NCBI RefSeq assembly: GCF_012516435.1
Contig: NZ_CP051216.1
Span: 3,771,501-3,835,500 of the forward strand
Source of the DNA: Pseudodesulfovibrio sp. zrk46
Lineage (GTDB): Bacteria; Desulfobacterota; Desulfovibrionia; Desulfovibrionales; Desulfovibrionaceae
Direction of reading: 5' to 3'
DNA length: 64,000 nt
Within the stretch, counting starts at the first letter, position 1; each line of letters starts with the position of its first letter. Of the stretch, positions 1 to 64,000 are shown piece by piece. The notes under the pieces were generated by a model. It saw only the letters and a program-made list of their open reading frames with translations, was not told the DNA's origin and ran no database searches. A program made the position numbers and the translations under genes.

Positions 1-72
1 CTTTTGGGGCAGAAACAGCAAGCGGAACGAAAAAACGCCAAGAAGGATTTGGAATTCCAACTCCCTGACTAA
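1..72 (+). CDS. 3' end of an unidentified gene cut by the window edge
   Basis: Frame 1 is open from the first base to a TAA at 70-72 and encodes a 23-residue lysine- and glutamine-rich tail ending in FQLPD. It would converge on the minus-strand gene whose stop lies at 82. Such a short piece cannot be assigned to a family; it could equally be a chance open frame. Confidence 0.35.
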   Translation, partial: LLGQKQQAERKNAKKDLEFQLPD

Positions 73-81
73 GTTGGCAGC

Positions 82-453
82 CTAGAGATTCCCTTTCAAC
101 TCAGTGATATAGTTCTCAAGGTCGTTGGGCTCTCCTGATTTGTGATCCTCGGGATAAAGCAGTGCGGTCATGAAGAAGACACTGCCGATGCGAAGCGCCG
201 TGCTGGCACTCGTAGAGAACTGTTCCAAACGCTGAGCGATCTGGTCTCCCAGTTCTCCACCAACCTTTTCGGTCATAGGCCACGCCTTTTCCCCTAGCGC
301 AGCCAACAGTTCTGCCTTCTTTTCCAGTTTAACCTGAAATGCCTGCTGCCCTTCGCTTTGAAGGGCTTTCTCACCCTCGTCCTCCAAACGGTGAACAGTT
401 GCGGCTTTCTCTTCCAAAAACTCTATCAATTCGGCAAGTGCTTGTTTTTGCAT
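82..453 (-). CDS. small helical protein of unknown function
   Basis: I do not recognise this 123-residue protein. It is acidic and largely helical, with a charged heptad-like N-terminal half (residues 1-60, rich in E, K and A) suggesting a coiled coil. A more hydrophobic stretch near residues 85-100 (around IGSVFFMTALL) could be a buried helix or a weak membrane segment. I place the start at 453 because an AGGAG lies 6 nt upstream of that ATG; the frame stays open further upstream but without a ribosome site. A terminator-like hairpin (505-530) separates it from the next minus-strand gene upstream, so it probably has its own promoter. No signal peptide is visible. Confidence 0.65.
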   Translation of the reverse strand: MQKQALAELIEFLEEKAATVHRLEDEGEKALQSEGQQAFQVKLEKKAELLAALGEKAWPMTEKVGGELGDQIAQRLEQFSTSASTALRIGSVFFMTALLYPEDHKSGEPNDLENYITELKGNL

Positions 454-504
454 AGTCTCTCCTATTGCCGCGACTGTAAACGCGTCGAGCAAGAAATACA
501 AGAA

Positions 505-530
505 GGCCCGGCGAGAAAACACGCCGGGCC
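505..530 (-). terminator. rho-independent terminator
   Basis: A perfect 9-bp GC stem (GGCCCGGCG / CGCCGGGCC) with an 8-nt loop. On the minus strand it follows the stop of the 552-755 gene and is trailed by a T-rich stretch (TTCTTGTATTTC), so it most likely ends that gene. Confidence 0.65.
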
Positions 531-551
531 GACAACTTCATTACTATAAAT

Positions 552-755
552 TTAAAGAGAGCCTGCTAGTTTGTAGTAAGTATTGCACTCATGCTTATTG
601 GCAAAAGGACAGGGCTCGCTGCGGAACCACTTGCGCTTGGGGCACCAGTAGGAGTCATGGAATGGTTCATTACACCCATTCCTTGTCAGCATCTTGCGCC
701 TCACATTACCGAGATGGATTACCTTGTCGTCAGTCTTGGCCCGCCAAACTGCCAT
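552..755 (-). CDS. small Cys-rich basic protein of unknown function
   Basis: A 67-residue basic protein with four cysteines in the C-terminal half (residues about 28, 38, 49 and 57) spaced C-x9-C-x10-C-x7-C, with nearby His residues, an arrangement compatible with binding a metal. A GAAGG lies about 8 nt before the ATG, and a terminator-like hairpin follows the gene. The plus-strand frames over the same DNA have no ribosome site and no protein-like composition. The function is unknown; metal binding is only inferred from the Cys/His pattern. Confidence 0.55.
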   Translation of the reverse strand: MAVWRAKTDDKVIHLGNVRRKMLTRNGCNEPFHDSYWCPKRKWFRSEPCPFANKHECNTYYKLAGSL

Positions 756-967
756 GGCTCAACCTTCTGTCTTCAGCATCAATGCACGATCGATTCTCCT
801 TTACGTCGAAATTCCGGCACATTTCCGGTTATGTATAGATTATTACAAATTACATGCCATGAACAGCATTTTCAGGATGAACCACGCCCCCTTTTCGCTG
901 GACAAGAAGGGCCTAAGATTTTACCTAGACTGATTGCAAAACTAACGCATGAAACGAGGAGCCGAAG

Positions 968-1582
968 TTGAGTATTCTATCCGCCAGCCTTGGGCTGACA
1001 CGCTATCGCATCATCGAGGACGTCCCCCAGGATCTTCTGGCACAAGTCCCCGAAAAGTTGCAGCAATTCGCCTTCGTCGACATCGACGCAACCGCAGACG
1101 AACGGTCTTTCGGTTGGACCAACATGGATGACATGTTGGATATAAACTGGACCCAATCTCCGCCCGAAAAGGCTGAGTATTTTACTTTTGCCATGCGCTT
1201 GGACACCCGACGCATCCCCCCAGCAGTGCTCAAGAAGCACTACACCATAGCGCTGAACAAAGAGCTGACGCAGAACAAGGAACAGGGAAAGAATTTCGTA
1301 TCCCGAGACCGCAAACGCGAGCTCAAGGAGCAGGTGACCCTGCGTCTTCGCGCCCGCACATTCCCGATTCCTGCAGTATTCGACATCATCTGGAATCCCT
1401 CGAACAATCGGATTTACCTGACCACCACCAACTCCAAGGTGCGCGCTCTGTTTGAAGATTATTTCGCTCTCACATTCGATCTGCATCTGGAGCCACTTAC
1501 GCCCTTTTTCATGGCCATGGATATCCTCGGCGAAGAAGCTGCTCCCCGGCTGGAAGGCCTCGAACCCACCATCTTCGTGTAA
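968..1582 (+). CDS. RdgC-like recombination-associated protein (short form)
   Basis: This 204-residue protein resembles the RdgC family, ring-forming DNA-binding proteins that limit RecA loading. Matching features are an N-terminal FGW segment (near residue 48), a central stretch with RRIPPAVLKKHY, a basic KELKEQV-like helix near residue 115, and a C-terminal strand pair ending in LxLEPLTPF. The E. coli protein is about 300 residues, so this copy lacks roughly a third and may not close into the same ring. The start is a TTG at 968, chosen because AGGAG lies 6 nt upstream. It is followed 9 nt later by a protein of unknown function, probably in one operon. The family assignment is from pattern memory only. 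Confidence 0.65.
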   Translation: MSILSASLGLTRYRIIEDVPQDLLAQVPEKLQQFAFVDIDATADERSFGWTNMDDMLDINWTQSPPEKAEYFTFAMRLDTRRIPPAVLKKHYTIALNKELTQNKEQGKNFVSRDRKRELKEQVTLRLRARTFPIPAVFDIIWNPSNNRIYLTTTNSKVRALFEDYFALTFDLHLEPLTPFFMAMDILGEEAAPRLEGLEPTIFV

Positions 1583-1591
1583 GGAGACATC

Positions 1592-2113
1592 ATGGATCTT
1601 TCTCTCGTAGAACGCGAAAACACCCTGCTTGGTCAGGATTTTCTTACCTGGCTCTGGTACAAGACGGATAATGAAACCGTCCTCTTCCAATTGGAGGACA
1701 AGCGAACTTTCTCCGTTCACATGGAACAAAAAGTTTCTGTGCAGGGAGGAGAAGGTGAAACAAAAGCCACCGCCACGGTTTCCAGCCCCGGCGGCGAACT
1801 GAGCGAAGCAAAGACAGGCCTGCTCACCGGCAAAAAGGTCAACAAAGCTCAGCTCCTCTTCTCCATGGATGAAGACGACTGGCTTGTAACAGTCAGCGCT
1901 GCCGACTTCGGCATCTCCGGTCTCAAGACGCCCAAGGTTGCCACGAAGGACGAAGAAGGCGACGACCCGGATGGAAAATTTCTGGAAAAGATGTTCTTGG
2001 TAGAACGCTGCCTGGAAATGGTCGACATCGTCTTCACTCAATTCCTCAAGCTTCGCATGAGCAAGGATTGGAGAGAAGAATCGGCTGCAGTCAAGCTCTG
2101 GATCAACCAGTAG
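1592..2113 (+). CDS. conserved protein of unknown function, partner of the RdgC-like gene
   Basis: A 173-residue acidic soluble protein, unrecognised at family level. It begins MDLSLVERENTLLGQDFLTWLWYKT, continues through a beta-rich middle (residues about 30-110) and ends in a basic helix ending KLWINQ. An AAGGAG lies 6 nt before the ATG. Spacing of 9 nt after the RdgC-like gene and 8 nt before the SGNH hydrolase gene indicates a three-gene operon. Its immediate coupling to the RdgC-like gene suggests that the two proteins act together, perhaps in chromosome maintenance; that is inference from position alone. Confidence 0.7.
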   Translation: MDLSLVERENTLLGQDFLTWLWYKTDNETVLFQLEDKRTFSVHMEQKVSVQGGEGETKATATVSSPGGELSEAKTGLLTGKKVNKAQLLFSMDEDDWLVTVSAADFGISGLKTPKVATKDEEGDDPDGKFLEKMFLVERCLEMVDIVFTQFLKLRMSKDWREESAAVKLWINQ

Positions 2114-2121
2114 GCATTGCG

Positions 2122-2691
2122 ATGTCCCATGAGCCTATCCGCATAGCCTGTTTCGGAGACAGCCTGACCGAAGGGTATGGCTTGCACTCAGATGAGGCCT
2201 TGCCTGTGGTGCTCGAGGACATGATGCGCGATGAAGGTGTTCGCGTCACCTGCCTGAATTACGGAATTTCCGGCGATACGGCAGGTGACGGTCTGAACCG
2301 CATCGACGCAGTGGTGGCAGCCAACCCCGATGCAGTCATCATTGAATTTGGCGCAAATGATTGCTTCGTTGGTGACTCCATCGAAGAGATCACGGCCAAT
2401 CTTACCGCAATTATCGAACGGTTCCGAGCGCTCAACCTTCCGATGCTCATAGTGGGAATCTCGGCTATGACCATCATGGACGAAGATTACAAGGCGCAGT
2501 TCGACCCCATCTTTGGCAACCTTGCTGAGAAGTACGATATCCCACTCTTTCCGGACATTCTCTCATGCTATTTCGGGAATTCCACGTTGACCCTCATGGA
2601 CGGGATGCACCCTAACGCACAGGGCGTACAGGCTATTGCGCGAGGCGTACTGCCACAGGCGCTGGAGCTGGCAAAACGCGCTCAGTCCTGA
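2122..2691 (+). CDS. SGNH/GDSL-family esterase (TesA-like)
   Basis: A 189-residue SGNH hydrolase. Block I is FGDSLTEGYG with the nucleophile Ser at residue 14, the glycine block is GISGDTAGDG, block III is GAND, and block V is DGMHPN, giving the Asp/His pair. This is the layout of arylesterase/lysophospholipase L1 (TesA), which hydrolyses acyl esters or thioesters. Unlike E. coli TesA it has no signal peptide, so it should be cytoplasmic. I chose the ATG at 2122 over an upstream TTG at 2068 that would overlap the previous gene. Its last 10 bases overlap the 3' end of the convergent TVP38-like gene, with no terminator between them. Confidence 0.85.
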   Translation: MSHEPIRIACFGDSLTEGYGLHSDEALPVVLEDMMRDEGVRVTCLNYGISGDTAGDGLNRIDAVVAANPDAVIIEFGANDCFVGDSIEEITANLTAIIERFRALNLPMLIVGISAMTIMDEDYKAQFDPIFGNLAEKYDIPLFPDILSCYFGNSTLTLMDGMHPNAQGVQAIARGVLPQALELAKRAQS

Positions 2692-3374
2692 TTACTTCCC
2701 TCTTCAAGAAACTTCTGCTTCATCCGGTGGACTATTACCACCAACCCCACGGCGGCGAGACAAAGAACGCCAGCCGCTTCTATTGATGTCTTTCCGGACA
2801 ATCCGACATTGAGCAAATGCCCACCGGATGCGAGGAAAAGTGTCTCGGGCAACATGCATACCCATGTCAGAAAAGCATATGGTAAGGAGCGTACTTCAGT
2901 AACGCCAAGTAGGTAACTTGCTAGCGGGAAAGGGATGACCGGTATCAATCGAGACAGCGAAATCACATGCAAGGGATGACTACGGCTTAATGACTGCATT
3001 TTTCTGTATACATGATTATCGCGAAATCGCTCCCGCAACCATTCTTTCACTCCATATCGAGCAATAAAGAAAGCTCCTACAGCACCAAGTGTCATGGCAA
3101 CACTGGCCCATGCCGTACCGAACTTCCAGCCGAACAGCACTCCCGCCATGACAGAAAACACGCCCTGAGGGACCATGATCATGGTTGCCAATGCATTAAT
3201 GGCGATGAAAACGACTATCCCCTGCTCTCCCTGCGAAGCAACGAAATCAGAGATTCGTGAAATGTATCGGTCGCCCCAATGCTCAAAGGCATAAACACAC
3301 GCCCCAACTACAATAATAATCAAAAGCCCCTTGAGGACAGTCCCGCCTGTCACGTTGCGTTTGAGTATGCTCAT
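2682..3374 (-). CDS. TVP38/TMEM64 (DedA-superfamily) membrane protein
   Basis: A 230-residue polytopic inner-membrane protein of the TVP38/TMEM64 type. It has an N-terminal membrane helix (residues about 12-30), a hydrophobic hairpin containing the family-typical VPQGVFSVMAGVLFG (about 67-82), a segment around LSRLIPVIPFPLASYLLG (about 140-160), and two further C-terminal helices. The family is thought to act in lipid or small-molecule movement across membranes, but substrates are poorly defined. Start: the ATG at 3374 is annotated; a GTG two codons upstream (3380) is better spaced from an AGGA and could be the real start. It converges on the SGNH gene with a 10-bp overlap. Confidence 0.8.
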   Translation of the reverse strand: MSILKRNVTGGTVLKGLLIIIVVGACVYAFEHWGDRYISRISDFVASQGEQGIVVFIAINALATMIMVPQGVFSVMAGVLFGWKFGTAWASVAMTLGAVGAFFIARYGVKEWLRERFRDNHVYRKMQSLSRSHPLHVISLSRLIPVIPFPLASYLLGVTEVRSLPYAFLTWVCMLPETLFLASGGHLLNVGLSGKTSIEAAGVLCLAAVGLVVIVHRMKQKFLEEGSNQD

Positions 3375-3514
3375 ATGCACGATTGTAATTCCTGACTTCT
3401 CACCCTTGTATTCATGGCCGTTATACCATAGCGTACTGATCGGAATTAACCCCTGCAGCACGATTCAACTAATAATCCAAGCCGATGACAGGGATATAAC
3501 ATACGAGGGACTCC

Positions 3515-5200
3515 ATGCGCTACAAGCTGCAAATGATGAATACGGATTTTGGTGTGGGCATGTTCGCAGCCATGCCAGAGGCCAACCTGAGCTTCAACGA
3601 GATGATCGAACATCTTCGCAAGCATCCTTATGATGACTACATGCACGAGTTTGTTCTTCAGGGTTTCAAGGATTTTCGTACCCGCAAGCTCAAAAAGCTG
3701 ATCCAAGAAGTGATGAAGGATAACGGCAAGTCTGACCCAGTCCTGACCGCCATCATGTTCGAAGCATGCATTTGCCATGAGCGACAACGTCCTCTCTTGC
3801 CCCTCTTTGATGGCCTTGATCCCGCGGACTTACTTCCACACACTCCGGCAATTCATATTCGCTCCTATCTCCAGGAAGATCAGAAACTTCATTCCTCATG
3901 GATCGAATTGTTCGGCAACAATATTTTTGCCATGGAGCCGCTCCCCACTCCGGAAGAAGTGACGTTGGATCAGATTTTCTCCGATGACGACTTGGTATTG
4001 CCAGAAGTAACCACCGCCGGAGATGCACGAGCCGCTCTGGAGGGTGAACTTCCGCCAGCCAAGGAACGTCGTCCTCTTGAGGAAACCATTGATCACGCTT
4101 TTCGCGTACTGGATAAAGCAGACGCATTCCTTGGCCCGGTCATGCAACACAAGGCATCTCTTTCACCAATCGCTCGCCTGCGCCATTGGTCAGTGAAAAC
4201 CCGCAGTGTCAACGGCCGCATGTCCAACTCGCTGGAAGGTATTCAGACTAGCTATGGCCGCGGTTTGGCCCAGGCCAATGCGGACGCATCCTGTGCCATG
4301 GAAATGGCCGAGCGTTTCTCGTCATACGCCTCATTCAGCAATAAAGGCATCACTGGCTACAAAAACGAATACCCCCTCATCCAATCATCCTATGACGACT
4401 TGGACGTTGAGGCGATTAACCCCAATGATATTAAACTGGAAGTCCCTTACGCCGGACAAAAGCTGAATTGGTTCGAAGGCCATGCACCTGATGGTAAGGG
4501 AGGCGTAAAACCAGTTCTCATTCCTGCTCAATTAGTATTTCTCTTCTGCAACTTGGATGAACAGAATCTGTTCTCAGCCCTCGGCTCCACTGGCCTTGCA
4601 TCCGGCAACACACTGGCAGAAGCCAAGGTATCGGCCCTGACCGAAGTCATTGAACGAGACAGTGATGCCACCGTCCTCTTTGACCCCGAACGTTGCTTCC
4701 GTGTGGAAAGTGATGATCCGGAAATAGCCCCGCTGCTTGAGGCATACAAAACGGATGGCATCGACGTATGGTTCCTGGATGTTACACCAGAAATTGGAGT
4801 ACCTTGCTATAAATCTGTAGTCCTTGGCGCTCACGGTGATGTTAATAAAGGCGGCGGTTGCGGCTTGAACGGCAAATCGGCTCTGCTCTCTGCAATGACC
4901 GAAACGGCATATCCTTTCCCTGGCCCCAAAAGCAGCCCAGCACCGGAAGGGCTTCCTGTCCGTAAGTTAGAAGACCTTCCCGATTACTCCACCGGCAGCG
5001 CTGAAGGTGATGTTATGGTACTTGAGAAGACACTCATGGATAACGGCTACCAACCTGTATACGCAGACCTCACACGTAAGGATCTGGATATACCGGTCAC
5101 TCGAGCCATTGTGCCAGGTCTGGAAATTGTGTCTGACTTTGACCACTACTCTCGTGTCAGCCCACGACTCTTCAGAAATTACCTGAATATGTTCAAATAG
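3515..5200 (+). CDS. YcaO-domain protein with a long N-terminal extension
   Basis: A 561-residue protein whose C-terminal two thirds (about 200-561) match the YcaO ATP-binding fold. ATP-site motifs visible are the SxxxExxER-type segment near residue 258 (SCAMEMAERF) and a second ExxER near residue 375 (TEVIERDSDA). YcaO enzymes activate amide backbones with ATP for azoline or thioamide formation; stand-alone members also affect RimO-dependent methylthiolation of ribosomal protein S12. No E1-like ocin-ThiF partner, precursor peptide, dehydrogenase or TfuA gene is adjacent, and the C-terminus lacks a PxPxP tail, so a RiPP cyclodehydratase role is unlikely. The first 200 residues are helical and unassigned. 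A strong terminator follows. Confidence 0.85.
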   Translation: MRYKLQMMNTDFGVGMFAAMPEANLSFNEMIEHLRKHPYDDYMHEFVLQGFKDFRTRKLKKLIQEVMKDNGKSDPVLTAIMFEACICHERQRPLLPLFDGLDPADLLPHTPAIHIRSYLQEDQKLHSSWIELFGNNIFAMEPLPTPEEVTLDQIFSDDDLVLPEVTTAGDARAALEGELPPAKERRPLEETIDHAFRVLDKADAFLGPVMQHKASLSPIARLRHWSVKTRSVNGRMSNSLEGIQTSYGRGLAQANADASCAMEMAERFSSYASFSNKGITGYKNEYPLIQSSYDDLDVEAINPNDIKLEVPYAGQKLNWFEGHAPDGKGGVKPVLIPAQLVFLFCNLDEQNLFSALGSTGLASGNTLAEAKVSALTEVIERDSDATVLFDPERCFRVESDDPEIAPLLEAYKTDGIDVWFLDVTPEIGVPCYKSVVLGAHGDVNKGGGCGLNGKSALLSAMTETAYPFPGPKSSPAPEGLPVRKLEDLPDYSTGSAEGDVMVLEKTLMDNGYQPVYADLTRKDLDIPVTRAIVPGLEIVSDFDHYSRVSPRLFRNYLNMFK

Positions 5201-5230
5201 AACGGCCAACCATATCGATAATCAAAACAA

Positions 5231-5264
5231 GGGCACACCCTCAAGGGTGTGCCCTTTATTATTT
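5231..5264 (+). terminator. rho-independent terminator after the YcaO gene
   Basis: An 11-bp perfect stem (GGGCACACCCT / AGGGTGTGCCC) with a 2-nt central turn, followed by TTTATTATTT. It lies 30 nt after the YcaO stop codon. Confidence 0.85.
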
Positions 5265-5398
5265 CCATGCCATGGGAGCCTCCCTTTTTTCAATTGACAC
5301 AACCCACATTCCAAACTAATCACAGCTTGTTCGACTTAATGCGACTAAGAACTATTTCTACAAAGGTTTATAATCACTAATCTTTCTACCACCCAGCC

Positions 5399-6040
5399 AT
5401 GAAAACTATTCACACCGAGATCTGGAACCGGGCTCTCCCTTTTCAGGACAAACGAGACGACGCAGGCCACGCATTCATCACCCTTGAATACGCAAAGCAA
5501 TTGGTGGATCTTGAAAACGGCGATCCCGATGTTGTACTCCCTGCTATTATTCTTCATGACACAGGCTGGAGCCGTCTGAGCCGTGAAGAATGGATGGTGG
5601 TTTTCTCTCCCACGGCAACAGCTGAGGACGAAATGGTTGTCCGCCTTCGCCATCAGGAAGAGGGCGTCAATATCGCGCGTGAAATTCTGGAGACCATGGA
5701 TTACTCCACAGCTCTCACCGAAGAAATCGTAGAGATCATTTCTGAACATGACACCCGCAAAGGTTTCATTTCCAACAATGAAGGGCTGATGCGCGACGCT
5801 GACAAGTTGTGGCGTTTTTCCAAAACCGGCTTCGATGCAGACGTCGAGCGTTTCGAAATCGAACCACAGTCCCTTTACGATAAACTTGTCGGCCAGATCC
5901 CGAGTGAAGGCTTCTTCTACTCTGAGACTTCCCGCCAGCTCGCCTATCAGGAACTGGAACGTCGCAAAAAAGAATTCGAATGTGTAATGGCCTGTCAGAT
6001 GGAAGCTCCTGAACTGATCGCAATGCCTACACTCGGCTAA
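5399..6040 (+). CDS. HD-domain phosphohydrolase
   Basis: A 213-residue cytoplasmic HD-superfamily protein. The metal-binding signature is visible as an early His (DAGHAFITLEYA), the HD pair in IILHDTGW (about residues 52-53), a His in RHQEEG, and EHD near residue 118, followed by RDADKLWR. The fold binds divalent metals and cleaves phosphate esters, often of nucleotides; the substrate cannot be read from sequence. It stands alone, with a terminator upstream (after the YcaO gene) and downstream. The ATG at 5399 lacks a strong ribosome site. Confidence 0.8.
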   Translation: MKTIHTEIWNRALPFQDKRDDAGHAFITLEYAKQLVDLENGDPDVVLPAIILHDTGWSRLSREEWMVVFSPTATAEDEMVVRLRHQEEGVNIAREILETMDYSTALTEEIVEIISEHDTRKGFISNNEGLMRDADKLWRFSKTGFDADVERFEIEPQSLYDKLVGQIPSEGFFYSETSRQLAYQELERRKKEFECVMACQMEAPELIAMPTLG

Positions 6041-6069
6041 TTAACATCGCCAACCCGTTATTTTTTGAA

Positions 6070-6100
6070 GGCTGTCCGGCTTACGGGCAGCCTTCTTTAT
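6070..6100 (+). terminator. rho-independent terminator after the HD gene
   Basis: An 8-bp stem (GGCTGTCC / GGGCAGCC, with one G-U pair) and a 7-nt loop, followed by TTCTTTATT, located 30 nt after the HD gene. Confidence 0.75.
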
Positions 6101-6135
6101 TGCATTGGCGGTCAGTGTATGTTGAACTGAGAATC

Positions 6136-6717
6136 ATGTGCAGAAAACTAATCGCGCAGCTGATGCTCATATTAGCCACCCTGCTATTGCTCTCAGCACC
6201 TGTTTTTGCTGAAGTGGTATTGAAGGAAAAGGTCGATTATTATCCGGTTAACGGCACTGGGAAGAAGGAAATCATCAAGAATCTGAAAAAGGATTCTCCC
6301 TACAAGAAGGGTAAAGATTACTATCCGGCTTTCACACAGACCGACATCCGGTACAAGTACTCTTGGGCTCAGAAGAATGGCCGCTGCCAAGTCACCCAAG
6401 TCAAAGTATTCCTCACACTCACCTATGTATACCCACGTTTGGCCCGTGCTCAGTCCAACAGCGTACAGCAATGGTGGGAGAAAAAAATCGCCCGGTTTGT
6501 GATTCACGAAAACATACACGGCGATATTTCCAAGCGTTCTGCATACGAACTCGACAGAAAGCTTCGAGGCATGAAGGATATCAACTGCTCAAACGCCAAA
6601 AGCGTTATCTCAGCTCGAGCCAAATACATCGTCCGTCAAATGAAGAAAGAACAGGCGGAATACGATCGTATTACCAACCATGGTATCGAGCAGCACAAAT
6701 ATCGGCCACCAAGATAA
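6136..6717 (+). CDS. exported DUF922-like putative metalloprotease
   Basis: A 193-residue protein with a Sec signal peptide (basic MCRKL start, hydrophobic core, cleavage likely after VFA near residue 25). It carries an HExxH zinc-peptidase motif, HENIHGD, at about residue 124, inside a domain resembling DUF922 (predicted Zn-dependent proteases). The two remaining Cys (near residues 85 and 155) could form a disulfide in the periplasm. The ATG at 6136 is chosen because the signal peptide follows directly; the longer frame begins at an unsupported TTG overlapping the upstream terminator. The target is unknown, and the enzymatic role is inferred only from HExxH. Confidence 0.7.
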   Translation: MCRKLIAQLMLILATLLLLSAPVFAEVVLKEKVDYYPVNGTGKKEIIKNLKKDSPYKKGKDYYPAFTQTDIRYKYSWAQKNGRCQVTQVKVFLTLTYVYPRLARAQSNSVQQWWEKKIARFVIHENIHGDISKRSAYELDRKLRGMKDINCSNAKSVISARAKYIVRQMKKEQAEYDRITNHGIEQHKYRPPR

Positions 6718-6752
6718 ATCAAACTACGTGCTGAAAACACCTTACAAATAAT

Positions 6753-6789
6753 AAGGGCGGCGAGATTTCTCTCACCGCCCTTTTCATTT
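6753..6789. terminator. bidirectional terminator
   Basis: A GGGCGG / CCGCCC stem extended by an inner GAG / CTC, with TTTTCATTT on the plus side and TTATTATTTG on the minus side. It sits between the convergent DUF922-like and glutamate synthase genes and can serve both. Confidence 0.8.
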
Positions 6790-6805
6790 AGCTAATTTTG
6801 AAGCC

Positions 6806-9136
6806 CTATTCCAGCGGAGCAGGATTCTTCATGTCCCAGATACCGCAGGGACAGGAGCTAGCGCAGAAGCCACAGGCAATGCACTTTTCCGGATCCACAA
6901 CACGCTCGAAGCCACCGTTTGGCAGCTCATTGCGGGAAATGGCCGACTGCGGACACACTGTGTCGCAGATGTAGCAGTCACGGCAAGTACCGCAAGACGC
7001 ACAGTCAGAACCGCAGTGATTTGCATCGCTGAATTCGATAACACGAGGATCGAAGTACTCAAGAGTCATACGAGTGTAATCGATCATATCCTTGGTGTCG
7101 GTCTTGGGACGACGATTGTTGAACAGGTCGTCGATGACCTCTGCAGCACGCCGGCCATGACCGATTGCGTGGGTCAGCAAGCCAGGACGAACGATGTCAC
7201 CGATGGCAAACACCTGAGAATCCGTAGTCTGGTAGTCATCATTAACCACAACATGACCGCGATCAAGTGCGATGTTATCGGGCAGGAAGTCGATGTCAGG
7301 AGCATCACCGATGGACATGATGACCGTGTCAGCTTCCAGCAATTCGCCGGACTGCAGCAGCACGCCCTCTTCCGTGATTTCCTTGGTGAAGCAAGGCCAC
7401 TTGAAACGTGCACCAACTTCTTCGGCTTCCTTGCGCTCCTTACCGAAGGAGGCAGGTTCCTGAATATCGATGAGAGTGATGTCCTCTGCACCGACACCAG
7501 CAGCAACAGTAGCAACGTCACAACCAACGTTACCTGCACCAATGATGACCAACTTCTTGCCCATCTTGGCCTGTCCCTTTTTGGCGTCCTTGAGGAACGT
7601 CAGAGCAGGATAGATGCGCTCATGACCGGGTACCGGAATGACACGCGGTTTCTGAGCACCGGTGGCAAGAACCACATAATCATATTCGTCCTTCAGCTCC
7701 TCAAACTCATTGCGCTTGAGTTCCTGCTGAAGATGGATATGCGGCAGCACCTTGGCGGCGCGTTCAACTTCGGCCTCAACCACTTCCTTGGGCACGCGGC
7801 TATTGGGAATGGAAGAGGTAATCTTTCCGCCCAGAGTGTCGGCCATGTCAAAAACGACAGCCTCGTGACCTTTCATGCGAATCTGCCAAGCCACCGAGAC
7901 ACCGGCAGGACCGCCGCCGATGACAGCAACGCGCTTGCCGGAAAGCTCTGGCAGTTGCGGAGCCTTGGACTCATGTCCCTTGCGTCCCAACTTGGTGATA
8001 TCAACCGCCTTCATCCCCTGCTGCGTGGAACGGGTACACCCTTCCATACAGAGATTGGGACAAAGGTAACCACAAATAGTGGCCGGGAACGGCGTGTAAG
8101 CCAGAGCAAGGTCAACAGCTTCATCAATGAGACCGTCGCGCACGAGACGCCACCGTTCCTGTACAGGCATACCCGTGGGACAGCTGGACTGACACGGGGC
8201 CATGAATTTTCTATTTTCCCAAACGGGATTCTTTCGGCGCAGATCACCATTTACAACAAGCGGAATGGGAGAACGATCCAATGATGTCAGATCGCCAATC
8301 ATACCACCCTGTCCAAGTTCGGCATCCCACACATTAGCGCGGAAGTCGCTCATGGCACGACGGGTTTTACCCTTCTTCTCGTAAGGTGTCTTGGCACGAA
8401 TGAGCTGCCACTCTTCACGCTTGGTAAGGCGCTTGAGCAAACGGCTTCGTTTAATCTTCTTGAGATATTCGGCCATATTCTCGGTAAGCCATTCCCAAGC
8501 CTCGTCAGTGATGGGCTCCAAGAGCGCATCAGCCTGAGAGAAGCCATCAATGGGACCACGCACGAAGATGCGACCACCGACCATGCCCACACAGGGGCGA
8601 TAGCCAAGTACATTCTCAGTATTCTGGCCTTCATGACCACAGACAACTGCAGTACCACCAGCCATGAATTCCGCGAAGTAGTCACCCACCGAACCGAGCA
8701 CCCAGAGTTCGGGCGGCTCGAAGCGAGGGTTGGTCTTGGTCATGGTCATGCCGCGGGAACCGATGTTGCCGCCGACATAAACCTTACCCTGAGCCATGGC
8801 ATTACACGCGCCGTTACTGGCGTTGCCATGGACAGTGATCTCGGCACCGGCGTTAAGCCAACCGATATCATCCGAGGCAGTACCCATGACTTCAATGGTG
8901 GTTCCGGGGAATCCCTTGGAACCTACACGCTGGCCAGCAGAGCCAACGATAGTCACCGAAATGGGTTCTTCCTTGGAAATCCAGAGTCTACCGCCAATGC
9001 CGTGCTGGCCCATGGCGTCGATTTCCAGTTTGCGTGCGCCCTGTCGGACGGCAGCCTGGATGCGTTCTTCGAGAATGCGGGACTCCAGTCGCTCGCCATT
9101 CTCCAAGCCGCTTATACGCTTTGTTTTCTTTGACAT
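6806..9136 (-). CDS. glutamate synthase GXGXG domain fused to NAD(P)H oxidoreductase and ferredoxin domains
   Basis: A 776-residue three-part fusion. Residues about 1-235 form the GXGXG beta-helix normally found at the C-terminus of the large GltB subunit. Residues about 300-690 resemble the GltD small subunit: Cys clusters CQSSCPTG and CGYLCPNLCMEGC for Fe-S binding, an FAD site VIGGGPAG, and an NAD(P)H site VIIGAGNVG. The last 70 residues hold a polyferredoxin-like segment with CxxCxxC groups and CIACGFCASSCPCG. The protein should feed electrons to the FMN-domain subunit, turning 2-oxoglutarate plus glutamine-derived ammonia into glutamate. GGAG lies 7 nt before the ATG. It is third in the minus-strand operon, 29 nt after the FMN-domain gene. 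Confidence 0.93.
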   Translation of the reverse strand: MSKKTKRISGLENGERLESRILEERIQAAVRQGARKLEIDAMGQHGIGGRLWISKEEPISVTIVGSAGQRVGSKGFPGTTIEVMGTASDDIGWLNAGAEITVHGNASNGACNAMAQGKVYVGGNIGSRGMTMTKTNPRFEPPELWVLGSVGDYFAEFMAGGTAVVCGHEGQNTENVLGYRPCVGMVGGRIFVRGPIDGFSQADALLEPITDEAWEWLTENMAEYLKKIKRSRLLKRLTKREEWQLIRAKTPYEKKGKTRRAMSDFRANVWDAELGQGGMIGDLTSLDRSPIPLVVNGDLRRKNPVWENRKFMAPCQSSCPTGMPVQERWRLVRDGLIDEAVDLALAYTPFPATICGYLCPNLCMEGCTRSTQQGMKAVDITKLGRKGHESKAPQLPELSGKRVAVIGGGPAGVSVAWQIRMKGHEAVVFDMADTLGGKITSSIPNSRVPKEVVEAEVERAAKVLPHIHLQQELKRNEFEELKDEYDYVVLATGAQKPRVIPVPGHERIYPALTFLKDAKKGQAKMGKKLVIIGAGNVGCDVATVAAGVGAEDITLIDIQEPASFGKERKEAEEVGARFKWPCFTKEITEEGVLLQSGELLEADTVIMSIGDAPDIDFLPDNIALDRGHVVVNDDYQTTDSQVFAIGDIVRPGLLTHAIGHGRRAAEVIDDLFNNRRPKTDTKDMIDYTRMTLEYFDPRVIEFSDANHCGSDCASCGTCRDCYICDTVCPQSAISRNELPNGGFERVVDPEKCIACGFCASSCPCGIWDMKNPAPLE

Positions 9137-9165
9137 TTTGTACTCCGATTAGTCCTGAACTTCCG

Positions 9166-10800
9166 TTAGATGACGTACTTGATACCGAGACGGTCCGCAG
9201 CGGCCTTATCACTGATGCCGAGGGCATCGGACATGCCGATGGGAAGCGAGGTGGAGCGGCCCAGAGGGGCGAACACCTTGCGCAGTTCCGTATCGAAGCT
9301 CAGGTAGAAGTCTACCACGCGTTCGGCGACCTTTTCCGGGTCGAGACGACGATAAACTCTCGGGTCCTGTGACGTGATGCCCTTAGGACAAACGCCAATA
9401 TTACAAACGTTGCAGCGATCCTTCTCGGAACCGACACAACCGGCGGCAGCCTGCATGACGTACTTACCTATCTGAACCGTGGATGCGCCCAGCATAATGA
9501 GAGCTGCGGCGTTCGCGGCTAAGTTACCGTTCTTGCCGATACCGCCACCAGCGATGAGCGGAATCTCATTCTGAGCACCAGCAACACACAGAGCGTTGTA
9601 ACAATCACGCAGGTTGGAAGCGATGGGATGCCCCATGTGGTTCATGGATACGTTATATGCTGCACCCGTACCACCATCTTCACCATCAATAGCAAGACCG
9701 GCAGCATAGGGATTACGAACCAGATTGTTGAGGACCGCCAAAGAGGTCGAGGAGGCGGAAATCTTCGGGTAAACCGGTACACGGAAGCCCCAGGCCATGG
9801 ACATGGACTGAATCATCTTGGCTACGGCTTCTTCAATGGAGTACTTGGTCTGATGCGTGGGCGGGCTGGGCAGAGATACGCCCTGCGGGACACCACGAAT
9901 AGCTGCGATGAGCTTGTTAACCTTGTACCACATGAGCAGGCCGCCATCACCGGGCTTTGCGCCCTGACCGTATTTGATCTCAATGGCGCAGGGATCTTCC
10001 TTCATCTCCGGGATAGCATGAATGATTTCATCCCAACCGAAGTAACCGGAAGCGATCTGAAGAATGGTGTATTTCAGGAAACGAGAACGCAGCAGGCGCG
10101 GCGGGCAACCTCCCTCACCAGTGCACATGCGTACCGGCATGTTCAGTTCTTCGTTCAGATACGCGACGCCCATCTGGAGACCTTCCCACATATTCGGGGA
10201 AAGTGCGCCAAAAGACATACCACCGATAACCAGCGGATAAATCTCGCGAACAGGCGGTTTCCAGCCGTTCTCCTGAAAACACTTTACTTCATCCTGCGGG
10301 GAAAGCACGCGTCCCAACAGAGTGCGCATTTCAAACTCGTGACGACCTGCGTCGAGCGCGGGGTCAGTGAGCATGGAAATGCGGATGAACTTGAGCTGAT
10401 CCAGCAGAGATTCACCGTTGTTACGACGGCCACCACGGGTACGAGGCTGGCCACCTCGGTTGTTCTGGAACTGAAGTGTAGTGGAATCGTACTGACGCTG
10501 CGGCTCAATGGCGTTGTTCGGACAGACCATGTTACACATGGAGCAGCCGATGCAGGCATAAGCCGGATCCGTGCGCTGACGGATTCCGTAGAAAGTGGAG
10601 AATTCGTTAACCGGCTTGGCATTCAATCCCATGGGAGCTTTGATCTCGCGCTTGCGGAAGACGCCAAGTTCAATGGCGTCCACAGGACAAACGGAGGTGC
10701 AACGCCCGCACTTGGTGCAGGTGTTGATATCCCATTTGATCTGCCAGGGCAGGTCCTTGCGACTTAACGTTGAAGGGCTAATGGGTCTTTCTGAGAGCAT
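9166..10800 (-). CDS. glutamate synthase FMN-binding catalytic subunit with N-terminal ferredoxin domain
   Basis: A 544-residue protein. Residues about 15-80 form a 2[4Fe-4S] ferredoxin-like domain (CTKCGRCTSVCP and CIGCSMCNMVCP). The rest is the FMN-binding TIM barrel of glutamate synthase, with signatures GGMSFGALS, GQGAKPGDGG, the DGEDGGTGAA glycine-rich loop, and a C-terminal Cys cluster CNVCNIGVCP. This is the archaeal-type arrangement in which the domains of bacterial GltB are separate proteins. The start is set at 10800, where GGGAGG lies 7 nt upstream; this makes a 37-bp overlap with the end of the amidotransferase gene, suggesting translational coupling and fixed subunit ratio. Confidence 0.93.
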   Translation of the reverse strand: MLSERPISPSTLSRKDLPWQIKWDINTCTKCGRCTSVCPVDAIELGVFRKREIKAPMGLNAKPVNEFSTFYGIRQRTDPAYACIGCSMCNMVCPNNAIEPQRQYDSTTLQFQNNRGGQPRTRGGRRNNGESLLDQLKFIRISMLTDPALDAGRHEFEMRTLLGRVLSPQDEVKCFQENGWKPPVREIYPLVIGGMSFGALSPNMWEGLQMGVAYLNEELNMPVRMCTGEGGCPPRLLRSRFLKYTILQIASGYFGWDEIIHAIPEMKEDPCAIEIKYGQGAKPGDGGLLMWYKVNKLIAAIRGVPQGVSLPSPPTHQTKYSIEEAVAKMIQSMSMAWGFRVPVYPKISASSTSLAVLNNLVRNPYAAGLAIDGEDGGTGAAYNVSMNHMGHPIASNLRDCYNALCVAGAQNEIPLIAGGGIGKNGNLAANAAALIMLGASTVQIGKYVMQAAAGCVGSEKDRCNVCNIGVCPKGITSQDPRVYRRLDPEKVAERVVDFYLSFDTELRKVFAPLGRSTSLPIGMSDALGISDKAAADRLGIKYVI

Positions 10801-11900
10801 TGGACAACCTCCCGGCAATCGGGTCCAACGATGGCCGTATCGAGATGCATGGGTTGAAAATCTTGACTTTTATCACGCTTGGGGATTGCGGCATCGAGAC
10901 CGCAAACCTCGGAAGAGAAGGCGTACATGCCGATCTCAGGATTACCGCCCACTACGCCGGGGCGCAGCTTCTTGCGGTCCTGAACCATAAACATGGAGCC
11001 ATCTTCCAAGCAGCCGATGACGCAGTTGGGTCCATCGATGATGAGCTTGCGACACGCCCGCTTGAGGTTGGACAGAAACTCACGATCCGGATGGTCCTTC
11101 ATCTCCTCGTCATTCATGGGAGTGATGACGTGTTTATAAGATGAGATATCCAGGCCAAGCTTCTTGGTAGTGAAATGTGCGATGTGTGTGAACACCTCGG
11201 AATCGGACTGATAGCCCTGATACCCGGTGACGCCACGAGACTGCAGGTATTCCTTAATAGGTATAAAGGCAGTATTCTCACCGTTGGTCATGGTGCCGAC
11301 ACCTTCAATAAAGAAGGGGTGACATGCGTACAGGTTGATGGCGTAGTTGGTATTCTGACGGCCCTGAGCCAGGATATGACGAGCATGCAACTCTTCACGG
11401 CCAAGCTGGAGATAGTGGCCCATATCCATAGGATCGCCCACTTCTTTAATCATGATCGTGTCAGGCCAGAAAGAAAAGACCATGATACCACCGGACTTTT
11501 CACCTTCAGCGCGAAGGTCAAGACGCATCTGAACCAACTGGCGATCGCGTTCTTCCTTAGGTAGCGCTTTCCACTCTGCGGACATTTTGTAAGCAATGGA
11601 AGCATATGTTCCACGCTTTGGAGTGCCGACCGGCGGCTCCTCATCCGGCTTGTACATGGCGGAATAAACTGCACGATGACCGCGTTCTGCCATATATTCA
11701 TAAACCCACTTCAAGCCCGCATCAGAAAAGATACCGGAAAGAATAGGATTTTCCTTCATTTCTTCAAACGGCCCGCCAAGGCCACTCAGATACAATCCCA
11801 CGCCGGAGCCATCATGCCCTTCCTTCATTACGTTGAGGGCATTAATGGCCAGCATGGGTGAAACCGGGTCGCGGCTGGTAAGCGCAAATAAACGGCACAT
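10764..11900 (-). CDS. glutamate synthase glutaminase (class II amidotransferase) subunit
   Basis: A 378-residue Ntn-type glutamine amidotransferase. The ATG at 11900 puts Cys at position 2 (MCRLFALTSRDP), the nucleophile exposed after Met removal, and a GAGGG lies 8 nt upstream; this fixes the start. Other family features are HDGSGVGLY near residue 35 and a C-terminal acidic and Cys-containing tail. It corresponds to the N-terminal domain of bacterial GltB and supplies ammonia to the FMN-domain subunit. It is the first gene of a three-gene operon (glutaminase, FMN subunit, reductase fusion). Confidence 0.92.
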   Translation of the reverse strand: MCRLFALTSRDPVSPMLAINALNVMKEGHDGSGVGLYLSGLGGPFEEMKENPILSGIFSDAGLKWVYEYMAERGHRAVYSAMYKPDEEPPVGTPKRGTYASIAYKMSAEWKALPKEERDRQLVQMRLDLRAEGEKSGGIMVFSFWPDTIMIKEVGDPMDMGHYLQLGREELHARHILAQGRQNTNYAINLYACHPFFIEGVGTMTNGENTAFIPIKEYLQSRGVTGYQGYQSDSEVFTHIAHFTTKKLGLDISSYKHVITPMNDEEMKDHPDREFLSNLKRACRKLIIDGPNCVIGCLEDGSMFMVQDRKKLRPGVVGGNPEIGMYAFSSEVCGLDAAIPKRDKSQDFQPMHLDTAIVGPDCREVVQCSQKDPLALQR

Positions 11901-11926
11901 GGTTTCAACCCTCATACTGTTAAAAT

Positions 11927-11940
11927 GTTCGTGAACGAAC
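11927..11940. promoter_or_regulatory. inverted repeat near the glutamate synthase start
   Basis: GTTCGT-GA-ACGAAC is a 6-2-6 palindrome 26 bp upstream of the glutaminase ATG. It could be an operator or an RNA hairpin near the ribosome site. The regulator is unknown. Confidence 0.35.
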
Positions 11941-12223
11941 TAAAGGCCTCTAGACACTCTCTCTAAACTCAGAAATGGAATATTTCTCTCTCATATTGGC
12001 TTTTGACCAGCATTCCATTCCGACGAAACACGTTTTTTCAAGATAAAAAAACGGCGACGCCCGAAAATCCGCGCATTCGCCTCAATATGGATAATTCACA
12101 TTTTTGGAACAAATTAGATTTCTCATTCTAATCGGAAAGCGTGAAGGCCATATCGGTTCCGGAAGAAGAACGTAGACTAAAACAATAAAAGGCGCAACCC
12201 ACAAGGAATTACAGGGTTTAACA

Positions 12224-12252
12224 ATTTTGTAGTTAGAGTGAAATCAAGTCAA
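12224..12252 (-). promoter_or_regulatory. candidate sigma70-type promoter of the glutamate synthase operon
   Basis: On the minus strand TTGACT is followed after exactly 17 nt by CAAAAT (4 of 6 matches to TATAAT). No sigma54 GG-N10-GC pair of good quality was found in the same region. Confidence 0.35.
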
Positions 12253-12290
12253 ACAAAAGTGCAGCCACACTAATTCCCGTTTTCCGTTAT

Positions 12291-12328
12291 GCAAAAAAAA
12301 AGCGGGCCAGAGTCACCTCTGGCCCGCT
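12291..12328 (-). terminator. rho-independent terminator of the HicB-like gene
   Basis: On the minus strand an 11-bp stem (AGCGGGCCAGAG / CTCTGGCCCGCT) is followed by an uninterrupted run of T. It lies 18 nt downstream of the stop at 12346. Confidence 0.9.
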
Positions 12329-12345
12329 AAATCAAAAAAAAACTT

Positions 12346-12747
12346 CTATTCGGCAAAAACATCCGAGTTAATTGCCTCACGAGCGGCAACGGCAAAAAAG
12401 TCTGCCGGCGAAGCACCATGCAATTTACAATATTTTTCGATACGATCAAGCAAATGAGTGTGCATGACCACTTCAAACTCTTCAAAGTCAGAGCCATCAT
12501 CACTCACACTGACATTGATCGCCTTTTTCCCCTTGTGCTCAGGCTTGGCCAACAGCTCTTTCTTTGAAGTAGGCTCCGGTAAGACATTGCCGTCTTCTTG
12601 ATAGAACTCAATATACAAGGCGAGAGCTTCATGAGCCTGATCTACAGCCTCATCCAAATTCTTTCCAAAAGTGGTACATGCCGGAAAGTCCGGAAACTCT
12701 ACACCAAACCCATGTTTTTCCTTATTGAATAACGCAACGTACTGCAT
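12346..12747 (-). CDS. solitary HicB-like antitoxin-family protein
   Basis: A 133-residue protein. Residues about 1-70 match the HicB partial RNase H fold (FGVEFPDFPACTTFGKNLDEAVDQAHEAL), and the C-terminal 35 residues (LLDRIEKYCKLHGASPADFFAVAAREAI) look like a short DNA-binding ribbon-helix-helix or helical tail. HicB normally neutralises the small mRNA interferase HicA encoded next door. No HicA-sized frame with the typical double-stranded-RNA-binding fold is adjacent on either side, so this copy is solitary and probably acts as a regulator. It is bounded by its own terminator downstream and an intergenic region divergent to the Rrf2 gene upstream. Confidence 0.8.
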   Translation of the reverse strand: MQYVALFNKEKHGFGVEFPDFPACTTFGKNLDEAVDQAHEALALYIEFYQEDGNVLPEPTSKKELLAKPEHKGKKAINVSVSDDGSDFEEFEVVMHTHLLDRIEKYCKLHGASPADFFAVAAREAINSDVFAE

Positions 12748-12904
12748 AAGAGATCCTTATTGAGATTATTTGTATTGTTGTAAAAACATATCCCCATTCC
12801 CTTTGGGGCGCAATCAGCGATACGCCTTGACGCTAATACCCGATTGCCTTACTCGTAAATGAACACGAAAGAATATTATTTAAAAATAACCGGATGTTGA
12901 CCGC

Positions 12905-13327
12905 ATGAAACTTTCCGCCAAATCCCGCTATGCCGCCCGCTTACTATTGGAACTTACCCTGCACAAGGAAGAAACACCTGTCCGCACAGCAGTTCTTTCC
13001 GAACACACCGGTATTACGGTTCAGTTCATCGAGCAGATCATTCGCCCTCTGAAAAAAGCTGAGCTGGTTAAATCAGTTAGAGGTGCTGCTGGCGGACACC
13101 TTTTGAACAAAGACCCAAAAGAAATCACTCTTGGTGATATTGTTCGAACCACTGAAGGCTCCATTACCATTGTCGACTGCATTGAATGCGAAGACGAATG
13201 CGTACGCTCAAGCACTTGTCCGACAAGATCTGTCTGGGAACGTGCTTCAAAGGCCATGGAGAAGGAATTGGACGCCGTCACCCTCTATGATCTCATGAAT
13301 GACACCAACGGCTGCGTTCAACAATAG
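12905..13327 (+). CDS. Rrf2-family transcriptional regulator
   Basis: A 140-residue Rrf2/IscR-type regulator. The N-terminal winged helix begins MKLSAKSRYAARLLLEL; a wing-like VRGAAGGHLLNKDPKEITLGDIVR follows at about residues 60-83. The cluster region holds four cysteines (DCIECEDECVRSSTC, residues about 93-107), one more than the three typical of IscR, which supports binding of an Fe-S cluster and a redox, NO or iron response. It is divergent from the HicB-like gene. No suf or isc gene is adjacent, so its regulon cannot be inferred from context. Confidence 0.88.
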   Translation: MKLSAKSRYAARLLLELTLHKEETPVRTAVLSEHTGITVQFIEQIIRPLKKAELVKSVRGAAGGHLLNKDPKEITLGDIVRTTEGSITIVDCIECEDECVRSSTCPTRSVWERASKAMEKELDAVTLYDLMNDTNGCVQQ

Positions 13328-13507
13328 CGCTCCCCGGCTCGTAACGACCGTTCATCGGCTTCATTACATTACACAAAACAACTCCCTACCGTTCAACCAA
13401 CGGGTCTTGCCGTTCGCCGTTTTCAAGATGAAACAGCCGCGCCCTCTATAGTAAGGATATGAGCAGGTCGAAAAGACAACTGTTCACACCAAACCATGGA
13501 GGACACA

Positions 13508-13687
13508 ATGTACAAGTATTACTGTAAAGACACCAACTGTCCGGGACACACCAAAAGCTGGGAAAGATGCTGCGATTTACGCGCTTTTGCTGCCAGCACC
13601 TCCCCCAAGGCAACAATGACACGCCCTACAATCGACACTGGCAGAAGCACTGTTTACCGCTCCACCAACAAGCAGATCGTAGCCTAA
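13508..13687 (+). CDS. small Cys-containing protein of unknown function
   Basis: A 59-residue basic protein starting at the ATG at 13508, which has GGAGG 5 nt upstream. Five cysteines cluster in the first 25 residues (YYCKDTNCPGH and ERCCDLR), a pattern that could bind zinc or iron, followed by a Ser/Thr-rich tail. No known family is recognised. A GCTATCC / GGATAGC hairpin without a T tract lies about 45 nt downstream. It stands alone between the Rrf2 gene and the convergent mltA. Confidence 0.5.
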   Translation: MYKYYCKDTNCPGHTKSWERCCDLRAFAASTSPKATMTRPTIDTGRSTVYRSTNKQIVA

Positions 13688-13833
13688 GCAAATACTTATG
13701 ATTGTATACGAACAAAATGAAGCGCTACCGGGGCTATCCATTGCGGATAGCACAGCATCAGACGGCGCCTATCACACCCTCTAAACCAATCTCCCCCGGT
13801 CTTCATGACTAAGGGGTAAAGCTTATTTACGCC

Positions 13834-15069
13834 CTAATTTTCCAATAGTGCAGCCTGTTCTGGCATAACGCGCTTACTGACCAACATAAACACCTCGGAA
13901 TCCTCCTGAAGATGCCCGGCCAACAACTCTGCCTCATTTCCAGAGCCGCAAAAAAGATCCATTCGCGTCCCTTTGATCGCACCGCCTGTATCTTGGGCCA
14001 GCACTAAAGACATGAACGGATCCGCCTCCCCTTTATCGTAATCCATAAGGGCGGTCTTGAGGGCAAGCACACTGCCAAGCGGAATCATCGTACGATCAAC
14101 GGCAACACTGACTCGGGGCGTCAGGATGGAACTGATTGAACCGTAAGGACCTTCATCAGACAGGCGGAAGAATACGTAACTCGGATTCTCAAACATCAAC
14201 TGCTGGGCTGTCTCAGGATTAGCATTTAGAAACGTGCGAATACGCTGCATGCTCATTTCTTCACGCGGAACATGCCCGCGATTGATAAGCAGCTTGCCAA
14301 GAGAGACGTACTTATGGCCGTTCTTTCCACCATACAGGATATGTTTGACGGAACCATCTGGAAGAACAAGTCGGCCTGAACCCTGAATTTGAAGAAAGAA
14401 CACATCCACCGGATCTTTGGCCCATGCGATTTCCAGCCCCCGTCCAGACAACGCCCCCTTGCCATCGATGGCCTCACGATCAAAATACGGCTCAATGCCT
14501 TCCTCGCCCATCCGGTAGGTTAGCGCCTGCCCTTTCCATCTATAGTGAAATTCACCCAAAGGCGCAGTCATAAGATCTTCGGGTACTCCGTACAACGGAT
14601 ATTGAAATTTATCCGTAGGAGTCAGCGACGCCTCCAGCCATGGCTCATAATATCCAGTCAACAACGTTCCGGGAGCAACCTTGAGCCACTGAAAGCGCTC
14701 TGCCATCAGACGAGGATCGCGATCAATCTGCGGCAGCAGGCCGATAAGTTCAGCCACACTGTCACCGAGTTGAGCCCAAGTCAGAGTCAAACCAGGACGG
14801 TTAACGGCAACAGCATTCTGCGGCCGTTTCAGGATGTATCCAAGACTATCTTCCAGACTAGGCCGAAGCGCGGCCCATGATCCCAGCCCTTGATGTCTTG
14901 TCGATAAATGCGCAGCGAGGCTTTCGGCGTCCGAACCTTCTAAAGGCTTAAAAGACGGAGGTTCGTCGACAGGAGGAGGCGGTGTGATCGGCGTCTTGGG
15001 GCACCCAAGGAGTGCGGGGAGAAGAATCAAACAGAAAACAAATTGCAATAGGTGCCGCAGCAAAGACAT
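13834..15069 (-). CDS. mltA: membrane-bound lytic murein transglycosylase A (MltA)
   Basis: A 411-residue lipoprotein. A lipobox LPALLGC puts the acylated Cys near residue 23, followed by a Pro-rich linker. The MltA barrel domain spans about 90-300 (LLTGYYEPWLEASLTPTDKF and the IQGSGRLVLPDGS segment), and the C-terminal 3D domain contains VAVDRTMIPLGS and LAQDTGGAIKGTRMDLFCG, which carries the catalytic Asp of the family. It cleaves peptidoglycan to 1,6-anhydromuropeptides at the outer membrane. Its ATG shares one base with the stop of the upstream AI-2E-family gene (TGATG), and GAGG lies 7 nt before it, implying translational coupling. Confidence 0.92.
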   Translation of the reverse strand: MSLLRHLLQFVFCLILLPALLGCPKTPITPPPPVDEPPSFKPLEGSDAESLAAHLSTRHQGLGSWAALRPSLEDSLGYILKRPQNAVAVNRPGLTLTWAQLGDSVAELIGLLPQIDRDPRLMAERFQWLKVAPGTLLTGYYEPWLEASLTPTDKFQYPLYGVPEDLMTAPLGEFHYRWKGQALTYRMGEEGIEPYFDREAIDGKGALSGRGLEIAWAKDPVDVFFLQIQGSGRLVLPDGSVKHILYGGKNGHKYVSLGKLLINRGHVPREEMSMQRIRTFLNANPETAQQLMFENPSYVFFRLSDEGPYGSISSILTPRVSVAVDRTMIPLGSVLALKTALMDYDKGEADPFMSLVLAQDTGGAIKGTRMDLFCGSGNEAELLAGHLQEDSEVFMLVSKRVMPEQAALLEN

Positions 15070-16172
15070 CAACAATCCTCTTTGTCATTAAGATCATCAG
15101 CATACTCTTCCATATATATATGAAGCATAACCATAACAAAGCTCAAAATGAGCGGACCATAGAATATGCCGAGCATGCCAAAGGTGTACACACCGCCAAG
15201 AATGGCGAGAAAGATATAAAACGTGGAGACGCGGGACGCTTCGCGCATAAAGATCGGACGCAAAATGGTATCAATGCCCACAACGAAGATACCACACCAC
15301 AAGGCCAAAAAGGTGGCCATCTTCCAGTCACCAGAAAAGAACAAATAAGCCACTGCCGGGACCCAGACCAAACCAGTTCCGAGTACGGGAATAAGTGACG
15401 CCAAAGCCATCATGGCCCCCCAGAAGAAAGCTGGAATACCGACAATTGCCAGTCCGATGCCCCCCGCGAAGCCTTGAAGTACAGCAACAAGAAGACACCC
15501 CATGAGCACTCCGCGTGCCACACGCTTCAGGGAATCGATAATATAATCTTCCTGGCGAGGACGCAGAGGAGACAGGTGCTTGAGGAACTCCACCATTTTG
15601 CCGCCGTCGCGCAAAAAGTAGAACAGGATAAATACCATCAGAAGAAAATGAAGGATCAACTGTGCCGCATTGCGAACCACCTCGGTTCCTGCGGCAAGCA
15701 TCATCTGCCCGAATTCTTTGGAATATTGAACAATACTTCCCTGAATATCCAACTCATTAATACGCAGAAATGGCAGCTCTTTTTGAATCCAGGCCTGATA
15801 CTTATCCAACATATCAAGCTTGTCCAAAGCATCAGGATCGACAGTAGTTATCCATGAGTTTAACGCTGCCAAGGACTCCACTCCCTGACTGATCAGGGCC
15901 AAGGCGAGAAACGTCATGGGGAGAAGTAAGCAAAAGACAATGATGCATACTGTCATCAAGGAAGCGACTGTTGCCCGCTCTTTTGTCACACCCAGTGCCC
16001 ATTGATAGACCGGAGCAAACAAGACCGCCAACACCGAGGTGAAGATCATCGTATGAATGAAAGGCTCAATAATTGAAAAGCCAAGGTAAAGCGACAACAA
16101 CAGCAACAGGATGAGAAACACCTTATAGATGCCGCCGGGCAGCAAAGAAATGGGACCGTTCGGTTCACTCAT
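15069..16172 (-). CDS. AI-2E family (PerM-like) membrane transporter
   Basis: A 367-residue polytopic protein of the AI-2 exporter/PerM family. There are paired N-terminal helices (about 15-65), a long soluble helical segment (about 95-170), and a C-terminal membrane block containing GFAGGIGLAIVGIPAFFWG and LIPVLGTGLVWVP, the region most conserved in the family. Members include TqsA and antiporters, so the substrate is open. The ATG at 16172 is used; the longer frame begins at a TTG without a ribosome site. The stop overlaps the mltA start by one base, so the two are co-expressed. Confidence 0.85.
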   Translation of the reverse strand: MSEPNGPISLLPGGIYKVFLILLLLLSLYLGFSIIEPFIHTMIFTSVLAVLFAPVYQWALGVTKERATVASLMTVCIIVFCLLLPMTFLALALISQGVESLAALNSWITTVDPDALDKLDMLDKYQAWIQKELPFLRINELDIQGSIVQYSKEFGQMMLAAGTEVVRNAAQLILHFLLMVFILFYFLRDGGKMVEFLKHLSPLRPRQEDYIIDSLKRVARGVLMGCLLVAVLQGFAGGIGLAIVGIPAFFWGAMMALASLIPVLGTGLVWVPAVAYLFFSGDWKMATFLALWCGIFVVGIDTILRPIFMREASRVSTFYIFLAILGGVYTFGMLGIFYGPLILSFVMVMLHIYMEEYADDLNDKEDC

Positions 16173-16221
16173 GGGGAAATACGTCCTGCTCTGATGTTGC
16201 GCCGACAATACGGCGTTTTTT

Positions 16222-17781
16222 TTATTTATCTAGAGTGGATTGTATTATCGCGGTGACGGTGTCAATGTCCACTGGTTTCGGCACGTAATCGTCCATTCCA
16301 GCATGAAGGCACCGCTGCTCATCCCCCCACATGGCGTGAGCTGTAAGCGCAATAATCGGAACATCAGGATCAATACAGGCTGTATCGGGCTGGCGAATCG
16401 CTCGTGTAGCCTCAATACCATTCATAATGGGCATTTCCACGTCCATAAGGACAACATCAAAACGCTCTGCCTTCAGTGCGTCTACTGCCTGCATACCATC
16501 TTCGGCCAGAACGACCTCTGCCCCCATCTTCTCAAGCAGGCGCATAATATACCTTTGGCTTACAAGGTCATCCTCGGCCACCAGAAGCTTAACACCTTCA
16601 AGAGGCTTCTTCTCTGCCATGGCCGCAGCCAGCGGTGTTTGCTCTTCGTAATGGCTTCGCTTCAACGGAACCACAAATGAAAAAATGCTCCCCACCCCTT
16701 CCTGACTGGAGCAATTAATATTTCCACCAAGCAGATTCACCAAACGATTGACGATGGCCAATCCTAGCCCGAGACCTCCGCTGGTATGGGACAGATGATC
16801 TTCATTCAAAGTAAACGAGTCGAACATTTTATCCAACTTCTCCGGCGGAATACCAATCCCAGTATCCTGAACAATTACCTGTACAGAGTAACTTTCATCG
16901 CCTTTAGCCGCACTGTCATTGTTTGTTGGTGTTACATCCACCATGACCTGCCCGGATCGAGTAAACTTCACAGCATTGTTTACGAGATTCCCCAGAACCT
17001 GGCGCATCTTGCCTGAGTCTCCTCGCAACCATGCAGGCATATCTGGAGACACAGAGTACTCCAACTTCACACCTTTGAGTTGAGCAGCCTTCTCATATTG
17101 AGAGAGCAGCCCTGTCACCAAATCTTCAAAACGAAAGTCAACTTCACGCAATTTGAGTGTGGAGGTCTCCAATTTCGAATAATCAATGATTTGATTGAGA
17201 ACGGACAAAAGAGACATGGCCGACTCTTTAATAAGTTGAACATTCTCACGATACGGATTTTCCAAATCTGAAAGCAGGAGCAGCTCGGTCATACCAAGCA
17301 CGCCATTCATGGGTGTTCGAAGTTCATGACTGATAGTTGCTAAAAATGCAGTCTTGGCTCGACTGGCAGTTTCCGCCTCGCGCTTGGCCTGACGGAGTTC
17401 GCGCTCCATCTGATGCTTGTACAATCCAACCTCAATGGCGGACTTCAATTCGGTGTGATCTACAGGCTTGAGCAAATACCCGTAAGGACCTGAAATTTTG
17501 GCCCAATGCAGGGTTTCATCATCGGCATATACCGTGAGGAATATGATAGGAATATCGAAACGACGACCGATCTCACCCGCAGCCTCGACACCATCCATGG
17601 CTCCTTCCAAACGAATATCCATGAGAACCAGATCAGGCGCCAATTCATTCGCCTGCATAATCGCCTCTTCTCCAGAGGCAGCCATTCCAGCTATTACATA
17701 TCCGGCTCGCTCCAAGGCGGACTGAATATCAAGACGAGCAAGAGCGTCGTCCTCTACTACGAGAATTTTCTCCATCCCCAT
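16222..17781 (-). CDS. hybrid histidine kinase with receiver domains at both ends
   Basis: A 519-residue soluble signalling protein with order REC - HisKA - HATPase_c - REC. The first receiver has the phospho-Asp in LVLMDIRLEG (about residue 54) and Lys in LLKPVDH. The kinase part has SHELRTPMNGVLG (phospho-His about 155), N box NLVNNAVKFT, G1 DTGIGIPPEKL and G2 GGLGLGLAIV. The second receiver has VVLMDVEMPIMNG and KPVD. There is no membrane or sensor domain, so input arrives by phosphorylation of the first receiver. AGGAG lies 6 nt before the ATG at 17781. No Hpt gene is adjacent; a free Hpt protein occurs at 48.4 kb. Confidence 0.92.
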   Translation of the reverse strand: MGMEKILVVEDDALARLDIQSALERAGYVIAGMAASGEEAIMQANELAPDLVLMDIRLEGAMDGVEAAGEIGRRFDIPIIFLTVYADDETLHWAKISGPYGYLLKPVDHTELKSAIEVGLYKHQMERELRQAKREAETASRAKTAFLATISHELRTPMNGVLGMTELLLLSDLENPYRENVQLIKESAMSLLSVLNQIIDYSKLETSTLKLREVDFRFEDLVTGLLSQYEKAAQLKGVKLEYSVSPDMPAWLRGDSGKMRQVLGNLVNNAVKFTRSGQVMVDVTPTNNDSAAKGDESYSVQVIVQDTGIGIPPEKLDKMFDSFTLNEDHLSHTSGGLGLGLAIVNRLVNLLGGNINCSSQEGVGSIFSFVVPLKRSHYEEQTPLAAAMAEKKPLEGVKLLVAEDDLVSQRYIMRLLEKMGAEVVLAEDGMQAVDALKAERFDVVLMDVEMPIMNGIEATRAIRQPDTACIDPDVPIIALTAHAMWGDEQRCLHAGMDDYVPKPVDIDTVTAIIQSTLDK

Positions 17782-18211
17782 TACCAACTCCTGAGATCAA
17801 TGGATAATTGCTTTTTGTTCGAAGCTGCTCCCTCATATCACAACCCGAAGAATAGTGTAAGGCCGTTACATTTATTATTTACCACTCCAGGTTACATTCT
17901 TCATAAGCTCAAAAAGAATTTTCATCGTGTGTGAACAAACACGAACCACTGAAATGTGCATTATATTCGGCGCAACTCTCAATGCGACGCAGAATTGTCA
18001 TCCGCAGAAGATCAACACACTTCATTACTCCGGCACCTTCTTGTTTTTCCTCCCGTTTTCGGCTAAGAAATAATGTCGCATTTCTCCATATACCCGAATG
18101 GTCAAATGTGAAGCCAGATAGGGGCTCCCAAAACTTGAAACAGTTGTTTAACCCGGACAACGCTTCAAGCTACGGAATATCTACTCAACTTAAGTTTCTT
18201 CGGAGGAAAGG
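17782..18211. other. 430-bp intergenic region between divergent genes
   Basis: No convincing gene. It must hold the divergent promoters of the hybrid kinase and of the amino-acid transporter. The only clear structure is a TCGTGT / ACACGA inverted repeat with an 8-nt loop at 17925-17944. No strong -35/-10 pair could be assigned. Confidence 0.5.
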
Positions 18212-19036
18212 ATGAAACGAATTATTACCATTTTGGCCATGCTGTCTCTGCTTCTGTGCGCCGCTGTGTCTGCCAATGCTGCAGACATCGAACTCGCCAA
18301 GAAGTCCACCCTTGAACAGATCATCAAAACTGGCAAACTGCGCGTCGGCCTGGAAGCTGGCTACATGCCGTTTGAAATGACCGACAAGAAAGGTAACGTT
18401 GTCGGCTTTGATGTAGACATGGTCAAAGAAATGGCCAAAGCCATGGGCGTGAAGCTCGAACTCGTCAATACCGCTTGGGATGGCATCATCCCCGGACTGA
18501 TGGCAGGCAAGTATGACCTGATCGCCTCCGGCATGACCATCAACCAGTCTCGCAACCTTAAGGTCAACTTCGCCGATCCTTACATCGTAGTCGGCCAGAC
18601 CGCTCTGATCTCCAAGAAATATGCTGACGAAATCACCTCCTGGAAAGATCTGAACAACCCCAAGTACACCATCACCTCCAAGCTCGGCACCACTGGTGAA
18701 CAGGCCGCCAAACGTCTCTTCCCCAAAGCCACCTACAAGTCCTTCGAAATGGAAGACCAGGCAATGCTGGAATGCATGAACGGCAAAGCTGCCGCCACCG
18801 TGTACGACCTGCCCATGACCTCTATCTTCTTCGCTCAGCACGGCAAGAAAGCCGGCATGAAGTTCCTCAACAAGCCTTTCACCTACGAGCCCCTGGGGTG
18901 GGCTATCAACAAAGGTGATCCGGACTTCCTGAACTGGCTGAACAACTTCCTGCGCCAGATGAAGAACGATGGCCGTTACGACCGCATCTACAATAAGTGG
19001 TTCGGTTCGGACAAGTGGTACCAGGACATCCAGTAA
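18212..19036 (+). CDS. polar amino-acid ABC transporter, periplasmic binding protein
   Basis: A 274-residue family 3 solute-binding protein. A Sec signal peptide ends at about residue 23 (SANA then AD). The mature part shows KLRVGLEAGYMPFEM, GFDVDMVKEMAKAMG, WDGIIPGLMAGKYDLIASGMTI and the hinge-region KLGTTGEQAAKRLFP, typical of glutamine, arginine or general polar amino-acid binding. GGAGGAAAGG precedes the ATG. It is the first gene of a binding protein - permease - ATPase operon; the hairpin after it suggests higher expression of the abundant periplasmic component. Ligand choice cannot be decided by eye. Confidence 0.9.
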   Translation: MKRIITILAMLSLLLCAAVSANAADIELAKKSTLEQIIKTGKLRVGLEAGYMPFEMTDKKGNVVGFDVDMVKEMAKAMGVKLELVNTAWDGIIPGLMAGKYDLIASGMTINQSRNLKVNFADPYIVVGQTALISKKYADEITSWKDLNNPKYTITSKLGTTGEQAAKRLFPKATYKSFEMEDQAMLECMNGKAAATVYDLPMTSIFFAQHGKKAGMKFLNKPFTYEPLGWAINKGDPDFLNWLNNFLRQMKNDGRYDRIYNKWFGSDKWYQDIQ

Positions 19037-19050
19037 ACAAGATAGAAAAT

Positions 19051-19076
19051 CCGGGAGTCGCATATGCGGCTCCCGG
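19051..19076 (+). terminator. intercistronic hairpin after the binding-protein gene
   Basis: CCGGGAG / CTCCCGG with an inner CGCATATGCG palindrome, 14 nt after the stop and followed by TTCACATTTC. It probably stabilises or partly terminates the upstream mRNA. Confidence 0.6.
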
Positions 19077-19109
19077 TTCACATTTCATTCTATACGACAG
19101 AGCATTTGA

Positions 19110-20120
19110 ATGAGCGATACTGAAAAAGTCGCGTCTCCACAGGGATACGACAAGAATAAATTTTGGATGGGCGTATACATCGCCCTAATGATTTTCATGT
19201 GCGTAGGGTTCTATTGGGCCACAACGCAAACAGAATACATTTGGCATTGGAACCGCATCCCAGACTATTTCTACTACACCGACAATATTGAGGTAAAAGC
19301 AGAGATTGAAGGCGAAGTTTCCTCCATCACGCAGAAAGGCAAAGACTCGGTTGTAATCATTGAAGGCCCTGATGGGTCTGAGTATTACAACATTCCCGGC
19401 TCAGACCTGATGGTTGGTGAAGGAGACGTCATTTATATGGGGGACACTCTTGGTGTCTATCAGGAAGGACAGATAGGCCTGCTTGTCAAAGGCTTGCTCA
19501 TCACAATTGAGATCAGCATGATTGCCATCGTATTTGGTATCATTCTCGGCCTTCTTACTGGCTTAGCACGAATATCAACGAACCCCTGCCTCAAATGGAG
19601 TGCCATCACTTACATTGAGATCATTCGCGGCACACCGCTTCTGGTCCAGATCATTGTGGCCTACTTCGTATTCGCTACCATCATCAACGACCTGCTCGCC
19701 AAGGGCGATCTTCCACAGATTCCATCCATGTGGGTTGGCGTGGCATCCTTGGCCGTTTTCGCAGGCGCCTACGTTGCAGAGATCGTTCGAGCAGGCATCC
19801 AGTCCATCCACAAAGGACAAATGGAAGCAGCACGTTCCCTTGGTATGACGAAATCCACAGCCATGATCAAAATCATTCTGCCGCAGGCCTTCAAGCGTAT
19901 TCTACCGCCTTTGGCAGGACAATTCATCTCACTGATCAAAGACTCCTCCCTGCTTGGCGTAATCGCCATCACAGAACTGACCAAAGCCACTCGAGAGGCA
20001 GTAACTACCAGCCTCATGCCATACGAACTCTGGTTCGTCTGTGCTCTCATGTACTTGGTAATAACCTTTACCTTGTCCATGTTTGTCCAATACCTCGAAA
20101 AGCGGACTGCGGAGGCCTAA
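19110..20120 (+). CDS. polar amino-acid ABC transporter permease with an extra periplasmic domain
   Basis: A 336-residue HisM/GlnP-type permease. Residues about 20-42 form a first membrane helix. Residues about 45-115 are a beta-rich extracytoplasmic insert ([19 protein letters not shown], then [12 protein letters not shown]) resembling a small barrel or hammerhead. The standard permease core follows, with the EAA loop region [22 protein letters not shown]. Usual members of the family are about 220 residues, so the 100-residue N-terminal addition is unusual. The ATPase gene starts 2 nt after the stop. Confidence 0.9.
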
Positions 20121-20122
20121 AG

Positions 20123-20854
20123 ATGATCGACGTACAAAACATATACAAGACCTTCTACGTCCCTCATGAGGTACAGGCTTTACATGATGTGTCTTACCAC
20201 GTGGACCCCGGCGAGGTGGTCGTTGTTATCGGCCCCTCCGGCTCAGGCAAGTCCACCTTTCTGAGGTGTTTGAACCGCTTGGAACATGCTGACTCCGGTC
20301 ACATCATGATCGACGGCATCGACATCCTCGACCCCAAGACCAACATCAACGAAGTCCGCATGGAAGTCGGCATGGTATTCCAGTCCTTTAACCTGTTCCC
20401 TCATCTTACAGTGTTGGAAAACGTCACTGTGGGCCAGACATCGGTTCGCAAGCGTGGAAAGAAGGACTCCACCGAAAAGGCCATGACCCTGCTGAACAAA
20501 GTTGGCATCCACGCCAAAGCCAAGAACTTCCCCGGCCAGCTCTCTGGCGGCCAGCAGCAGCGCGTTGCTATCGCCCGAGCCCTTGCCATGGACCCCAAAG
20601 TCATGCTCTTCGACGAACCCACCTCCGCCCTTGACCCCGAAATGGTCGGCGAAGTTCTGGACGTCATGAAAGCCTTGGCAAAAGAAGGTATGACCATGGT
20701 CGTCGTAACCCACGAAATGGGCTTCGCCCGCGAAGTGGCAGACCAGGTCGTGTTCATGGACGAAGGCAAGATCGTTGAAGTCGGCACTCCCGAACACTTC
20801 TTTACAAACCCACAACATGAAAGGACCAAGCTGTTCCTCAGCCAGATCCTGTAA
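20123..20854 (+). CDS. polar amino-acid ABC transporter ATPase (GlnQ-like)
   Basis: A 243-residue ABC ATPase of the GlnQ/HisP group. Visible are the A-loop [11 protein letters not shown], Walker [11 protein letters not shown]-loop [13 protein letters not shown], signature LSGGQQQR, Walker [15 protein letters not shown] and H-loop VVTHEMG. I start it at 20123, where GGAGG lies 7 nt upstream, rather than at the much longer open frame beginning inside the permease gene. It completes the binding protein - permease - ATPase operon and is followed by a strong terminator. Confidence 0.94.
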
Positions 20855-20876
20855 CGCATTCCAAATGCCAATAAAC

Positions 20877-20914
20877 AAAACGGGGCCGGACAAATTGTCC
20901 GGCCCCGTTTTGTT
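20877..20914. terminator. bidirectional terminator
   Basis: A near-perfect stem AACGGGGCCGGACAA / TTGTCCGGCCCCGTT flanked by A-rich and T-rich sides, between the convergent ATPase gene and the sugar aminotransferase gene. Confidence 0.9.
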
Positions 20915-20942
20915 TATTGTTTCGTTATTTAATTATTGCCAA

Positions 20943-22049
20943 CTAGAGATCGTTCATAATCTCTTTCAGAGCAACGCACACCTCTTCAACATCCGCCTTT
21001 TCAAGCGTCGGAAACATCGGAAGCGAAAAAATCTCTTTTGCTGCGGCCTCTGTATTGGGCAGCGAACCTTCTTCCCACCCTAAATGCGCATACCCTGTCA
21101 TGGTATGAATCGGCCATGGGTAGCTAATATTGAGGAATATTTCTCGTTTCTTCAACTTCTCCATGATTTCATCACGCTTTGGATGACGAACGACATACAG
21201 ATAGTAGGCGTGAAAATTATCATCAGCAGTTACAGGTAGGATCAATTCCGTATCAGCCAGCAACTCGTCGTACATTTGCGCAATATCCCGCCGCTTCTGA
21301 ATGTATGTATCCAAGTGTACTAGTTTCTTACGTAAGATTGCGGCATGCATTTCATCGAGACGAGAATTGAACCCATGTTCGACAGCATAATATGTCGACT
21401 CCATTCCGTAAAAGCGAAGTCGTTTCAGTTTCTCTTGAACGCTCTGACTGGAAGTCAGAATCATACCTCCATCGCCGTATGCTCCAAGAATCTTGGTGGG
21501 ATAAAAGGAAAACGAGGACGCATCAGACATGGAGCCGGCAACCTTTCCGTTTTGTGTGGCTCCATGAGCCTGAGCACAGTCCTCGAGCACTTTCAAACCA
21601 TGCTTCCCTGCTATATCATTAAGCTTACCCATATCGACACACTGTCCATACAAATGGACAGGAACAATACAGGTAGTTTTTTCAGTGATGGCATTTTCAA
21701 TCAGTGCCACATCCATTAAATAAGTCTCTTGATCAATATCCACAAAAACCGGAGTAGCCCCTGCGCTAACAATGGCCGAGACGGTGGGCACAGCAGTGTT
21801 GGACACTGTTATGACCTCATCTCCAGGCTTTACACCCAACGCTCTGAGAGCCAGTGTTATAGAGTTGGTACCATTATCGACACCAATGCCGAATGAGACC
21901 CCGCAGTACTGAGCAAACTCTTCCTCAAAGGCGGACACATTTGGACCTAGTACAAGCTTGCCGGATTCAAGCACACCTGTGACCGCTTCGAGAATTTCCT
22001 CCTTCTCTTCAGCAAACTCTTTCAGGTATCCCCACACATATATTGCCAT
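20943..22049 (-). CDS. DegT/DnrJ/EryC1-family sugar aminotransferase (FdtB/QdtB-like)
   Basis: A 368-residue PLP-dependent sugar aminotransferase. The Schiff-base Lys is in SFYPTKILGAYGDGG (about residue 187), the cofactor-binding Asp/Gln is in EDCAQAHGA, and GVDNGTNSITLAL binds phosphate. The closest known roles are the 3-amination of dTDP-3-keto-6-deoxyhexoses to make Fuc3N or Qui3N. This fits the adjacent gene, which encodes a fused ketoisomerase and acetyltransferase for the same pathway. AGAGAGGA precedes the ATG by 4 nt. It is the second gene of a two-gene minus-strand operon, 20 nt after the first. Confidence 0.88.
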   Translation of the reverse strand: MAIYVWGYLKEFAEEKEEILEAVTGVLESGKLVLGPNVSAFEEEFAQYCGVSFGIGVDNGTNSITLALRALGVKPGDEVITVSNTAVPTVSAIVSAGATPVFVDIDQETYLMDVALIENAITEKTTCIVPVHLYGQCVDMGKLNDIAGKHGLKVLEDCAQAHGATQNGKVAGSMSDASSFSFYPTKILGAYGDGGMILTSSQSVQEKLKRLRFYGMESTYYAVEHGFNSRLDEMHAAILRKKLVHLDTYIQKRRDIAQMYDELLADTELILPVTADDNFHAYYLYVVRHPKRDEIMEKLKKREIFLNISYPWPIHTMTGYAHLGWEEGSLPNTEAAAKEIFSLPMFPTLEKADVEEVCVALKEIMNDL

Positions 22050-22069
22050 TTATTCCTCTCTGGAACAGC

Positions 22070-22981
22070 TTATGAAGCCGACTTGATGTATTTGATGAAC
22101 TCGTCGTAGTCTCGGATATAATCCTCTGCCTCATATGAATGAGAAGCCAAGACGAGCAAAATGTTGTCCTTAGAGTGTTTGTACTGCACTCCCCAACAAA
22201 GATGCGGGATATGCAGTCCGACTCCTGGATTATCCAGAACAAACTCTTCCCGATGTTTTCCATTATCGCAAACCACATTGACTGAACCCGCTACCGAGAC
22301 CAAAAATTGCTGGCATTCAATATGGGCGTGTTCTCCTCGCACCAACTCGGTATCAATGTTGTACGTGTAAAAGAGTCTATTCACGGAAAATGGCAACAGT
22401 CGCTCGATTTCGACGACACTCAAATCGCCTCGCATGTCGGAAAATCTGGGGATATCGTAAATTCTTGCTCCTGTCTTAGAGGAGTATGGAGCATCTTTCG
22501 TGTATATGGAGTGCTGACTTTGTGAAACAATGTCCGCCCCCATGTAGCCCGTGATTTTGGCCGGATTACCGCAAACAATGGCATTTGACGGCACCTTACG
22601 TGTGACCACAGTACCTGGTTTGACGACAGAGTGTCTGCCAACAGAGACTTGACATATGGTTGCATTGGCACCGATGTGAGCATTGGGAGCAACCGTAAAA
22701 AGGTCAGAAGCCTGTCCGTCTCCACTGGTGAACACGACACCAGCAGAGATATGGCACCCGTCTTCAAATACAACACCATCACAAATGCAAACGCCGGCCT
22801 CAATGACGACATTGGCGCCTATGGTTACATTGCTACCAATAGTGACATTATCACCTACAGAACTGTTATCGCCGATACTTACGTTGTTACCGGCCGAAAT
22901 GTTCACACCATAAGCAATATTTTTGCCTACTTGAAGGTTCTCTCCAGAAGCAAAAGTGGGGGGAATTGTCTTTATTTCCAT
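22070..22981 (-). CDS. WxcM-like fusion: hexapeptide N-acetyltransferase plus sugar 3,4-ketoisomerase
   Basis: A 303-residue two-domain protein. Residues about 15-150 form a left-handed beta-helix of hexapeptide repeats (VSIGDNSSVGDNVTIGSNVTIG and following), the fold of FdtC/QdtC acyltransferases. Residues about 165-300 form a cupin like FdtA/QdtA, with RGEHAHIECQQFLVSVAGSV holding the family His residues. Together with the aminotransferase it should convert dTDP-4-keto-6-deoxyglucose to dTDP-Fuc3NAc or dTDP-Qui3NAc. No rmlA or rmlB gene lies in this window, so the precursor is made elsewhere. The start is the ATG at 22981; the frame one codon longer begins with TTG. It is divergent from the Gtr-like module. 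Confidence 0.88.
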   Translation of the reverse strand: MEIKTIPPTFASGENLQVGKNIAYGVNISAGNNVSIGDNSSVGDNVTIGSNVTIGANVVIEAGVCICDGVVFEDGCHISAGVVFTSGDGQASDLFTVAPNAHIGANATICQVSVGRHSVVKPGTVVTRKVPSNAIVCGNPAKITGYMGADIVSQSQHSIYTKDAPYSSKTGARIYDIPRFSDMRGDLSVVEIERLLPFSVNRLFYTYNIDTELVRGEHAHIECQQFLVSVAGSVNVVCDNGKHREEFVLDNPGVGLHIPHLCWGVQYKHSKDNILLVLASHSYEAEDYIRDYDEFIKYIKSAS

Positions 22982-23101
22982 CAAATTCTATTATTTTGAT
23001 TGTTTCACAAAGCCAAAAACTCTGCTCAATTAGAATTCCTTGATTGTAAAACTTTATTTGGCTAATATCAATTTTTTATTGTGACGAGGTGACGCACCAA
23101 T

Positions 23102-24028
23102 ATGCAAAGTGTTAAAATTAGTATTGTTATTCCGGTCTACAACTCCGAAAAGACCATTAGACCGCTCGTTGATAGATTGGTTAATATTTTACCAGCGCCT
23201 CTGGAGATCGTTCTAGTTAACGACGGCAGCAAAGACGCAAGCGACGAAGTGTGCCGTAAGGCCCAAGTGGCCCACCCCTCGGTTGTTACCTACGTAGAAC
23301 TATCGAAGAACTATGGTGAGCATTGCGCTGTCATGGCAGGGCTCAATCAGTCCACAGGCGATTACGTAGTCATCATGGATGACGATTTTCAGAATCCGCC
23401 TGAAGAAGCATTGAAGCTGGTGGACGCAGCCCAGAAAGGTGGCCACGATGTGGTGTACTCTTACTACAACGAAAAGAAACACCACTTCTTCAGAAATCTT
23501 GGCAGCAAATTCAACGGCGCTGTAGCCACGCTATTATTGAAGAAGCCCAAGGATCTCTATCTCTCCAGTTTCAAATGCATAAACCGTTTTCTGGTCAATG
23601 AAATCATCAAATATGACGGCCCTTACCCATATGTTGATGGTCTCATATTCAGAATCACTGACAAGTATGGCGTAGTTGAAGTTCAACATGACGCAAGGCA
23701 CACAGGAGAGTCCAACTACACTCTCACGAAGCTGGTTCGCCTCTGGATGAACATGTTTTTCAACTTCTCTCTGCTCCCCCTGCGAGTCGCAACCATGCTG
23801 GGGGCCGGGCTGAGTGGTTTTGCCCTTCTCTATATGGTTTGGATCTCAATATGCAAACTGTTCCGCCCGGAACTACCACCTGGGTGGTCAGAAACCGTTG
23901 TCTTGATAGCTCTTTTCTCAGGAGCACAACTCATAATGCTAGGCCTTTTGGGTGAATACGTAGGACGTATTTTCCTAAGCCAAAACAAAACCCCGCAATT
24001 TTGCATAAGAAAAGTCCACAAAGAATGA
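23102..24028 (+). CDS. GtrB-like undecaprenyl-phosphate glycosyltransferase (GT2)
   Basis: A 308-residue protein with an N-terminal GT2 domain (VIPVYNSEKTIRPL, VNDGSKD and the metal-binding MDDDFQNPPE, about residues 95-105) and two C-terminal membrane helices (about 230-255 and 265-290, ending LLGEYVGRIFL). This is the DPM1/GtrB/ArnC layout: it loads a sugar from a nucleotide donor onto polyprenyl phosphate at the cytoplasmic face. Its stop overlaps the following GtrA-like gene by 4 bp (ATGA), a pairing typical of gtr modules. The donor sugar may be the 3-acetamido sugar encoded divergently; that is inference. Confidence 0.9.
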   Translation: MQSVKISIVIPVYNSEKTIRPLVDRLVNILPAPLEIVLVNDGSKDASDEVCRKAQVAHPSVVTYVELSKNYGEHCAVMAGLNQSTGDYVVIMDDDFQNPPEEALKLVDAAQKGGHDVVYSYYNEKKHHFFRNLGSKFNGAVATLLLKKPKDLYLSSFKCINRFLVNEIIKYDGPYPYVDGLIFRITDKYGVVEVQHDARHTGESNYTLTKLVRLWMNMFFNFSLLPLRVATMLGAGLSGFALLYMVWISICKLFRPELPPGWSETVVLIALFSGAQLIMLGLLGEYVGRIFLSQNKTPQFCIRKVHKE

Positions 24029-24432
24029 GTGCATACAACGCGATAAAGCTCCATTTCAATTCCAACAGGATATGGGGCCAGGGCATGCGATTCCTCTCCT
24101 CCGGAGCAGCGAACACCATTGCATGCCTTCTTCTTTATGAGCTCCTGCTCTTTTTCTTCTCTCCTACGATCTCGTATTTCATTGCGTGGCTGTGCGGTGT
24201 TGTCTTCATGTGCATCGTATTGCCACTGTTTGTGTACAAGAACGAAAAAGTCGAATGGAAGAAAAGTTTATACAACTTTATCTACTATGTAGTTTACCTC
24301 TTTGTTTCACTAAAACTGATACTCTATTTTATTTCCTTGAACGTATACGAAGAACTCGCGCCGTTCCTTGCGCTCTGTATCACTGTGCCCATGAGCTTCA
24401 TCTTCACGAGACTGATCTACAACCGCAAGTAA
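24025..24432 (+). CDS. GtrA-like putative polyprenyl-linked sugar flippase
   Basis: A 135-residue membrane protein with four predicted helices, starting MSAYNAIKLHF and including GMRFLSSGAANTIACLLLYELL, characteristic of GtrA. GtrA is thought to flip undecaprenyl-phosphate sugars to the periplasm. The ATG at 24025 overlaps the stop of the gtrB-like gene (ATGA), so the two are translationally coupled. Two basic, Asn-ended residues close the C-terminus after the fourth helix. Confidence 0.82.
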   Translation: MSAYNAIKLHFNSNRIWGQGMRFLSSGAANTIACLLLYELLLFFFSPTISYFIAWLCGVVFMCIVLPLFVYKNEKVEWKKSLYNFIYYVVYLFVSLKLILYFISLNVYEELAPFLALCITVPMSFIFTRLIYNRK

Positions 24433-24453
24433 CTACATAGATCGAGAGCAACC

Positions 24454-25182
24454 GTGGCGATCAAACACACTAAAGAGCAATACCTATCTGCGTATCCAGA
24501 TGGAATAGAGTTCCATTACTGGCACTCATCCCGAAATCGTATTTTGTGCGATCAACTGAAAAAGATCAATTTTTCTGGTGTCGGCCTTGATATTGGATGC
24601 GGAAGGGGTATGGATGTGCAAAAGTTCAGAGACGCAGGGTTCAATTATTATGGGGTCGAAATCAGTAATCCGACACCATACTATCCGCAAACAGCCGACT
24701 ACCTGAATCTAAATCAAAGTTCATTGGAGCTTCCAGAAGAGTTCAGAAAAGATGTTTCTCTGATCTCCTTTCTGGATGTCCTTCCTCACATGGAAGACCC
24801 GTATACTTTTGTTAAGCAGCATCGCGCCAAATTTCCTAACCTGAAGTACATACTCGCATGGATTGTCGGACGCCAAGAGCTGTACTCGAATTACGACAAA
24901 TACGTTGGGGCATTCAGAAGGTATTCATTGAAAGATTGCTACGAACTATTCCCGGGCGGACAACCGGTTACACTCCAATACTGCTTTCATTTGCTCTACC
25001 TGCCAGCTCTCATGTTAAGTCTTTGCAAACAGGACAGGAATACCGATATACAGGCACCTGACAAAAACAACCAATTTATGATGCGAGCTCACAAGCTGGT
25101 CTCAGACTATCTGGTTATGGAAGCAAAGTGGTTTCCTAAAAAAATATTTGGCTCTTCCATCGTTTGCCTCATGGAAGTTTAA
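24454..25182 (+). CDS. class I SAM-dependent methyltransferase
   Basis: A 242-residue protein with the class I methyltransferase motif I GLDIGCGRGMDVQKFRDAGF (about residues 43-62), an acidic residue ending strand 2 (YYGVEIS) and a motif IV-like SFLDVLPHMEDP. It starts at GTG 24454 with a GAGAG-type site upstream. Placed between GtrA-like and polytopic transferase genes, it may methylate a lipid-linked or polymer-bound sugar, possibly as a chain cap. The substrate is not evident from sequence. Confidence 0.8.
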   Translation: MAIKHTKEQYLSAYPDGIEFHYWHSSRNRILCDQLKKINFSGVGLDIGCGRGMDVQKFRDAGFNYYGVEISNPTPYYPQTADYLNLNQSSLELPEEFRKDVSLISFLDVLPHMEDPYTFVKQHRAKFPNLKYILAWIVGRQELYSNYDKYVGAFRRYSLKDCYELFPGGQPVTLQYCFHLLYLPALMLSLCKQDRNTDIQAPDKNNQFMMRAHKLVSDYLVMEAKWFPKKIFGSSIVCLMEV

Positions 25183-25227
25183 TTCCAAACACTTTCATAC
25201 AGTTTTTTTATTACAAGGTAGATTCTC

Positions 25228-26724
25228 GTGGATACTTCTCGTAAATATTGGATACTCGGCACCATTAGCTTAGCCCTGTTATCCCTATCCCCTCTGTTGC
25301 TGCCGCAATTTGACACATGGGACTTTGCCGTTACTGAAATGGGTTTTTTGCGCCACGACTATTCCTATTTCATCAACTTTAAAACATGCCATCAGGTTCG
25401 ATATCTGATTCTGCTCGCTCTGGATAAATTATCACTATTGGGCTTCTCGCCAAAAATAGTGATGAATGTTCTCTCTATTGCTTGCATACTCGGAATTGCT
25501 CATCAGACATTTATTTTCTTAAAAGAGCGCTACAATCTCTCTTGGGAATCTTCCCTTGTCGGCGCATGGGGTATCATCGCCTTTCCTGTTTGGCACACTC
25601 TCGTATCCGGCGCGATGTTCAGCTATGTACTGTTCCTTTTCCTCTTCATGTGTGCAGTCAACCAGTGGTGGAAGAAAAATTACATCATTGCGGGCATCCT
25701 GCTTATTTCTTCACTCAGCTATTATTCACTGTTCGCTTTCTCCGTTGGCTTCGCTGCATCAGAATTCCTGCTGACAGTAAACAAAGACAATTGGCAAAAG
25801 AAATTCGTACACACCACACTGTTCAGTGCAGCACTCCTTATCAGCTATATCATCCTAGAAAAAAACGTAAACATTCACGAATTAAGCGGCACCTACAACA
25901 CCTTTGTATGGGATAACGCCTTTGCATTTGGCTACTATGGTGTAGCCTCCATTGTCATCACTGCAGCAGCATATTTGATCTCCAAAAAAATACCTGCGGG
26001 GAAACTGAAGGAAAACTACGTACGATACACTCTCTCCTTCCTGACCTTGGGGCTTTTTGCCGTACTCGCATACTGGGCTGTGGGAAAGAACATGCGCTAC
26101 TTCCAGTTTGGAAGCTACGGTGCGCGACACACCTTTCTCACTTGCATTCCTTTTGCTCTTCTTTTGGCGATAGGAAGAGAGACACTTATCAAATTATGGG
26201 ACTCCAAAAAAACTAATTCCATTGTCATCTTCCTTATGTTGACCTTAGTTATTCTGCTTCATCAAGGATATAGCCACAAAGCAGCAGAACTAGTATATCG
26301 AGACATAATTGCCGTAGAAATGAGCAAGCAGGCCGAACCAGACTCCGGATATGTGGCAATATCACCTGTTGGATTCAAGCCCCCCCGCCATATTCATTCC
26401 ACAGGTCTTGCGAGAGCCCTTTATCGAGTTTACGGAAAAACAGCTTGGATGCTAAATGACCCATGGCGCAGATCATTCGTTCCCACTCCGGAGAACATGC
26501 AAAAACTCTACGCCAAAATGAAAGAAGGACGAGGACCGCAAAACACCTTGTCTGACCAGGTCTCTGGCGACGCATACACAAAGTACGAACTGCATCTGAC
26601 GGATTACTACCAGGAAGGCCGTTTTTGGTATTGGTGGTATTATATGACACAAAATTACGATGCCTTTTCTCCAAAGCTCGAATTGGTGGAGAAGATTCAT
26701 TCTCTCTCTGAGAGAAAGAAATAA
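25228..26724 (+). CDS. polytopic membrane protein, probable GT-C-type glycosyltransferase of the Gtr module
   Basis: A 498-residue protein with around ten hydrophobic helices between residues 8 and 350 and a soluble C-terminal domain (about 360-498, aromatic-rich, with WYWWYYMTQNYD). An early periplasmic-loop segment QFDTWDFAVTEMGF contains acidic residues of the kind used by GT-C enzymes for catalysis. By analogy with gtrC genes downstream of gtrA and gtrB, it should transfer the flipped sugar to a surface polymer in the periplasm. No close relative is recognised. GTG start at 25228 with AAGG 9 nt upstream. Confidence 0.65.
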   Translation: MDTSRKYWILGTISLALLSLSPLLLPQFDTWDFAVTEMGFLRHDYSYFINFKTCHQVRYLILLALDKLSLLGFSPKIVMNVLSIACILGIAHQTFIFLKERYNLSWESSLVGAWGIIAFPVWHTLVSGAMFSYVLFLFLFMCAVNQWWKKNYIIAGILLISSLSYYSLFAFSVGFAASEFLLTVNKDNWQKKFVHTTLFSAALLISYIILEKNVNIHELSGTYNTFVWDNAFAFGYYGVASIVITAAAYLISKKIPAGKLKENYVRYTLSFLTLGLFAVLAYWAVGKNMRYFQFGSYGARHTFLTCIPFALLLAIGRETLIKLWDSKKTNSIVIFLMLTLVILLHQGYSHKAAELVYRDIIAVEMSKQAEPDSGYVAISPVGFKPPRHIHSTGLARALYRVYGKTAWMLNDPWRRSFVPTPENMQKLYAKMKEGRGPQNTLSDQVSGDAYTKYELHLTDYYQEGRFWYWWYYMTQNYDAFSPKLELVEKIHSLSERKK

Positions 26725-26948
26725 CCACCTGAGAAGATGGTACAAACATTATCACCAGACAGTTTCTCTACAAAGACAAAAGGGCTATTTTAACTTTAAT
26801 GGGGACAAAACTGATAAAAATGACGCAAGTCAGGCCTTGACGCATCCTCCCCATCATTTATTAGTACTCAAGCGAATGCGACTTAGATGATATGGTAGGC
26901 GCATCGCATATAACAAAGATCAATACCTAATTGAAAACAGGATACAGC

Positions 26949-27935
26949 ATGCTCAACGGCAAAAACATACTTATTACAGGCGGCACCGGCTCTTTCGGCA
27001 AAAAATTCGTCGAGATGGTCCTGAAGAAATACACTCCGAACAAGCTGATCATTTTCAGTCGTGATGAACTCAAGCAGTTTGAGATGGCACAGGAGTTTTC
27101 CCCTAAAGAGCACCCCTGTATTCGCTATTTCATTGGTGACGTTCGCGACAAGGAACGCCTCTACCGCGCATGCCGTGATGTGGACATCATTGTCCATGCA
27201 GCTGCCATGAAGCAGGTTCCGGCTTCCGAGTACAACCCGACCGAAGCTATCAAAACCAATATTTACGGCGCACAGAACCTTATCAATGTTGCTGCAGACC
27301 TCGGCGTGGAATGTGTTGTAGCTCTGTCTACAGATAAGGCTGTTGCACCGGTTAACCTCTACGGCGCAACCAAGCTCGCTTCGGACAAGCTGTTCGTTGC
27401 AGCGAATGCTTTCGCCATCGGCCCCCGGTATTCCGTTGTTCGCTACGGTAATGTTCTCGGCAGCCGTGGCAGCGTAGTTCCCTTCTTTATGAAGAAACGC
27501 AACGAAGGCGTCCTGCCCATCACCGATGACCGCATGACCCGCTTCTGGATTCTTTTGGAAGACGCTGTGGAAATGGTATTTCGCGCCATTGAAACTTCTG
27601 CTGGTGGAGAAATCTACGTACCCAAGATTCCCAGCATGAAGATCACCGACATGGCCACCGCGATCGCACCTGATTGCAAACAGAAGGTTGTAGGCATTCG
27701 CCCCGGAGAAAAGTTGCACGAGTGCATGATCCCGGAAGAAGAATCCCGCAACGTAGTGGAGACGGAATACGGCTATACCATCCTGCCAGAAACCGAAGTT
27801 TTTAACTACAAGGGTGACTTGTCCAAGGCCAAGACTGTTCCCGAAGGATTTGCCTACGATTCAGACACCAACACAGAATGGATATCCGTTGAAGAACTCC
27901 GTGAGATCTTAGTCAAACAAGGATACGAGCTATAG
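26949..27935 (+). CDS. pseB: UDP-N-acetylglucosamine 4,6-dehydratase (inverting)
   Basis: A 328-residue extended SDR enzyme. The NADP site is ILITGGTGSFGKKF at residues 7-20, the SDR YxxxK-type site is LYGATKLASDKLF (about 140), and KQVPASEYNP and HECMIPEEESRNV are typical of PseB. It catalyses the first step of CMP-pseudaminic acid synthesis, 4,6-dehydration with C5 inversion of UDP-GlcNAc. CAGGA lies 6 nt before the ATG at 26949; the upstream TTG start is unsupported. It leads a tightly packed series pseB-pseC-pseF-pseGH. Confidence 0.95.
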   Translation: MLNGKNILITGGTGSFGKKFVEMVLKKYTPNKLIIFSRDELKQFEMAQEFSPKEHPCIRYFIGDVRDKERLYRACRDVDIIVHAAAMKQVPASEYNPTEAIKTNIYGAQNLINVAADLGVECVVALSTDKAVAPVNLYGATKLASDKLFVAANAFAIGPRYSVVRYGNVLGSRGSVVPFFMKKRNEGVLPITDDRMTRFWILLEDAVEMVFRAIETSAGGEIYVPKIPSMKITDMATAIAPDCKQKVVGIRPGEKLHECMIPEEESRNVVETEYGYTILPETEVFNYKGDLSKAKTVPEGFAYDSDTNTEWISVEELREILVKQGYEL

Positions 27936-27938
27936 GCT

Positions 27939-29054
27939 ATGCCCAAAATCCCTTACGGTAGACAACACATCGACGAAGATGACATCCGGGCCGTGGCGGA
28001 AACGCTGCGGTCCGATTTCCTTACAACCGGCCCCAAGGTCGGCGAATTCGAACAGGCTGTTGCCAACTTTTGCAACGTCCAACATGGTGTAGCCGTATGC
28101 AACGGCACTGCCGCGTTGCATGCGGCCATGTTTGCCCTTGGAATTGGCTCAGGAGACGAAGTCATTGTACCTCCAATGACTTTTGCTGCATCCGCTAACT
28201 GCGTTCTTTACATGGGTGGTACGCCGGTTTTTGCCGATGTACAGGAAGGCTCTCTGCTTATTGATCCGGCCAAGGTGAAAGAAAAAATCACATCAAACAC
28301 CAAAGCGATCATTGCGGTGGACTACACTGGCCAACCCTGCAATTGGGAAGCGCTTCGTTCTCTGGCAGACAAGCACAACCTCGCGCTTGTCGCCGACGGC
28401 TGCCACGCTCTGGGGGCAAGCTACAAGGATCGCAAAGTCGGCTCCATAGCGGACATGACTGTTTTCTCTTTCCATCCGGTCAAACACGTTGCTACCGGCG
28501 AGGGTGGTATGATCCTTACCGACGACGCGGAACTGGACGCCAAGCTTAGGACCTTCCGCAACCATGGCATAACCACCGACGCTCGCACCCGAGAAGAAAG
28601 TGGGGCATGGTTCTATGAAATGGTGGAACTGGGCTACAACTATCGCATCACCGACATCCAAGCAGCCCTTGGTGTCAGTCAAATGGCAAAACTCCCTGCC
28701 TTCTTGGAACGCAGAAGGGAGATTGCAAAGCGATATGACAAGAGTTTCGCAGGAACCAATGTTATCCCATTAGCTGTCTCCGAAGAGGTTGAGCATGCGT
28801 ATCACCTGTACGTGGTAAGGCTTGCCAATCGTGACGAAGTTTACACAATGCTACGTGATGCTGGAATCTTTGCCCAAGTTCACTATATTCCGGTCCATCT
28901 GCATCCTTATTATCAAGAGAAGTTAGGAACAGGTGAAGGACTCTGTCCTATAGCAGAGGCGGCCTACAAAGAGATTCTATCCCTGCCCATGTATCCAGGG
29001 CTCACTGACCAAGAACAAGATTATGTGATCAAGACTGTACTGGAGCTCGCATGA
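27939..29054 (+). CDS. pseC: UDP-4-keto-6-deoxy-AltNAc 4-aminotransferase
   Basis: A 371-residue DegT-family PLP enzyme. It starts MPKIPYGRQHIDEDDI, has phosphate-binding CNGTAALHAAMFAL, cofactor site VADGCHALGA and Schiff-base Lys in FSFHPVKHVATGEGG (about residue 182). PseC aminates the 4-keto product of PseB. It lies 3 nt after pseB and overlaps pseF by 4 bp, so the operon position confirms the assignment over other DegT-family roles. Confidence 0.94.
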   Translation: MPKIPYGRQHIDEDDIRAVAETLRSDFLTTGPKVGEFEQAVANFCNVQHGVAVCNGTAALHAAMFALGIGSGDEVIVPPMTFAASANCVLYMGGTPVFADVQEGSLLIDPAKVKEKITSNTKAIIAVDYTGQPCNWEALRSLADKHNLALVADGCHALGASYKDRKVGSIADMTVFSFHPVKHVATGEGGMILTDDAELDAKLRTFRNHGITTDARTREESGAWFYEMVELGYNYRITDIQAALGVSQMAKLPAFLERRREIAKRYDKSFAGTNVIPLAVSEEVEHAYHLYVVRLANRDEVYTMLRDAGIFAQVHYIPVHLHPYYQEKLGTGEGLCPIAEAAYKEILSLPMYPGLTDQEQDYVIKTVLELA

Positions 29055-29743
29055 ATATAGCGGTTATTCCTGCACGTGGGGGCAGCAAACGGATTCCTCG
29101 GAAAAACGTCCGTGAATTCTGTGGTAAACCTATCATCGGGTATTCCATTGAAACCGCCCTCGCCACAAACTTGTTCTCTTCGGTTATAGTTACCACCGAT
29201 GATAAAGAAATAGCTGAAGTCGCAAGATCTTTTGGTGCAGAAACTCCGTTCATACGACCAACTGAATTATCCGATGACCACACAGGCACTACACCAGTCA
29301 TTCGACATGCCCTGCAATGGTGCCTCGATAATGGCCGAGATGTGGAGACAGTGTGTGGCCTTTATGCCACAGCTCCATTTATCACCGCACAGGACTTGCG
29401 TAAGGGCTATAACGCCCTTCCAGAGGCCCCGGCAGCCTTTGCTGTGACAACCTTTCCATTCCCCATCTATCGAGGGGTAAAGCAGAGTGATGACGGGAAA
29501 GTCTCCATGATCTGGCCCGAACACATGCTGACTCGCTCGCAAGACTTACCAGAGGCATTCCACGATTGTGGCCAGTTTTATTGGGCAACATCCGAATTCC
29601 TACTCTCTGGCAGGGAATTCATGGAAGGCGAAGCCGTTGGGGTCCAAATCCCCCGTCACCGGGTGCAGGATATCGACACGGAAGAGGACTGGGTAAGAGC
29701 TGAAGCCATGTTCCGTGTTCTCAAGGAAACGGGGGAACTGTGA
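29051..29743 (+). CDS. pseF: pseudaminic acid cytidylyltransferase
   Basis: A 230-residue CMP-sugar synthetase. The N-terminal nucleotide-binding motif is IPARGGSKRIPRKNVREFCG, followed by GYSIETAL and VTTDDKEIAEVA; the C-terminal acidic VQDIDTEEDW is the family metal site. It activates the nonulosonic acid with CTP to give CMP-Pse. It overlaps pseC by 4 bp at its start and pseG-H by 4 bp (GTGA) at its end, so translation of these genes is coupled. Confidence 0.93.
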   Translation: MNIAVIPARGGSKRIPRKNVREFCGKPIIGYSIETALATNLFSSVIVTTDDKEIAEVARSFGAETPFIRPTELSDDHTGTTPVIRHALQWCLDNGRDVETVCGLYATAPFITAQDLRKGYNALPEAPAAFAVTTFPFPIYRGVKQSDDGKVSMIWPEHMLTRSQDLPEAFHDCGQFYWATSEFLLSGREFMEGEAVGVQIPRHRVQDIDTEEDWVRAEAMFRVLKETGEL

Positions 29744-31209
29744 TCGGGACATTGACCATCAGAGCCGACTGCTCAACAACTATCGGCACAGGTCATGTCA
29801 TGCGAATGATCGCTCTTGGTCAGGCATGGAAGCAGCTTGGTGGTAAAGTTCGCATAGTCGGTCAAATAACCCCACTTATTGATAGACTCTCCAACGAACA
29901 TTTCGAACTTGTTAATTTAGATAACACCTACCCGTCTCCCGAGGACATTGAAGTCTTACTAGAGGCTACTTCAAAGAACGAATGGATTGCGATAGATGGA
30001 TACCAATTCGATTCGGACTATCAAAAACAGATTCTTGAAGCCGGCAGAAGGACCTTGGTCCTTGACGATGTCAATGATCGTGGTCGCTATTACGCTTCAG
30101 CTTTGCTGAACCAAAATCCAGACGGCAATCATTATGATTATAAAGTGAACGAGGATGCCATACGCTTACTTGGCTCTCGCTTTGCTCTTCTGCGTCACGA
30201 ATTCCTCTCACATCCTCGAAAGGACTCTACAACGTCGAGTAAACCCCGAAATATACTCGTCACGCTGGGGGGGGGAGACCCCACCAATATGACGGGCACG
30301 GTGATAGAAAGTATCACCCAAATTGACAGTGACGACCTGCACGTCAAAGTTGTGTGCGGTGCAGCAAACCCCCATTTAGATAAGCTGAAAACCACCGCAT
30401 CCAACTTGAAGTGCCATTGCGAATTCCTGACCGCTGTCAATGATATGCCCTCTCTCATAAATTGGGCAGATATAGCAATCTCTGCAGCAGGATCTACCTG
30501 TTGGGAACTCTGCTATTTCAGAGTTCCGACTGTGGCCATTCAAATTGCAGACAATCAGAAAGGGATCATTCGCGAACTAAACCGCATTCAAGCCGCCATC
30601 TGCTTGAGTATGGATACGAAAGCAAATGACATTACCAAAGCACTGTCTAGCTTGCTGACAAACACAGACAAGCGGAAACTCATTGAAAAAGCATGCAGCA
30701 CTATAGTTGACGGAAAAGGAGCTCACAGAGTGGCTTGCGCCTTGCTCAATGCCGATATTCGACTCCGCCCTGCCACTGTTGATGATAGCCGTCGACTATA
30801 TAATTGGCGCAACCACCCTGCCGTCAGAGCTCGCTCATTCCAATCAGACCCGATTGAATATGGAAGTCATGAGGCTTGGTTTAAATCTAAACTTGCTGAT
30901 GCCTCCTGCAAAATTTTCATTGCTGAATCTACCAATGGCACAGCCTTAGGCCAAATCAGGTTTGAAGGTATGCCTACCGAAGCATTGATCAGCATCAGTG
31001 TAGCGCCAGACCATAATGGACGTGGAATTGGTACACATATTACAAAACTTGGATGCCAATCCATTGAGGCAATATACCCTGGCATCCCAGTAACAGCTTT
31101 CGTCATGAAAGATAATCCTGCTTCAGCTAACATGTTCCGAGCAGCAGGCTTCATTTCGGCCCCCAATGACGCAGATGATTCACTCAAGTTTGAATGGAAG
31201 CATTCCTAA
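29740..31209 (+). CDS. PseG-PseH fusion: UDP-sugar hydrolase plus N-acetyltransferase
   Basis: A 489-residue fusion. Residues about 1-335 match PseG, a GT-B-like hydrolase releasing 2,4-diacetamido-2,4,6-trideoxy-L-altrose from UDP: IRADCSTTIGTGHVMRMIAL with the family His, LGGGDPTNMTG and SAAGSTCWELCYF. Residues about 340-489 are a GNAT domain like PseH: LRPATVDDSRRLYNWRNHP, then VAPDHNGRGIGTHI as the acetyl-CoA loop. In Campylobacter and Helicobacter these are separate proteins, and PseH acts before PseG, so the fusion joins consecutive steps. GTG start shares GTGA with the pseF stop. A weak AGCCC/GGGCT hairpin follows. Confidence 0.92.
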   Translation: MIGTLTIRADCSTTIGTGHVMRMIALGQAWKQLGGKVRIVGQITPLIDRLSNEHFELVNLDNTYPSPEDIEVLLEATSKNEWIAIDGYQFDSDYQKQILEAGRRTLVLDDVNDRGRYYASALLNQNPDGNHYDYKVNEDAIRLLGSRFALLRHEFLSHPRKDSTTSSKPRNILVTLGGGDPTNMTGTVIESITQIDSDDLHVKVVCGAANPHLDKLKTTASNLKCHCEFLTAVNDMPSLINWADIAISAAGSTCWELCYFRVPTVAIQIADNQKGIIRELNRIQAAICLSMDTKANDITKALSSLLTNTDKRKLIEKACSTIVDGKGAHRVACALLNADIRLRPATVDDSRRLYNWRNHPAVRARSFQSDPIEYGSHEAWFKSKLADASCKIFIAESTNGTALGQIRFEGMPTEALISISVAPDHNGRGIGTHITKLGCQSIEAIYPGIPVTAFVMKDNPASANMFRAAGFISAPNDADDSLKFEWKHS

Positions 31210-31230
31210 GCCCCGACGGGCTGTCATTTC

Positions 31231-31259
31231 TTGACTGACGGGTTATTGAAACGTAGAAG
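31231..31259 (+). promoter_or_regulatory. candidate internal promoter before the first amidination set
   Basis: TTGACT and TAGAAG (4 of 6 matches) are separated by exactly 17 nt in the 87-bp gap after the pseG-H fusion and just after a short GC hairpin. It would let the first amidotransferase set be expressed on its own. Confidence 0.35.
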
Positions 31260-31296
31260 CCTATCAATACAATTCACCTGAAAAAGAGAGACTCGC

Positions 31297-32457
31297 ATGT
31301 CTAATACGATTAAATACTGCACCAAATGCGTGATGCCCGAAACCAAACCCGACCTCTGGTTCGACGAGAACGGTGTCTGCGCGGCCTGCAATTTTTTCGA
31401 AGAGCGCGCTGAAATCGACTGGGATGCCCGTCAAACCGAACTAGAACATATTCTGGATCAATACCGCTCCAATGACAGTTCCAATTATGACTGCATCATC
31501 CCTTGCAGTGGTGGAAAGGATTCAACCTACCAGACCCTTACCATGCTGGACATGGGCATGAATCCTCTTTGCGTCACCGCCACCACGGACCGTCTCTCTC
31601 CCATCGGTCGCAGAAACATTGAGAACATCAAGAAACTCGGCGTGGACTACATTGAAGTTTCCACGAACCCAGTGGTCAGGCGTCGCATCAACAAACTCGC
31701 TCTCGAGCAAGTTGGTGATATATCATGGCCTGAGCACCTGACAATTTTCACCATCCCGGTTCGCATCGCCGTAATGCACAACGTGCCGCTCATCGTTTGG
31801 GGCGAGAACTCCCAGAATGAGAATGGCGGTCCCGCAACCCAGGCTGGAGACAAGCACCTCACCCGCCGTTGGCTTGAAGAATTCGGAGGCCTCCTTGGTC
31901 TTCGTGTCACTGACCTTGAAGGACAGGCAGACATAGAGAAAAAGCACCTCATTCCCTACACCTATCCCTCTGACGAAGATCTGGCTCGTGTGGGTGTGAC
32001 CGGCATTTTCCTCGGCTACTACAAGCAATGGGATGGGCTTTCCAACGCGCTGGTTGCTGCAGCCCACGGTTTTGAAAGCTGGCCCAACACTGTCGAAGGC
32101 TCCATCGTCAATTACGAGAACCTCGACAACGAGCAGATGCGCATCCACGACTATTTCAAATTCCTCAAGTACGGCTACAGCCGTGCAACAGATTGGGCCT
32201 GCTGGCACATCCGCCGCGGTCGCCTCTCTCGCGAGCAAGGCATGCAGTTGGTTCGCCGCCATGAGGGCAAGTTTCCTTGGTCCTACCTCGGCACAGACCT
32301 GGAGACCATTCTGGAAGAAATTGATATGACCCTGGATGAGTTCACCGCTGTCTGTGATCGCTTCACGAACAAAAAGATCTTTAAAACAGATCGTCGTGGA
32401 AATCTCCTGCGCACCCGTAATGGTGACCTCGTCCGCGTCAACGACGACAACGTCTAG
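31297..32457 (+). CDS. N-acetyl sugar amidotransferase, set 1 (WbpG/PseA family)
   Basis: A 386-residue PP-loop enzyme. A zinc-ribbon-like CTKC...CAAC pair lies at about residues 8-35, and the ATP pyrophosphatase loop CSGGKDS at about residue 70. Family members (WbpG, PseA, PtmG) use ATP and ammonia to turn an N-acetyl group of a sugar into an acetamidino group. AGAGAG lies before the ATG. The HisH-like gene starts 15 nt downstream and the HisF-like gene follows, giving a full ammonia-supply set. The likely target is a pseudaminic acid N-acetyl group; which position is unknown. Confidence 0.9.
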   Translation: MSNTIKYCTKCVMPETKPDLWFDENGVCAACNFFEERAEIDWDARQTELEHILDQYRSNDSSNYDCIIPCSGGKDSTYQTLTMLDMGMNPLCVTATTDRLSPIGRRNIENIKKLGVDYIEVSTNPVVRRRINKLALEQVGDISWPEHLTIFTIPVRIAVMHNVPLIVWGENSQNENGGPATQAGDKHLTRRWLEEFGGLLGLRVTDLEGQADIEKKHLIPYTYPSDEDLARVGVTGIFLGYYKQWDGLSNALVAAAHGFESWPNTVEGSIVNYENLDNEQMRIHDYFKFLKYGYSRATDWACWHIRRGRLSREQGMQLVRRHEGKFPWSYLGTDLETILEEIDMTLDEFTAVCDRFTNKKIFKTDRRGNLLRTRNGDLVRVNDDNV

Positions 32458-32472
32458 CCGGGACATCTGTTT

Positions 32473-33099
32473 ATGCTGACCGTCGCCGTTGTCGATTACG
32501 GGGTTGGAAATATCGGCTCTATTTCTCGCGCCTTGTCCGTCTGCGGAGCAAAACCGCTCCTAACGGACAAGGAAGAGGACTTTAAAGTTGTGGATGCCTG
32601 CATCCTGCCGGGTGTCGGCGCTTTCGGCGATGCAATCCAACTGCTAAGGGAGCGCAACCTCGACAAGATTCTTGAAGACCAAATCATCGCCTACGACATC
32701 CCCATCCTCGGCGTTTGCCTTGGTATGCAGCTCCTGGCCAGCCGGAGTTTTGAAAATGGCGAGCACGAAGGATTAGGATGGATCCCAGGCTCTGTAGTTC
32801 CTTTTACTCCAGAGAATAACGAACGGATCCCCCATGTAGGATGGAACAACGTTGAGTTCGAAATATCCACCCCCCTGCTGGCGGATATCCCTCCGGGAGA
32901 AGACTTTTACTTCGTTCATAGTTTTCATTTCCAAACCAACGATCCCTCTCACGCAATTGCTACAACGCCGTATTGCGGAAAATTCACTTCTGTCGTCAAC
33001 AAGGGCAATGTCTATGGAACCCAGTTCCATCCGGAAAAAAGCCAAGGAATTGGTCTGAAGCTGCTCAAGAATTTCATCAAGCTCAGCGAGGAATACTAA
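32473..33099 (+). CDS. HisH-like glutaminase, set 1
   Basis: A 208-residue class I glutamine amidotransferase of the HisH type. The oxyanion-hole segment is GVGAFGD, the nucleophile Cys is in LGVCLGMQLL (about residue 81), and the His/Glu of the triad are in GTQFHPEKSQG. In true HisH this protein releases ammonia into HisF. Here it lies between a sugar amidotransferase and a HisF-like gene with no other his genes nearby, as with P. aeruginosa HisH2/HisF2 and WbpG. It therefore most likely supplies ammonia for acetamidino-sugar formation. The HisF-like gene starts 1 nt downstream. Confidence 0.9.
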   Translation: MLTVAVVDYGVGNIGSISRALSVCGAKPLLTDKEEDFKVVDACILPGVGAFGDAIQLLRERNLDKILEDQIIAYDIPILGVCLGMQLLASRSFENGEHEGLGWIPGSVVPFTPENNERIPHVGWNNVEFEISTPLLADIPPGEDFYFVHSFHFQTNDPSHAIATTPYCGKFTSVVNKGNVYGTQFHPEKSQGIGLKLLKNFIKLSEEY

Positions 33100-33100
33100 C

Positions 33101-33862
33101 GTGCTAAAGACACGAATCATTCCCACCCTGCTTTATCGTGATTACGGGCTGGTAAAAGGCGTGGCCTTTGACAGCTGGCGTCATGTTGGGTCGCTGATGC
33201 AGTCCATAAAAGTCTATAACATGCGCAATGTTGACGAACTGATCATCGTGGATATCAAAGCCACTAATGACGGCCGTAAACCTGACTTCGGCTGGGTCAA
33301 TGACTTTGCTGATGATTGTTTCATGCCTTTGACCGTTGGCGGTGGCGTCACAGATATCGATCATGTAGGGGGCCTACTGGACGCCGGTGCGGATAAGGTG
33401 GCAATGAATACTGCTGCGGTAGACAACCCCATACTCATCAGTCAGGTTGCGAACAAATACGGTTCGCAGTGTGCCATCGTATCCATAGACTTCAAGAGGC
33501 ATGAAGATGGTTATCTGGAAGTCGTGACGAATTCCGGAAAGAATCAACGAGGGATCGACCTTGTTGAATTTGCTAAGGAAGCAGAAAGCCGTGGGGCTGG
33601 TGAGATTTTGATGACGTCAGTAGAGCTAGACGGCACCATGAAAGGGTACGACCTTGAAGCAGTTAAGGCCGTCAGTGATGCGGTATCAATCCCGGTTATT
33701 GCCTCTGGCGGAGCTGGGAACTACGAGCACATGCTTCAGGCAATCCAACAAGGGGGAGCCACCGCTGTTGCAGCTGCTTCCATTTTCCACTTCACTGAAC
33801 AGACACCGGCTGAAGCACGCTCACACCTTCGTAAGGCTGGAATTCCTGTTCGCAAGGACTGA
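33101..33862 (+). CDS. HisF-like ammonia-channel protein, set 1
   Basis: A 253-residue TIM barrel closely resembling HisF, including VGGGVTD, SIDFKRHEDG, GAGEILMTSVELDGTMKGYD and PVIASGGAG. True HisF begins IPCLDV, whose Asp11 is one of two catalytic aspartates; here the equivalent stretch is IIPTLLYRDYG and the Asp position is Leu. The second catalytic Asp (in SID, about residue 130) is kept. This suggests that cyclase activity is lost while the barrel still conducts ammonia to the amidotransferase. GTG start, 1 nt after the hisH-like gene. Confidence 0.88.
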   Translation: MLKTRIIPTLLYRDYGLVKGVAFDSWRHVGSLMQSIKVYNMRNVDELIIVDIKATNDGRKPDFGWVNDFADDCFMPLTVGGGVTDIDHVGGLLDAGADKVAMNTAAVDNPILISQVANKYGSQCAIVSIDFKRHEDGYLEVVTNSGKNQRGIDLVEFAKEAESRGAGEILMTSVELDGTMKGYDLEAVKAVSDAVSIPVIASGGAGNYEHMLQAIQQGGATAVAAASIFHFTEQTPAEARSHLRKAGIPVRKD

Positions 33863-33871
33863 GCTCCAAGC

Positions 33872-33900
33872 TTGACACACCCTCACGCCTGCGAGACATT
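33872..33900 (+). promoter_or_regulatory. candidate internal promoter before pseI
   Basis: A consensus TTGACA is followed after 17 nt by GACATT (3 of 6 matches) in the 90-bp gap between the first hisF-like gene and pseI. The -10 is weak, so this is tentative. Confidence 0.3.
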
Positions 33901-33952
33901 ACCGCAATCCTGCTGACACGTTCAAAAAGCAATGCCGACATGGCGGATTCCC

Positions 33953-34990
33953 ATGGCTAAAAACACCATTTTATCTTCATCTGGACCGGCTTTCATCATA
34001 GCCGAAATGAGTGCCAACCATGGTCAGGATTTCGACCGTGCAGTGAAAATCATCGAAGCTGCCCATGCAGCCGGTGCTGACGCCATCAAACTCCAGACAT
34101 ACACCCCAGATACTATTACCCTTGATTGTGACAACGAATATTTCCAGATCAAGGGAACCATTTGGGAGGGCCGGACACTCTACGACCTTTATGGAGAAGC
34201 GTTCACTCCTTGGGAGTGGCATCCCAAACTGAAAAAAGTGGCCGACGAATTGGGACTGTTGTTTTTCTCTACCCCTTTCGATCATACCGCTGTGGATTTT
34301 CTGGAAGAACTCGACGTCCCCTGCCATAAGGTTGCGTCGTTTGAATTGGTAGATATCCCACTCATCCGAAAAATAGCCTCGACCGGCAAACCTGTTATCA
34401 TGTCCACAGGGATGGCCACTGAAGCAGAGATTGAAGAGGCGGTAGCAGCATTCAAAGAGGCTGGAGGGACCGAGATGGCGCTTCTGAAATGCACCTCTGC
34501 TTACCCTGCGCCTCCTGAGGAAATGAACCTGCTCACCATCCCCTATCTCGCAAAAAAATACGATGTTGTAGCAGGTCTCTCCGACCACACCATGGGCATT
34601 GAGATGCCTATTGCAGCAGTTGCACTTGGAGGGCGGGTCATTGAAAAGCATTTTTGCCTAAATCGCTCAGAGGATGGCCCTGACACGTCATTCTCTTTGG
34701 AACCACATGAATTTAAAGCTATGGTGGAAGGCGTTCGCAATGTGGAAAAAGCTCTCGGCTCCGTCCACTTTGAATTGACGGAAAAGCAAAAATCGAGCGT
34801 AGTATTCCGTAGGTCTCTTTTCGTTGTAAAAGACATAGCCAAAGGTGAACCGCTTACCACTGAAAATATTCGCTCGATTCGTCCCGGTAACGGATTGCAT
34901 ACCCGTCATTTGGAAGAAGTAATCGGAAAGACAGCAGTCGTAGACATTGCCAAGGGAACTCCACTCCAGTGGGATTTACTGACCAACTAA
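33953..34990 (+). CDS. pseI: pseudaminic acid synthase
   Basis: A 345-residue NeuB-family enzyme that condenses 2,4-diacetamido-2,4,6-trideoxy-L-altrose with PEP. The N-terminal TIM barrel has FIIAEMSANHGQDFDRA, DAIKLQTYTPDT, STPFDHTAVDFL and KCTSAYPAPPEEMNL; the C-terminal antifreeze-like (SAF) domain spans about 285-345 (SIRPGNGLHTRHL). The W-E-rich EWHP segment and LYGEAFTPWEW favour PseI over NeuB or LegI. The start at 33953 follows a GGCGGA; the upstream ATG at 33932 has no ribosome site. It sits between the two amidination sets. Confidence 0.94.
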   Translation: MAKNTILSSSGPAFIIAEMSANHGQDFDRAVKIIEAAHAAGADAIKLQTYTPDTITLDCDNEYFQIKGTIWEGRTLYDLYGEAFTPWEWHPKLKKVADELGLLFFSTPFDHTAVDFLEELDVPCHKVASFELVDIPLIRKIASTGKPVIMSTGMATEAEIEEAVAAFKEAGGTEMALLKCTSAYPAPPEEMNLLTIPYLAKKYDVVAGLSDHTMGIEMPIAAVALGGRVIEKHFCLNRSEDGPDTSFSLEPHEFKAMVEGVRNVEKALGSVHFELTEKQKSSVVFRRSLFVVKDIAKGEPLTTENIRSIRPGNGLHTRHLEEVIGKTAVVDIAKGTPLQWDLLTN

Positions 34991-35013
34991 CCAACTTCAA
35001 ATAAAGTACGACC

Positions 35014-35628
35014 ATGATCGGCATCATAGATTACGGAATGGGCAACCTCGCGTCTGTCCGCAATGCACTCAACTCCATTGGTGCTGAGTGTAATATTGTC
35101 TCTACCCCGGAAGAACTCTCCCAAAGTGACAAGGCAGTGCTTCCCGGTGTCGGCGCATTTGGCGATGCCATGAAAACCCTCAACTCCAAAGGGTTCACGG
35201 AAGTAATCAGATCTTTTTCCCTTGATGACAAAAAGCCAATTATGGGTATCTGTCTCGGCATGCAGCTCATGTATGAAGAAAGCGCCGAATTCGGCCCGCA
35301 TCCCGGCTTGGGACTTGTCGAAGGAAAGGTTCTCCCACTGGCCGAGTACATACAAGATCTTTCGATTCCCAACATTGGCTGGTGTCAAACCGAACGCAGT
35401 GGCGACTCTCGACTCATTCAGAATTTGACGGACCAACAACTCTGCTTCTATTACGTACACTCCTTTTTCTGTCGGGCTGAGGACCGCTCAGTAGTAACGG
35501 CAACGCTCGATTACGGGACGACCTGCGACGCCATCATTGAGAAAGAGAATATTTTCGCCTGCCAATTTCACCCAGAGAAGAGCCAGGCTTCCGGCATAGA
35601 AATTCTTAAAAAATTTGTGGAGCTATAG
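35014..35628 (+). CDS. HisH-like glutaminase, set 2
   Basis: A 204-residue HisH-type glutaminase. GVGAFGDAM forms the oxyanion strand, MGICLGMQLM holds the nucleophile Cys (about residue 78) and CQFHPEKSQ the His/Glu pair. It is clearly related to the set 1 glutaminase but differs through much of its length, so this is not a recent tandem copy. It lies 23 nt after pseI and 2 nt before its HisF-like partner. Role: ammonia supply to the second sugar amidotransferase. Confidence 0.9.
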   Translation: MIGIIDYGMGNLASVRNALNSIGAECNIVSTPEELSQSDKAVLPGVGAFGDAMKTLNSKGFTEVIRSFSLDDKKPIMGICLGMQLMYEESAEFGPHPGLGLVEGKVLPLAEYIQDLSIPNIGWCQTERSGDSRLIQNLTDQQLCFYYVHSFFCRAEDRSVVTATLDYGTTCDAIIEKENIFACQFHPEKSQASGIEILKKFVEL

Positions 35629-35630
35629 CC

Positions 35631-36419
35631 ATGCAATACAGGAGACTCATTCCTGTCTTGTTTATTATGAACGGACTGATCGTTCGTAGCGAGGATTTTT
35701 CCACGCACCAGATCATCGGCAACATTATCAATGAAGCTGCCCGATACAATCAATGGAACGTGGATGAACTCATCTATGTAGACATCAGCCGAGACAAGAC
35801 GTATGATTCCCGGCGCGACGATCATAAGATCAAAGCGGTGGACTCCATTGAAACGATCATCACTGAAATTTCCAAAGTCTGCTTTATGCCCCTTACATTT
35901 GGCGGTGGCATCAAGACCATAGAAGACGTGGATTTGCGCATCCGAACCGGAGCAGATAAGGTCGTTATCAACTCGGCGGCATACCACACCCCAGAACTTA
36001 TTACGGAAGTAGCCCGAAAGTACGGCAGCCAATGCTGTGTCATTTCGGCTGACTACCGCATGGTTGACGGCACCCCCATCTTGTTCACCGATTTCGGGAG
36101 CAACAACACGGGCATCAATGTCGTTGATTGGGTTAAGGAATGCCAAAAGAATGGTGCCGGAGAGATTTTCCTGCACGCCATCGACCGAGATGGCAAAGCA
36201 TGCGGTTACGACTTCGACACCATTTCTGACGTCACCAGTGCCACGTCACTGCCTGTTATCGCCTGTGGCGGTGCGGCCGACGTAGATGACTTCATCGACG
36301 TATACGAAGAAACCAATGTCGCGGCCGTAGCCGCAGGCAATATGTTCCACTTTACGGAACGCGCGTATCCCCGCGCCAAAAAGGACCTCGTAAGGGAGAA
36401 AATACATGTCAGACCATGA
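35631..36419 (+). CDS. HisF-like ammonia-channel protein, set 2
   Basis: A 262-residue HisF-like TIM barrel with FGGGIKTIEDV, SADYRMVDG, GAGEIFLHAIDRDGKACGYD and PVIACGGAA. The position of HisF Asp11 is replaced: the N-terminus reads LIPVLFIMNGLIV, with Phe in place of Asp. The second catalytic Asp (in SAD) is retained. Set 1 shows Leu at the same place, so both copies appear to have lost the same catalytic residue. The end overlaps the amidotransferase gene by 14 bp, indicating coupled expression. Confidence 0.88.
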   Translation: MQYRRLIPVLFIMNGLIVRSEDFSTHQIIGNIINEAARYNQWNVDELIYVDISRDKTYDSRRDDHKIKAVDSIETIITEISKVCFMPLTFGGGIKTIEDVDLRIRTGADKVVINSAAYHTPELITEVARKYGSQCCVISADYRMVDGTPILFTDFGSNNTGINVVDWVKECQKNGAGEIFLHAIDRDGKACGYDFDTISDVTSATSLPVIACGGAADVDDFIDVYEETNVAAVAAGNMFHFTERAYPRAKKDLVREKIHVRP

Positions 36420-37596
36420 TCGCAAATATCTCGTTCACCCCGAGCGACCGCCCAAGATGCGCTACTGCTCCAAGTGTGTCAGCCCCATGTCTTCGGCTGC
36501 CCCCATCACTTTTGATGATGACGGCATCTGCTCGACTTGCAAAGTGGCTGACCAGCGAGATGAAGTAGATTGGGATGCCCGCATGAAAAAGTTCAAACGT
36601 CTTTGCGAACGCTACCGCAGCAAGGACGGTATGAACTACGATTGCGTCATTCCTGTATCAGGCGGCAAGGACTCCTATTTCCAGGTCCATATCATGAAAA
36701 ACGTGCTAGGCCTGAATCCGCTTCTAGTCACCTACCACGGAAACAACTACCTTCCCACCGGCATGGAGAACCTGAAGAACATGCGGGAAGTGTTTGGGTG
36801 CGACCACATCTTTTTCACCCCTTCCATCGAAGTCCTCAAGACCATGAACCGCCTTGGCATGCTCATGATGGGCGACATGAACTGGCACGCCCACTGCGGT
36901 ATCAATACATACCCCATCCGAGTGGCTGTTGAGACCAATACCCCCCTGATGATCTGGGGTGAGCACGGTTTCATGGATATCGGAGGTATGCACTCCTACA
37001 ATGACTTTGTAGAGTTCACCTACCGCAACCGTCACGAACACGATCTTCGTGGTTTTGAATGGTATGACTTCGTTGAGGCCGCACCCAAGTTCGGTGAAAA
37101 GCTCGAAGCCAAAGACATGATCGGCTTCATGCACCCGAGCGACGAAGACATGGATCGTGTAGGCGTTCGAGGTATCCACCTCAACAACTACGTCCGCTGG
37201 GATGCCAACGAACATGGCCCCATGATGGTCGAAATGTACGGTTTCAAGGAATCCGAAGAAGAATTCGAACGCACCTACCGCCGCATGTCTAACTTGGACG
37301 ACATGCATGAAAATGGTATCCACGACTATCTCAAGTACATCAAGTTCGGATACGGACGAGCGACTGACCACACCTGCAAGGATATCCGTGCAGGCCTCAT
37401 GACCCGTGAGCAGGCCATTGAAGAAGTCCGTATCCGCGACCACGTCAAGTCCAAGGATTTATGGCGTTGGCTAGAATACGTAGGCTGGACCGAAGAGTAC
37501 TTTGACGAAGTCTGCGATCGTTATCGTGATCCCCGTGTATGGTGGAAAGGCGAGAACGGTGAGTGGGTCAAAGACAATCTCTGGGACAAAGAATAG
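36406..37596 (+). CDS. N-acetyl sugar amidotransferase, set 2 (WbpG/PseA family)
   Basis: A 396-residue PP-loop amidotransferase. It has a zinc-ribbon-like CSKC...CSTC pair (residues about 21-47), the SGGKDS loop (about 84) and a C-terminal region ending WWKGENGEWVKDNLWDKE. It is related to the set 1 enzyme but visibly divergent, with extra N-terminal residues and a His-rich middle (HAHCGINTYP). The gene order here is HisH, HisF, amidotransferase, whereas set 1 has the amidotransferase first. AGGGAG lies ahead of the ATG, inside the end of the hisF-like gene. Confidence 0.9.
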   Translation: MSDHDRKYLVHPERPPKMRYCSKCVSPMSSAAPITFDDDGICSTCKVADQRDEVDWDARMKKFKRLCERYRSKDGMNYDCVIPVSGGKDSYFQVHIMKNVLGLNPLLVTYHGNNYLPTGMENLKNMREVFGCDHIFFTPSIEVLKTMNRLGMLMMGDMNWHAHCGINTYPIRVAVETNTPLMIWGEHGFMDIGGMHSYNDFVEFTYRNRHEHDLRGFEWYDFVEAAPKFGEKLEAKDMIGFMHPSDEDMDRVGVRGIHLNNYVRWDANEHGPMMVEMYGFKESEEEFERTYRRMSNLDDMHENGIHDYLKYIKFGYGRATDHTCKDIRAGLMTREQAIEEVRIRDHVKSKDLWRWLEYVGWTEEYFDEVCDRYRDPRVWWKGENGEWVKDNLWDKE

Positions 37597-37616
37597 TCTG
37601 AAAGGAGGCTGGCTCA

Positions 37617-37919
37617 ATGCAGTACGACATCAAGATCACTGTCATGAAAAAGCTCTTTCATGAGGACTTGGTTCAACAGTACACAGATGAGCCAGCCAAA
37701 TGGACCCCATGTAAAAAATTTAATGTGGGAGACACATTCCACATTCCCGGCAATAGCCCCTGGGATAAGCCTGAAGGCTTTTGCGGCTGGGCTTGGGCAG
37801 ACCTTCAGAAAATGATCTGGGGCATGGCTCGCGGCGGCCCGAAGCGATTTGTTTCCTGCTGCACTGATGGCTATCGCCCCGTAGTTTTCTTGCTGGAACA
37901 GCTCGAAACGCCCTCATAA
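37617..37919 (+). CDS. TIGR04076-type small protein
   Basis: A 100-residue protein recognised as TIGR04076-like from ITVMKKLFHEDL, a central PEGFCGWAWADLQKM and a C-terminal CCTDGYRPVVFLLE. Members are small Cys-containing proteins of unknown function. AAGGAGG lies 8 nt before the ATG, and the gene begins 20 nt after the second amidotransferase, so it belongs to the glycosylation operon. The conserved Cys residues (about 55, 81, 82) could bind a metal. A role in sugar amidination or sulfur chemistry would be speculation. Confidence 0.72.
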   Translation: MQYDIKITVMKKLFHEDLVQQYTDEPAKWTPCKKFNVGDTFHIPGNSPWDKPEGFCGWAWADLQKMIWGMARGGPKRFVSCCTDGYRPVVFLLEQLETPS

Positions 37920-37932
37920 ACAGACTGACCGA

Positions 37933-38964
37933 ATGACTGATATCACCAATATTCATCCCAAGCGCATCTTGGTCTGCCAGCTTAGGCAGATCGGTGATGT
38001 CCTTTTGGCCACGCCCTCCCTCCGGCTGCTTAAAGAAAAGTATCCTGACGCAATCATCGATGTATTGACTGAAAAAAAGTGCCTGCCGGTATTAGAGAAC
38101 AACCCCAACATTAACAAAGTCTGGCCCATAGACCGCAAGGCCCTCAAAAATCCGCTCAAGGCCCTGTTGTACTATGCGAAGGTCGGTCGCCAACCCTATG
38201 ACCTCATCGTTGATTTTCAGCAACTCCCACGCTGCAAGTGGGTAGTGCGATTTTCAAAGGCTCCGGTCAAACTCAGCTTCACGCCCCACTGGTACAACAA
38301 ATATCTATACACGCACTGGGCCAAGCCAAAAATCGGCTATGCAGCCATGTGCAAGGCAAGTGTGCTTGCTCCGCTCGGCATCAAGTGGGATAGAGAAAGG
38401 CCTGAGATATTTCTCACGGATACCGAGAAAAAAGAGGCCGATGTTTTCTGTACAGAACATGGAATCACAGGCCCCTATATCACCATCGATCCCAGCCACA
38501 GAAGGGAAACCCGACGTTGGCCTTCCAGGCACTACGCTGGCCTTATGAAGCTCATTCGAGAGCAACATCCTGACATGGAATTCGTCATTCTGTATGGTCC
38601 TGGCGAAAAAGAACTGGCAGAGAAGGTGATTAAACAGGCAGGTATGGGTATCGTTCCCAACACCATGCTCAGTCTGCGCGGCATGGCAGCAGTGCAAGAT
38701 AAAGCCGTCATGCACGTAGGCAACTGTTCATCTCCCCGCCACTTTGCCGTAGCGGTCGACACTCCCTCTCTCACCATTCATGGTGCCACAGGATATGGCT
38801 GGCGTTTTCCCTCCGAAGAACACATCAGTGTAACTAAGGATATCCCCTGCCGTTGGTGCAACAAAAATTCATGTGAAACTCGTGAATGCGTTGAGACTTT
38901 CGAACCACAAGAATGCATAAAAGAAGCCCTTGACCTTATAGCCAAGGGCTTCGCAAAGAAATAG
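37933..38964 (+). CDS. GT9 (heptosyltransferase-like) glycosyltransferase
   Basis: A 343-residue GT-B enzyme of family GT9. The N-terminal part has ILVCQLRQIGDVLLATPSLRLLKEKYPDA, the family-typical start, and the C-terminal nucleotide-sugar domain has ITIDPSHRRETRRWPSRHYAGLM, MHVGNCSSPRHFAVAVDTPSLTIHGAT and a Cys-rich PCRWCNKNSCETREC before the C-terminus. GT9 usually uses ADP-heptose. At the end of the pseudaminic acid operon it may build LPS or a flagellin glycan. It converges on the DUF4915-like gene with 16 bp between. Confidence 0.85.
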   Translation: MTDITNIHPKRILVCQLRQIGDVLLATPSLRLLKEKYPDAIIDVLTEKKCLPVLENNPNINKVWPIDRKALKNPLKALLYYAKVGRQPYDLIVDFQQLPRCKWVVRFSKAPVKLSFTPHWYNKYLYTHWAKPKIGYAAMCKASVLAPLGIKWDRERPEIFLTDTEKKEADVFCTEHGITGPYITIDPSHRRETRRWPSRHYAGLMKLIREQHPDMEFVILYGPGEKELAEKVIKQAGMGIVPNTMLSLRGMAAVQDKAVMHVGNCSSPRHFAVAVDTPSLTIHGATGYGWRFPSEEHISVTKDIPCRWCNKNSCETRECVETFEPQECIKEALDLIAKGFAKK

Positions 38965-38980
38965 CGTTCTAACCTTTCTT

Positions 38981-40183
38981 CTACAACACGATAATCGAGT
39001 GAATTTCGGAGAGTTTTGAAGGCAGGCTCAAGCTTCGGGACACCTTGGTTGTAGCATCAAAAACGATAATGGACGTATCAATGGATATGTTCATGGAGAG
39101 TCCGAGGTACTTACTGTAGTTCCTGTTACGGCTCTGGCCAATGTAGTGGAATACACCATCGTAAGCCAAACCGCGACTGAAGCCTGGGAACTTGCCGATG
39201 GGCTGAGCGTTGTGGGTTTTGAGTTCACCGCGCAGGGAATCAAGCACAGCAAGGCTTCCATTGATCGCACAGATATTATGCGGCATCCAAAGGTTCTGAA
39301 CGACCGGATTCAGCACCTGCTTGGTATCCAGGTCTATTTCCAGAACAACGCCATCAAAGACATCCTTCTTCCAGTTACCGGTCATCGAGAACATAGAGAC
39401 ATAGAGGCTTTCTCCGTAAGCACACACATCGTTAATGTGGTGTTGCGGTTCACCGGTCTGCGCATGTTTATGAGACACATTAATTTGATCAACCTGCTTG
39501 AAGTCGCGGTCGAAAACCAAAATGGCATCAAGATAAGTGGAAGCAACATAGAAACACTGTGTATGTTCAGAGTATGCCACACCATGAGGACGTGACCCTG
39601 TGGGCACTTCGGCATTCCTAATAACCTTGTAATCTTTGGACATCTGCACTAGTCCCAATTCAGAATGAGAAGCGATAATGTCACCTTCAAAATGAATAAG
39701 GCCATGGCTGGGCCCTTCGAGCACCTTACGGTACTTCCAATCGCCATCCAACTCCAGTTCGTAGATACCGCCACCAGCTTCAGGATCATCCATACCGGGA
39801 AGGCCACTGGAAAAGAGCAGCTTGGTCTTCAGGGACTCGATGTCAGATATGATGCGCAGGTCATTGAGGACCGGACTGACAATAAAATCTTTCAAAGGAT
39901 CAAAGCCGTACTCCATGAGCTGTTCAGAAACTTCCATGAAAGAAGTGGTGCAGATAAGCACGTAATACTGATCGCTCTTACCGTTAATGACTTCGGGCTT
40001 CTTGATGGTCACGCCCAATTCATGTTCTTCCCACAGGTTCGCGTTGTTATCCACGATCATGGAAAGAGGTCTATCCAGGCGAAGTTTGGTCTTTTTGGTG
40101 ATATTACCTGCACCGAAAAGTACGATCTCACGATCGCCCAGATTCTTGTAAACATCAGCGTATGAACTGAACATGATATCCAT
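38981..40183 (-). CDS. DUF4915-like protein with Rossmann-type N-terminus and beta-propeller-like C-terminus
   Basis: A 400-residue protein. Residues about 15-110 carry a nucleotide-binding-like IVLFGAGNITKKT and VLICTTSF, resembling the N-terminal domains of flagellin-modification proteins. Residues about 130-400 consist of repeated four-stranded units (for example DGDWKYRKVLEGPSHGLIHFEGD and GVAYSEHTQCFYVASTYLDAILVFDRD) typical of beta-propellers such as DUF4915. It has no signal peptide. Together with the next minus-strand gene it likely forms a two-gene glycan operon, and a role in handling modified sugars is inferred only from location. Confidence 0.65.
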   Translation of the reverse strand: MDIMFSSYADVYKNLGDREIVLFGAGNITKKTKLRLDRPLSMIVDNNANLWEEHELGVTIKKPEVINGKSDQYYVLICTTSFMEVSEQLMEYGFDPLKDFIVSPVLNDLRIISDIESLKTKLLFSSGLPGMDDPEAGGGIYELELDGDWKYRKVLEGPSHGLIHFEGDIIASHSELGLVQMSKDYKVIRNAEVPTGSRPHGVAYSEHTQCFYVASTYLDAILVFDRDFKQVDQINVSHKHAQTGEPQHHINDVCAYGESLYVSMFSMTGNWKKDVFDGVVLEIDLDTKQVLNPVVQNLWMPHNICAINGSLAVLDSLRGELKTHNAQPIGKFPGFSRGLAYDGVFHYIGQSRNRNYSKYLGLSMNISIDTSIIVFDATTKVSRSLSLPSKLSEIHSIIVL

Positions 40184-40224
40184 AGGTTCAATAACTCCGT
40201 ATTATTGGTCTATCCCTATTACTC

Positions 40225-41574
40225 TTACTTATCGTGATAACGCAGTCTGAAACAGTCAATGTAAGCCTGCGTGATATCCAGATCAGCAAAACGGGAATCA
40301 TAAAATGCAAATCGTTTTACGTGGGCTTTAAACTCATCAAGAGTAAGTTCTTTCCACTTAGCGTGAGGATTCACGACTTTTTCTTTACCGGTAATCTTAC
40401 GCAACCACGGCTTGAGTCTGCGATTCAAATTTCTCAAGTAAGCATTGATACGCTGAGAGAACTGATACATAGGCTCAGCATCGCGCTTGATGTCCGCAAT
40501 TCTCTTGAAATGCCCAATAGTCGCAGTAGCCGCCATGGGACCATCCACCGAAGCAACATACTTCTTCGCCGCTTCGCGCCAAACGGACTGCATGGACGCC
40601 ATATCTTCATCACGCTCACCAGACAGGCATTCGCAAACATCATCAGCATTACGAACAAGATATGCGACTTCGTCTGCCATACCATGAGTGATCAGTTCAT
40701 CTTCGATGGGAAGATAGGAAATGCAAGGCACATCCATCAAAAATGTTTCTGCGGCAGTGGAACAACCGTGCTGAACAATGACCATCTCCGAGGCGAGAAT
40801 CCAATCATGGACATTCCCCTCTCTCACCAAGTGGGCATTGGGAACCTCTCGGTCAATTTTTTCCCAAATGGCCATATCCTCAGCAGGATGAGGACGAATA
40901 ATAAAGTTTCTGTCAGGGAAACGTGCGCAGGCAACCGGAATCATTTCCTGGAAGCTTCTGAAAACTTCAGTATCCCAAGCCACGTAACGTCGAAGCAGAT
41001 CTGCCGGACCAGACTCACCAGATTTGGTGAGACGATCAATATGCGCCTGACCATCCGTATGGTTTACTACGGAAGCACGGGAGTTAACGAGAACAATACG
41101 TCCCCACTTCTCTTTTAACTTGTCAGCCCTTTCCTGCAGGAAAGGACGCAACTCCTTGGAAAGCAGATCAAGGCGGACATTTCCCACGGGGGCTGACTTT
41201 GCACCAAGTTCTGGCAAACCACGTTCGACCACATCCTGTTGATACTGTCCCCAAGTCAGATGAAGATCGATCCCGTCACAAGCGGGTTGCGTCAGACTGT
41301 GATTGCGATAGGATTTCTCATTAAAAATGAATCCTTCATCGTCATTGACCACGATACGATATCCAAGACGTTTAAGATGCCTGTGTAAAGCAGGATATTG
41401 CGTATGAAGGCTTTTGTCGTAATAAATCCCTGGTTCAGACATAACGACATGACGACGCAACATATCCTCTTCGCCGATGACAACATCAAATCCTTCCAGC
41501 GCAGCAGAACATGCGAGGAACGTTTTGGCGTCAAATTCGCGAGAGGTAATTTCGACAACAATATATAATTTCAT
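40225..41574 (-). CDS. surface carbohydrate biosynthesis protein (CDP-glycerol transferase-like GT-B fold)
   Basis: A 449-residue protein similar to the surface carbohydrate biosynthesis family. An N-terminal Rossmann half starts KLYIVVEITSREFDAKTFLA, and the C-terminal half has FIIRPHPAEDM, VREGNVHDWILASEMVIVQHGCSTAAETFLMDVPCISY, the nucleotide-binding motif of CDP-glycerol glycerophosphotransferase-like enzymes. The last 70 residues are basic. It begins at 41574; the open frame upstream lacks a ribosome site. The DUF4915-like gene follows 41 bp downstream on the same strand. Confidence 0.75.
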   Translation of the reverse strand: MKLYIVVEITSREFDAKTFLACSAALEGFDVVIGEEDMLRRHVVMSEPGIYYDKSLHTQYPALHRHLKRLGYRIVVNDDEGFIFNEKSYRNHSLTQPACDGIDLHLTWGQYQQDVVERGLPELGAKSAPVGNVRLDLLSKELRPFLQERADKLKEKWGRIVLVNSRASVVNHTDGQAHIDRLTKSGESGPADLLRRYVAWDTEVFRSFQEMIPVACARFPDRNFIIRPHPAEDMAIWEKIDREVPNAHLVREGNVHDWILASEMVIVQHGCSTAAETFLMDVPCISYLPIEDELITHGMADEVAYLVRNADDVCECLSGERDEDMASMQSVWREAAKKYVASVDGPMAATATIGHFKRIADIKRDAEPMYQFSQRINAYLRNLNRRLKPWLRKITGKEKVVNPHAKWKELTLDEFKAHVKRFAFYDSRFADLDITQAYIDCFRLRYHDK

Positions 41575-41702
41575 GAAGGGTATACTCTCAAAAAAGTACA
41601 ACCGCCCTCAGGCGGCAAAATCGGGAGACAATATTCACCCAGCAAGACAGTTGTCAAGGCAACGAGACCCTAATGCAGATAATGGACAGCAGAGTAGACC
41701 TA

Positions 41703-41897
41703 CTACTCCTTCTTGTCATCCTGTCGATTCTTGAAAGTAATAGAAGCTAGACAGCCTGCGAGGCCACCAAGAAGTACTGCCTTGCTTGCAGGCATGAGTT
41801 CGGTGAAGCTGAAGAGGTAACCGATGGCGCAACCAGCCACGATGCCTTTGGCTAGTGCGTTGATCCACGCCATGAATTCCTGAGAATCGTCACTCAT
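41703..41897 (-). CDS. small two-helix membrane protein
   Basis: A 64-residue protein with two hydrophobic segments (residues about 14-30 and 38-54), separated by a short polar turn and followed by a basic NRQDDKKE tail. GAGG lies 9 nt upstream of the ATG. No family is recognised. It lies 24 nt downstream of the PilZ protein gene on the same strand and may be co-transcribed with it. Confidence 0.6.
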   Translation of the reverse strand: MSDDSQEFMAWINALAKGIVAGCAIGYLFSFTELMPASKAVLLGGLAGCLASITFKNRQDDKKE

Positions 41898-41921
41898 CCT
41901 TATCTACCTCACATATATTTT

Positions 41922-42593
41922 CTATAGAAATGTGTGCAACTGCACATACTGATGTGCCGTCATAGACTCAAAGCTCGTTCCTATGCCCGGCATGCCCATA
42001 CGTTGGCCCCATTTACCGCACCAGCGAACCTTGAGTTCAATAGGCGTTTTGTCCTCGAATTCATGAACTACCATCCAGGCAGGGCTATATGGTGTCCACT
42101 GATTCACAGTATATATAAAACACCCATGCTCAGAGACGTTGACAGTCACCGTTCGCTCTGCACGGATATCTTCCTGATCAACTTCATGCATCAGCAAAAC
42201 GTTGAAGACGATATCGCGACGCTCGGCCACTCGAATGGATCGCGGCTTGAAAGGCACACATTCATGCAAGATGAACTCACCCAAGTCACGATTGTCTCGG
42301 ATAGTGCCCCCCTGAGTCAGTCCCCGAATTCCGCCATGGTCAGAATTGAACATGACCCGCAAGACAGGAAAACGATCCATTATGCGGGTAATACGATTCT
42401 TGTCTGCACAATCGCAGCGAATCATAGTGGGAACATCAATCAATAAACCGTTGTATTCGGCATCAATCAGAGCTTCTGTCATTTCATCGGGAGACGCAAT
42501 ACAATCAACCTCAACATTGAGGTCGTGCAAGACTTCCATGTAGGCAGCGCGGGCAAATCCACCCTCGGCAACAAGCAGAACTTTTGTCTTCAT
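41922..42593 (-). CDS. PilZ-domain protein with receiver-like N-terminus
   Basis: A 223-residue protein. Residues about 1-110 fold like a response-regulator receiver (KVLLVAEGGFARAAYMEVLHDLN, then GLLIDVPTM), although the phospho-acceptor Asp is followed by VPTM and the domain looks degenerate. Residues about 110-215 match PilZ: an R-x-x-x-R-like RSIRVAERRDIVF and TVNVSEHGCFIY, the two c-di-GMP-binding boxes. It may link c-di-GMP level to motility or surface behaviour, which would fit its position next to glycosylation genes. Confidence 0.75.
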   Translation of the reverse strand: MKTKVLLVAEGGFARAAYMEVLHDLNVEVDCIASPDEMTEALIDAEYNGLLIDVPTMIRCDCADKNRITRIMDRFPVLRVMFNSDHGGIRGLTQGGTIRDNRDLGEFILHECVPFKPRSIRVAERRDIVFNVLLMHEVDQEDIRAERTVTVNVSEHGCFIYTVNQWTPYSPAWMVVHEFEDKTPIELKVRWCGKWGQRMGMPGIGTSFESMTAHQYVQLHTFL

Positions 42594-42657
42594 AAAATGC
42601 TCTCTCCCATAAACAGAGAGCGCATATCACCACAAAAGAACATTATTGACAAGCTAG

Positions 42658-42672
42658 GTGAATAATTTTCAC
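42658..42672. promoter_or_regulatory. candidate Fur-like site upstream of the feo operon
   Basis: GTGAATAATTTTCAC is an inverted repeat (GTGAA-N5-TTCAC) resembling Desulfovibrio Fur sites of the TGAAAATNATTTTCA type as recalled. It lies 164 bp before the feoX start. Only sequence resemblance supports it. Confidence 0.35.
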
Positions 42673-42765
42673 ATTTCTTGATCAAATTAATCATGATTCA
42701 ACAAACTTATGTAATATTTGGTTAAAAACCAAACATACTAATTGAAAACATTTCTCAAAAGCCTC

Positions 42766-42794
42766 TTGACATTGATTCTCAACATCACTATTTA
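42766..42794 (+). promoter_or_regulatory. candidate feo promoter with an overlapping palindrome
   Basis: Consensus TTGACA (42766-42771) and TATTTA (42789-42794) are 17 nt apart. The spacer contains TTGA-TTC-TCAA (42772-42782), an inverted repeat well placed to block RNA polymerase, so iron repression could act here. Confidence 0.5.
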
Positions 42795-42835
42795 TCACTC
42801 GTTCGCCTCAAAAAGAGGCATCAAGTGAGGAAATC

Positions 42836-43018
42836 ATGATAGACAACATTCTGGTCGGAGCCATCGTACTAATTGCTGCCGTTTACATTGGTCGTCGCTT
42901 GTATAGCCAATTCACTGCCAAGTCATCCGGTTGCGGCTGCTCCGGGTGTGGACAAGCAGGCTCCTGCTCTGGCATACAGGACACCCCTGGCGCCAGCCAC
43001 TGCGACTCCGCTAAGTAA
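42836..43018 (+). CDS. FeoB-associated Cys-rich membrane protein
   Basis: A 60-residue single-pass membrane protein. One N-terminal helix (ILVGAIVLIAAVYIGRRLY) is followed by a Cys-rich tail (SGCGCSGCGQAGSCSG and a last Cys in SHCDSAK). It belongs to the FeoB-associated Cys-rich membrane group found beside feoAB in many anaerobes. The cysteines probably bind iron or sense redox state. GAGG lies 8 nt before the ATG. feoA starts 50 nt downstream. Confidence 0.9.
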   Translation: MIDNILVGAIVLIAAVYIGRRLYSQFTAKSSGCGCSGCGQAGSCSGIQDTPGASHCDSAK

Positions 43019-43068
43019 TTTTTTTTGCCACATCATTGATAAAGATTATCAACCAAAAGGATTCAATC

Positions 43069-43311
43069 ATGGGGAAACCGGTTAGCCTGCGTAAGGCAAA
43101 AGTCAACCAGCATCTGAAAATCGTAACCATCTCCGCCAGCGGCGAACTTGGTCGCCGCATCCGTGACATGGGACTGATCCCCGGCACTGAATGCAAAGTC
43201 ATCGGCAAGGCACCACTCAAAGACCCTGTGGCCCTCCGTCTCAAAGACTTCACTCTCACTTTGCGCAACAGCGAAGCAGATCACATTACAGTTTCCATTC
43301 TGGAGGACTAA
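43069..43311 (+). CDS. feoA: ferrous iron transport protein A
   Basis: An 80-residue FeoA with an SH3-like fold: LRKAKVNQHLKIVTISASGELGRRIRDMGLIPGTECKVIG, ending with LTLRNSEADHITV. It modulates FeoB in ferrous iron uptake. The ATG at 43069 has AGGA 8 nt upstream; the longer frame from 43036 has none. feoB starts 5 nt after the stop. Confidence 0.92.
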   Translation: MGKPVSLRKAKVNQHLKIVTISASGELGRRIRDMGLIPGTECKVIGKAPLKDPVALRLKDFTLTLRNSEADHITVSILED

Positions 43312-43316
43312 ACACC

Positions 43317-45449
43317 ATGGCCCATTATACCATTGGTATCGCAGGCAATCCCAACTGCGGTAAAACCACCATGTTCAACGCCCTGACAGGCGCCCGACAA
43401 CATGTCGGCAACTGGCCCGGCGTAACCGTTGAAAAAAAGATCGGTAACCTTACTCGCGGTGAAGATCAGGTTGAAGTAGTGGACCTTCCCGGTACCTACT
43501 CCCTGACAGCCTATACTCAAGAAGAACTGGTAGCTCGCAATTTCCTCGTTGATGAACGCCCAGAAGTAGTCATCGACGTCATGAACGCCGACGCGCTGGA
43601 ACGAAACCTGTATCTGGCAGTCCAAATCATGGAGCTTGGTGTTCCGTTAGTTCTTGGCTTGAACATGATGGACGAAGTTCGCGCTAGCGGAAAAGAAATC
43701 GATAGTGCACGTCTCGCCGAGCTGAGCGGCTGCGCTGTTGTCGAGACTGTAGCTCGCAGTGGTGAAGGAACTGAAGAACTCCTGAACGCAGGCATTGCCC
43801 TTGCTAAAGACAAAAAAGGTCTCTGGAGTCCTGTAAATATTTCGTACGGTCCGGACCTCGACCCTGTTCTTGATGAAATGGAAAAGCTCATCAATGAAGC
43901 CGATTTCCTGACCGACAAAGTGCCTGCCCGTTGGACCGGCATCAAGTACCTTGAACGCGACGAAGACGTTGTAATCAAGGGACGCATGGCTAACACAAAT
44001 CTTTCCGACAAGCTGGAAGACATGGCCCGCGAAGTGGGGGAGCATACCCAGAAGACTCTCCACGCCTTGCCCGACGCACTTATCGCGGATCATCGCTATG
44101 GATACATCGCCAGCATCATCAAAGATGTAGTTTCCTACCCTTCCCTGGATGAAGACCGCATCAGCCGGTCCGATGAGATGGACAAGGTCCTGACTCACAA
44201 GATCCTTGGTCCCCTCATCATGCTCGGTGTCATTTTCATGATCTATAAGGTCACCTTCACCGTAGGTGAAATCCCAATGGGCTGGCTGGAAACATTATTC
44301 GGCTGGATTGGTGATGCCGCCACGGAAGCCCTGCCCGAAGGACATTTCCGTTCTTTGATTGTCTCCGGTATCATTGACGGCGTTGGCGGCGTGCTTGGCT
44401 TCGTTCCGCTCATTATGTTCATGTTCCTCATGATCTCCGCATTGGAGGACTCCGGTTACATCGCCCGTATGGCCTACATGCTCGACCGCGTATTCAAGAT
44501 CTTCGGCTTGCACGGCACCTCTGTCCTTCCCTTCATCGTTTCCGGCGGCATTGCTGGCGGTTGTGCGGTCCCTGGCGTCATGGCATCCCGCACCCTGCGC
44601 AGCCCCAAGGAAAAACTGGCTACCATCTTTGTTGCGCCCTACATGACCTGTGGCGCCAAGGTTCCTGTCTTCCTCATGCTGGCAGCAGCGTTCTTCCCAG
44701 AGTACGGCGCATCCGTCATGCTCATGATCACCTTGGGTGCATGGGTTATGGCTCTCATCGTAGCTCGAATCCTGCGCTCCACAGTTATCCGCGGCGAATC
44801 TACTCCCTTTGTCATGGAACTGCCGCCCTACCGCATGCCAACTCTCCGAGGCGTACTGATCCATACCTGGGAGCGCACTTGGGAATACGCCAAGAAGGCC
44901 GGTACCGTAATTCTCGGAATCTCCATCCTGATCTGGGCCATGATGACCTTCCCGCAGCTCCCAGCTGATCGTATTGCCCATTACGAGCAACTCCGCGCCG
45001 CCGCTTCCGAAGAAGCTGTCGTGGATATCGACAACGCTGAAGCAGAAGAAGCCATTCGTCACACTATTGCGGGCCGTATCGGCACCGCCATGGAGCCTGT
45101 CACCCAGTTGGCCGGTTTCAACTGGCGCACCAATATCGCCCTGACTGGCGGATTCGCAGCCAAGGAAGTCATCGTCTCCACCCTCGGTACCGCCTACTCC
45201 ATGGGCGAAGTTGACACCGAAGAGACACAGCCCCTGTCTGACCGACTTGTGGCCGACGCAGACTTCTCCAAGGCAACCGCAGTGGCGCTCATCCTCTTCA
45301 CCATGCTTTACGCACCATGCTTCGTAACCGTCGTTGCCATGGCTCGTGAATCGAGCTGGAAGTGGGCCGCATACTCAGTCTTTGGTTCCACAGGTCTCGC
45401 CTTCTTCATGGCAGTCCTAGGCTACAACGTAACCAAGGCGTTTATGTAA
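43317..45449 (+). CDS. feoB: ferrous iron transporter B
   Basis: A 710-residue Fe(II) transporter. The N-terminal G domain has G1 GNPNCGKTTMFNALTG (from residue 9), G3 DLPGTYSLT and G4 GLNMMDE, followed by a GDI-like helical region (about 170-280). The C-terminal membrane part begins near residue 295 and holds two Gate regions, including a characteristic VPGVMASRTL and PYMTCGAKVPVF (a Cys and Met-rich segment) and FAAKEVIVSTLGTAY. I start it at 43317, 5 nt after feoA with GGAGG upstream, not at the long frame opening inside feoA. A strong terminator follows. Confidence 0.96.
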   Translation: MAHYTIGIAGNPNCGKTTMFNALTGARQHVGNWPGVTVEKKIGNLTRGEDQVEVVDLPGTYSLTAYTQEELVARNFLVDERPEVVIDVMNADALERNLYLAVQIMELGVPLVLGLNMMDEVRASGKEIDSARLAELSGCAVVETVARSGEGTEELLNAGIALAKDKKGLWSPVNISYGPDLDPVLDEMEKLINEADFLTDKVPARWTGIKYLERDEDVVIKGRMANTNLSDKLEDMAREVGEHTQKTLHALPDALIADHRYGYIASIIKDVVSYPSLDEDRISRSDEMDKVLTHKILGPLIMLGVIFMIYKVTFTVGEIPMGWLETLFGWIGDAATEALPEGHFRSLIVSGIIDGVGGVLGFVPLIMFMFLMISALEDSGYIARMAYMLDRVFKIFGLHGTSVLPFIVSGGIAGGCAVPGVMASRTLRSPKEKLATIFVAPYMTCGAKVPVFLMLAAAFFPEYGASVMLMITLGAWVMALIVARILRSTVIRGESTPFVMELPPYRMPTLRGVLIHTWERTWEYAKKAGTVILGISILIWAMMTFPQLPADRIAHYEQLRAAASEEAVVDIDNAEAEEAIRHTIAGRIGTAMEPVTQLAGFNWRTNIALTGGFAAKEVIVSTLGTAYSMGEVDTEETQPLSDRLVADADFSKATAVALILFTMLYAPCFVTVVAMARESSWKWAAYSVFGSTGLAFFMAVLGYNVTKAFM

Positions 45450-45468
45450 CACCAAAATCATACCACTC

Positions 45469-45502
45469 AAAAAAGGGAGTCCTCGCGGGCTCCCTTTTTT
45501 TT
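45469..45502 (+). terminator. terminator of the feo operon
   Basis: AAAAAAGGGAG and CTCCCTTTTTTTT flank a 10-nt loop, 20 nt after the feoB stop. A run of eight T follows the stem. Confidence 0.9.
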
Positions 45503-45603
45503 GTGCCTTTCTGACCTGTATATGCTCGTTCGATTCCTAAGGAGAGTCTTTCTTTTTGAGGGCAAATGCCATATCTTCCCGCTCGAGAAGAGAGAGGATA
45601 AAC

Positions 45604-46566
45604 ATGAGTAAATTGGTCGAGATAATAAAAGAGCTGTTGCGAGACGCATTCTCTGCAACTCTTGAATTGTGCAAGGTAATGGTCCCCATTCTGATCCTGG
45701 TCAAAGTGCTTCAGGAGTTGGGACTTATTCAATACCTTGCTTGGCCGCTTGAGCCTGTCATGGCATTGGTGGGACTTCCTGCTGAGATGGGGCTTGTCTG
45801 GGCCTCCGCCATTATTAATAACATATATACCGGCATGATCGTACTTGCATCACTGGTTGGCGACAATCCGCTGACCACAGCACAGGCGACCATCATAGGT
45901 GTCCTCATGCTGGTCGCGCACGGCATTCCTGTAGAATGTGCCATTGCCCGCAAATCCGGCGCGCGTTTCCTGTTTCAGGTATTCATGCGACTTGTGGGAG
46001 CCTTTATTTTCGCATGGATTCTTCACAGCATTTACTCGGCCACAGGGACCCTTCAAGGGCCGGCAACCATGCTTTTCCAGGTCGATGCGGCTACAGACAC
46101 TTCGATTATGGGCTGGGCAATGGACCAGGGACGCAACCTGATCTCCATTTTCTTCATCATCCTTGGCCTACTCATCATGATGCGCGTTTTGCACGCCATC
46201 AAAGTGATCGACCTGATGAATCGCATCCTGCGCCCTGTTCTCGACCTCATCGGCATTGGCCCCAAAGCATCTGCAATTACCGTCATCGGCCTGACTATGG
46301 GACTCTCCTACGGTGGTGGCCTCATCATCAATGAAGCCAAAAGCGGCACCGTGGGAAAGGAAGACATATTCTACTCTCTCACACTCATGGGCTTGTGCCA
46401 CTCGCTTATCGAGGATACCTTACTCATCATGGTCATCGGTGGTCACATCTCCGGTGTATTGTGGGGACGTCTACTTCTCTCAGTCCTCATCATGGCTGGA
46501 GTCGTTCAAATTGTCCGACGACTTTCACCAGAATTTCAGAATAAATACCTTTGGGTGGCAAAATAG
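45604..46566 (+). CDS. Gate-domain (nucleoside recognition) membrane protein
   Basis: A 320-residue polytopic membrane protein of the nucleoside-recognition/Gate family. There are about eight helices, with two Gate-like halves: residues 15-160 (MVPILILVKVLQELGLIQYL, PVMALVGLPAEMGLVWASAIINNIY) and 185-320 (IKVIDLMNRILRPVLDLIGI, GLTMGLSYGGGLIINEA, SLIEDTLLIMVIG). The Gate domain also occurs in FeoB and in SpmA/SpmB. Its position right after the feo terminator suggests a metal- or iron-related transport role, but it has its own ribosome site (GAGAGGA) and probably its own promoter. Substrate unknown. Confidence 0.8.
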   Translation: MSKLVEIIKELLRDAFSATLELCKVMVPILILVKVLQELGLIQYLAWPLEPVMALVGLPAEMGLVWASAIINNIYTGMIVLASLVGDNPLTTAQATIIGVLMLVAHGIPVECAIARKSGARFLFQVFMRLVGAFIFAWILHSIYSATGTLQGPATMLFQVDAATDTSIMGWAMDQGRNLISIFFIILGLLIMMRVLHAIKVIDLMNRILRPVLDLIGIGPKASAITVIGLTMGLSYGGGLIINEAKSGTVGKEDIFYSLTLMGLCHSLIEDTLLIMVIGGHISGVLWGRLLLSVLIMAGVVQIVRRLSPEFQNKYLWVAK

Positions 46567-46593
46567 CTTCCCTGCAAAACAAGGAGAAATGAT

Positions 46594-46974
46594 ATGTCCA
46601 TTACTCTCGTACACACAGACAAAGCCCCGGCAGCAGTTGGCCCTTACTCCCAGGCAACCAAAGCCGGCGGAACTCTCTATGTCTCCGGCCAGCTCGGCAT
46701 CATCCCCGGCGAAGGCAAACTGGCAGAAGGGTTCGAGGCGCAGACCAAACAGGCTCTGGAAAACCTCAAAGCCATTGTAGAAGAAGCCGGTTCCTCTCTG
46801 GAAAAGGTTATGATGGTCGACATCTTCGTCACAGACATGGGCAAATTCGCCGACCTAAATGCCATTTACTCCGAATATTTCACCGATCACAAGCCTGCTC
46901 GCGCAGCTATCGAAGTAGCCGGTCTTCCCCTCGGCGGTCTGGTTGAAATCAAGTGCGTAGCCCTTTGTAGCTAG
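46594..46974 (+). CDS. ridA: RidA-family enamine/imine deaminase
   Basis: A 126-residue RidA (YjgF/YER057c) protein. PAAVGPYSQATKAGGTLYVSGQLGI and the active-site Arg in KPARAAIEVAGLPLGGLVEIKCVA match the family. RidA hydrolyses reactive enamine or imine intermediates, such as those from serine/threonine dehydratase, protecting PLP enzymes. It starts 28 nt after the Gate-domain gene with an AAGGAG site, so the two may be co-transcribed. Confidence 0.93.
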   Translation: MSITLVHTDKAPAAVGPYSQATKAGGTLYVSGQLGIIPGEGKLAEGFEAQTKQALENLKAIVEEAGSSLEKVMMVDIFVTDMGKFADLNAIYSEYFTDHKPARAAIEVAGLPLGGLVEIKCVALCS

Positions 46975-46993
46975 ATCTTAACGTAACCTATAC

Positions 46994-47023
46994 TTGACAC
47001 TTCAAATTAACTTCGGATATTTA
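46994..47023 (+). promoter_or_regulatory. promoter of the ADH synthase leader
   Basis: Consensus TTGACA (46994-46999) with a GATATT or TATTTA -10 at 16-18 nt spacing. Transcription should start near 47028, only a few bases before the leader-peptide ATG. Confidence 0.6.
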
Positions 47024-47032
47024 GTACAAATC

Positions 47033-47110
47033 ATGCACAACATCACCGCTCGTTTCTTTTTCTTTTTTAGCTTTTATTTCAGGAACGCCTGCGGTCTTGG
47101 TGTGCACTAG
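47033..47110 (+). CDS. Phe-rich attenuator leader peptide
   Basis: A 25-codon frame with ATG at 47033 and TAG at 47108. It begins MHNITAR and then has FFFFFSFYF (codons 8-16: seven Phe and one Tyr of nine), ending in GLGVH. Such a run of a regulated amino acid just before a terminator hairpin is the hallmark of ribosome-mediated attenuation, as in the pheA leader. No Shine-Dalgarno site is evident and the mRNA 5' end may lie only about five bases upstream, so translation may be near-leaderless. The frame is far too short to be expected for a normal gene, but its composition is very unlikely by chance. Confidence 0.8.
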   Translation: MHNITARFFFFFSFYFRNACGLGVH

Positions 47111-47172
47111 CATTTAGTAGAGAGAAACTAACCAAGAGGCCGCGGGCAAAGTCCGCGGCCTCTTTCTTTTTG
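47090..47172 (+). promoter_or_regulatory. transcription attenuator (antiterminator and terminator)
   Basis: Terminator: a 12-bp perfect stem AAGAGGCCGCGG (47134-47145) / CCGCGGCCTCTT (47153-47164) followed by TCTTTTT. Antiterminator: TCTTGGT (47095-47101) pairs with ACCAAGA (47131-47137), and GCGG (47091-47094) with CCGC (47140-47143) across a 2-nt bulge, destroying the terminator stem. A ribosome stalled on the Phe codons (47054-47080) leaves 47090-47101 free; a ribosome reaching the stop codon covers it. A third pairing, ACCGC (47045-47049) with GCGGT (47091-47095), may act as the early pause hairpin. Confidence 0.8.
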
Positions 47173-47209
47173 GGCCGCACCGCCGGTCAAAAATCAAGGA
47201 GAGGGAGTT

Positions 47210-48001
47210 ATGCACCTGGGTAAAGCAATCAGAATGGAACGCATCATGAACCGTAACAACGGACGCACCATCGTTGTGCCTCTGGACCACGGCGTAACCG
47301 TTGGTCCCATCTACGGTCTCATCGATCTGCGCGACACCGTAAATCAAGTCGCCGAAGGCGGCGCCAATGCCATGCTCATGCATAAGGGAATTCCCCGTTG
47401 TTCCCACCGTGCAGGCGGAAAGGACATCGGCCTTATCATTCACCTGTCCGCGTCTACATCCCTGTCGCCCTTCCCCAATGCCAAGACCATGGTTGGCACC
47501 GTTGCTGATGCCCTCAAAATCGGTGCGGATGCTGTTTCTGTTCACGTCAATCTCGGCGACGAAACCGAACCGCAGATGCTGGCCGACTTCGGTGCGCTAG
47601 CTTCTGAGGCAAATGAATGGGGTATGCCGGTTCTGGCCATGATGTATGCCCGAGGCCCCAAGATTTCCAATGAATACGACCCCGAAGTCGTAGCCCACTG
47701 TGCTCGCGTCGGCGTTGAATTGGGGGCAGACATCGTCAAGGTCAACTACACCGGCGACCGTGAATCCTTCTCAAAGGTAGTGGATGGCTGCTGTGTACCT
47801 GTGGTCATTGCAGGTGGCCCCAAGCTCGAGAGCGAGCGAGACCTCGTTCAAATGGTATACGACTCTGTCCAAGCAGGTGGTGCAGGCCTTTCCGTTGGAC
47901 GCAATATCTTCCAGCACCCCAGCCCGGCCAAAATCGTGGCCGCCCTCAACAAGGTGGTTCACGAAGACTGGGACGTGGATGCAGCAATGGAACTGCTGTA
48001 A
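47210..48001 (+). CDS. 2-amino-3,7-dideoxy-D-threo-hept-6-ulosonate (ADH) synthase
   Basis: A 263-residue DhnA/class I aldolase-family enzyme. [13 protein letters not shown] (about residues 22-34) and the Schiff-base Lys in [11 protein letters not shown] (about 180) match ADH synthase of the archaeal MJ0400 type, which starts the DHQ route to aromatic amino acids without DAHP synthase and is known in Desulfovibrio. LsrF-type and other aldolases are alternatives by fold, but the Phe-controlled attenuator upstream strongly supports an aromatic biosynthetic role. GGAGAGG precedes the ATG. A terminator follows directly, so it is transcribed alone. Confidence 0.9.
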
Positions 48002-48004
48002 GCA

Positions 48005-48036
48005 AAAAGGCGGGGAGAAATCCCCGCCTTTTGTCA
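48005..48036 (+). terminator. terminator of the ADH synthase gene
   Basis: AAAGGCGGGGA / TCCCCGCCTTTT with a short GAAA-containing loop, right after the stop codon. Confidence 0.85.
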
Positions 48037-48169
48037 TTTTGGATGTGTCAATTTTCCAACATTGTAAGACATTGCGCAGCAATGTTTTCCGACACGACGA
48101 AAACACCCACTGTAACCAATAGTAAATACTACTAATCCGAAAAAGCTTCCCCTTGGCACACATAGTGCT

Positions 48170-48175
48170 TATACT
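48170..48175 (+). promoter_or_regulatory. candidate -10 element of the small RNA at 48182
   Basis: TATACT lies about 7 nt before the 5' end of the conserved-looking structure. The matching -35 (TTCCCC at 17-nt spacing) is weak. Confidence 0.4.
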
Positions 48176-48181
48176 ATAAGT

Positions 48182-48298
48182 ACCTGGGAGACAGGTGAGG
48201 CCGGAAAGAGATTGGGAACCAACACAAACAGAAGGTTGAAAAGGCCCTAGGCCTAATTTAACACAGCGTTCCAGTCCACCTGCCCACGGTCTCTCCGG
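48182..48298 (+). ncRNA. structured small RNA, possibly 6S-like
   Basis: A non-coding stretch between the terminator of the ADH synthase gene and the convergent Hpt gene folds into one long rod. The closing stem is CCTGGGAGAC (48183-48192) with GTCTCTCCGG (48289-48298), one mismatch and one G-U pair. Next come AGGTG/CACCT, GGAAC/GTTCC, and an apical GTTGAAAAGGCC-CTA-GGCCTAATTTAAC hairpin, separated by internal loops, the largest being 17 by 4 nt. A -10-like TATACT sits just ahead. A rod with internal bubbles recalls 6S RNA, but I cannot confirm the family. The SRP and RNase P signatures are absent. It may extend into the long hairpin that follows. Confidence 0.5.
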
Positions 48299-48354
48299 GC
48301 CACAAAGACAGGAAGGGCGATCACCTCAGTGACCGCCCTTCCTGCCTTTGTGGC
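48299..48354. repeat. long near-perfect hairpin between convergent transcripts
   Basis: Arms GCCACAAAG and CTTTGTGGC, then CAGGAAGGGCG / CGCCCTTCCTG after one mismatch, then TCAC/GTGA around CTCA. No T tract on either side, so termination efficiency is uncertain. It may be the 3' hairpin of the small RNA. Confidence 0.6.
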
Positions 48355-48362
48355 AAACAAAT

Positions 48363-48671
48363 CTATTCTCCGAACTCAACCCGAACGTTGTCCAGATAGT
48401 AAGACATCTTCTCTGTCACCTGCTTTGCCTGAACTCTGTCCTCAGACTTGGCAGCCATCTCCAGTTCAAGGCCTATATCCCCCATACCGCGAAAACCGTA
48501 ACCGTAGCCAGTTCCCTTTGCAGTATGCCCCAGCCTGGCAAGCGTCTCAAAATCACCCGCTTCGAGAGCAGCCTGCATCTTGATGACGTCTTTTTTCGAG
48601 TTGTCGAAAAACTTCTCCATCAACTCTTCTAGATCGGGATCAATATGCTCGACAAATGGACTGCCGGTCAT
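48363..48671 (-). CDS. free-standing Hpt (histidine phosphotransfer) protein
   Basis: A 102-residue Hpt-domain protein with the phospho-His at residue 49 (LARLGHTAKGTGYGYGF) in a four-helix arrangement. It should relay phosphate between a hybrid kinase and a response regulator. The window's hybrid kinase at 16.2-17.8 kb has no Hpt partner next to it, but any link to this protein is speculation. GGAGG lies 5 nt before the ATG. It is divergent from the MltC-like gene and convergent with the small RNA region. Confidence 0.85.
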   Translation of the reverse strand: MTGSPFVEHIDPDLEELMEKFFDNSKKDVIKMQAALEAGDFETLARLGHTAKGTGYGYGFRGMGDIGLELEMAAKSEDRVQAKQVTEKMSYYLDNVRVEFGE

Positions 48672-48806
48672 GTTTTCCTCCGGGACAAAAGACAGGTTGA
48701 ACGAATATCAACACGAACTTGTGTTTCCAAGCAAAGGCCAATAATCTATATTCCACTCTTTCTACACAAATGCAAAATGTCAAGTGGATTTAAACCGTTG
48801 CATAAA

Positions 48807-49961
48807 ATGAAACATATCGTCCTCCTGCTGTCACTTTTGACACTCTTTTCCTGCTCCCGTTACGACGCCGTACGCATTGCCCGCGCGGCAGCAACAGGCA
48901 GCCCTACGGCTGCAGCAGAAGCACTGGCTCGCGACAAAGCCATCGGCTATGCCTCCAACCCCAAAGCCTTGGCTGCTGACCTCAAGCAGTTCAAAAAGAT
49001 AATTGATGACTTTATCCAGTCTATCGAATCCGTCTGGGGCGAAAACGACGTTCGGATTCCCCGCCCCAAAGAATACGTAAAATACACCCACAACTACCTT
49101 TCCCGTGCGAGTGTTGATTTCGATTCAGGCATCATCACCGTAGAGACTGTGGATAATAAGAAGCCCAAGGACAGCTTGAAAAACGCCATCGTCACCACCC
49201 TTCTCACACCAGGTGACCCTCGAGCCGTCGATCTCTACTCGGCCAAAACAGTCAAACTTGGCGAAGCGCCCTTCCTGCTTGGCGAAGTAAAGGACAACGA
49301 GAACAAAGACATCCGTTGGGCATGGCGAGCTGAACGATATGCCGACTACCTGCTCGCAACTAACATGAAAACGCGCAAGGTAGACGGCAAAACGGCTTGG
49401 TACGTCTCTTTCAATATGGTGAAAGACCACCTGAATATCCGTGCCCGCAAATATCGTGAATTGGTTGAATCAGCGTCAAAGCGATTCCATGTCAGCAGGA
49501 ACCTGATCTATGCCATCATGAAGGTTGAATCCGACTTCAACCCCTTTGCCGTCAGCTCAGCCATGGCCCTCGGCCTCATGCAGGTAGTTCCGACTACGGC
49601 AGGCAGTGATGTTTATGCCTATCTCCACGGCAAGAAAGGCACCCCGTCTCGTCAGGCTTTGCTACAGCCCCCGACCAATATCACATACGGAACAGCCTAC
49701 CTCCACATGCTCGACACAAAATATCTTGCAGAGATTAATAATCCGGTCACTAGAGAGTATTGTGTCATAGCCGGTTATAACGGTGGCGCAGGATCAGCAT
49801 TACGGACTTTCCATAAGGACAAAAAGAAAGCTGCTCAGATCATCAACAAGACTCCGGCATCAAAGGTATACGAAGCGTTACGATATAGACATCCGTACGA
49901 GGAAACACGCCGTTACCTTGGCAAGGTTCTTGAAGCGAAAAAGCAATTCGTCAACTTCTAG
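48807..49961 (+). CDS. MltC-like lytic transglycosylase lipoprotein
   Basis: A 384-residue lipoprotein. The lipobox LTLFSC places the acylated Cys at about residue 16. Residues about 60-190 resemble the MltC-specific N-terminal domain (RIPRPKEYVKYTHNYLSRASVDFDSG), and residues about 210-345 form the SLT domain with catalytic Glu in IYAIMKVESDFNPFAVSS, then GLMQVVP and AGYNGG. It cleaves peptidoglycan. I start it at 48807, where the lipoprotein signal begins; the open frame upstream is not protein-like. Confidence 0.88.
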   Translation: MKHIVLLLSLLTLFSCSRYDAVRIARAAATGSPTAAAEALARDKAIGYASNPKALAADLKQFKKIIDDFIQSIESVWGENDVRIPRPKEYVKYTHNYLSRASVDFDSGIITVETVDNKKPKDSLKNAIVTTLLTPGDPRAVDLYSAKTVKLGEAPFLLGEVKDNENKDIRWAWRAERYADYLLATNMKTRKVDGKTAWYVSFNMVKDHLNIRARKYRELVESASKRFHVSRNLIYAIMKVESDFNPFAVSSAMALGLMQVVPTTAGSDVYAYLHGKKGTPSRQALLQPPTNITYGTAYLHMLDTKYLAEINNPVTREYCVIAGYNGGAGSALRTFHKDKKKAAQIINKTPASKVYEALRYRHPYEETRRYLGKVLEAKKQFVNF

Positions 49962-49973
49962 ACAAACACAGAA

Positions 49974-50897
49974 ATGAACATACAGGATCTCATCAACTCC
50001 GCTCGGGAAGCCTTGACCGGCACGCTGAACCAATTCGCACCGAACGTCCCTCCAGAAATCATTCGTTACGGTGGAGCCGCCATCCTTATTGCTCTATCCC
50101 TTCTTTTGCTCATTTTCGCTCTGCGACTCATGCGCCCCACCAACAAACGGTCTGCCTCAAAGAGAGTCAACGTGCCCCGTGCCCTTCAAAAAGAAGGTGT
50201 TATTATGGACGTGCTCAACAGCGGCAGTGAAGAGGACGTAGCAGTTCGCTGCGTGGTCACGGCAGCATCTTCCGGCAAGATCAAGTGCGAGATCATCGAG
50301 CGTCTTGATGTAATGAAGACAAAGCAGGGTAAAGACGTGGTCTGTGTTTTCGCCCCCATGAAAACCGACACCGGAAAGGTAAATTCCTTCACCGCCCGAC
50401 TGATTGAATCTGATACCTCTGGCCGAAAAGCTGACCGTATTGTACTGGCTGCCCCCGCTGACTACGCAATGCTGCCGCGACGCAAGCACACTCGTAAACG
50501 GGTAGCAGACCAACAATTCATCCGCGTCAAACTCTGGGTGGACAATCCATACGTTTCAGACATTTCCTTTGAAGATGCAGCCCCACACATCGGCGTAAAT
50601 TCATTTGCCGCAAGTGGTCCGGATCAGTCCGCCAACGCCGTGGTCAACATCTCCAATGGGGGCCTCGGCCTCAGCGTGGTCAATCAGGCACTCCCTGAAA
50701 CCTGTGCCGTCGGCTCTCCAATTGCCATCAACCTCTTTATGTTCAATTTCAAAGAGAAGTCCTTCAAGCCATATTGGTATACTGGCGAAGTCCGCTCCAT
50801 GGAAGAAGGCCGACCGGGGTTCACTCGCATGGGCATTGAATTCAACGGTTCCGGTTCTCCCTTGGACAACGGCGGAATTCGCTGGACCAAATTCTAA
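49974..50897 (+). CDS. membrane-anchored PilZ-like protein
   Basis: A 307-residue protein with one N-terminal membrane helix (about residues 33-50, AAILIALSLLLLIFALRL). The C-terminal half looks like a YcgR-type pair: a beta-rich region (about 75-165) then a PilZ-type domain (about 165-300) with RRKHTRKRVADQQFIRVKLW and VVNISNGGLGLSV. The arginines and NxSxxG resemble the c-di-GMP boxes. It probably senses c-di-GMP at the membrane. It starts 12 nt after the MltC-like gene, so the two may share a transcript. Confidence 0.75.
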   Translation: MNIQDLINSAREALTGTLNQFAPNVPPEIIRYGGAAILIALSLLLLIFALRLMRPTNKRSASKRVNVPRALQKEGVIMDVLNSGSEEDVAVRCVVTAASSGKIKCEIIERLDVMKTKQGKDVVCVFAPMKTDTGKVNSFTARLIESDTSGRKADRIVLAAPADYAMLPRRKHTRKRVADQQFIRVKLWVDNPYVSDISFEDAAPHIGVNSFAASGPDQSANAVVNISNGGLGLSVVNQALPETCAVGSPIAINLFMFNFKEKSFKPYWYTGEVRSMEEGRPGFTRMGIEFNGSGSPLDNGGIRWTKF

Positions 50898-50992
50898 TAC
50901 AATCCAATCCGAAAGCAGAATGACTGGAAAGAGGACCTGGTTTCCTGCCTTCCCGCCTCCCAGTCACAACCAATCAGTAATTGCCCAATAAA

Positions 50993-51025
50993 AAAGGCCC
51001 GGTCATTTGACCGGGCCTTTCATAT
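50993..51025. terminator. bidirectional terminator
   Basis: AAAGGCCCGGTC / GACCGGGCCTTT, perfect 12-bp stem with a short ATTT loop, A-rich on one side and TTTCATATT on the other, between the convergent PilZ-like and flagellar-type genes. Confidence 0.85.
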
Positions 51026-51044
51026 TGCCATTACCTTTTCGAGA

Positions 51045-51401
51045 TCAGCCTTTCTTGTGCACGAACCGCTCTTTGGCTAGGCGAGGCATATTGCCGGAAC
51101 CGAAACTGTAGCCAGCGATGCGCTTATTTTGCTTCTTGATGTTGGCGAGGTCGTTTCTGAGGGACGAATGGAGCCTGCGCGCCTCGTCGGTGATTTCGTC
51201 ATGAAGTGACTTCATCTCCACCAACTTGTCGGCGAGTTTCTTCAGATTGTCCTGATCCAGATCACGAATGGCTTCGTCAAGAATCCGTTCACGGTCCTTG
51301 GACAACTTCTCGGCCTCGAAAACGTCTCCTTCAGTGAGGAAGCCAAGCTCCCTTCGCCCAATGGAGAGCGCCTCGTCCAGCATCTGACGACGTGCGGACA
51401 T
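51045..51401 (-). CDS. small helical protein, FlgN/FliT-like flagellar chaperone candidate
   Basis: A 118-residue, highly charged, mostly helical protein. Three heptad-rich helices (residues about 3-50 and 55-95) give it the look of FlgN-type export chaperones. Its C-terminus is basic (RLAKERFVHKKG). It starts 2 nt after the upstream gene with GAGG 5 nt before the ATG, so the two are tightly coupled. The flagellar role is inferred from composition and from the neighbouring GT9 gene of the kind that sits in Desulfovibrio flagellar loci. Not confirmed. Confidence 0.55.
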   Translation of the reverse strand: MSARRQMLDEALSIGRRELGFLTEGDVFEAEKLSKDRERILDEAIRDLDQDNLKKLADKLVEMKSLHDEITDEARRLHSSLRNDLANIKKQNKRIAGYSFGSGNMPRLAKERFVHKKG

Positions 51402-51403
51402 AT

Positions 51404-52006
51404 CTACCTCTTCGCGCTGCGAATGTCGTCGCGAATCTGCTTGATGACTCTCTTCCACTTTTCCACCGCCGGGAGGAATTCGTATTCAAGAAGGTCAGCC
51501 AGAAGAATCCAGTCCTCATTTTCGAGAACAGTGGACATCTCACTGAACATGTCGTTGAGCTCTTCTGCTGCGCGCTCGTATTCCTTGTGATCCTTGAGGG
51601 AATACTCATCGCGAAGCACACCGATCATGCGCAGGAAGTTACGAATGACTTCCAGCAGATCCTGATAGGTTTCCAGAGCCTCAGCGTCATCAGCCTGACG
51701 GAAGAGTTCGGCAACGTGCTTGCCGCCTTCAGCCATGATATTCACGACCTTGTAAAGCTCGAGAGTGATCTCCACAGCCATATCGTCTGTGGCCATGGTT
51801 TTGATCTCCACGGACTCTACTTCGGTAATTTCGATGTCTTCCGCCTGATGGGGATAAATTTCGGTAAACGGCTCATTATTAACCAGAACATCAGTTACGA
51901 TGCGGTTTTCCAGGGCACCTTCACCCACGACCATTTCAAAAACCTGCTCAAGGTTTTCAGGCTGTTGCCCAGTCATTTCATACTGCTTGCCATCGATAAC
52001 GATCAT
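51404..52006 (-). CDS. conserved protein of unknown function, probable flagellar locus protein
   Basis: A 200-residue acidic protein. The first 70 residues are beta-rich (MIVIDGKQYEMTG, IVTDVLVNNEPF), and the rest are long amphipathic helices (residues about 85-200). Its N-terminus defines a UBL-like beta-grasp shape at a guess. GGAGG lies 8 nt upstream. It is followed 2 nt later by the FlgN-like gene and preceded by a GT9 gene on the same strand, forming a probable three-gene operon. The family is unassigned. Confidence 0.6.
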   Translation of the reverse strand: MIVIDGKQYEMTGQQPENLEQVFEMVVGEGALENRIVTDVLVNNEPFTEIYPHQAEDIEITEVESVEIKTMATDDMAVEITLELYKVVNIMAEGGKHVAELFRQADDAEALETYQDLLEVIRNFLRMIGVLRDEYSLKDHKEYERAAEELNDMFSEMSTVLENEDWILLADLLEYEFLPAVEKWKRVIKQIRDDIRSAKR

Positions 52007-52085
52007 TGTGAGTTCCTCCTCGAAAAGGGATGATAAATTTTCCGTAAAAATCGGTTCGTCCCGGATTATTCAATATCCGTGCCGA

Positions 52086-53639
52086 TTATACGAACTCACC
52101 CTGAAGGGCTGCCACGAGAGAACGATAGCGTTCTGTCATATCCAACAGGGAAACCATATCATTTCCACTCTTCTGAGATTCAAACATCCACAATGATCCA
52201 AGTATGTTAAGATAAGAACTTGCACCCAGAACATTTTGCAAACGCTGCCATGATGCAAGGTATTTTTTCTTTGCTTGCTCTCTGGGATTGCGAAGGAGCA
52301 ACATGCCCTGCTGGGAAAGAAGGAACAGCATGTCGTGGGCGCTCGTCAAAGTTTTGGATATTTCTTCCGCCACGTTGGGAGACAGGCGTTCCGCTAGCCC
52401 TGTACGCCCTGCAGAGGGAACTCCATCTAGGAAATTGAGGTAGTGAGCATGCTGAATACCGATCCAAAGGGCGCGGTCAGAATCATCATGCCCGGAAAGG
52501 CTGACCAACTCCATAAAACCGTCAGCCCCCGAACGCGTAAGCCATGCTCGAGTACCTTCGAAGCGGACCTCGCCCTGATCATAAAGCAATGATTGCAGCG
52601 CGCCATACATGGCATCTGGAGTCACCGCCCTACGACAGGCATTCTCATTGGGACACTCCTTACCGAAATCGCAAGGATGACACTCCATGTCCGGTTCAAG
52701 GCAAATATTACCTGCTCGATACGGGCCGGTGTCCCACGGTTGAGCCGTGGCAAGAAAAACTGAGCACAAGGGAGTCCCCATGCCTGCAGCCAAATGCATT
52801 GTCCCGGTATCGTTCGTAACAAGTGCAGTGCATTTACAGAGAACTGCTGCAAGCTCGGTCAACGATGTTCTGCCCATACAATTAACTACCGGAGCACCAA
52901 TCTGCTCTTGGAAGCGATCGCCAAGTTCGCCCTCTCCCTTAGTGCCGAGCAGAACAGGAACCAAACCGTCACGCTCCCATGCCTTTTGTGCGACACGAAC
53001 AAAAAACTCAACAGGCCAGCGGCGACGTTCTTCACTCGCCCCCATCTGCAAGGCCAGAAATCCTTTAGCACCCTTCGAAGCACTCTCACTCAACAGCGTA
53101 TCGGCTCGTCCCATGGCTTCTTCACCAGGCTGAGCCAAAACCAAAGAATTGCCTTCATTGCCAAGACCTGCAGTACGACGAAAAATATCACAGATATTGA
53201 AAGGGCTTGCTCCACGATTGCTGCCACCCATTTGAAGAAAAGCAGCCCAAGCAGATGTGTCAGCATTAAAACCAAGTTCATCCACGGAAAAGCCGACCAC
53301 CTCACCATCAATTGGTGCCAAGTCATATGTCAGAAGACGCGAAGATATTGATGGAGTCAGATTAACGGTCCGATCTGGAGCAAACGTCGCCATTACGCTC
53401 GCCTTGAAATCACTGGAGTCCCGGACAGCCAAGCGCCAGTCGCTATCCAGCTTGGACAAAAGCCCCGCACCAGGAAAAGGGAAAACAATATCAACACCGT
53501 CAAGAAGTGTTGCAGCTGATGAAAAATTCTCAAGGCAAACCAACCCAACCTTATGCCCCTGGCTTTTGAAGCCACTTACCACTGGCTGGGTCTGGATCAG
53601 GTCGCCAAAGCGCGTCAGATTGATGATCAGAACGTTCAC
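52086..53639 (-). CDS. GT9 glycosyltransferase with an extra C-terminal domain
   Basis: A 517-residue protein. Residues about 1-345 form a GT9 (heptosyltransferase-like) GT-B enzyme: LIINLTRFGDLIQTQPVVSGFKSQG at the start, LQMGASEERRRWPVEFF in the middle, and VTNDTGTMHLAAGMGTPLCSVFLATAQPWDTGPYR as the donor-site motif, followed by a Cys cluster CHPCDFGKECPNENAC. The last 170 residues are an added helical domain not typical of GT9. The GTG start at 53639 has AAGGA 8 nt upstream. Being next to flagellar-type genes, it may modify flagellin; target not shown. Confidence 0.8.
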   Translation of the reverse strand: MNVLIINLTRFGDLIQTQPVVSGFKSQGHKVGLVCLENFSSAATLLDGVDIVFPFPGAGLLSKLDSDWRLAVRDSSDFKASVMATFAPDRTVNLTPSISSRLLTYDLAPIDGEVVGFSVDELGFNADTSAWAAFLQMGGSNRGASPFNICDIFRRTAGLGNEGNSLVLAQPGEEAMGRADTLLSESASKGAKGFLALQMGASEERRRWPVEFFVRVAQKAWERDGLVPVLLGTKGEGELGDRFQEQIGAPVVNCMGRTSLTELAAVLCKCTALVTNDTGTMHLAAGMGTPLCSVFLATAQPWDTGPYRAGNICLEPDMECHPCDFGKECPNENACRRAVTPDAMYGALQSLLYDQGEVRFEGTRAWLTRSGADGFMELVSLSGHDDSDRALWIGIQHAHYLNFLDGVPSAGRTGLAERLSPNVAEEISKTLTSAHDMLFLLSQQGMLLLRNPREQAKKKYLASWQRLQNVLGASSYLNILGSLWMFESQKSGNDMVSLLDMTERYRSLVAALQGEFV

Positions 53640-53711
53640 AAGGTTATTCCTTAATATATAGTGGCCGCCAAAAAGCTGTCAGCCCAAAGAGACGATGCAA
53701 AATCAAAGCCG

Positions 53712-54788
53712 CTATAGACCCGTGCCTGCCTGAACCAGCCGCACCAACTTCTCCACAGCCTGAATGGAAGTTTTGAGCCTGGCCTTTTCCTCTTTGGGCA
53801 ACAAGGTCGGATTGACATAGTTATGCGGCGGTATCCCCTCGCGATCACATTCCAAGCCAATGGTCAACCGCTTGAGTTGGAGATACTCCCAGGCGTCCAG
53901 CAAGCTATCTTGATGCTTCGACGAGATATGCCCCGCCTCTGCCAACAGGCGCAATCGCTCACAGGTGTTGTGTGGCAACAGATCATATTTGAGAGCAAGA
54001 ATACGGGTGCTATTGGTCAAGTGGGCCAAAACAGAATGCTTGATATCGAGATACCCCTGCCATGGACCGGACTTCTTCGTAATGAATGCCCCGAACATGG
54101 AAAGCGGTAAACGGTAGTCAGTCAATTCCTGAATAAGCAAGGAGATGGCGATGGGCTTGGTGCGTACATATTCCCACAATCGATCACGCAGAAGCAACAC
54201 GTCACGGGGCGCACCGAACACGGCCTTGAAATCAAGAATAAGACCGGATTGCCACGAGCCCTTTTCTGCCGGGTTGGAAAGCCATCTGGTAAGCCGAGAC
54301 AGCCAGACGTCAAAATCGCCACGCCATTCAGGGTTACTGATCATGACCCCACCTTCACACAGCGCCAAACCAGCTCCATCCAAAGCCACTACAATGGATT
54401 GAGTGACATCTTCCAGCTCTTCCTCATCAGGATCAGCACGCATAAGGAGACCGTTGTCTTGATCAGAACCCAAGACCTGCTCCTCGCGACCACCCGAACC
54501 AAACTCCACAAAGGTACAATCCCGCAACCACGGATATTCCTCTGCGTGGGCCTCAAGCACGGCCAGAATGACGGATCGATTATAGGCAGAAAGTCGTTTG
54601 CAGGTTTCTTCGGCGCTTATGCCATGGTCCAGCCAGTCCTCAACCAGATCAAGGCGGGTACGCCTGATGCCGGTCAGCTTACCCTCACGAGCCATCTCAA
54701 GGAGTTCGCGGTCCAAACCATCCGGTGCGTCCACTTGACCGTTCACCTTGAATTCCAACAGCTGTTTATCTGCTGACTGACCGCTCAA
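53712..54788 (-). CDS. DUF294 putative nucleotidyltransferase
   Basis: A 358-residue protein of the DUF294 type. Residues about 70-190 hold the Pol-beta-like nucleotidyltransferase signature GSGGREEQVLGSDQDNGLL (G-S-x-R plus acidic pair). The C-terminal DUF294_C region is helical (about 200-340). Unlike many relatives it lacks CBS or cNMP-binding domains in front. The TTG start at 54788 is backed by a GAGGAG site. It is divergent from the DUF485/ActP-type pair, a conserved neighbourhood for this family, so it may control acetate uptake or acetate activation. That role is inferred from neighbourhood. Confidence 0.85.
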   Translation of the reverse strand: MSGQSADKQLLEFKVNGQVDAPDGLDRELLEMAREGKLTGIRRTRLDLVEDWLDHGISAEETCKRLSAYNRSVILAVLEAHAEEYPWLRDCTFVEFGSGGREEQVLGSDQDNGLLMRADPDEEELEDVTQSIVVALDGAGLALCEGGVMISNPEWRGDFDVWLSRLTRWLSNPAEKGSWQSGLILDFKAVFGAPRDVLLLRDRLWEYVRTKPIAISLLIQELTDYRLPLSMFGAFITKKSGPWQGYLDIKHSVLAHLTNSTRILALKYDLLPHNTCERLRLLAEAGHISSKHQDSLLDAWEYLQLKRLTIGLECDREGIPPHNYVNPTLLPKEEKARLKTSIQAVEKLVRLVQAGTGL

Positions 54789-54974
54789 TCCCCTCTCCTC
54801 AACGTTTTTCGCTGCCGTTAACCGGAAGAAAACACCCGTTGACCGGGCCCCTGAAATGGCATGCCACCACGACCAGCCGAGTTTGACCGTTTACCGGAAA
54901 TGCAATGCGATTCTGCTTTTCTCTACTGTAAAAGGAATCCAACGGCAAACAATTCAACCTTTCAGGGGGCAAAC

Positions 54975-55319
54975 ATGAGTCAGACAGAAGTGATCGGCAA
55001 CGAGCAGTCCGAGTTCTCCATGGCCGCGGACACCCCAACCCAGGGGGAAGCAATGGATCAGATCGAAGCAATTCGAAAAAAACAGCTGAAAATGGCGCTG
55101 GGGGTAGGGATTCCTTACTTCAGCTTTGTCATCGGTATTTTCCTGGTGGTGTATCTCGCGAGCGAGACGGTAACCCAGGTAAGCATTATGGGATTCCCCC
55201 TGCACTACTGGCTGGTGGCGATCGCTATTTATCCCATAACGTGGGCGCTGTTCATCTGGTACGTACGCAAGGCGAATAAAATGGAAGACGAAATCGAACA
55301 ACAGGTCGGAGGACAATAA
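54975..55319 (+). CDS. DUF485 membrane protein
   Basis: A 114-residue inner-membrane protein of DUF485. After a hydrophilic start of about 40 residues there are two helices (about 47-70 and 78-98). DUF485 genes typically precede an actP-type symporter, as here (the symporter starts 1 nt after this stop). The protein is thought to assist the symporter. GGGGG precedes the ATG at 54975 by 5 nt. Confidence 0.88.
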   Translation: MSQTEVIGNEQSEFSMAADTPTQGEAMDQIEAIRKKQLKMALGVGIPYFSFVIGIFLVVYLASETVTQVSIMGFPLHYWLVAIAIYPITWALFIWYVRKANKMEDEIEQQVGGQ

Positions 55320-55320
55320 G

Positions 55321-56895
55321 ATGGAAGCCGGATACCAAATACCCATCATGGCCCTCATCCTCATCGGATGCATGCTGGCCTTTACCGTGGTCACCACATT
55401 TATGTTTCGCAGCCAGAAAACGTCTGCCGACTATTACCTGGCCGGTCGTAAAGTTAACTCCTTCATCAACGCATCAGCGATTTCCTCGGACTATCTGTCC
55501 GCAGCTTCTTTCCTCGGCGTCGCCGGTGTCGCATTCCTGTTCGGATTCGACGGCATCATCTACGCCCTGGGGTTCTTCGTAGGATACATCGCCCTGCTTT
55601 TGTTCCTGGCGAGCCCGCTCCGCAAATTCGGCCGTTACACAGTGCCCGATTTCGTGTCTGAGCGTTTTCACTCCAAGACAGCACGCGTGCTCGGAGTCAT
55701 CGGGGTTCTCTTCATTTCCCTCTTTTACATGGCTCCGCAGATGCTGGGTGCTGGCAAGGTCATGGGCTTACTGCTCAACCTGAATTACGAAACTTCCATC
55801 GTAATCATCGCCTGCATCATCACCTTCTACGTCACTGTCGGCGGCATGAAAGCAACTACCGTCAACCAGTTGGTCCAATTCTGGATTCTGTTTGGTGCCA
55901 TGTTCCTGCTCGCCTTCATCCCGTTCATGATCAAAGGTTACACGTACACTGACGTAGTCAATTTCCTGGCCACCTTCAAAGGTCCCGATCCGGAAACCGG
56001 CAAGATGTTTGACGGTGCTGCATACACCAGCCCGGCATACTGGCTGACCAACCTCAAGGACACCATGTCCCTGTTGCTGGCCCTGATGTTCGGTACCGCT
56101 GGCCTGCCGCACATTCTGGTGCGTTTCTACACCGCACCCGATGGTAAGGCCGCTCGCAAGACCGTTATCTACGTGCTCTTACTCATCGGTATGTTCTACA
56201 TCCTGAGCCCGTACGTCGGCCATGTCATCCGCTACACCTACATGCAGGGCGAAGCCCTGGGCCTCTCTCCGCATTTGATGAAGTGGCTCGCTGCTAATGG
56301 TAAGAACCTCGCCGTTCCTGTTGCTGGCTCCCACTTCGGCGGACAGATCCTGCTTGGCATCGTCGTGGCTGGCGCCTTTGCCGCCATCCTGTCCACGGTT
56401 GCCGGTCTGATCATCGCCTGCGCCGGAGCCATCGGCCATGATCTGGTGGTTAACGTGTTCAATCCGGATATGCCTGAACGCTCCCGCGTCAAGGTCGCTC
56501 GCATCTCTTCGGTTCTGGTTGGCCTGCTCGGTATCCCGCTGGGCTTCTGGGCCGAGTCCATGCAGATTGCAGTGCTTGTTGGCCTCGCCTTCGCCATCGC
56601 TGCCTCCACCTTCTTCCCTGTGCTGGTCATGGGCGTATGGTGGCCAAAGATGACAAAGAACGGTGCCTGCGCAGGATTGGCCACAGGTATCATTGGCTCC
56701 TTCTTCATGATCCTTGGCAAGGGAATGCTCCCTGAACTCCTGCAATTCAAGAACCCCGGCGGATTCGTCATGCTCCTCTCTTTCCTCGCCATCTACGTGG
56801 CGTCCAAGATGGAACATGCCGCCAAGGGAGAAGACGCTCTTCCTCACGATACCAACGCTGTCATGGCCATCCTGCATGGCCCTGAAAGAGCATAA
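55321..56895 (+). CDS. sodium:solute symporter, ActP-like
   Basis: A 524-residue SSS-family transporter with about 13 membrane helices. Family features include DYYLAGRKVNSFINASAISSDYLSAASFLGVAGVAFLFG at residues about 37-75 and GTAGLPHILVRFYTAPDGKAARKTV, typical of the acetate/monocarboxylate group. Directly preceded by the DUF485 gene, it is most likely an acetate or related short-chain monocarboxylate uptake system. A hairpin about 10 nt after the stop (GAGGCG / CGCCTC) may help end transcription. Confidence 0.9.
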   Translation: MEAGYQIPIMALILIGCMLAFTVVTTFMFRSQKTSADYYLAGRKVNSFINASAISSDYLSAASFLGVAGVAFLFGFDGIIYALGFFVGYIALLLFLASPLRKFGRYTVPDFVSERFHSKTARVLGVIGVLFISLFYMAPQMLGAGKVMGLLLNLNYETSIVIIACIITFYVTVGGMKATTVNQLVQFWILFGAMFLLAFIPFMIKGYTYTDVVNFLATFKGPDPETGKMFDGAAYTSPAYWLTNLKDTMSLLLALMFGTAGLPHILVRFYTAPDGKAARKTVIYVLLLIGMFYILSPYVGHVIRYTYMQGEALGLSPHLMKWLAANGKNLAVPVAGSHFGGQILLGIVVAGAFAAILSTVAGLIIACAGAIGHDLVVNVFNPDMPERSRVKVARISSVLVGLLGIPLGFWAESMQIAVLVGLAFAIAASTFFPVLVMGVWWPKMTKNGACAGLATGIIGSFFMILGKGMLPELLQFKNPGGFVMLLSFLAIYVASKMEHAAKGEDALPHDTNAVMAILHGPERA

Positions 56896-56905
56896 ATAAC
56901 ACAGA

Positions 56906-56930
56906 GAGGCGTTGCACAAACAAGCGCCTC
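56906..56930 (+). terminator. weak terminator-like hairpin after the symporter
   Basis: GAGGCG (56906-56911) pairs with CGCCTC (56925-56930); a short TTCC stretch follows but no long T run. Confidence 0.4.
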
Positions 56931-57190
56931 CTTCCTCACCTCATTGGTTGTGGCGGGATCGTCTGTGGGGGGACGATTCCGCCACTCCAATGAAAGAGAC
57001 ACAAATGAACAAATTGATTTTCGGCAGCAATAAACTGCCATGTACGATTTGAAATTGAATTTTCACAGACAGGGCAACCGCCTGGGGCAAGCGCGGTTGC
57101 CTTGGCTGCGTCTGATGACAAGCACATTCATTCACACGGAAGCTAGGCACAACCATCAACATGTAGTATGGGTGCAAGAGGAGGAAAATT
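56931..57190. other. intergenic region between symporter and MFS genes
   Basis: Two strong RNA hairpins and no clear gene. One (56947-56991 region) pairs TGGCGGGATCGTC with GACGATTCCGCCA, fully paired when G-U is allowed. The other pairs GGCAACCG (57073-57080) with CGGTTGCC (57094-57101). Neither is followed by a T tract. A 20-codon frame starting at 56991 lies between them and shows no special codon run. Confidence 0.5.
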
Positions 57191-58510
57191 ATGGCTGATG
57201 ACAAAGTAATGAACCGCTGGCTGGTGGTTCTTGGGGCAATTCTCATTCAACTCTGCCTCGGGGCCATTTATGCATGGTCCGTATTCACCCCCGCACTGAA
57301 TGCGGCAGGCTGGAGCAAAATGCAGACACAGGCTGTCTTCGCCGTTGGTCTGGCAATGTTTGCTGTCACCATGGTATGGGCAGGAAAGAAGCTCGCTGTT
57401 TGGGGACCTAAAAAACTGACCATGCTCAGCGGTGTCGTTTTGGGATGCGGCTATGCTCTCGCAGGCCTTTTCGGGGGGACGAATTTTATGTCGCTGTTGC
57501 TCCTCATAGGAGTTGTAGGTGGCGGCGGCATCGGCATCGGCTATGTGGTACCTATCGCAGTTGGTATGCGTTGGTTCCCGGACAAGAAAGGCCTGATCAC
57601 CGGACTGGCAGTCGCCGGATTTGGATTCGGTGCCATGGGCTGGGTCAAGCTGGCCGGTTCATGGGGACACCTCATCGCCAACTACGGCCTGTCCACCACC
57701 TTCACAATTTATGGTGTAGCCTTTGCCGTCCTCGTAATACTCGGCGGTCTTTTCATGACTTTCCCACCCGAAGGCTGGCTCCCCAAAGGGTATACGCCGT
57801 CCGCAACGGTTGAAGGTTCCAGTGATGATCTGAACATCCAAGGTACAGACTTGCTCAAGACCTACCAGTTCAAGCTTATCTTCCTGACGTTCGTCTTCAG
57901 CGCCGGTGCAGGTCTGATGTCTATCGGTCTGATGAAACTCTACCCCATGGAAGCATTACAGAACGCCGGCTATTCCGCAGCTGAAGCCAGCGCAATCTCC
58001 GGCACGGCCATGGCAGTTTTCTTCAGTCTCGCAAACGGCATTGGCCGTATCGTCTGGGGCACACTCTCCGACCTCATGGGACGTCAGGTATCTATCATTA
58101 TTATGACAGCTACACAGGGTATCTGCGTAATCGCCTTCCCCACCATGGCGAGCAGCGAACTGATCCTGTATGTAGGCGCCACATTCATTGGCTTTAACTT
58201 CGGCGGCAACTTTGCCCTCTTCCCCACCATGACTGCCGACATATTCGGCGCCAAAAACGTAGGCATAAACTACCCCTTTGTCTTCCTTGCTTATGGTGTA
58301 GGCGGAATCGGCGGGCCCATTCTTGGAGGCTTCCTCGGCGACATGGGCAACTTCCCGCTCGCCTTCACGACTTGCGGAGCTCTTTGTCTGCTCGGCGCAG
58401 TGCTCACATGGCACTGTAACCCAATCAACGCAAAGGAGCATGAACTCTCGGGTTTTAAACCCATCGCGCGGATGCTGGCTGCAGAACAGCTGTCCGCGCA
58501 GAGGAAGTAG
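57191..58510 (+). CDS. OFA-family MFS transporter
   Basis: A 439-residue, 12-helix MFS carrier of the oxalate/formate antiporter type. NRWLVVLGAILIQLCLGAIYAWSVF starts helix 1, FALFPTMTADIFGAKNVGINY lies in the second half, and GGIGIGYVVPIAVGMRWFPDKKGLITGLAVAGFG is the family-typical motif. Substrates may be formate, lactate or another monocarboxylate. GGAGG lies 6 nt before the ATG. A perfect terminator follows. Confidence 0.88.
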   Translation: MADDKVMNRWLVVLGAILIQLCLGAIYAWSVFTPALNAAGWSKMQTQAVFAVGLAMFAVTMVWAGKKLAVWGPKKLTMLSGVVLGCGYALAGLFGGTNFMSLLLLIGVVGGGGIGIGYVVPIAVGMRWFPDKKGLITGLAVAGFGFGAMGWVKLAGSWGHLIANYGLSTTFTIYGVAFAVLVILGGLFMTFPPEGWLPKGYTPSATVEGSSDDLNIQGTDLLKTYQFKLIFLTFVFSAGAGLMSIGLMKLYPMEALQNAGYSAAEASAISGTAMAVFFSLANGIGRIVWGTLSDLMGRQVSIIIMTATQGICVIAFPTMASSELILYVGATFIGFNFGGNFALFPTMTADIFGAKNVGINYPFVFLAYGVGGIGGPILGGFLGDMGNFPLAFTTCGALCLLGAVLTWHCNPINAKEHELSGFKPIARMLAAEQLSAQRK

Positions 58511-58537
58511 GACACTGCGACACAATTCATAAGAAAG

Positions 58538-58570
58538 ATGGAGATGCCATTTAGCGTCTCCATTTTTTTT
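58538..58570 (+). terminator. terminator after the MFS gene
   Basis: ATGGAGATGC (58538-58547) / GCGTCTCCAT (58554-58563), 10 bp with one G-U pair, then seven to eight T. Confidence 0.9.
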
Positions 58571-58603
58571 ACTATTGCCGACATCTATTTGCCCCCTCTC
58601 TCC

Positions 58604-58632
58604 TTGACAGAGTGGGGGGACATACCTACTTA
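58604..58632 (+). promoter_or_regulatory. candidate promoter of the Gly-tailed small protein gene
   Basis: Consensus TTGACA, 17-nt spacer, then TACTTA. The -10 matches poorly, but the -35 is ideal and lies 60 bp upstream of the start. Confidence 0.4.
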
Positions 58633-58668
58633 GTGAGCCGACTCACAACACTTAAGGAGAAAACCACC

Positions 58669-59022
58669 ATGGATTACGATATCAGACTGGTCAAACTGGT
58701 CAGCGGCGACATGATCGTCGGCAAATTCAACACTGAAGCCAACAAGATCGAAGACCCCGCTGCCATCCAGGCTATGCCCACTCAGTCCGGCACCCAGATG
58801 GTCCTGCTGCCTTTCGGCTACCCCTTTGATCAGGAAATGCACGGCACCGTTTCCATGGACCACATCCTGTTCGAGTACAAGACCTGCCCGGAAGAACTGA
58901 AGACCAAGTACATCGAAGCTGTGACCAATATCTCCATGACCAGCGGCGGCCTGGACCTTTCCGGCGGCGCCGGCCCCGATGGCATCGGTGGCGGTGGCGG
59001 CGGTGGTCTGAACCTCGTCTAG
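58669..59022 (+). CDS. small Sm-like protein with glycine-rich tail
   Basis: A 117-residue acidic protein. The first 45 residues (MDYDIRLVKLVSGDMIVGKF) resemble an Sm/Hfq-like strand pattern, IRLVKLVSGDMIVG being typical of an Sm1-like element. The middle is beta and helical (LLPFGYPFDQEMHGTV), and the end is a glycine tract (GGAGPDGIGGGGGGGLNLV). This type is common in Desulfovibrio as an uncharacterised small protein; any RNA-binding role is only a structural guess. GGAG lies 9 nt before the ATG. A terminator follows. Confidence 0.65.
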   Translation: MDYDIRLVKLVSGDMIVGKFNTEANKIEDPAAIQAMPTQSGTQMVLLPFGYPFDQEMHGTVSMDHILFEYKTCPEELKTKYIEAVTNISMTSGGLDLSGGAGPDGIGGGGGGGLNLV

Positions 59023-59042
59023 GCACACCCTAATAAATTCCC

Positions 59043-59082
59043 TGCGGGGCCGATCCGATGACGGATCGACCCCGCATTTTTT
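59043..59082 (+). terminator. terminator of the small Gly-tailed gene
   Basis: TGCGGGGCCGATCC / GGATCGACCCCGCA pair around GATGAC with one mismatch, then TTTTTT. Confidence 0.9.
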
Positions 59083-59118
59083 GTGGACCAAAAACCGATT
59101 ACTTCATAGGCTTCCTGC

Positions 59119-61659
59119 ATGAAAGAATTATTGCCTATTCTCCCCCGCCCTTCGCGCTATCTCGGCAGCGAATGGGGTATCACCGTCAAGGACCCGGCTA
59201 CCGTCACGGTACGGTGCGGACTCGCCTTTCCCGACATGTACGAAGTGGGCATGGCCTACCTCGGCCAAAAAATTCTTTCCGAAGCCATCAATGCGCATCC
59301 GCAGTATTGGGCTGAGCGCGTCTTCACTCCCTGCGAAGAAACGGCGGCCATTCTGCGCGAGCACAACGTACCGCTCGCCACGCTGGAATCTGACACCCCG
59401 CTGGTCGAATTGGATGTCCTTGGCATCAGTCTGACCCACGAGCTTTGCTACACCAATATTCTCTATTTGCTCGATCTGGCAGGCATCCCCTTCCGTCAGG
59501 CAGACCGCGATGAGACTCATCCATTGGTAGTTGCTGGCGGCGGTGCGACGTTTAACGCCGAGCCTGTTGCTCCTTTCTTCGACGCCATGGTCGTCGGTGA
59601 CGGAGAAGAGGCTATGCCCGCAATGATGGCATGTGTTGAACAAGCCAAGAAAGACGATATTTCCCGAGACGAACTGCTGAAGCGCCTCACAGCAATTCCC
59701 GGCATCTACGTACCTTCATTCTTCGAAGAGCAAGGCCCGGGCCAGCCTCTCAAGCCGTTACTGAAAGGATACGAGACTGTTGAAAAAGCTGTTGTCGAAG
59801 ACCTCGACTCTGCCAGCTTCCCCAAAGGACAGGTCATCGCGTTCGACGCAGTCCATGACCGTCTCACTATGGAGATCGCACGCGGTTGTACCCGCGGTTG
59901 CCGCTTCTGTCAGGCTGGCATGATCTACCGCCCGGTACGCGAACGCTCTTTGGAGACACTTGATTCCATTCTGACTGACGGTTTGGCAGAAACCGGATAC
60001 GAAGAGACCTCCATGCTCTCCCTGTCCACAGGCGATTTCTCCGCTCTGGACTCCCTCTTCACCCGCAGCTTTGACAAGTGTGCATCCGAACAGATTTCCA
60101 TCTCCCTGCCCTCCCTTCGTGTGGGCTCACTGTCTTCCCCGATTATGGAACGTATCTCCTCCATTCGCCGCACTGGAGCGACACTTGCCCCTGAAGCTGG
60201 CAGTCAGCGCATGCGCGACGTCATTAACAAAGGCGTAGACGAAGAGGGACTCATCGAGCACACCAAAATGCTCTTTGATAACGGCTGGCAGGGTGTGAAG
60301 CTTTATTTCATGATAGGTCTGCCCACTGAAACAGACGAAGACCTCGACGCCATTGTCGACCTTTGTCTCAAGGTGCGCGACGCTGCCCGCGATGAGCAAG
60401 GCCGCCCCATCAAACGCCTCCAGATCACTGCTGCTGTATCTCCATTCGTACCCAAGCCGCAGACTCCATTCCAGTGGGAACCACAGATTTCCATGGACGA
60501 AATTTATCGCCGAGTTCACTATCTCAAGGATCAATTCCGCCAACACAAACGACTGAACATGCGCTACCACGAGCCGCACATGTCCTCCCTTGAAGGCGTT
60601 TTCTCCCGCGGAGACCGTCGTCTGGCTGAAGTAGTTGAACGCGCTTACGCCAAGGGTGCTCTCTTCTCCAGCTGGAAAGACCACCTCAGACTGGAGCCAT
60701 ACAAGGAAGCCATGGAAGAAGCGGGCCTGTCTTGGGACGAATACATCGGTGCTCGAGACATGGATGCGCCTCTGCCTTGGGATCATATTTCCTGCGGCCT
60801 GACCAAAAAGTTCTTCCTCAAGGAACGCGACCGCGCCCTGTCCGGCAAGATTACCGAAGACTGCCGATATGCTGCCTGTCGCAACTGTGGAGTCTGCGAA
60901 TTCGATGGCCACATTTCCACTTTGGAAAAACAAGCCAAAGAAAAGGAAATCCGTCCCCGGATGATTTTCACCACACGCGATCAGGAAGGCGAGCAGCCTC
61001 CCTACTCCGTGGAAAAGCCGGACCTCACAGTTAAAGGCGTTCACCTTCGCCTCTGGTACGAGAAGACCGGCCCTGCAGCGTATCTCAGTCAACTGGAGCT
61101 TCAGTCTGTTTTTGAGCGAGCATTTCGCCGGGCAAAACTGCCACTTAGCTTCTCTGCCGGATTCCATCCCATGCCCAAACTCTCCTTTGGCAAGGCTCTC
61201 CCTGTAGGGGTTTCCAGTACAGCCGAGTGGATCAACGTCTTCTTCCGTGAAGAATTCGATCCCACCGAAGTGATTAAACGGCTTATCCCCCTGATGCCTG
61301 AAGGCCTGAGGCCCCTCAAAGCAGACCTTCTCTCGATGGGTAAGAAGCAGCCCCAGTCAGTTGAAGAAGTCTTTGAACTGAAGTTTGCCAAAGATGCAGA
61401 TACTCACTTTGCAGAGTGGCGTTCTTTCATGGAAGCTGATGAATTCATCGTTCAAAAACTCACCAAGAAAAAGAAGATGAAGGACTTCGACCTCCGGCCC
61501 ATCGTAAAAGAGGTCACAGAAAACGATCAAAGCCTGACCCTCGTCTTCAATTGGCGGAACAGCTACATGAGCCCGCTCGTTCTTGTGAAGCACGTTATGA
61601 ACGATGCATCGCTCATGGACTTCCAATTGACCAAGATTGCGCAACGCTTTGACGATTAA
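59119..61659 (+). CDS. radical SAM protein fused to a DUF2344 domain
   Basis: An 846-residue protein. Residues about 1-200 are a B12-binding-like Rossmann region (LAFPDMYEVGMAYLG, GISLTHELCYTN, VVAGGGATFNAEP). Residues about 250-520 are a radical SAM barrel with the cluster motif CTRGCRFCQAG (about residue 257-267). A second Cys group, CRYAACRNCGVCEF, lies at about 590. Residues about 640-846 match DUF2344 (KGVHLRLWYEKTGPAAYLSQLELQSVFERAFRRAKLPLSFSAGFHPMPKLSFG). In many bacteria these two parts are separate adjacent genes (TIGR03960 and TIGR03936). The target is unknown; tRNA or RNA modification is a guess. Confidence 0.88.
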   Translation: MKELLPILPRPSRYLGSEWGITVKDPATVTVRCGLAFPDMYEVGMAYLGQKILSEAINAHPQYWAERVFTPCEETAAILREHNVPLATLESDTPLVELDVLGISLTHELCYTNILYLLDLAGIPFRQADRDETHPLVVAGGGATFNAEPVAPFFDAMVVGDGEEAMPAMMACVEQAKKDDISRDELLKRLTAIPGIYVPSFFEEQGPGQPLKPLLKGYETVEKAVVEDLDSASFPKGQVIAFDAVHDRLTMEIARGCTRGCRFCQAGMIYRPVRERSLETLDSILTDGLAETGYEETSMLSLSTGDFSALDSLFTRSFDKCASEQISISLPSLRVGSLSSPIMERISSIRRTGATLAPEAGSQRMRDVINKGVDEEGLIEHTKMLFDNGWQGVKLYFMIGLPTETDEDLDAIVDLCLKVRDAARDEQGRPIKRLQITAAVSPFVPKPQTPFQWEPQISMDEIYRRVHYLKDQFRQHKRLNMRYHEPHMSSLEGVFSRGDRRLAEVVERAYAKGALFSSWKDHLRLEPYKEAMEEAGLSWDEYIGARDMDAPLPWDHISCGLTKKFFLKERDRALSGKITEDCRYAACRNCGVCEFDGHISTLEKQAKEKEIRPRMIFTTRDQEGEQPPYSVEKPDLTVKGVHLRLWYEKTGPAAYLSQLELQSVFERAFRRAKLPLSFSAGFHPMPKLSFGKALPVGVSSTAEWINVFFREEFDPTEVIKRLIPLMPEGLRPLKADLLSMGKKQPQSVEEVFELKFAKDADTHFAEWRSFMEADEFIVQKLTKKKKMKDFDLRPIVKEVTENDQSLTLVFNWRNSYMSPLVLVKHVMNDASLMDFQLTKIAQRFDD

Positions 61660-61673
61660 TTAATACAGCCTAT

Positions 61674-61722
61674 CTAAATAGAAAGCCCCTCAGAGAATGT
61701 CTCTGAGGGGCTTTCTATTTAG
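61674..61722. terminator. bidirectional terminator with a perfect 23-bp stem
   Basis: Two arms of 23 nt (left 61674-61696, right 61700-61722) are perfect reverse complements around a 3-nt ATG loop, with AT-rich outer ends. It lies between the convergent radical SAM and lipoprotein genes. Confidence 0.9.
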
Positions 61723-61739
61723 CAGGATATAACCGGTGC

Positions 61740-62156
61740 TTAGAAAAATGTATCGTCCTTACCAACATTGACGGTCAGTCTTTTATAAATCTCGGCATCA
61801 CCGCCAGATATTGGCGCCATTTTGAAGAGAATATCCGATGTCCCGTCGTCAACAGGCTTGAACATGTACTGAACCCAGCGCTGGCCATCATTATCAAACT
61901 CTAGGTAGTTCACCAGTCCAAGGATTTTGGGATCAAAGGATGCACCAGTCAGTTTATAGCCACTCTTGACCGGGTCAGGCATCTCCACACCTAAAAGACC
62001 TTCTTTTTCAATCTTAACAGACAGTTCGAAATTTTCTTCCAATTCCACAGTTTTAGTCGGCTCCATCCCGCTCTCAGAGCTAGAAAATGCGCCACACCCC
62101 AACGTGAAAAGAAGAATAGTCGCCAAACACATGTTTACCAAAATCCTGCCGAACAT
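61740..62156 (-). CDS. small lipoprotein of unknown function
   Basis: A 138-residue protein with a lipoprotein signal: LLFTLGCGAF puts the acylated Cys at about residue 21. A Ser/Thr- and Glu-rich linker is followed by a beta-rich domain of about 95 residues with VEMPDPVKSGYKLTGASFDPKILG. It has no recognised family. The ATG at 62156 has an AGGA about 10 nt upstream. It is divergent from the dipeptide-type binding protein gene. Confidence 0.65.
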   Translation of the reverse strand: MFGRILVNMCLATILLFTLGCGAFSSSESGMEPTKTVELEENFELSVKIEKEGLLGVEMPDPVKSGYKLTGASFDPKILGLVNYLEFDNDGQRWVQYMFKPVDDGTSDILFKMAPISGGDAEIYKRLTVNVGKDDTFF

Positions 62157-62384
62157 AATTCTGAATTCCTACGTTTCCGTTTTTCCTTTGTACGGTATTG
62201 TTAAAATACCGTGATGAGTGTATGAAGTATCAGTTTTCGCCTGACGTTGTATACTGTGTCTGATGACCGAGGCAAGCCTCGGAACCAGTGTGCATCGCCA
62301 GCGTTTTGCCCCACGGGGCTAGGAGAGGTATGTGTGTGCGTCAACTAATGGCGCAACGTGGTAAAATTACGGAGGAATTCTTTT
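62157..62384. other. leader region upstream of the peptide-binding lipoprotein
   Basis: A 228-bp region with a TATACT -10 candidate (62250-62255, weak -35) and two small hairpins: CCGAGGC-AA-GCCTCGG (about 62267-62282) and GCCCC-AC-GGGGC (about 62309-62320). They could fold the 5' leader of the following mRNA. No riboswitch class is recognised. Confidence 0.4.
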
Positions 62385-64000
62385 ATGAAAATGTCGAGAC
62401 TCTCTCTTCTCGTTCTCACCTTGATGGTTTCCGCCATGCTGCTGGCTGGCTGCGGCGAAGCCCCGAAGGAAGAGAAGGCAGAAAAAGCTGCTCCCGCTGA
62501 AACGGCAGCTCCTGAAAAAGTCGTCCTGAAACTCGCTATGGACGCTGACCCGGTATCTCTGGACCCGCAGGTCCAGCTGTCTGGCGGCATGCTGCAGTAT
62601 GCCCACATGGTTTTCGATCCCCTGGTTCGCTGGACCAAGGACGGCGGCTTTGAGCCCCGCCTGGCCGAACGTTGGGAATCCATCAGCCCCACCGTTACTC
62701 GCTTCTACCTGCGTCAGGGCGTGAAGTTCCACTCCGGCAACGAATTCACCGCCGAAGACGTGGTTTTCTCCATTGCTCGTCTGAAGAAGTCCGAAGATTT
62801 CAAGGGCCTGTTCACCGCTTTCGGTGACGCTGTCGCCACCGACAAGTACGTCGTCGACCTGGTCACCCACGAGCCCTACGGTCTGGTCATGGCCATGGCT
62901 ACCTACATCTTCCCCATGGACAAGGCTTTCTACACCGGTACCGATCCGAAGAACGACAAGCCCAAAGACCTGATCCTCAAGACCGACTACTCCTTTGCCA
63001 ACTACAACGAGTCCGGCACCGGTCCCTTCGTGGTCACCGAGCGTGAGCAGGGCGTGAAGGTCACCTTCACCCGCTTTGCCGACTACTGGGATAAGGCAAC
63101 CGGTAACGTTGAAGAAATCATCCTGACCCCCATCAGCGAAGCTCCCACCCGTGTGGCTGCCCTGCTGTCCGGCGATGTTGATTTCATCATGCCCGTTCCC
63201 CCGAACGATCTGGAGCGCATCAACACCACTGAAGGCCTGAAGCTGGTCACCATGTCCGGTTCCCGCATCATCACCTTCCAGCTGAACCAGAAGCGCCGCC
63301 CCGAGTTCGCCAACGCCAAGGTGCGTCAGGCCATGGCTTACGCCTATGACAACAACGGCGTAGTCGCCAAGGTCATGAAGGGCTTCGCTACCGCTGCTGC
63401 TCAGAACTCCCCGAAGGGCTACCAGGGTAACAACCCTGCTCTGACCCCTCGCTTCGATCTCGAAAAGGCCAAGGCCCTCATGGTTGAAGCCGGCTATCCT
63501 GATGGTTTCGAGTGCACCATGATCGCACCCAACAACCGTTACGTTAACGACGAGAAGATCTCTCAGGCTTTCGTTGCCATGATGTCCAAGATCGGCATCA
63601 AGGTTTCTCTGAAGACCATGCCCAAGGCCCAGTACTGGGATCAGTTCGACGCTCAGGCTGCTGACATCCAGATGATCGGTTGGCACTCTGACACCGAAGA
63701 CTCCGCTAACTTCTTCGAGTACCTCTACATGTGCCCGAACAAGGAAACCGGTAAGGGTCAGTACAACTCCGGCAACTACTGCAACGAGAAGGTCGACGAG
63801 ATCACCATGGCCTCCAACACCGAGACCGACGTTGAAAAGCGTAAGGCCATGTTGCAGGAAGTTGAGCAGATTCTGTTCGACGACGCTGCCTTCATCCCGC
63901 TGCACTGGCAGAACCTGTCTTGGGCCTCCAAGAAGGACATGAACACCGAAGATATCGTGAACGTCATGAACTTCCCGTACTTCGGTAATCTGGTCATCAA
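62385..64000 (+). CDS. family 5 (peptide/nickel-type) ABC transporter binding lipoprotein, 3' end outside the window
   Basis: Open from an ATG at 62385, with GGAGG 9 nt upstream, through the window edge; at least 538 residues. A lipobox MLLAGC lies at residues about 18-23. Family 5 features are LDPQVQLSGGMLQYAHMVFDPLVRW, the SBP_5-type AERWESISPTVTRFYLRQGVKFHSG and EFTAEDVVFSI, and later ARQ-like NAKVRQAMAYAYDNNGVV. Dipeptide, oligopeptide or nickel uptake are all possible. Downstream permease and ATPase genes probably lie past 64000. Codon use is strongly biased toward C-ending codons, suggesting high expression. Confidence 0.9.
   Translation, partial: MKMSRLSLLVLTLMVSAMLLAGCGEAPKEEKAEKAAPAETAAPEKVVLKLAMDADPVSLDPQVQLSGGMLQYAHMVFDPLVRWTKDGGFEPRLAERWESISPTVTRFYLRQGVKFHSGNEFTAEDVVFSIARLKKSEDFKGLFTAFGDAVATDKYVVDLVTHEPYGLVMAMATYIFPMDKAFYTGTDPKNDKPKDLILKTDYSFANYNESGTGPFVVTEREQGVKVTFTRFADYWDKATGNVEEIILTPISEAPTRVAALLSGDVDFIMPVPPNDLERINTTEGLKLVTMSGSRIITFQLNQKRRPEFANAKVRQAMAYAYDNNGVVAKVMKGFATAAAQNSPKGYQGNNPALTPRFDLEKAKALMVEAGYPDGFECTMIAPNNRYVNDEKISQAFVAMMSKIGIKVSLKTMPKAQYWDQFDAQAADIQMIGWHSDTEDSANFFEYLYMCPNKETGKGQYNSGNYCNEKVDEITMASNTETDVEKRKAMLQEVEQILFDDAAFIPLHWQNLSWASKKDMNTEDIVNVMNFPYFGNLVI

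Follow-up and report, generated by a model that had tools for sequence, protein, structure and literature searches.

Two distinct amidination gene sets in a pseudaminic acid operon of Pseudodesulfovibrio sp. zrk46 suggest modification of the sugar at both nitrogens

We identified two three-gene amidination sets in a pseudaminic acid (Pse) operon of Pseudodesulfovibrio sp. zrk46, within a window of 64,000 nucleotides (contig NZ_CP051216.1, positions 3,771,501 to 3,835,500; gene coordinates below are those of the window unless preceded by C1). The gene order is PseB-PseC-PseF-PseGH-[AT1-HisH1-HisF1]-PseI-[HisH2-HisF2-AT2], all on the + strand, and profile searches of the window ORFs showed that the Pse pathway around both sets is complete. 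The inverting UDP-GlcNAc 4,6-dehydratase PseB (26931..27935; TIGR03589, 510.8 bits, cut-off 407.75) is followed by the UDP-4-amino sugar transaminase PseC (27939..29054; TIGR03588, 479.4 bits, cut-off 423.5), the CMP-Pse synthetase PseF (29051..29743; TIGR03584, 302.1 bits, cut-off 205.7) and a fusion of the PseG hydrolase with a GNAT acetyltransferase domain in the PseH role (29740..31209; TIGR03590, 209.8 bits, cut-off 153.55). The GNAT part of this fusion matches PF13302 with 45.3 bits and the PseH profile with just 29.1 bits against a cut-off of 93.1; given this weak match, the acyl group at N7 may not be acetyl. The pseudaminic acid synthase PseI (33932..34990; TIGR03586, 507.7 bits, cut-off 340.25) lies between the two sets, and the operon holds a single PseI and a single PseF. 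A small protein of the TIGR04076 family (37617..37919; 50.9 bits, cut-off 33) probably belongs to the same operon as set 2 and is followed by a GT9 (heptosyltransferase-like) glycosyltransferase (37933..38964; PF01075, 64 bits), both also on the + strand. Relatives of the TIGR04076 protein adjoin amidotransferase (AT) or HisF genes at three other loci (L045, L050, and L054). DegT and acyltransferase genes are located upstream in the window (20943-22984).

Set 1 consists of the N-acetyl sugar amidotransferase AT1 (31297..32457; TIGR03573, 332 bits, cut-off 203.2), the glutaminase subunit HisH1 (32473..33099; TIGR01855, 224.4 bits, cut-off 105.4) and the WbuZ/HisF2-like ammonia-channel subunit HisF1 (33101..33862). 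Set 2 has the order HisH2 (35014..35628; TIGR01855, 213.8 bits, cut-off 105.4), HisF2 (35631..36419), likewise a WbuZ/HisF2-like ammonia-channel subunit, and AT2 (36406..37596; TIGR03573, 327 bits, cut-off 203.2). The first-pass annotation had described two complete sets that flank pseI and retain their catalytic motifs, and coordinates, order, strand and motifs were all confirmed. The presumed Zn-ligand cysteines are C8, C11, C28, and C31 in AT1 and C21, C24, C42, and C45 in AT2, and the SGGKDS motif is found at residues 71-76 and 85-90, respectively. A tetracysteine motif and a PP-loop SGGXDS motif are stated for N-acetyl sugar amidotransferases (PMC10607449), and both are present in AT1 and AT2. 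Each AT also contains 17 of the 17 near-invariant residues. Both HisH proteins keep CLGMQ and the His-Pro-Glu stretch FHPE, which include the catalytic Cys, His, and Glu, and the gate residues are present in HisF1 and HisF2.

The top two matches of each HisF protein were the WbuZ profile (TIGR03572; 287.4 bits for HisF1 and 244.4 bits for HisF2, both below the cut-off of 299.7), which scored best, and the AglZ-HisF2 profile (NF038364; 265.8 and 204.9 bits, both below the cut-off of 310). The imidazole glycerol phosphate synthase HisF profile (TIGR00735, cut-off 294.55) gave 261.4 bits for HisF1 and 203.4 bits for HisF2. The position of the cyclase residue Asp11 (presumably in T. maritima HisF numbering) is occupied by Leu or Phe in HisF1 and HisF2 (Leu in HisF1), and the genome's own HisF (L001) retains Asp at this position. 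A role of the sets in histidine biosynthesis was rejected because Asp11 is lost, the scores are below the HisF cut-off and separate HisF and HisA genes of the organism lie at other places in the genome.

AT1 and AT2 are 35% identical over 378 residues and fall in separate, well-supported clades; a recent duplication was rejected on these grounds, in agreement with the earlier annotation. The AT trees were built from ORFs of at least 300 amino acids, with long ORFs cut at HMM coordinates; they omit seven clade C rows that were nearly identical, and fifteen WbuX-like or long-branch names were left out of the final trees, including the mixture-model tree. In this analysis, run with PseA, PtmG, LpNASAT, and WbuX as references, AT1 grouped with Campylobacter PseA in clade A, which comprises 15 rows and has support of 100/99 (100 in the mixture-model tree), and AT1 is 47% identical to a Campylobacter PseA copy beside pseI. 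AT2 belongs to clade B (21 rows, support 100/99), which is separate from all four references, and the same groups were obtained under the mixture model. The PtmG clade (100/100) and the LpNASAT clade (100/100) both exclude AT1 and AT2, which also lie outside the WbuX group and are 22-23% identical to WbuX (AT2 23%). A further clade, clade X, is sister to PtmG (98/93), yet it pairs with clade B in six loci, and we therefore abandoned reading the amidination position straight off the tree. In the HisF tree, HisF2 groups with HisF genes adjoining other clade-B ATs (12 rows, SH-aLRT 96), and three clade-B proteins (L093, L099, and L154) are natural HisF-AT fusions; this single HisF clade together with the fusions indicates that the set is a unit. 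Judged from the coding sequences, both sets are under purifying selection, with dN/dS values relative to L045 of 0.053 for AT1 and 0.047 for AT2 at a dS near or at saturation.

The two sets assort independently of each other in other genomes. Set 1 occurs without set 2 in the Pse clusters of L050 and L054, set 2 occurs without set 1 in the Pse cluster of L055, and both sets are found together with Pse genes in the window and in L045. Clade-B genes without set 1 also accompany Pse genes at L090, L099, L170, and L172. A nonulosonic acid synthase was present in the fetched stretch at 19 of the 21 clade-B loci (the exceptions being L073 and L093), and at 10 of the 21 the synthase was neither clearly of the Pse type nor of the legionaminic acid (Leg) type, indicating that the substrate of clade B is not Pse alone. 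Stretches were fetched for 36 of 36 over-cut-off matches in the first search, 61 of 66 in the second, 18 of 56 in the third (three being the genome's own and two fetched before) and 31 of 96 in the fourth, the last two samples being picked partly for paired matches and hence biased to loci with two ATs. Ten such loci with ATs of the A, B, E, X, or Y types were counted (the window, L045, L047, L048, L049, L092, L094, L153, L154, and L158), and each has exactly one clade-B member. With the hand-assigned clade labels shuffled, this post hoc pairing had P = 0.0009 for the ten loci and P = 0.0074 when look-alikes were collapsed to seven; the finding that no locus has two members of one clade was not significant (P = 0.041 for ten and 0.116 for seven). 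The count omits L138 and L139, each with adjoining Pse and Leg clusters and ATs of clades A and D, as well as L157, L160, and L161 (where one member is WbuX-like), L046 and L155 (Leg loci with two clade C members) and L162, where X and A lie about 12.5 kb apart without B and without a synthase in the slice. The partner AT of L154 is a long-branch row.

The window sets share their three-component chemistry with WbuX/WbuY/WbuZ of E. coli O145 and WbpG/HisH2/HisF2 of P. aeruginosa, and WbuZ likewise lacks the cyclase Asp11. These two systems act on hexoses, in L-FucNAm and ManNAc3NAmA (PMC10607449). Campylobacter PseA with its HisH and HisF resembles set 1 in having the AT-HisH-HisF order beside pseI (L137, L138, and L139), but no second amidotransferase was found in the Pse gene group of the Campylobacter stretches L137-L150, whereas the operon described here has two sets. 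The PtmG-type gene of the Campylobacter stretches sits among Leg genes, without HisH/HisF beside it. PtmG and Legionella LpNASAT (8WEX), the enzymes for the N5 acetamidino group of legionaminic acid, share the TIGR03573 family with AT1 and AT2 but belong to different clades. The nine other two-AT loci counted above and the Leg-type loci L046 and L155 likewise combine two ATs of different clades or sub-clades in one nonulosonic acid cluster. In L092, L094, L153, and L158, one HisH-HisF pair was found, between the two ATs, in contrast to the two full sets in the window. The statement of the first-pass annotation that known systems use one set holds for WbuX/Y/Z and PseA; PtmG in the Campylobacter stretches and these four loci depart from it. 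As for the position, two papers describe the PseA product as 7-acetamidino-Pse or Pse5Ac7Am (PMC4975691, PMC13317340), in conflict with two others that write Pse5Am7Ac for C. jejuni (PMC3068675, PMC3958885). A Pse form named 5Am7Ac is reported for Thermus pili (PMC7203116), so N5 amidination of Pse has been proposed before.

Elsewhere in the genome, a third amidination set is located at C1:2,033,310-2,036,073, inside a legionaminic acid cluster, and its amidotransferase AT3 matches Legionella LpNASAT (8WEX) with an E value of 3e-159 over 397 residues. No match to flagellin or Maf was found among the 30 window ORFs run against Pfam. Two MptE-like (Maf family) genes lie outside the window (C1:261,745 and C1:1,013,030); 8 ORFs in their neighbourhood were also run against Pfam and none matched flagellin, so the ORFs scanned gave no sign of a link to flagellin. 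The genome has a dsrA gene (609 bits), so the organism is likely a sulfate reducer.

Based on gene content and comparison with related loci, the operon probably makes CMP-Pse and amidinates it twice, giving Pse5Am7Am or a mixture of amidinated forms; what we infer here is the reaction and its position, the product, the acceptor, and whether the sugar is modified in free or CMP-linked form. HisH of each set would hydrolyse glutamine and HisF would pass the ammonia on to the PP-loop amidotransferase, which would activate an N-acetyl oxygen with ATP (yielding AMP and PPi) and swap in NH to form the acetamidino group. Set 1, of the PseA type, would act on the N7 acetamido group, a position taken from Campylobacter PseA, and set 2 on the other acetamido group, probably N5. 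With both sets active, Pse5Am7Am or a mix of 5Am, 7Am, and 5Am7Am forms would result. The first-pass annotation had offered amidination of Pse at two positions or of two different sugars. The former is the best-supported reading, in view of the occurrence of each set alone in Pse clusters, the different clades and the pairing of B with non-B members; the latter is less likely because each set occurs beside Pse genes without the other, and legionaminic acid has the third set.

Set 2 could amidinate a different sugar, for example an amino sugar made by the upstream DegT and acyltransferase genes or an L-FucNAc-type sugar derived from the PseB product, as the part of WbuX in L-FucNAm synthesis in E. 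coli O145 (PMC10607449) might suggest. This is quite improbable: AT2 lies outside the WbuX group with 23% identity, which leaves a FucNAm-type function unsupported, clade-B sets occur in Pse clusters without set 1 (L055, L090, L099, L170, and L172), and nearly all clade-B loci have a nonulosonic acid synthase. The occurrence of each set without the other in Pse clusters suggests that neither needs the other to act on Pse. This is also compatible with two separate mono-amidino forms, Pse5Ac7Am and Pse5Am7Ac, which enzymes that do not take each other's product would draw from a common pool to serve two different glycans or acceptors, and the second nonulosonic pathway of the genome shows that Pse is not the only sugar of this kind in the organism. 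We consider this unlikely, as nothing was seen in the sequence that would keep the two products apart, and with a single PseI and PseF both enzymes would meet the same substrate pool.

The sets could also be redundant and modify a single position, acting perhaps on the UDP intermediate in one case and the CMP-sugar in the other, or each under its own conditions. Redundancy fits the presence of each alone with Pse, and the X-B loci, with X sister to PtmG, mean that phylogeny alone gives no position. It predicts neither the B plus non-B composition of all ten counted loci nor the strong purifying selection seen in set 1 and set 2, and is decidedly improbable. That one set is inactive or has another role is very improbable, since all near-invariant AT residues are intact, as are the motifs of HisH and HisF, and both ATs have a dN/dS of about 0.05. 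Double amidination of one sugar remains our preferred reading.

Where they are known, acetamidino nonulosonic acids have a bearing on O-antigen type, on the binding of phage proteins and on how flagella behave. In the literature library searched, the di-amidino terms tried gave no paper, and a search combining Desulfovibrio, flagellin, and pseudaminic acid gave nothing on this topic. The doubly amidinated residue, if made, would have a mass of 314.159 Da. Its two amidinium groups would outnumber its one carboxylate and should leave it with a net positive charge, so that it would be easy to detect; an acidic sialic acid analogue would thereby become a cationic sugar. The presence of two old, different three-gene kits in one Pse operon suggests that the sugar is modified at both nitrogens. 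The chances are about even for the fuller proposal that the operon makes a net positive 5,7-di-acetamidino-Pse, that clade B is a "second position" class joined to a first AT in several nonulosonic acid clusters of at least two phyla, and that modular kit swaps set the pattern (none, one, or two). The assorting kits (A only, B only, and A plus B) would provide a genetic handle on which AT clade modifies which nitrogen, a point on which the cited papers differ even for C. jejuni PseA.

The pseudaminic acid (Pse) genes and both amidination sets form one compact operon on the plus strand from position 26931 onward, in which genes overlap by 4-14 bases or are spaced by gaps of less than 90 bases. 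It comprises PseB (start 26931), PseC (start 27939), PseF (start 29051), a PseG-GNAT fusion (start 29740), set 1 [the N-acetyl sugar amidotransferase AT1 (start 31297), HisH1 (start 32473) and HisF1 (start 33101)], PseI (start 33932), set 2 [HisH2 (start 35014), HisF2 (start 35631) and the amidotransferase AT2 (start 36406)], a TIGR04076 small protein (37617-37919) and, as the last gene listed, a GT9 glycosyltransferase (start 37933). PseB, PseC, PseF, PseG and PseI matched above curated cut-offs; the PseH part of the fusion is a GNAT domain with a weak PseH match (29 vs 93 bits). The coordinates, gene orders and motifs assigned to both sets in the first-pass annotation were all confirmed by ORFs, profile matches and motif alignment. 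Of 19 stretches compared, only three (L045, L050 and L054) contained relatives of the TIGR04076 protein, and each of these carries set 1; the protein is a possible partner. Upstream of the operon, on the minus strand, a DegT aminotransferase adjoins a hexapeptide acyltransferase (20943-22984), presumably fused to a WxcM/FdtA-like domain; the pair is perhaps for a 3-amino-3,6-dideoxy sugar. Adjoining the operon, also on the minus strand, are a DUF4915/TIGR03032-like protein and a TIGR04396 'surface carbohydrate biosynthesis' protein (38981-41601), with similar neighbours in L045.

Judged from conserved residues, both sets look functional. Alignment of 94 amidotransferases gave 17 near-invariant columns (at least 93% conserved), all of which are retained in AT1 and AT2; these columns cover the tetracysteine and all but one of the six PP-loop positions, and both proteins also have the SGGKDS Lys. 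In HisH1 and HisH2 the nucleophilic Cys and the His-Pro-Glu motif are intact. The cyclase residue Asp11 is missing from HisF1 and HisF2, and equally from WbuZ and from the HisF linked to PseA in Campylobacter; HisF1 and HisF2 contain the ammonia-gate Arg, Glu, Lys and Glu (residue names as in T. maritima HisF). Compared with the relative L045, dN/dS was 0.053 for AT1, 0.047 for AT2, 0.030 for HisF2 and 0.083 for HisH2, with dS high throughout, and was not computable for HisH1, HisF1, PseF and PseI.

A phylogeny of the 94 amidotransferases, with grouping unchanged under LG+C20, placed AT1 together with Campylobacter PseA in clade A (15 rows, support 100/99), whereas AT2 grouped with 20 others in clade B (100/99). 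PtmG, the LpNASAT/AT3/AT4 group (clade C) and clade X are separate groups (each 100/100); support is lower (94/55) for clade E, which is also linked to Pse. AT2 residues R209, R255 and N261 are each conserved in 21/21 clade B members; the corresponding clade A residues are Leu (15/15), Thr (15/15) and Tyr (14/15). PseA and PtmG of Campylobacter were identified from gene context: the clade A gene has hisH and hisF as neighbours, with pseI also adjacent in L137, L138 and L139, whereas the PtmG-type gene lies among legionaminic acid (Leg) genes with no adjoining HisH or HisF. Amidotransferase matches in Campylobacter genomes G262, G266, G278 and G286 were fragmented, some across frames or with an internal stop. 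The HisF tree, built on earlier-fetched loci, agrees with the amidotransferase tree in that the HisF proteins adjoining clade B amidotransferases form one clade (SH-aLRT 96), although one of its 12 rows adjoins an outlying amidotransferase. Three natural HisF-amidotransferase fusions occur in clade B (L099 6596-8641, L154 15034-17106 and L093 8110-10179), one of them (L099) adjoining PseI within a Pse operon, which suggests that HisF and the clade B amidotransferase work together.

Pse-associated kits assort freely among clusters. All 36 above-cut-off matches of one search fell within the window's genus (36 genomes) and were fetched. Within this genus, both sets are present in the window and L045, set 1 alone in L050 and L054, set 2 alone in L055, clade E alone in L052 and L062, and clades E and B together in L047. 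Beyond the genus, Pse genes are accompanied by clade B alone (L090, L099, L170, L172), clade A alone (L163, L164) or clades X and B (L153). Clades A and E were not found in one locus among the loci tabulated by clade. The synthase is not clearly Pse or Leg in 10 of the 21 clade B loci, and two (L073, L093) show no synthase in the fetched stretch.

A locus counted as a double if it encoded a nonulosonic synthase along with two amidotransferases drawn from clades A, B, E, X or Y and did not consist of adjacent Leg and Pse clusters. Exactly one clade B member was present in all ten, a pattern obtained in 0.09% of 200,000 label shufflings of 44 amidotransferases, or in 0.7% when look-alike doubles were collapsed to seven, percentages that are descriptive only since the clades and the pattern were noticed before the test. 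The weaker pattern that no locus has two members of the same clade was not significant (4% for ten loci, 12% for seven). The partner amidotransferase in L154 is a long-branch row of unsure placement. Contrary to the pattern, an A and an X are separated by about 12.5 kb in L162, where the slice contains no synthase; the 10 clade B loci whose synthase is not clearly Pse or Leg, and the two that show none, likewise count against it. X and B amidotransferases flank the sole HisH-HisF pair found in L092, L094, L153 and L158, and this pair may supply ammonia to both.

The first-pass annotation proposed that two sets act at two positions of one sugar, such as N5 and N7 of Pse, or on two different sugars. 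Amidination of a separate sugar is already served by a dedicated set: three of six amidotransferase matches in the single-contig, 4.08-Mb genome exceed the family cut-off, five of eight HisA/HisF-family matches are near full length, and the third set, HisF3-HisH3-AT3 (L044 8311-11074; C1:2,033,310-2,036,073), lies in a Leg cluster with LegB, LegC, two NeuB-like, two NeuC-like and one CMP-transferase-like gene. AT3 matches the Legionella pneumophila enzyme of solved structure 8WEX (E 3e-159). Two Leg clusters carry AT4-type and AT3-type enzymes side by side (L046 5692-11218 and L155 6028-12577), a parallel to the Pse double set; other Leg clusters have only one of the two types. L046 also has a 514-aa ORF containing HisF, which may be a HisH-HisF fusion. 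The consecutive accessions WP_011149293 and WP_011149294 of Vibrio vulnificus amidotransferases, as listed in a figure legend (Figure 2, PMC10607449), are possibly a further two-enzyme locus.

A dsrA match of 609 bits indicates that the host is probably a sulfate reducer. None of the 30 window ORFs run against Pfam matched flagellin or Maf and the two MptE/Maf-like genes of this genome lie outside the window, so that a 'flagellin glycan' is unproven.

The simplest account from comparative data is that the two sets would modify both acetamido groups of one sugar. Set 1 would act at N7, since it is of the PseA type and two papers give the PseA product as 7-acetamidino-Pse (PMC4975691, PMC13317340), leaving N5 to set 2. 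Because other papers give the C. jejuni form as Pse5Am7Ac (PMC3068675, PMC3958885), and the Pse of Thermus pili is likewise named 5Am7Ac (PMC7203116), which nitrogen each set takes is uncertain. The role of pseA is firm even if the position label is not, as a pseA mutant is described as retaining flagella and lacking the acetamidino group (PMC4690887). Residue masses of 316.127 and 315.143 are published (PMC4975691); subtracting 0.984 for each amidination, a residue amidinated twice would come to 314.159 Da. No paper on a di-amidino form was found in the literature searched, which was thin on subscription journals. Amidination at two positions is backed by comparative evidence, yet unproven. 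If PseA acts at N5, the two-position model would still stand with the numbers swapped. With two amidinium groups against one carboxylate, the doubly amidinated sugar would be net cationic.
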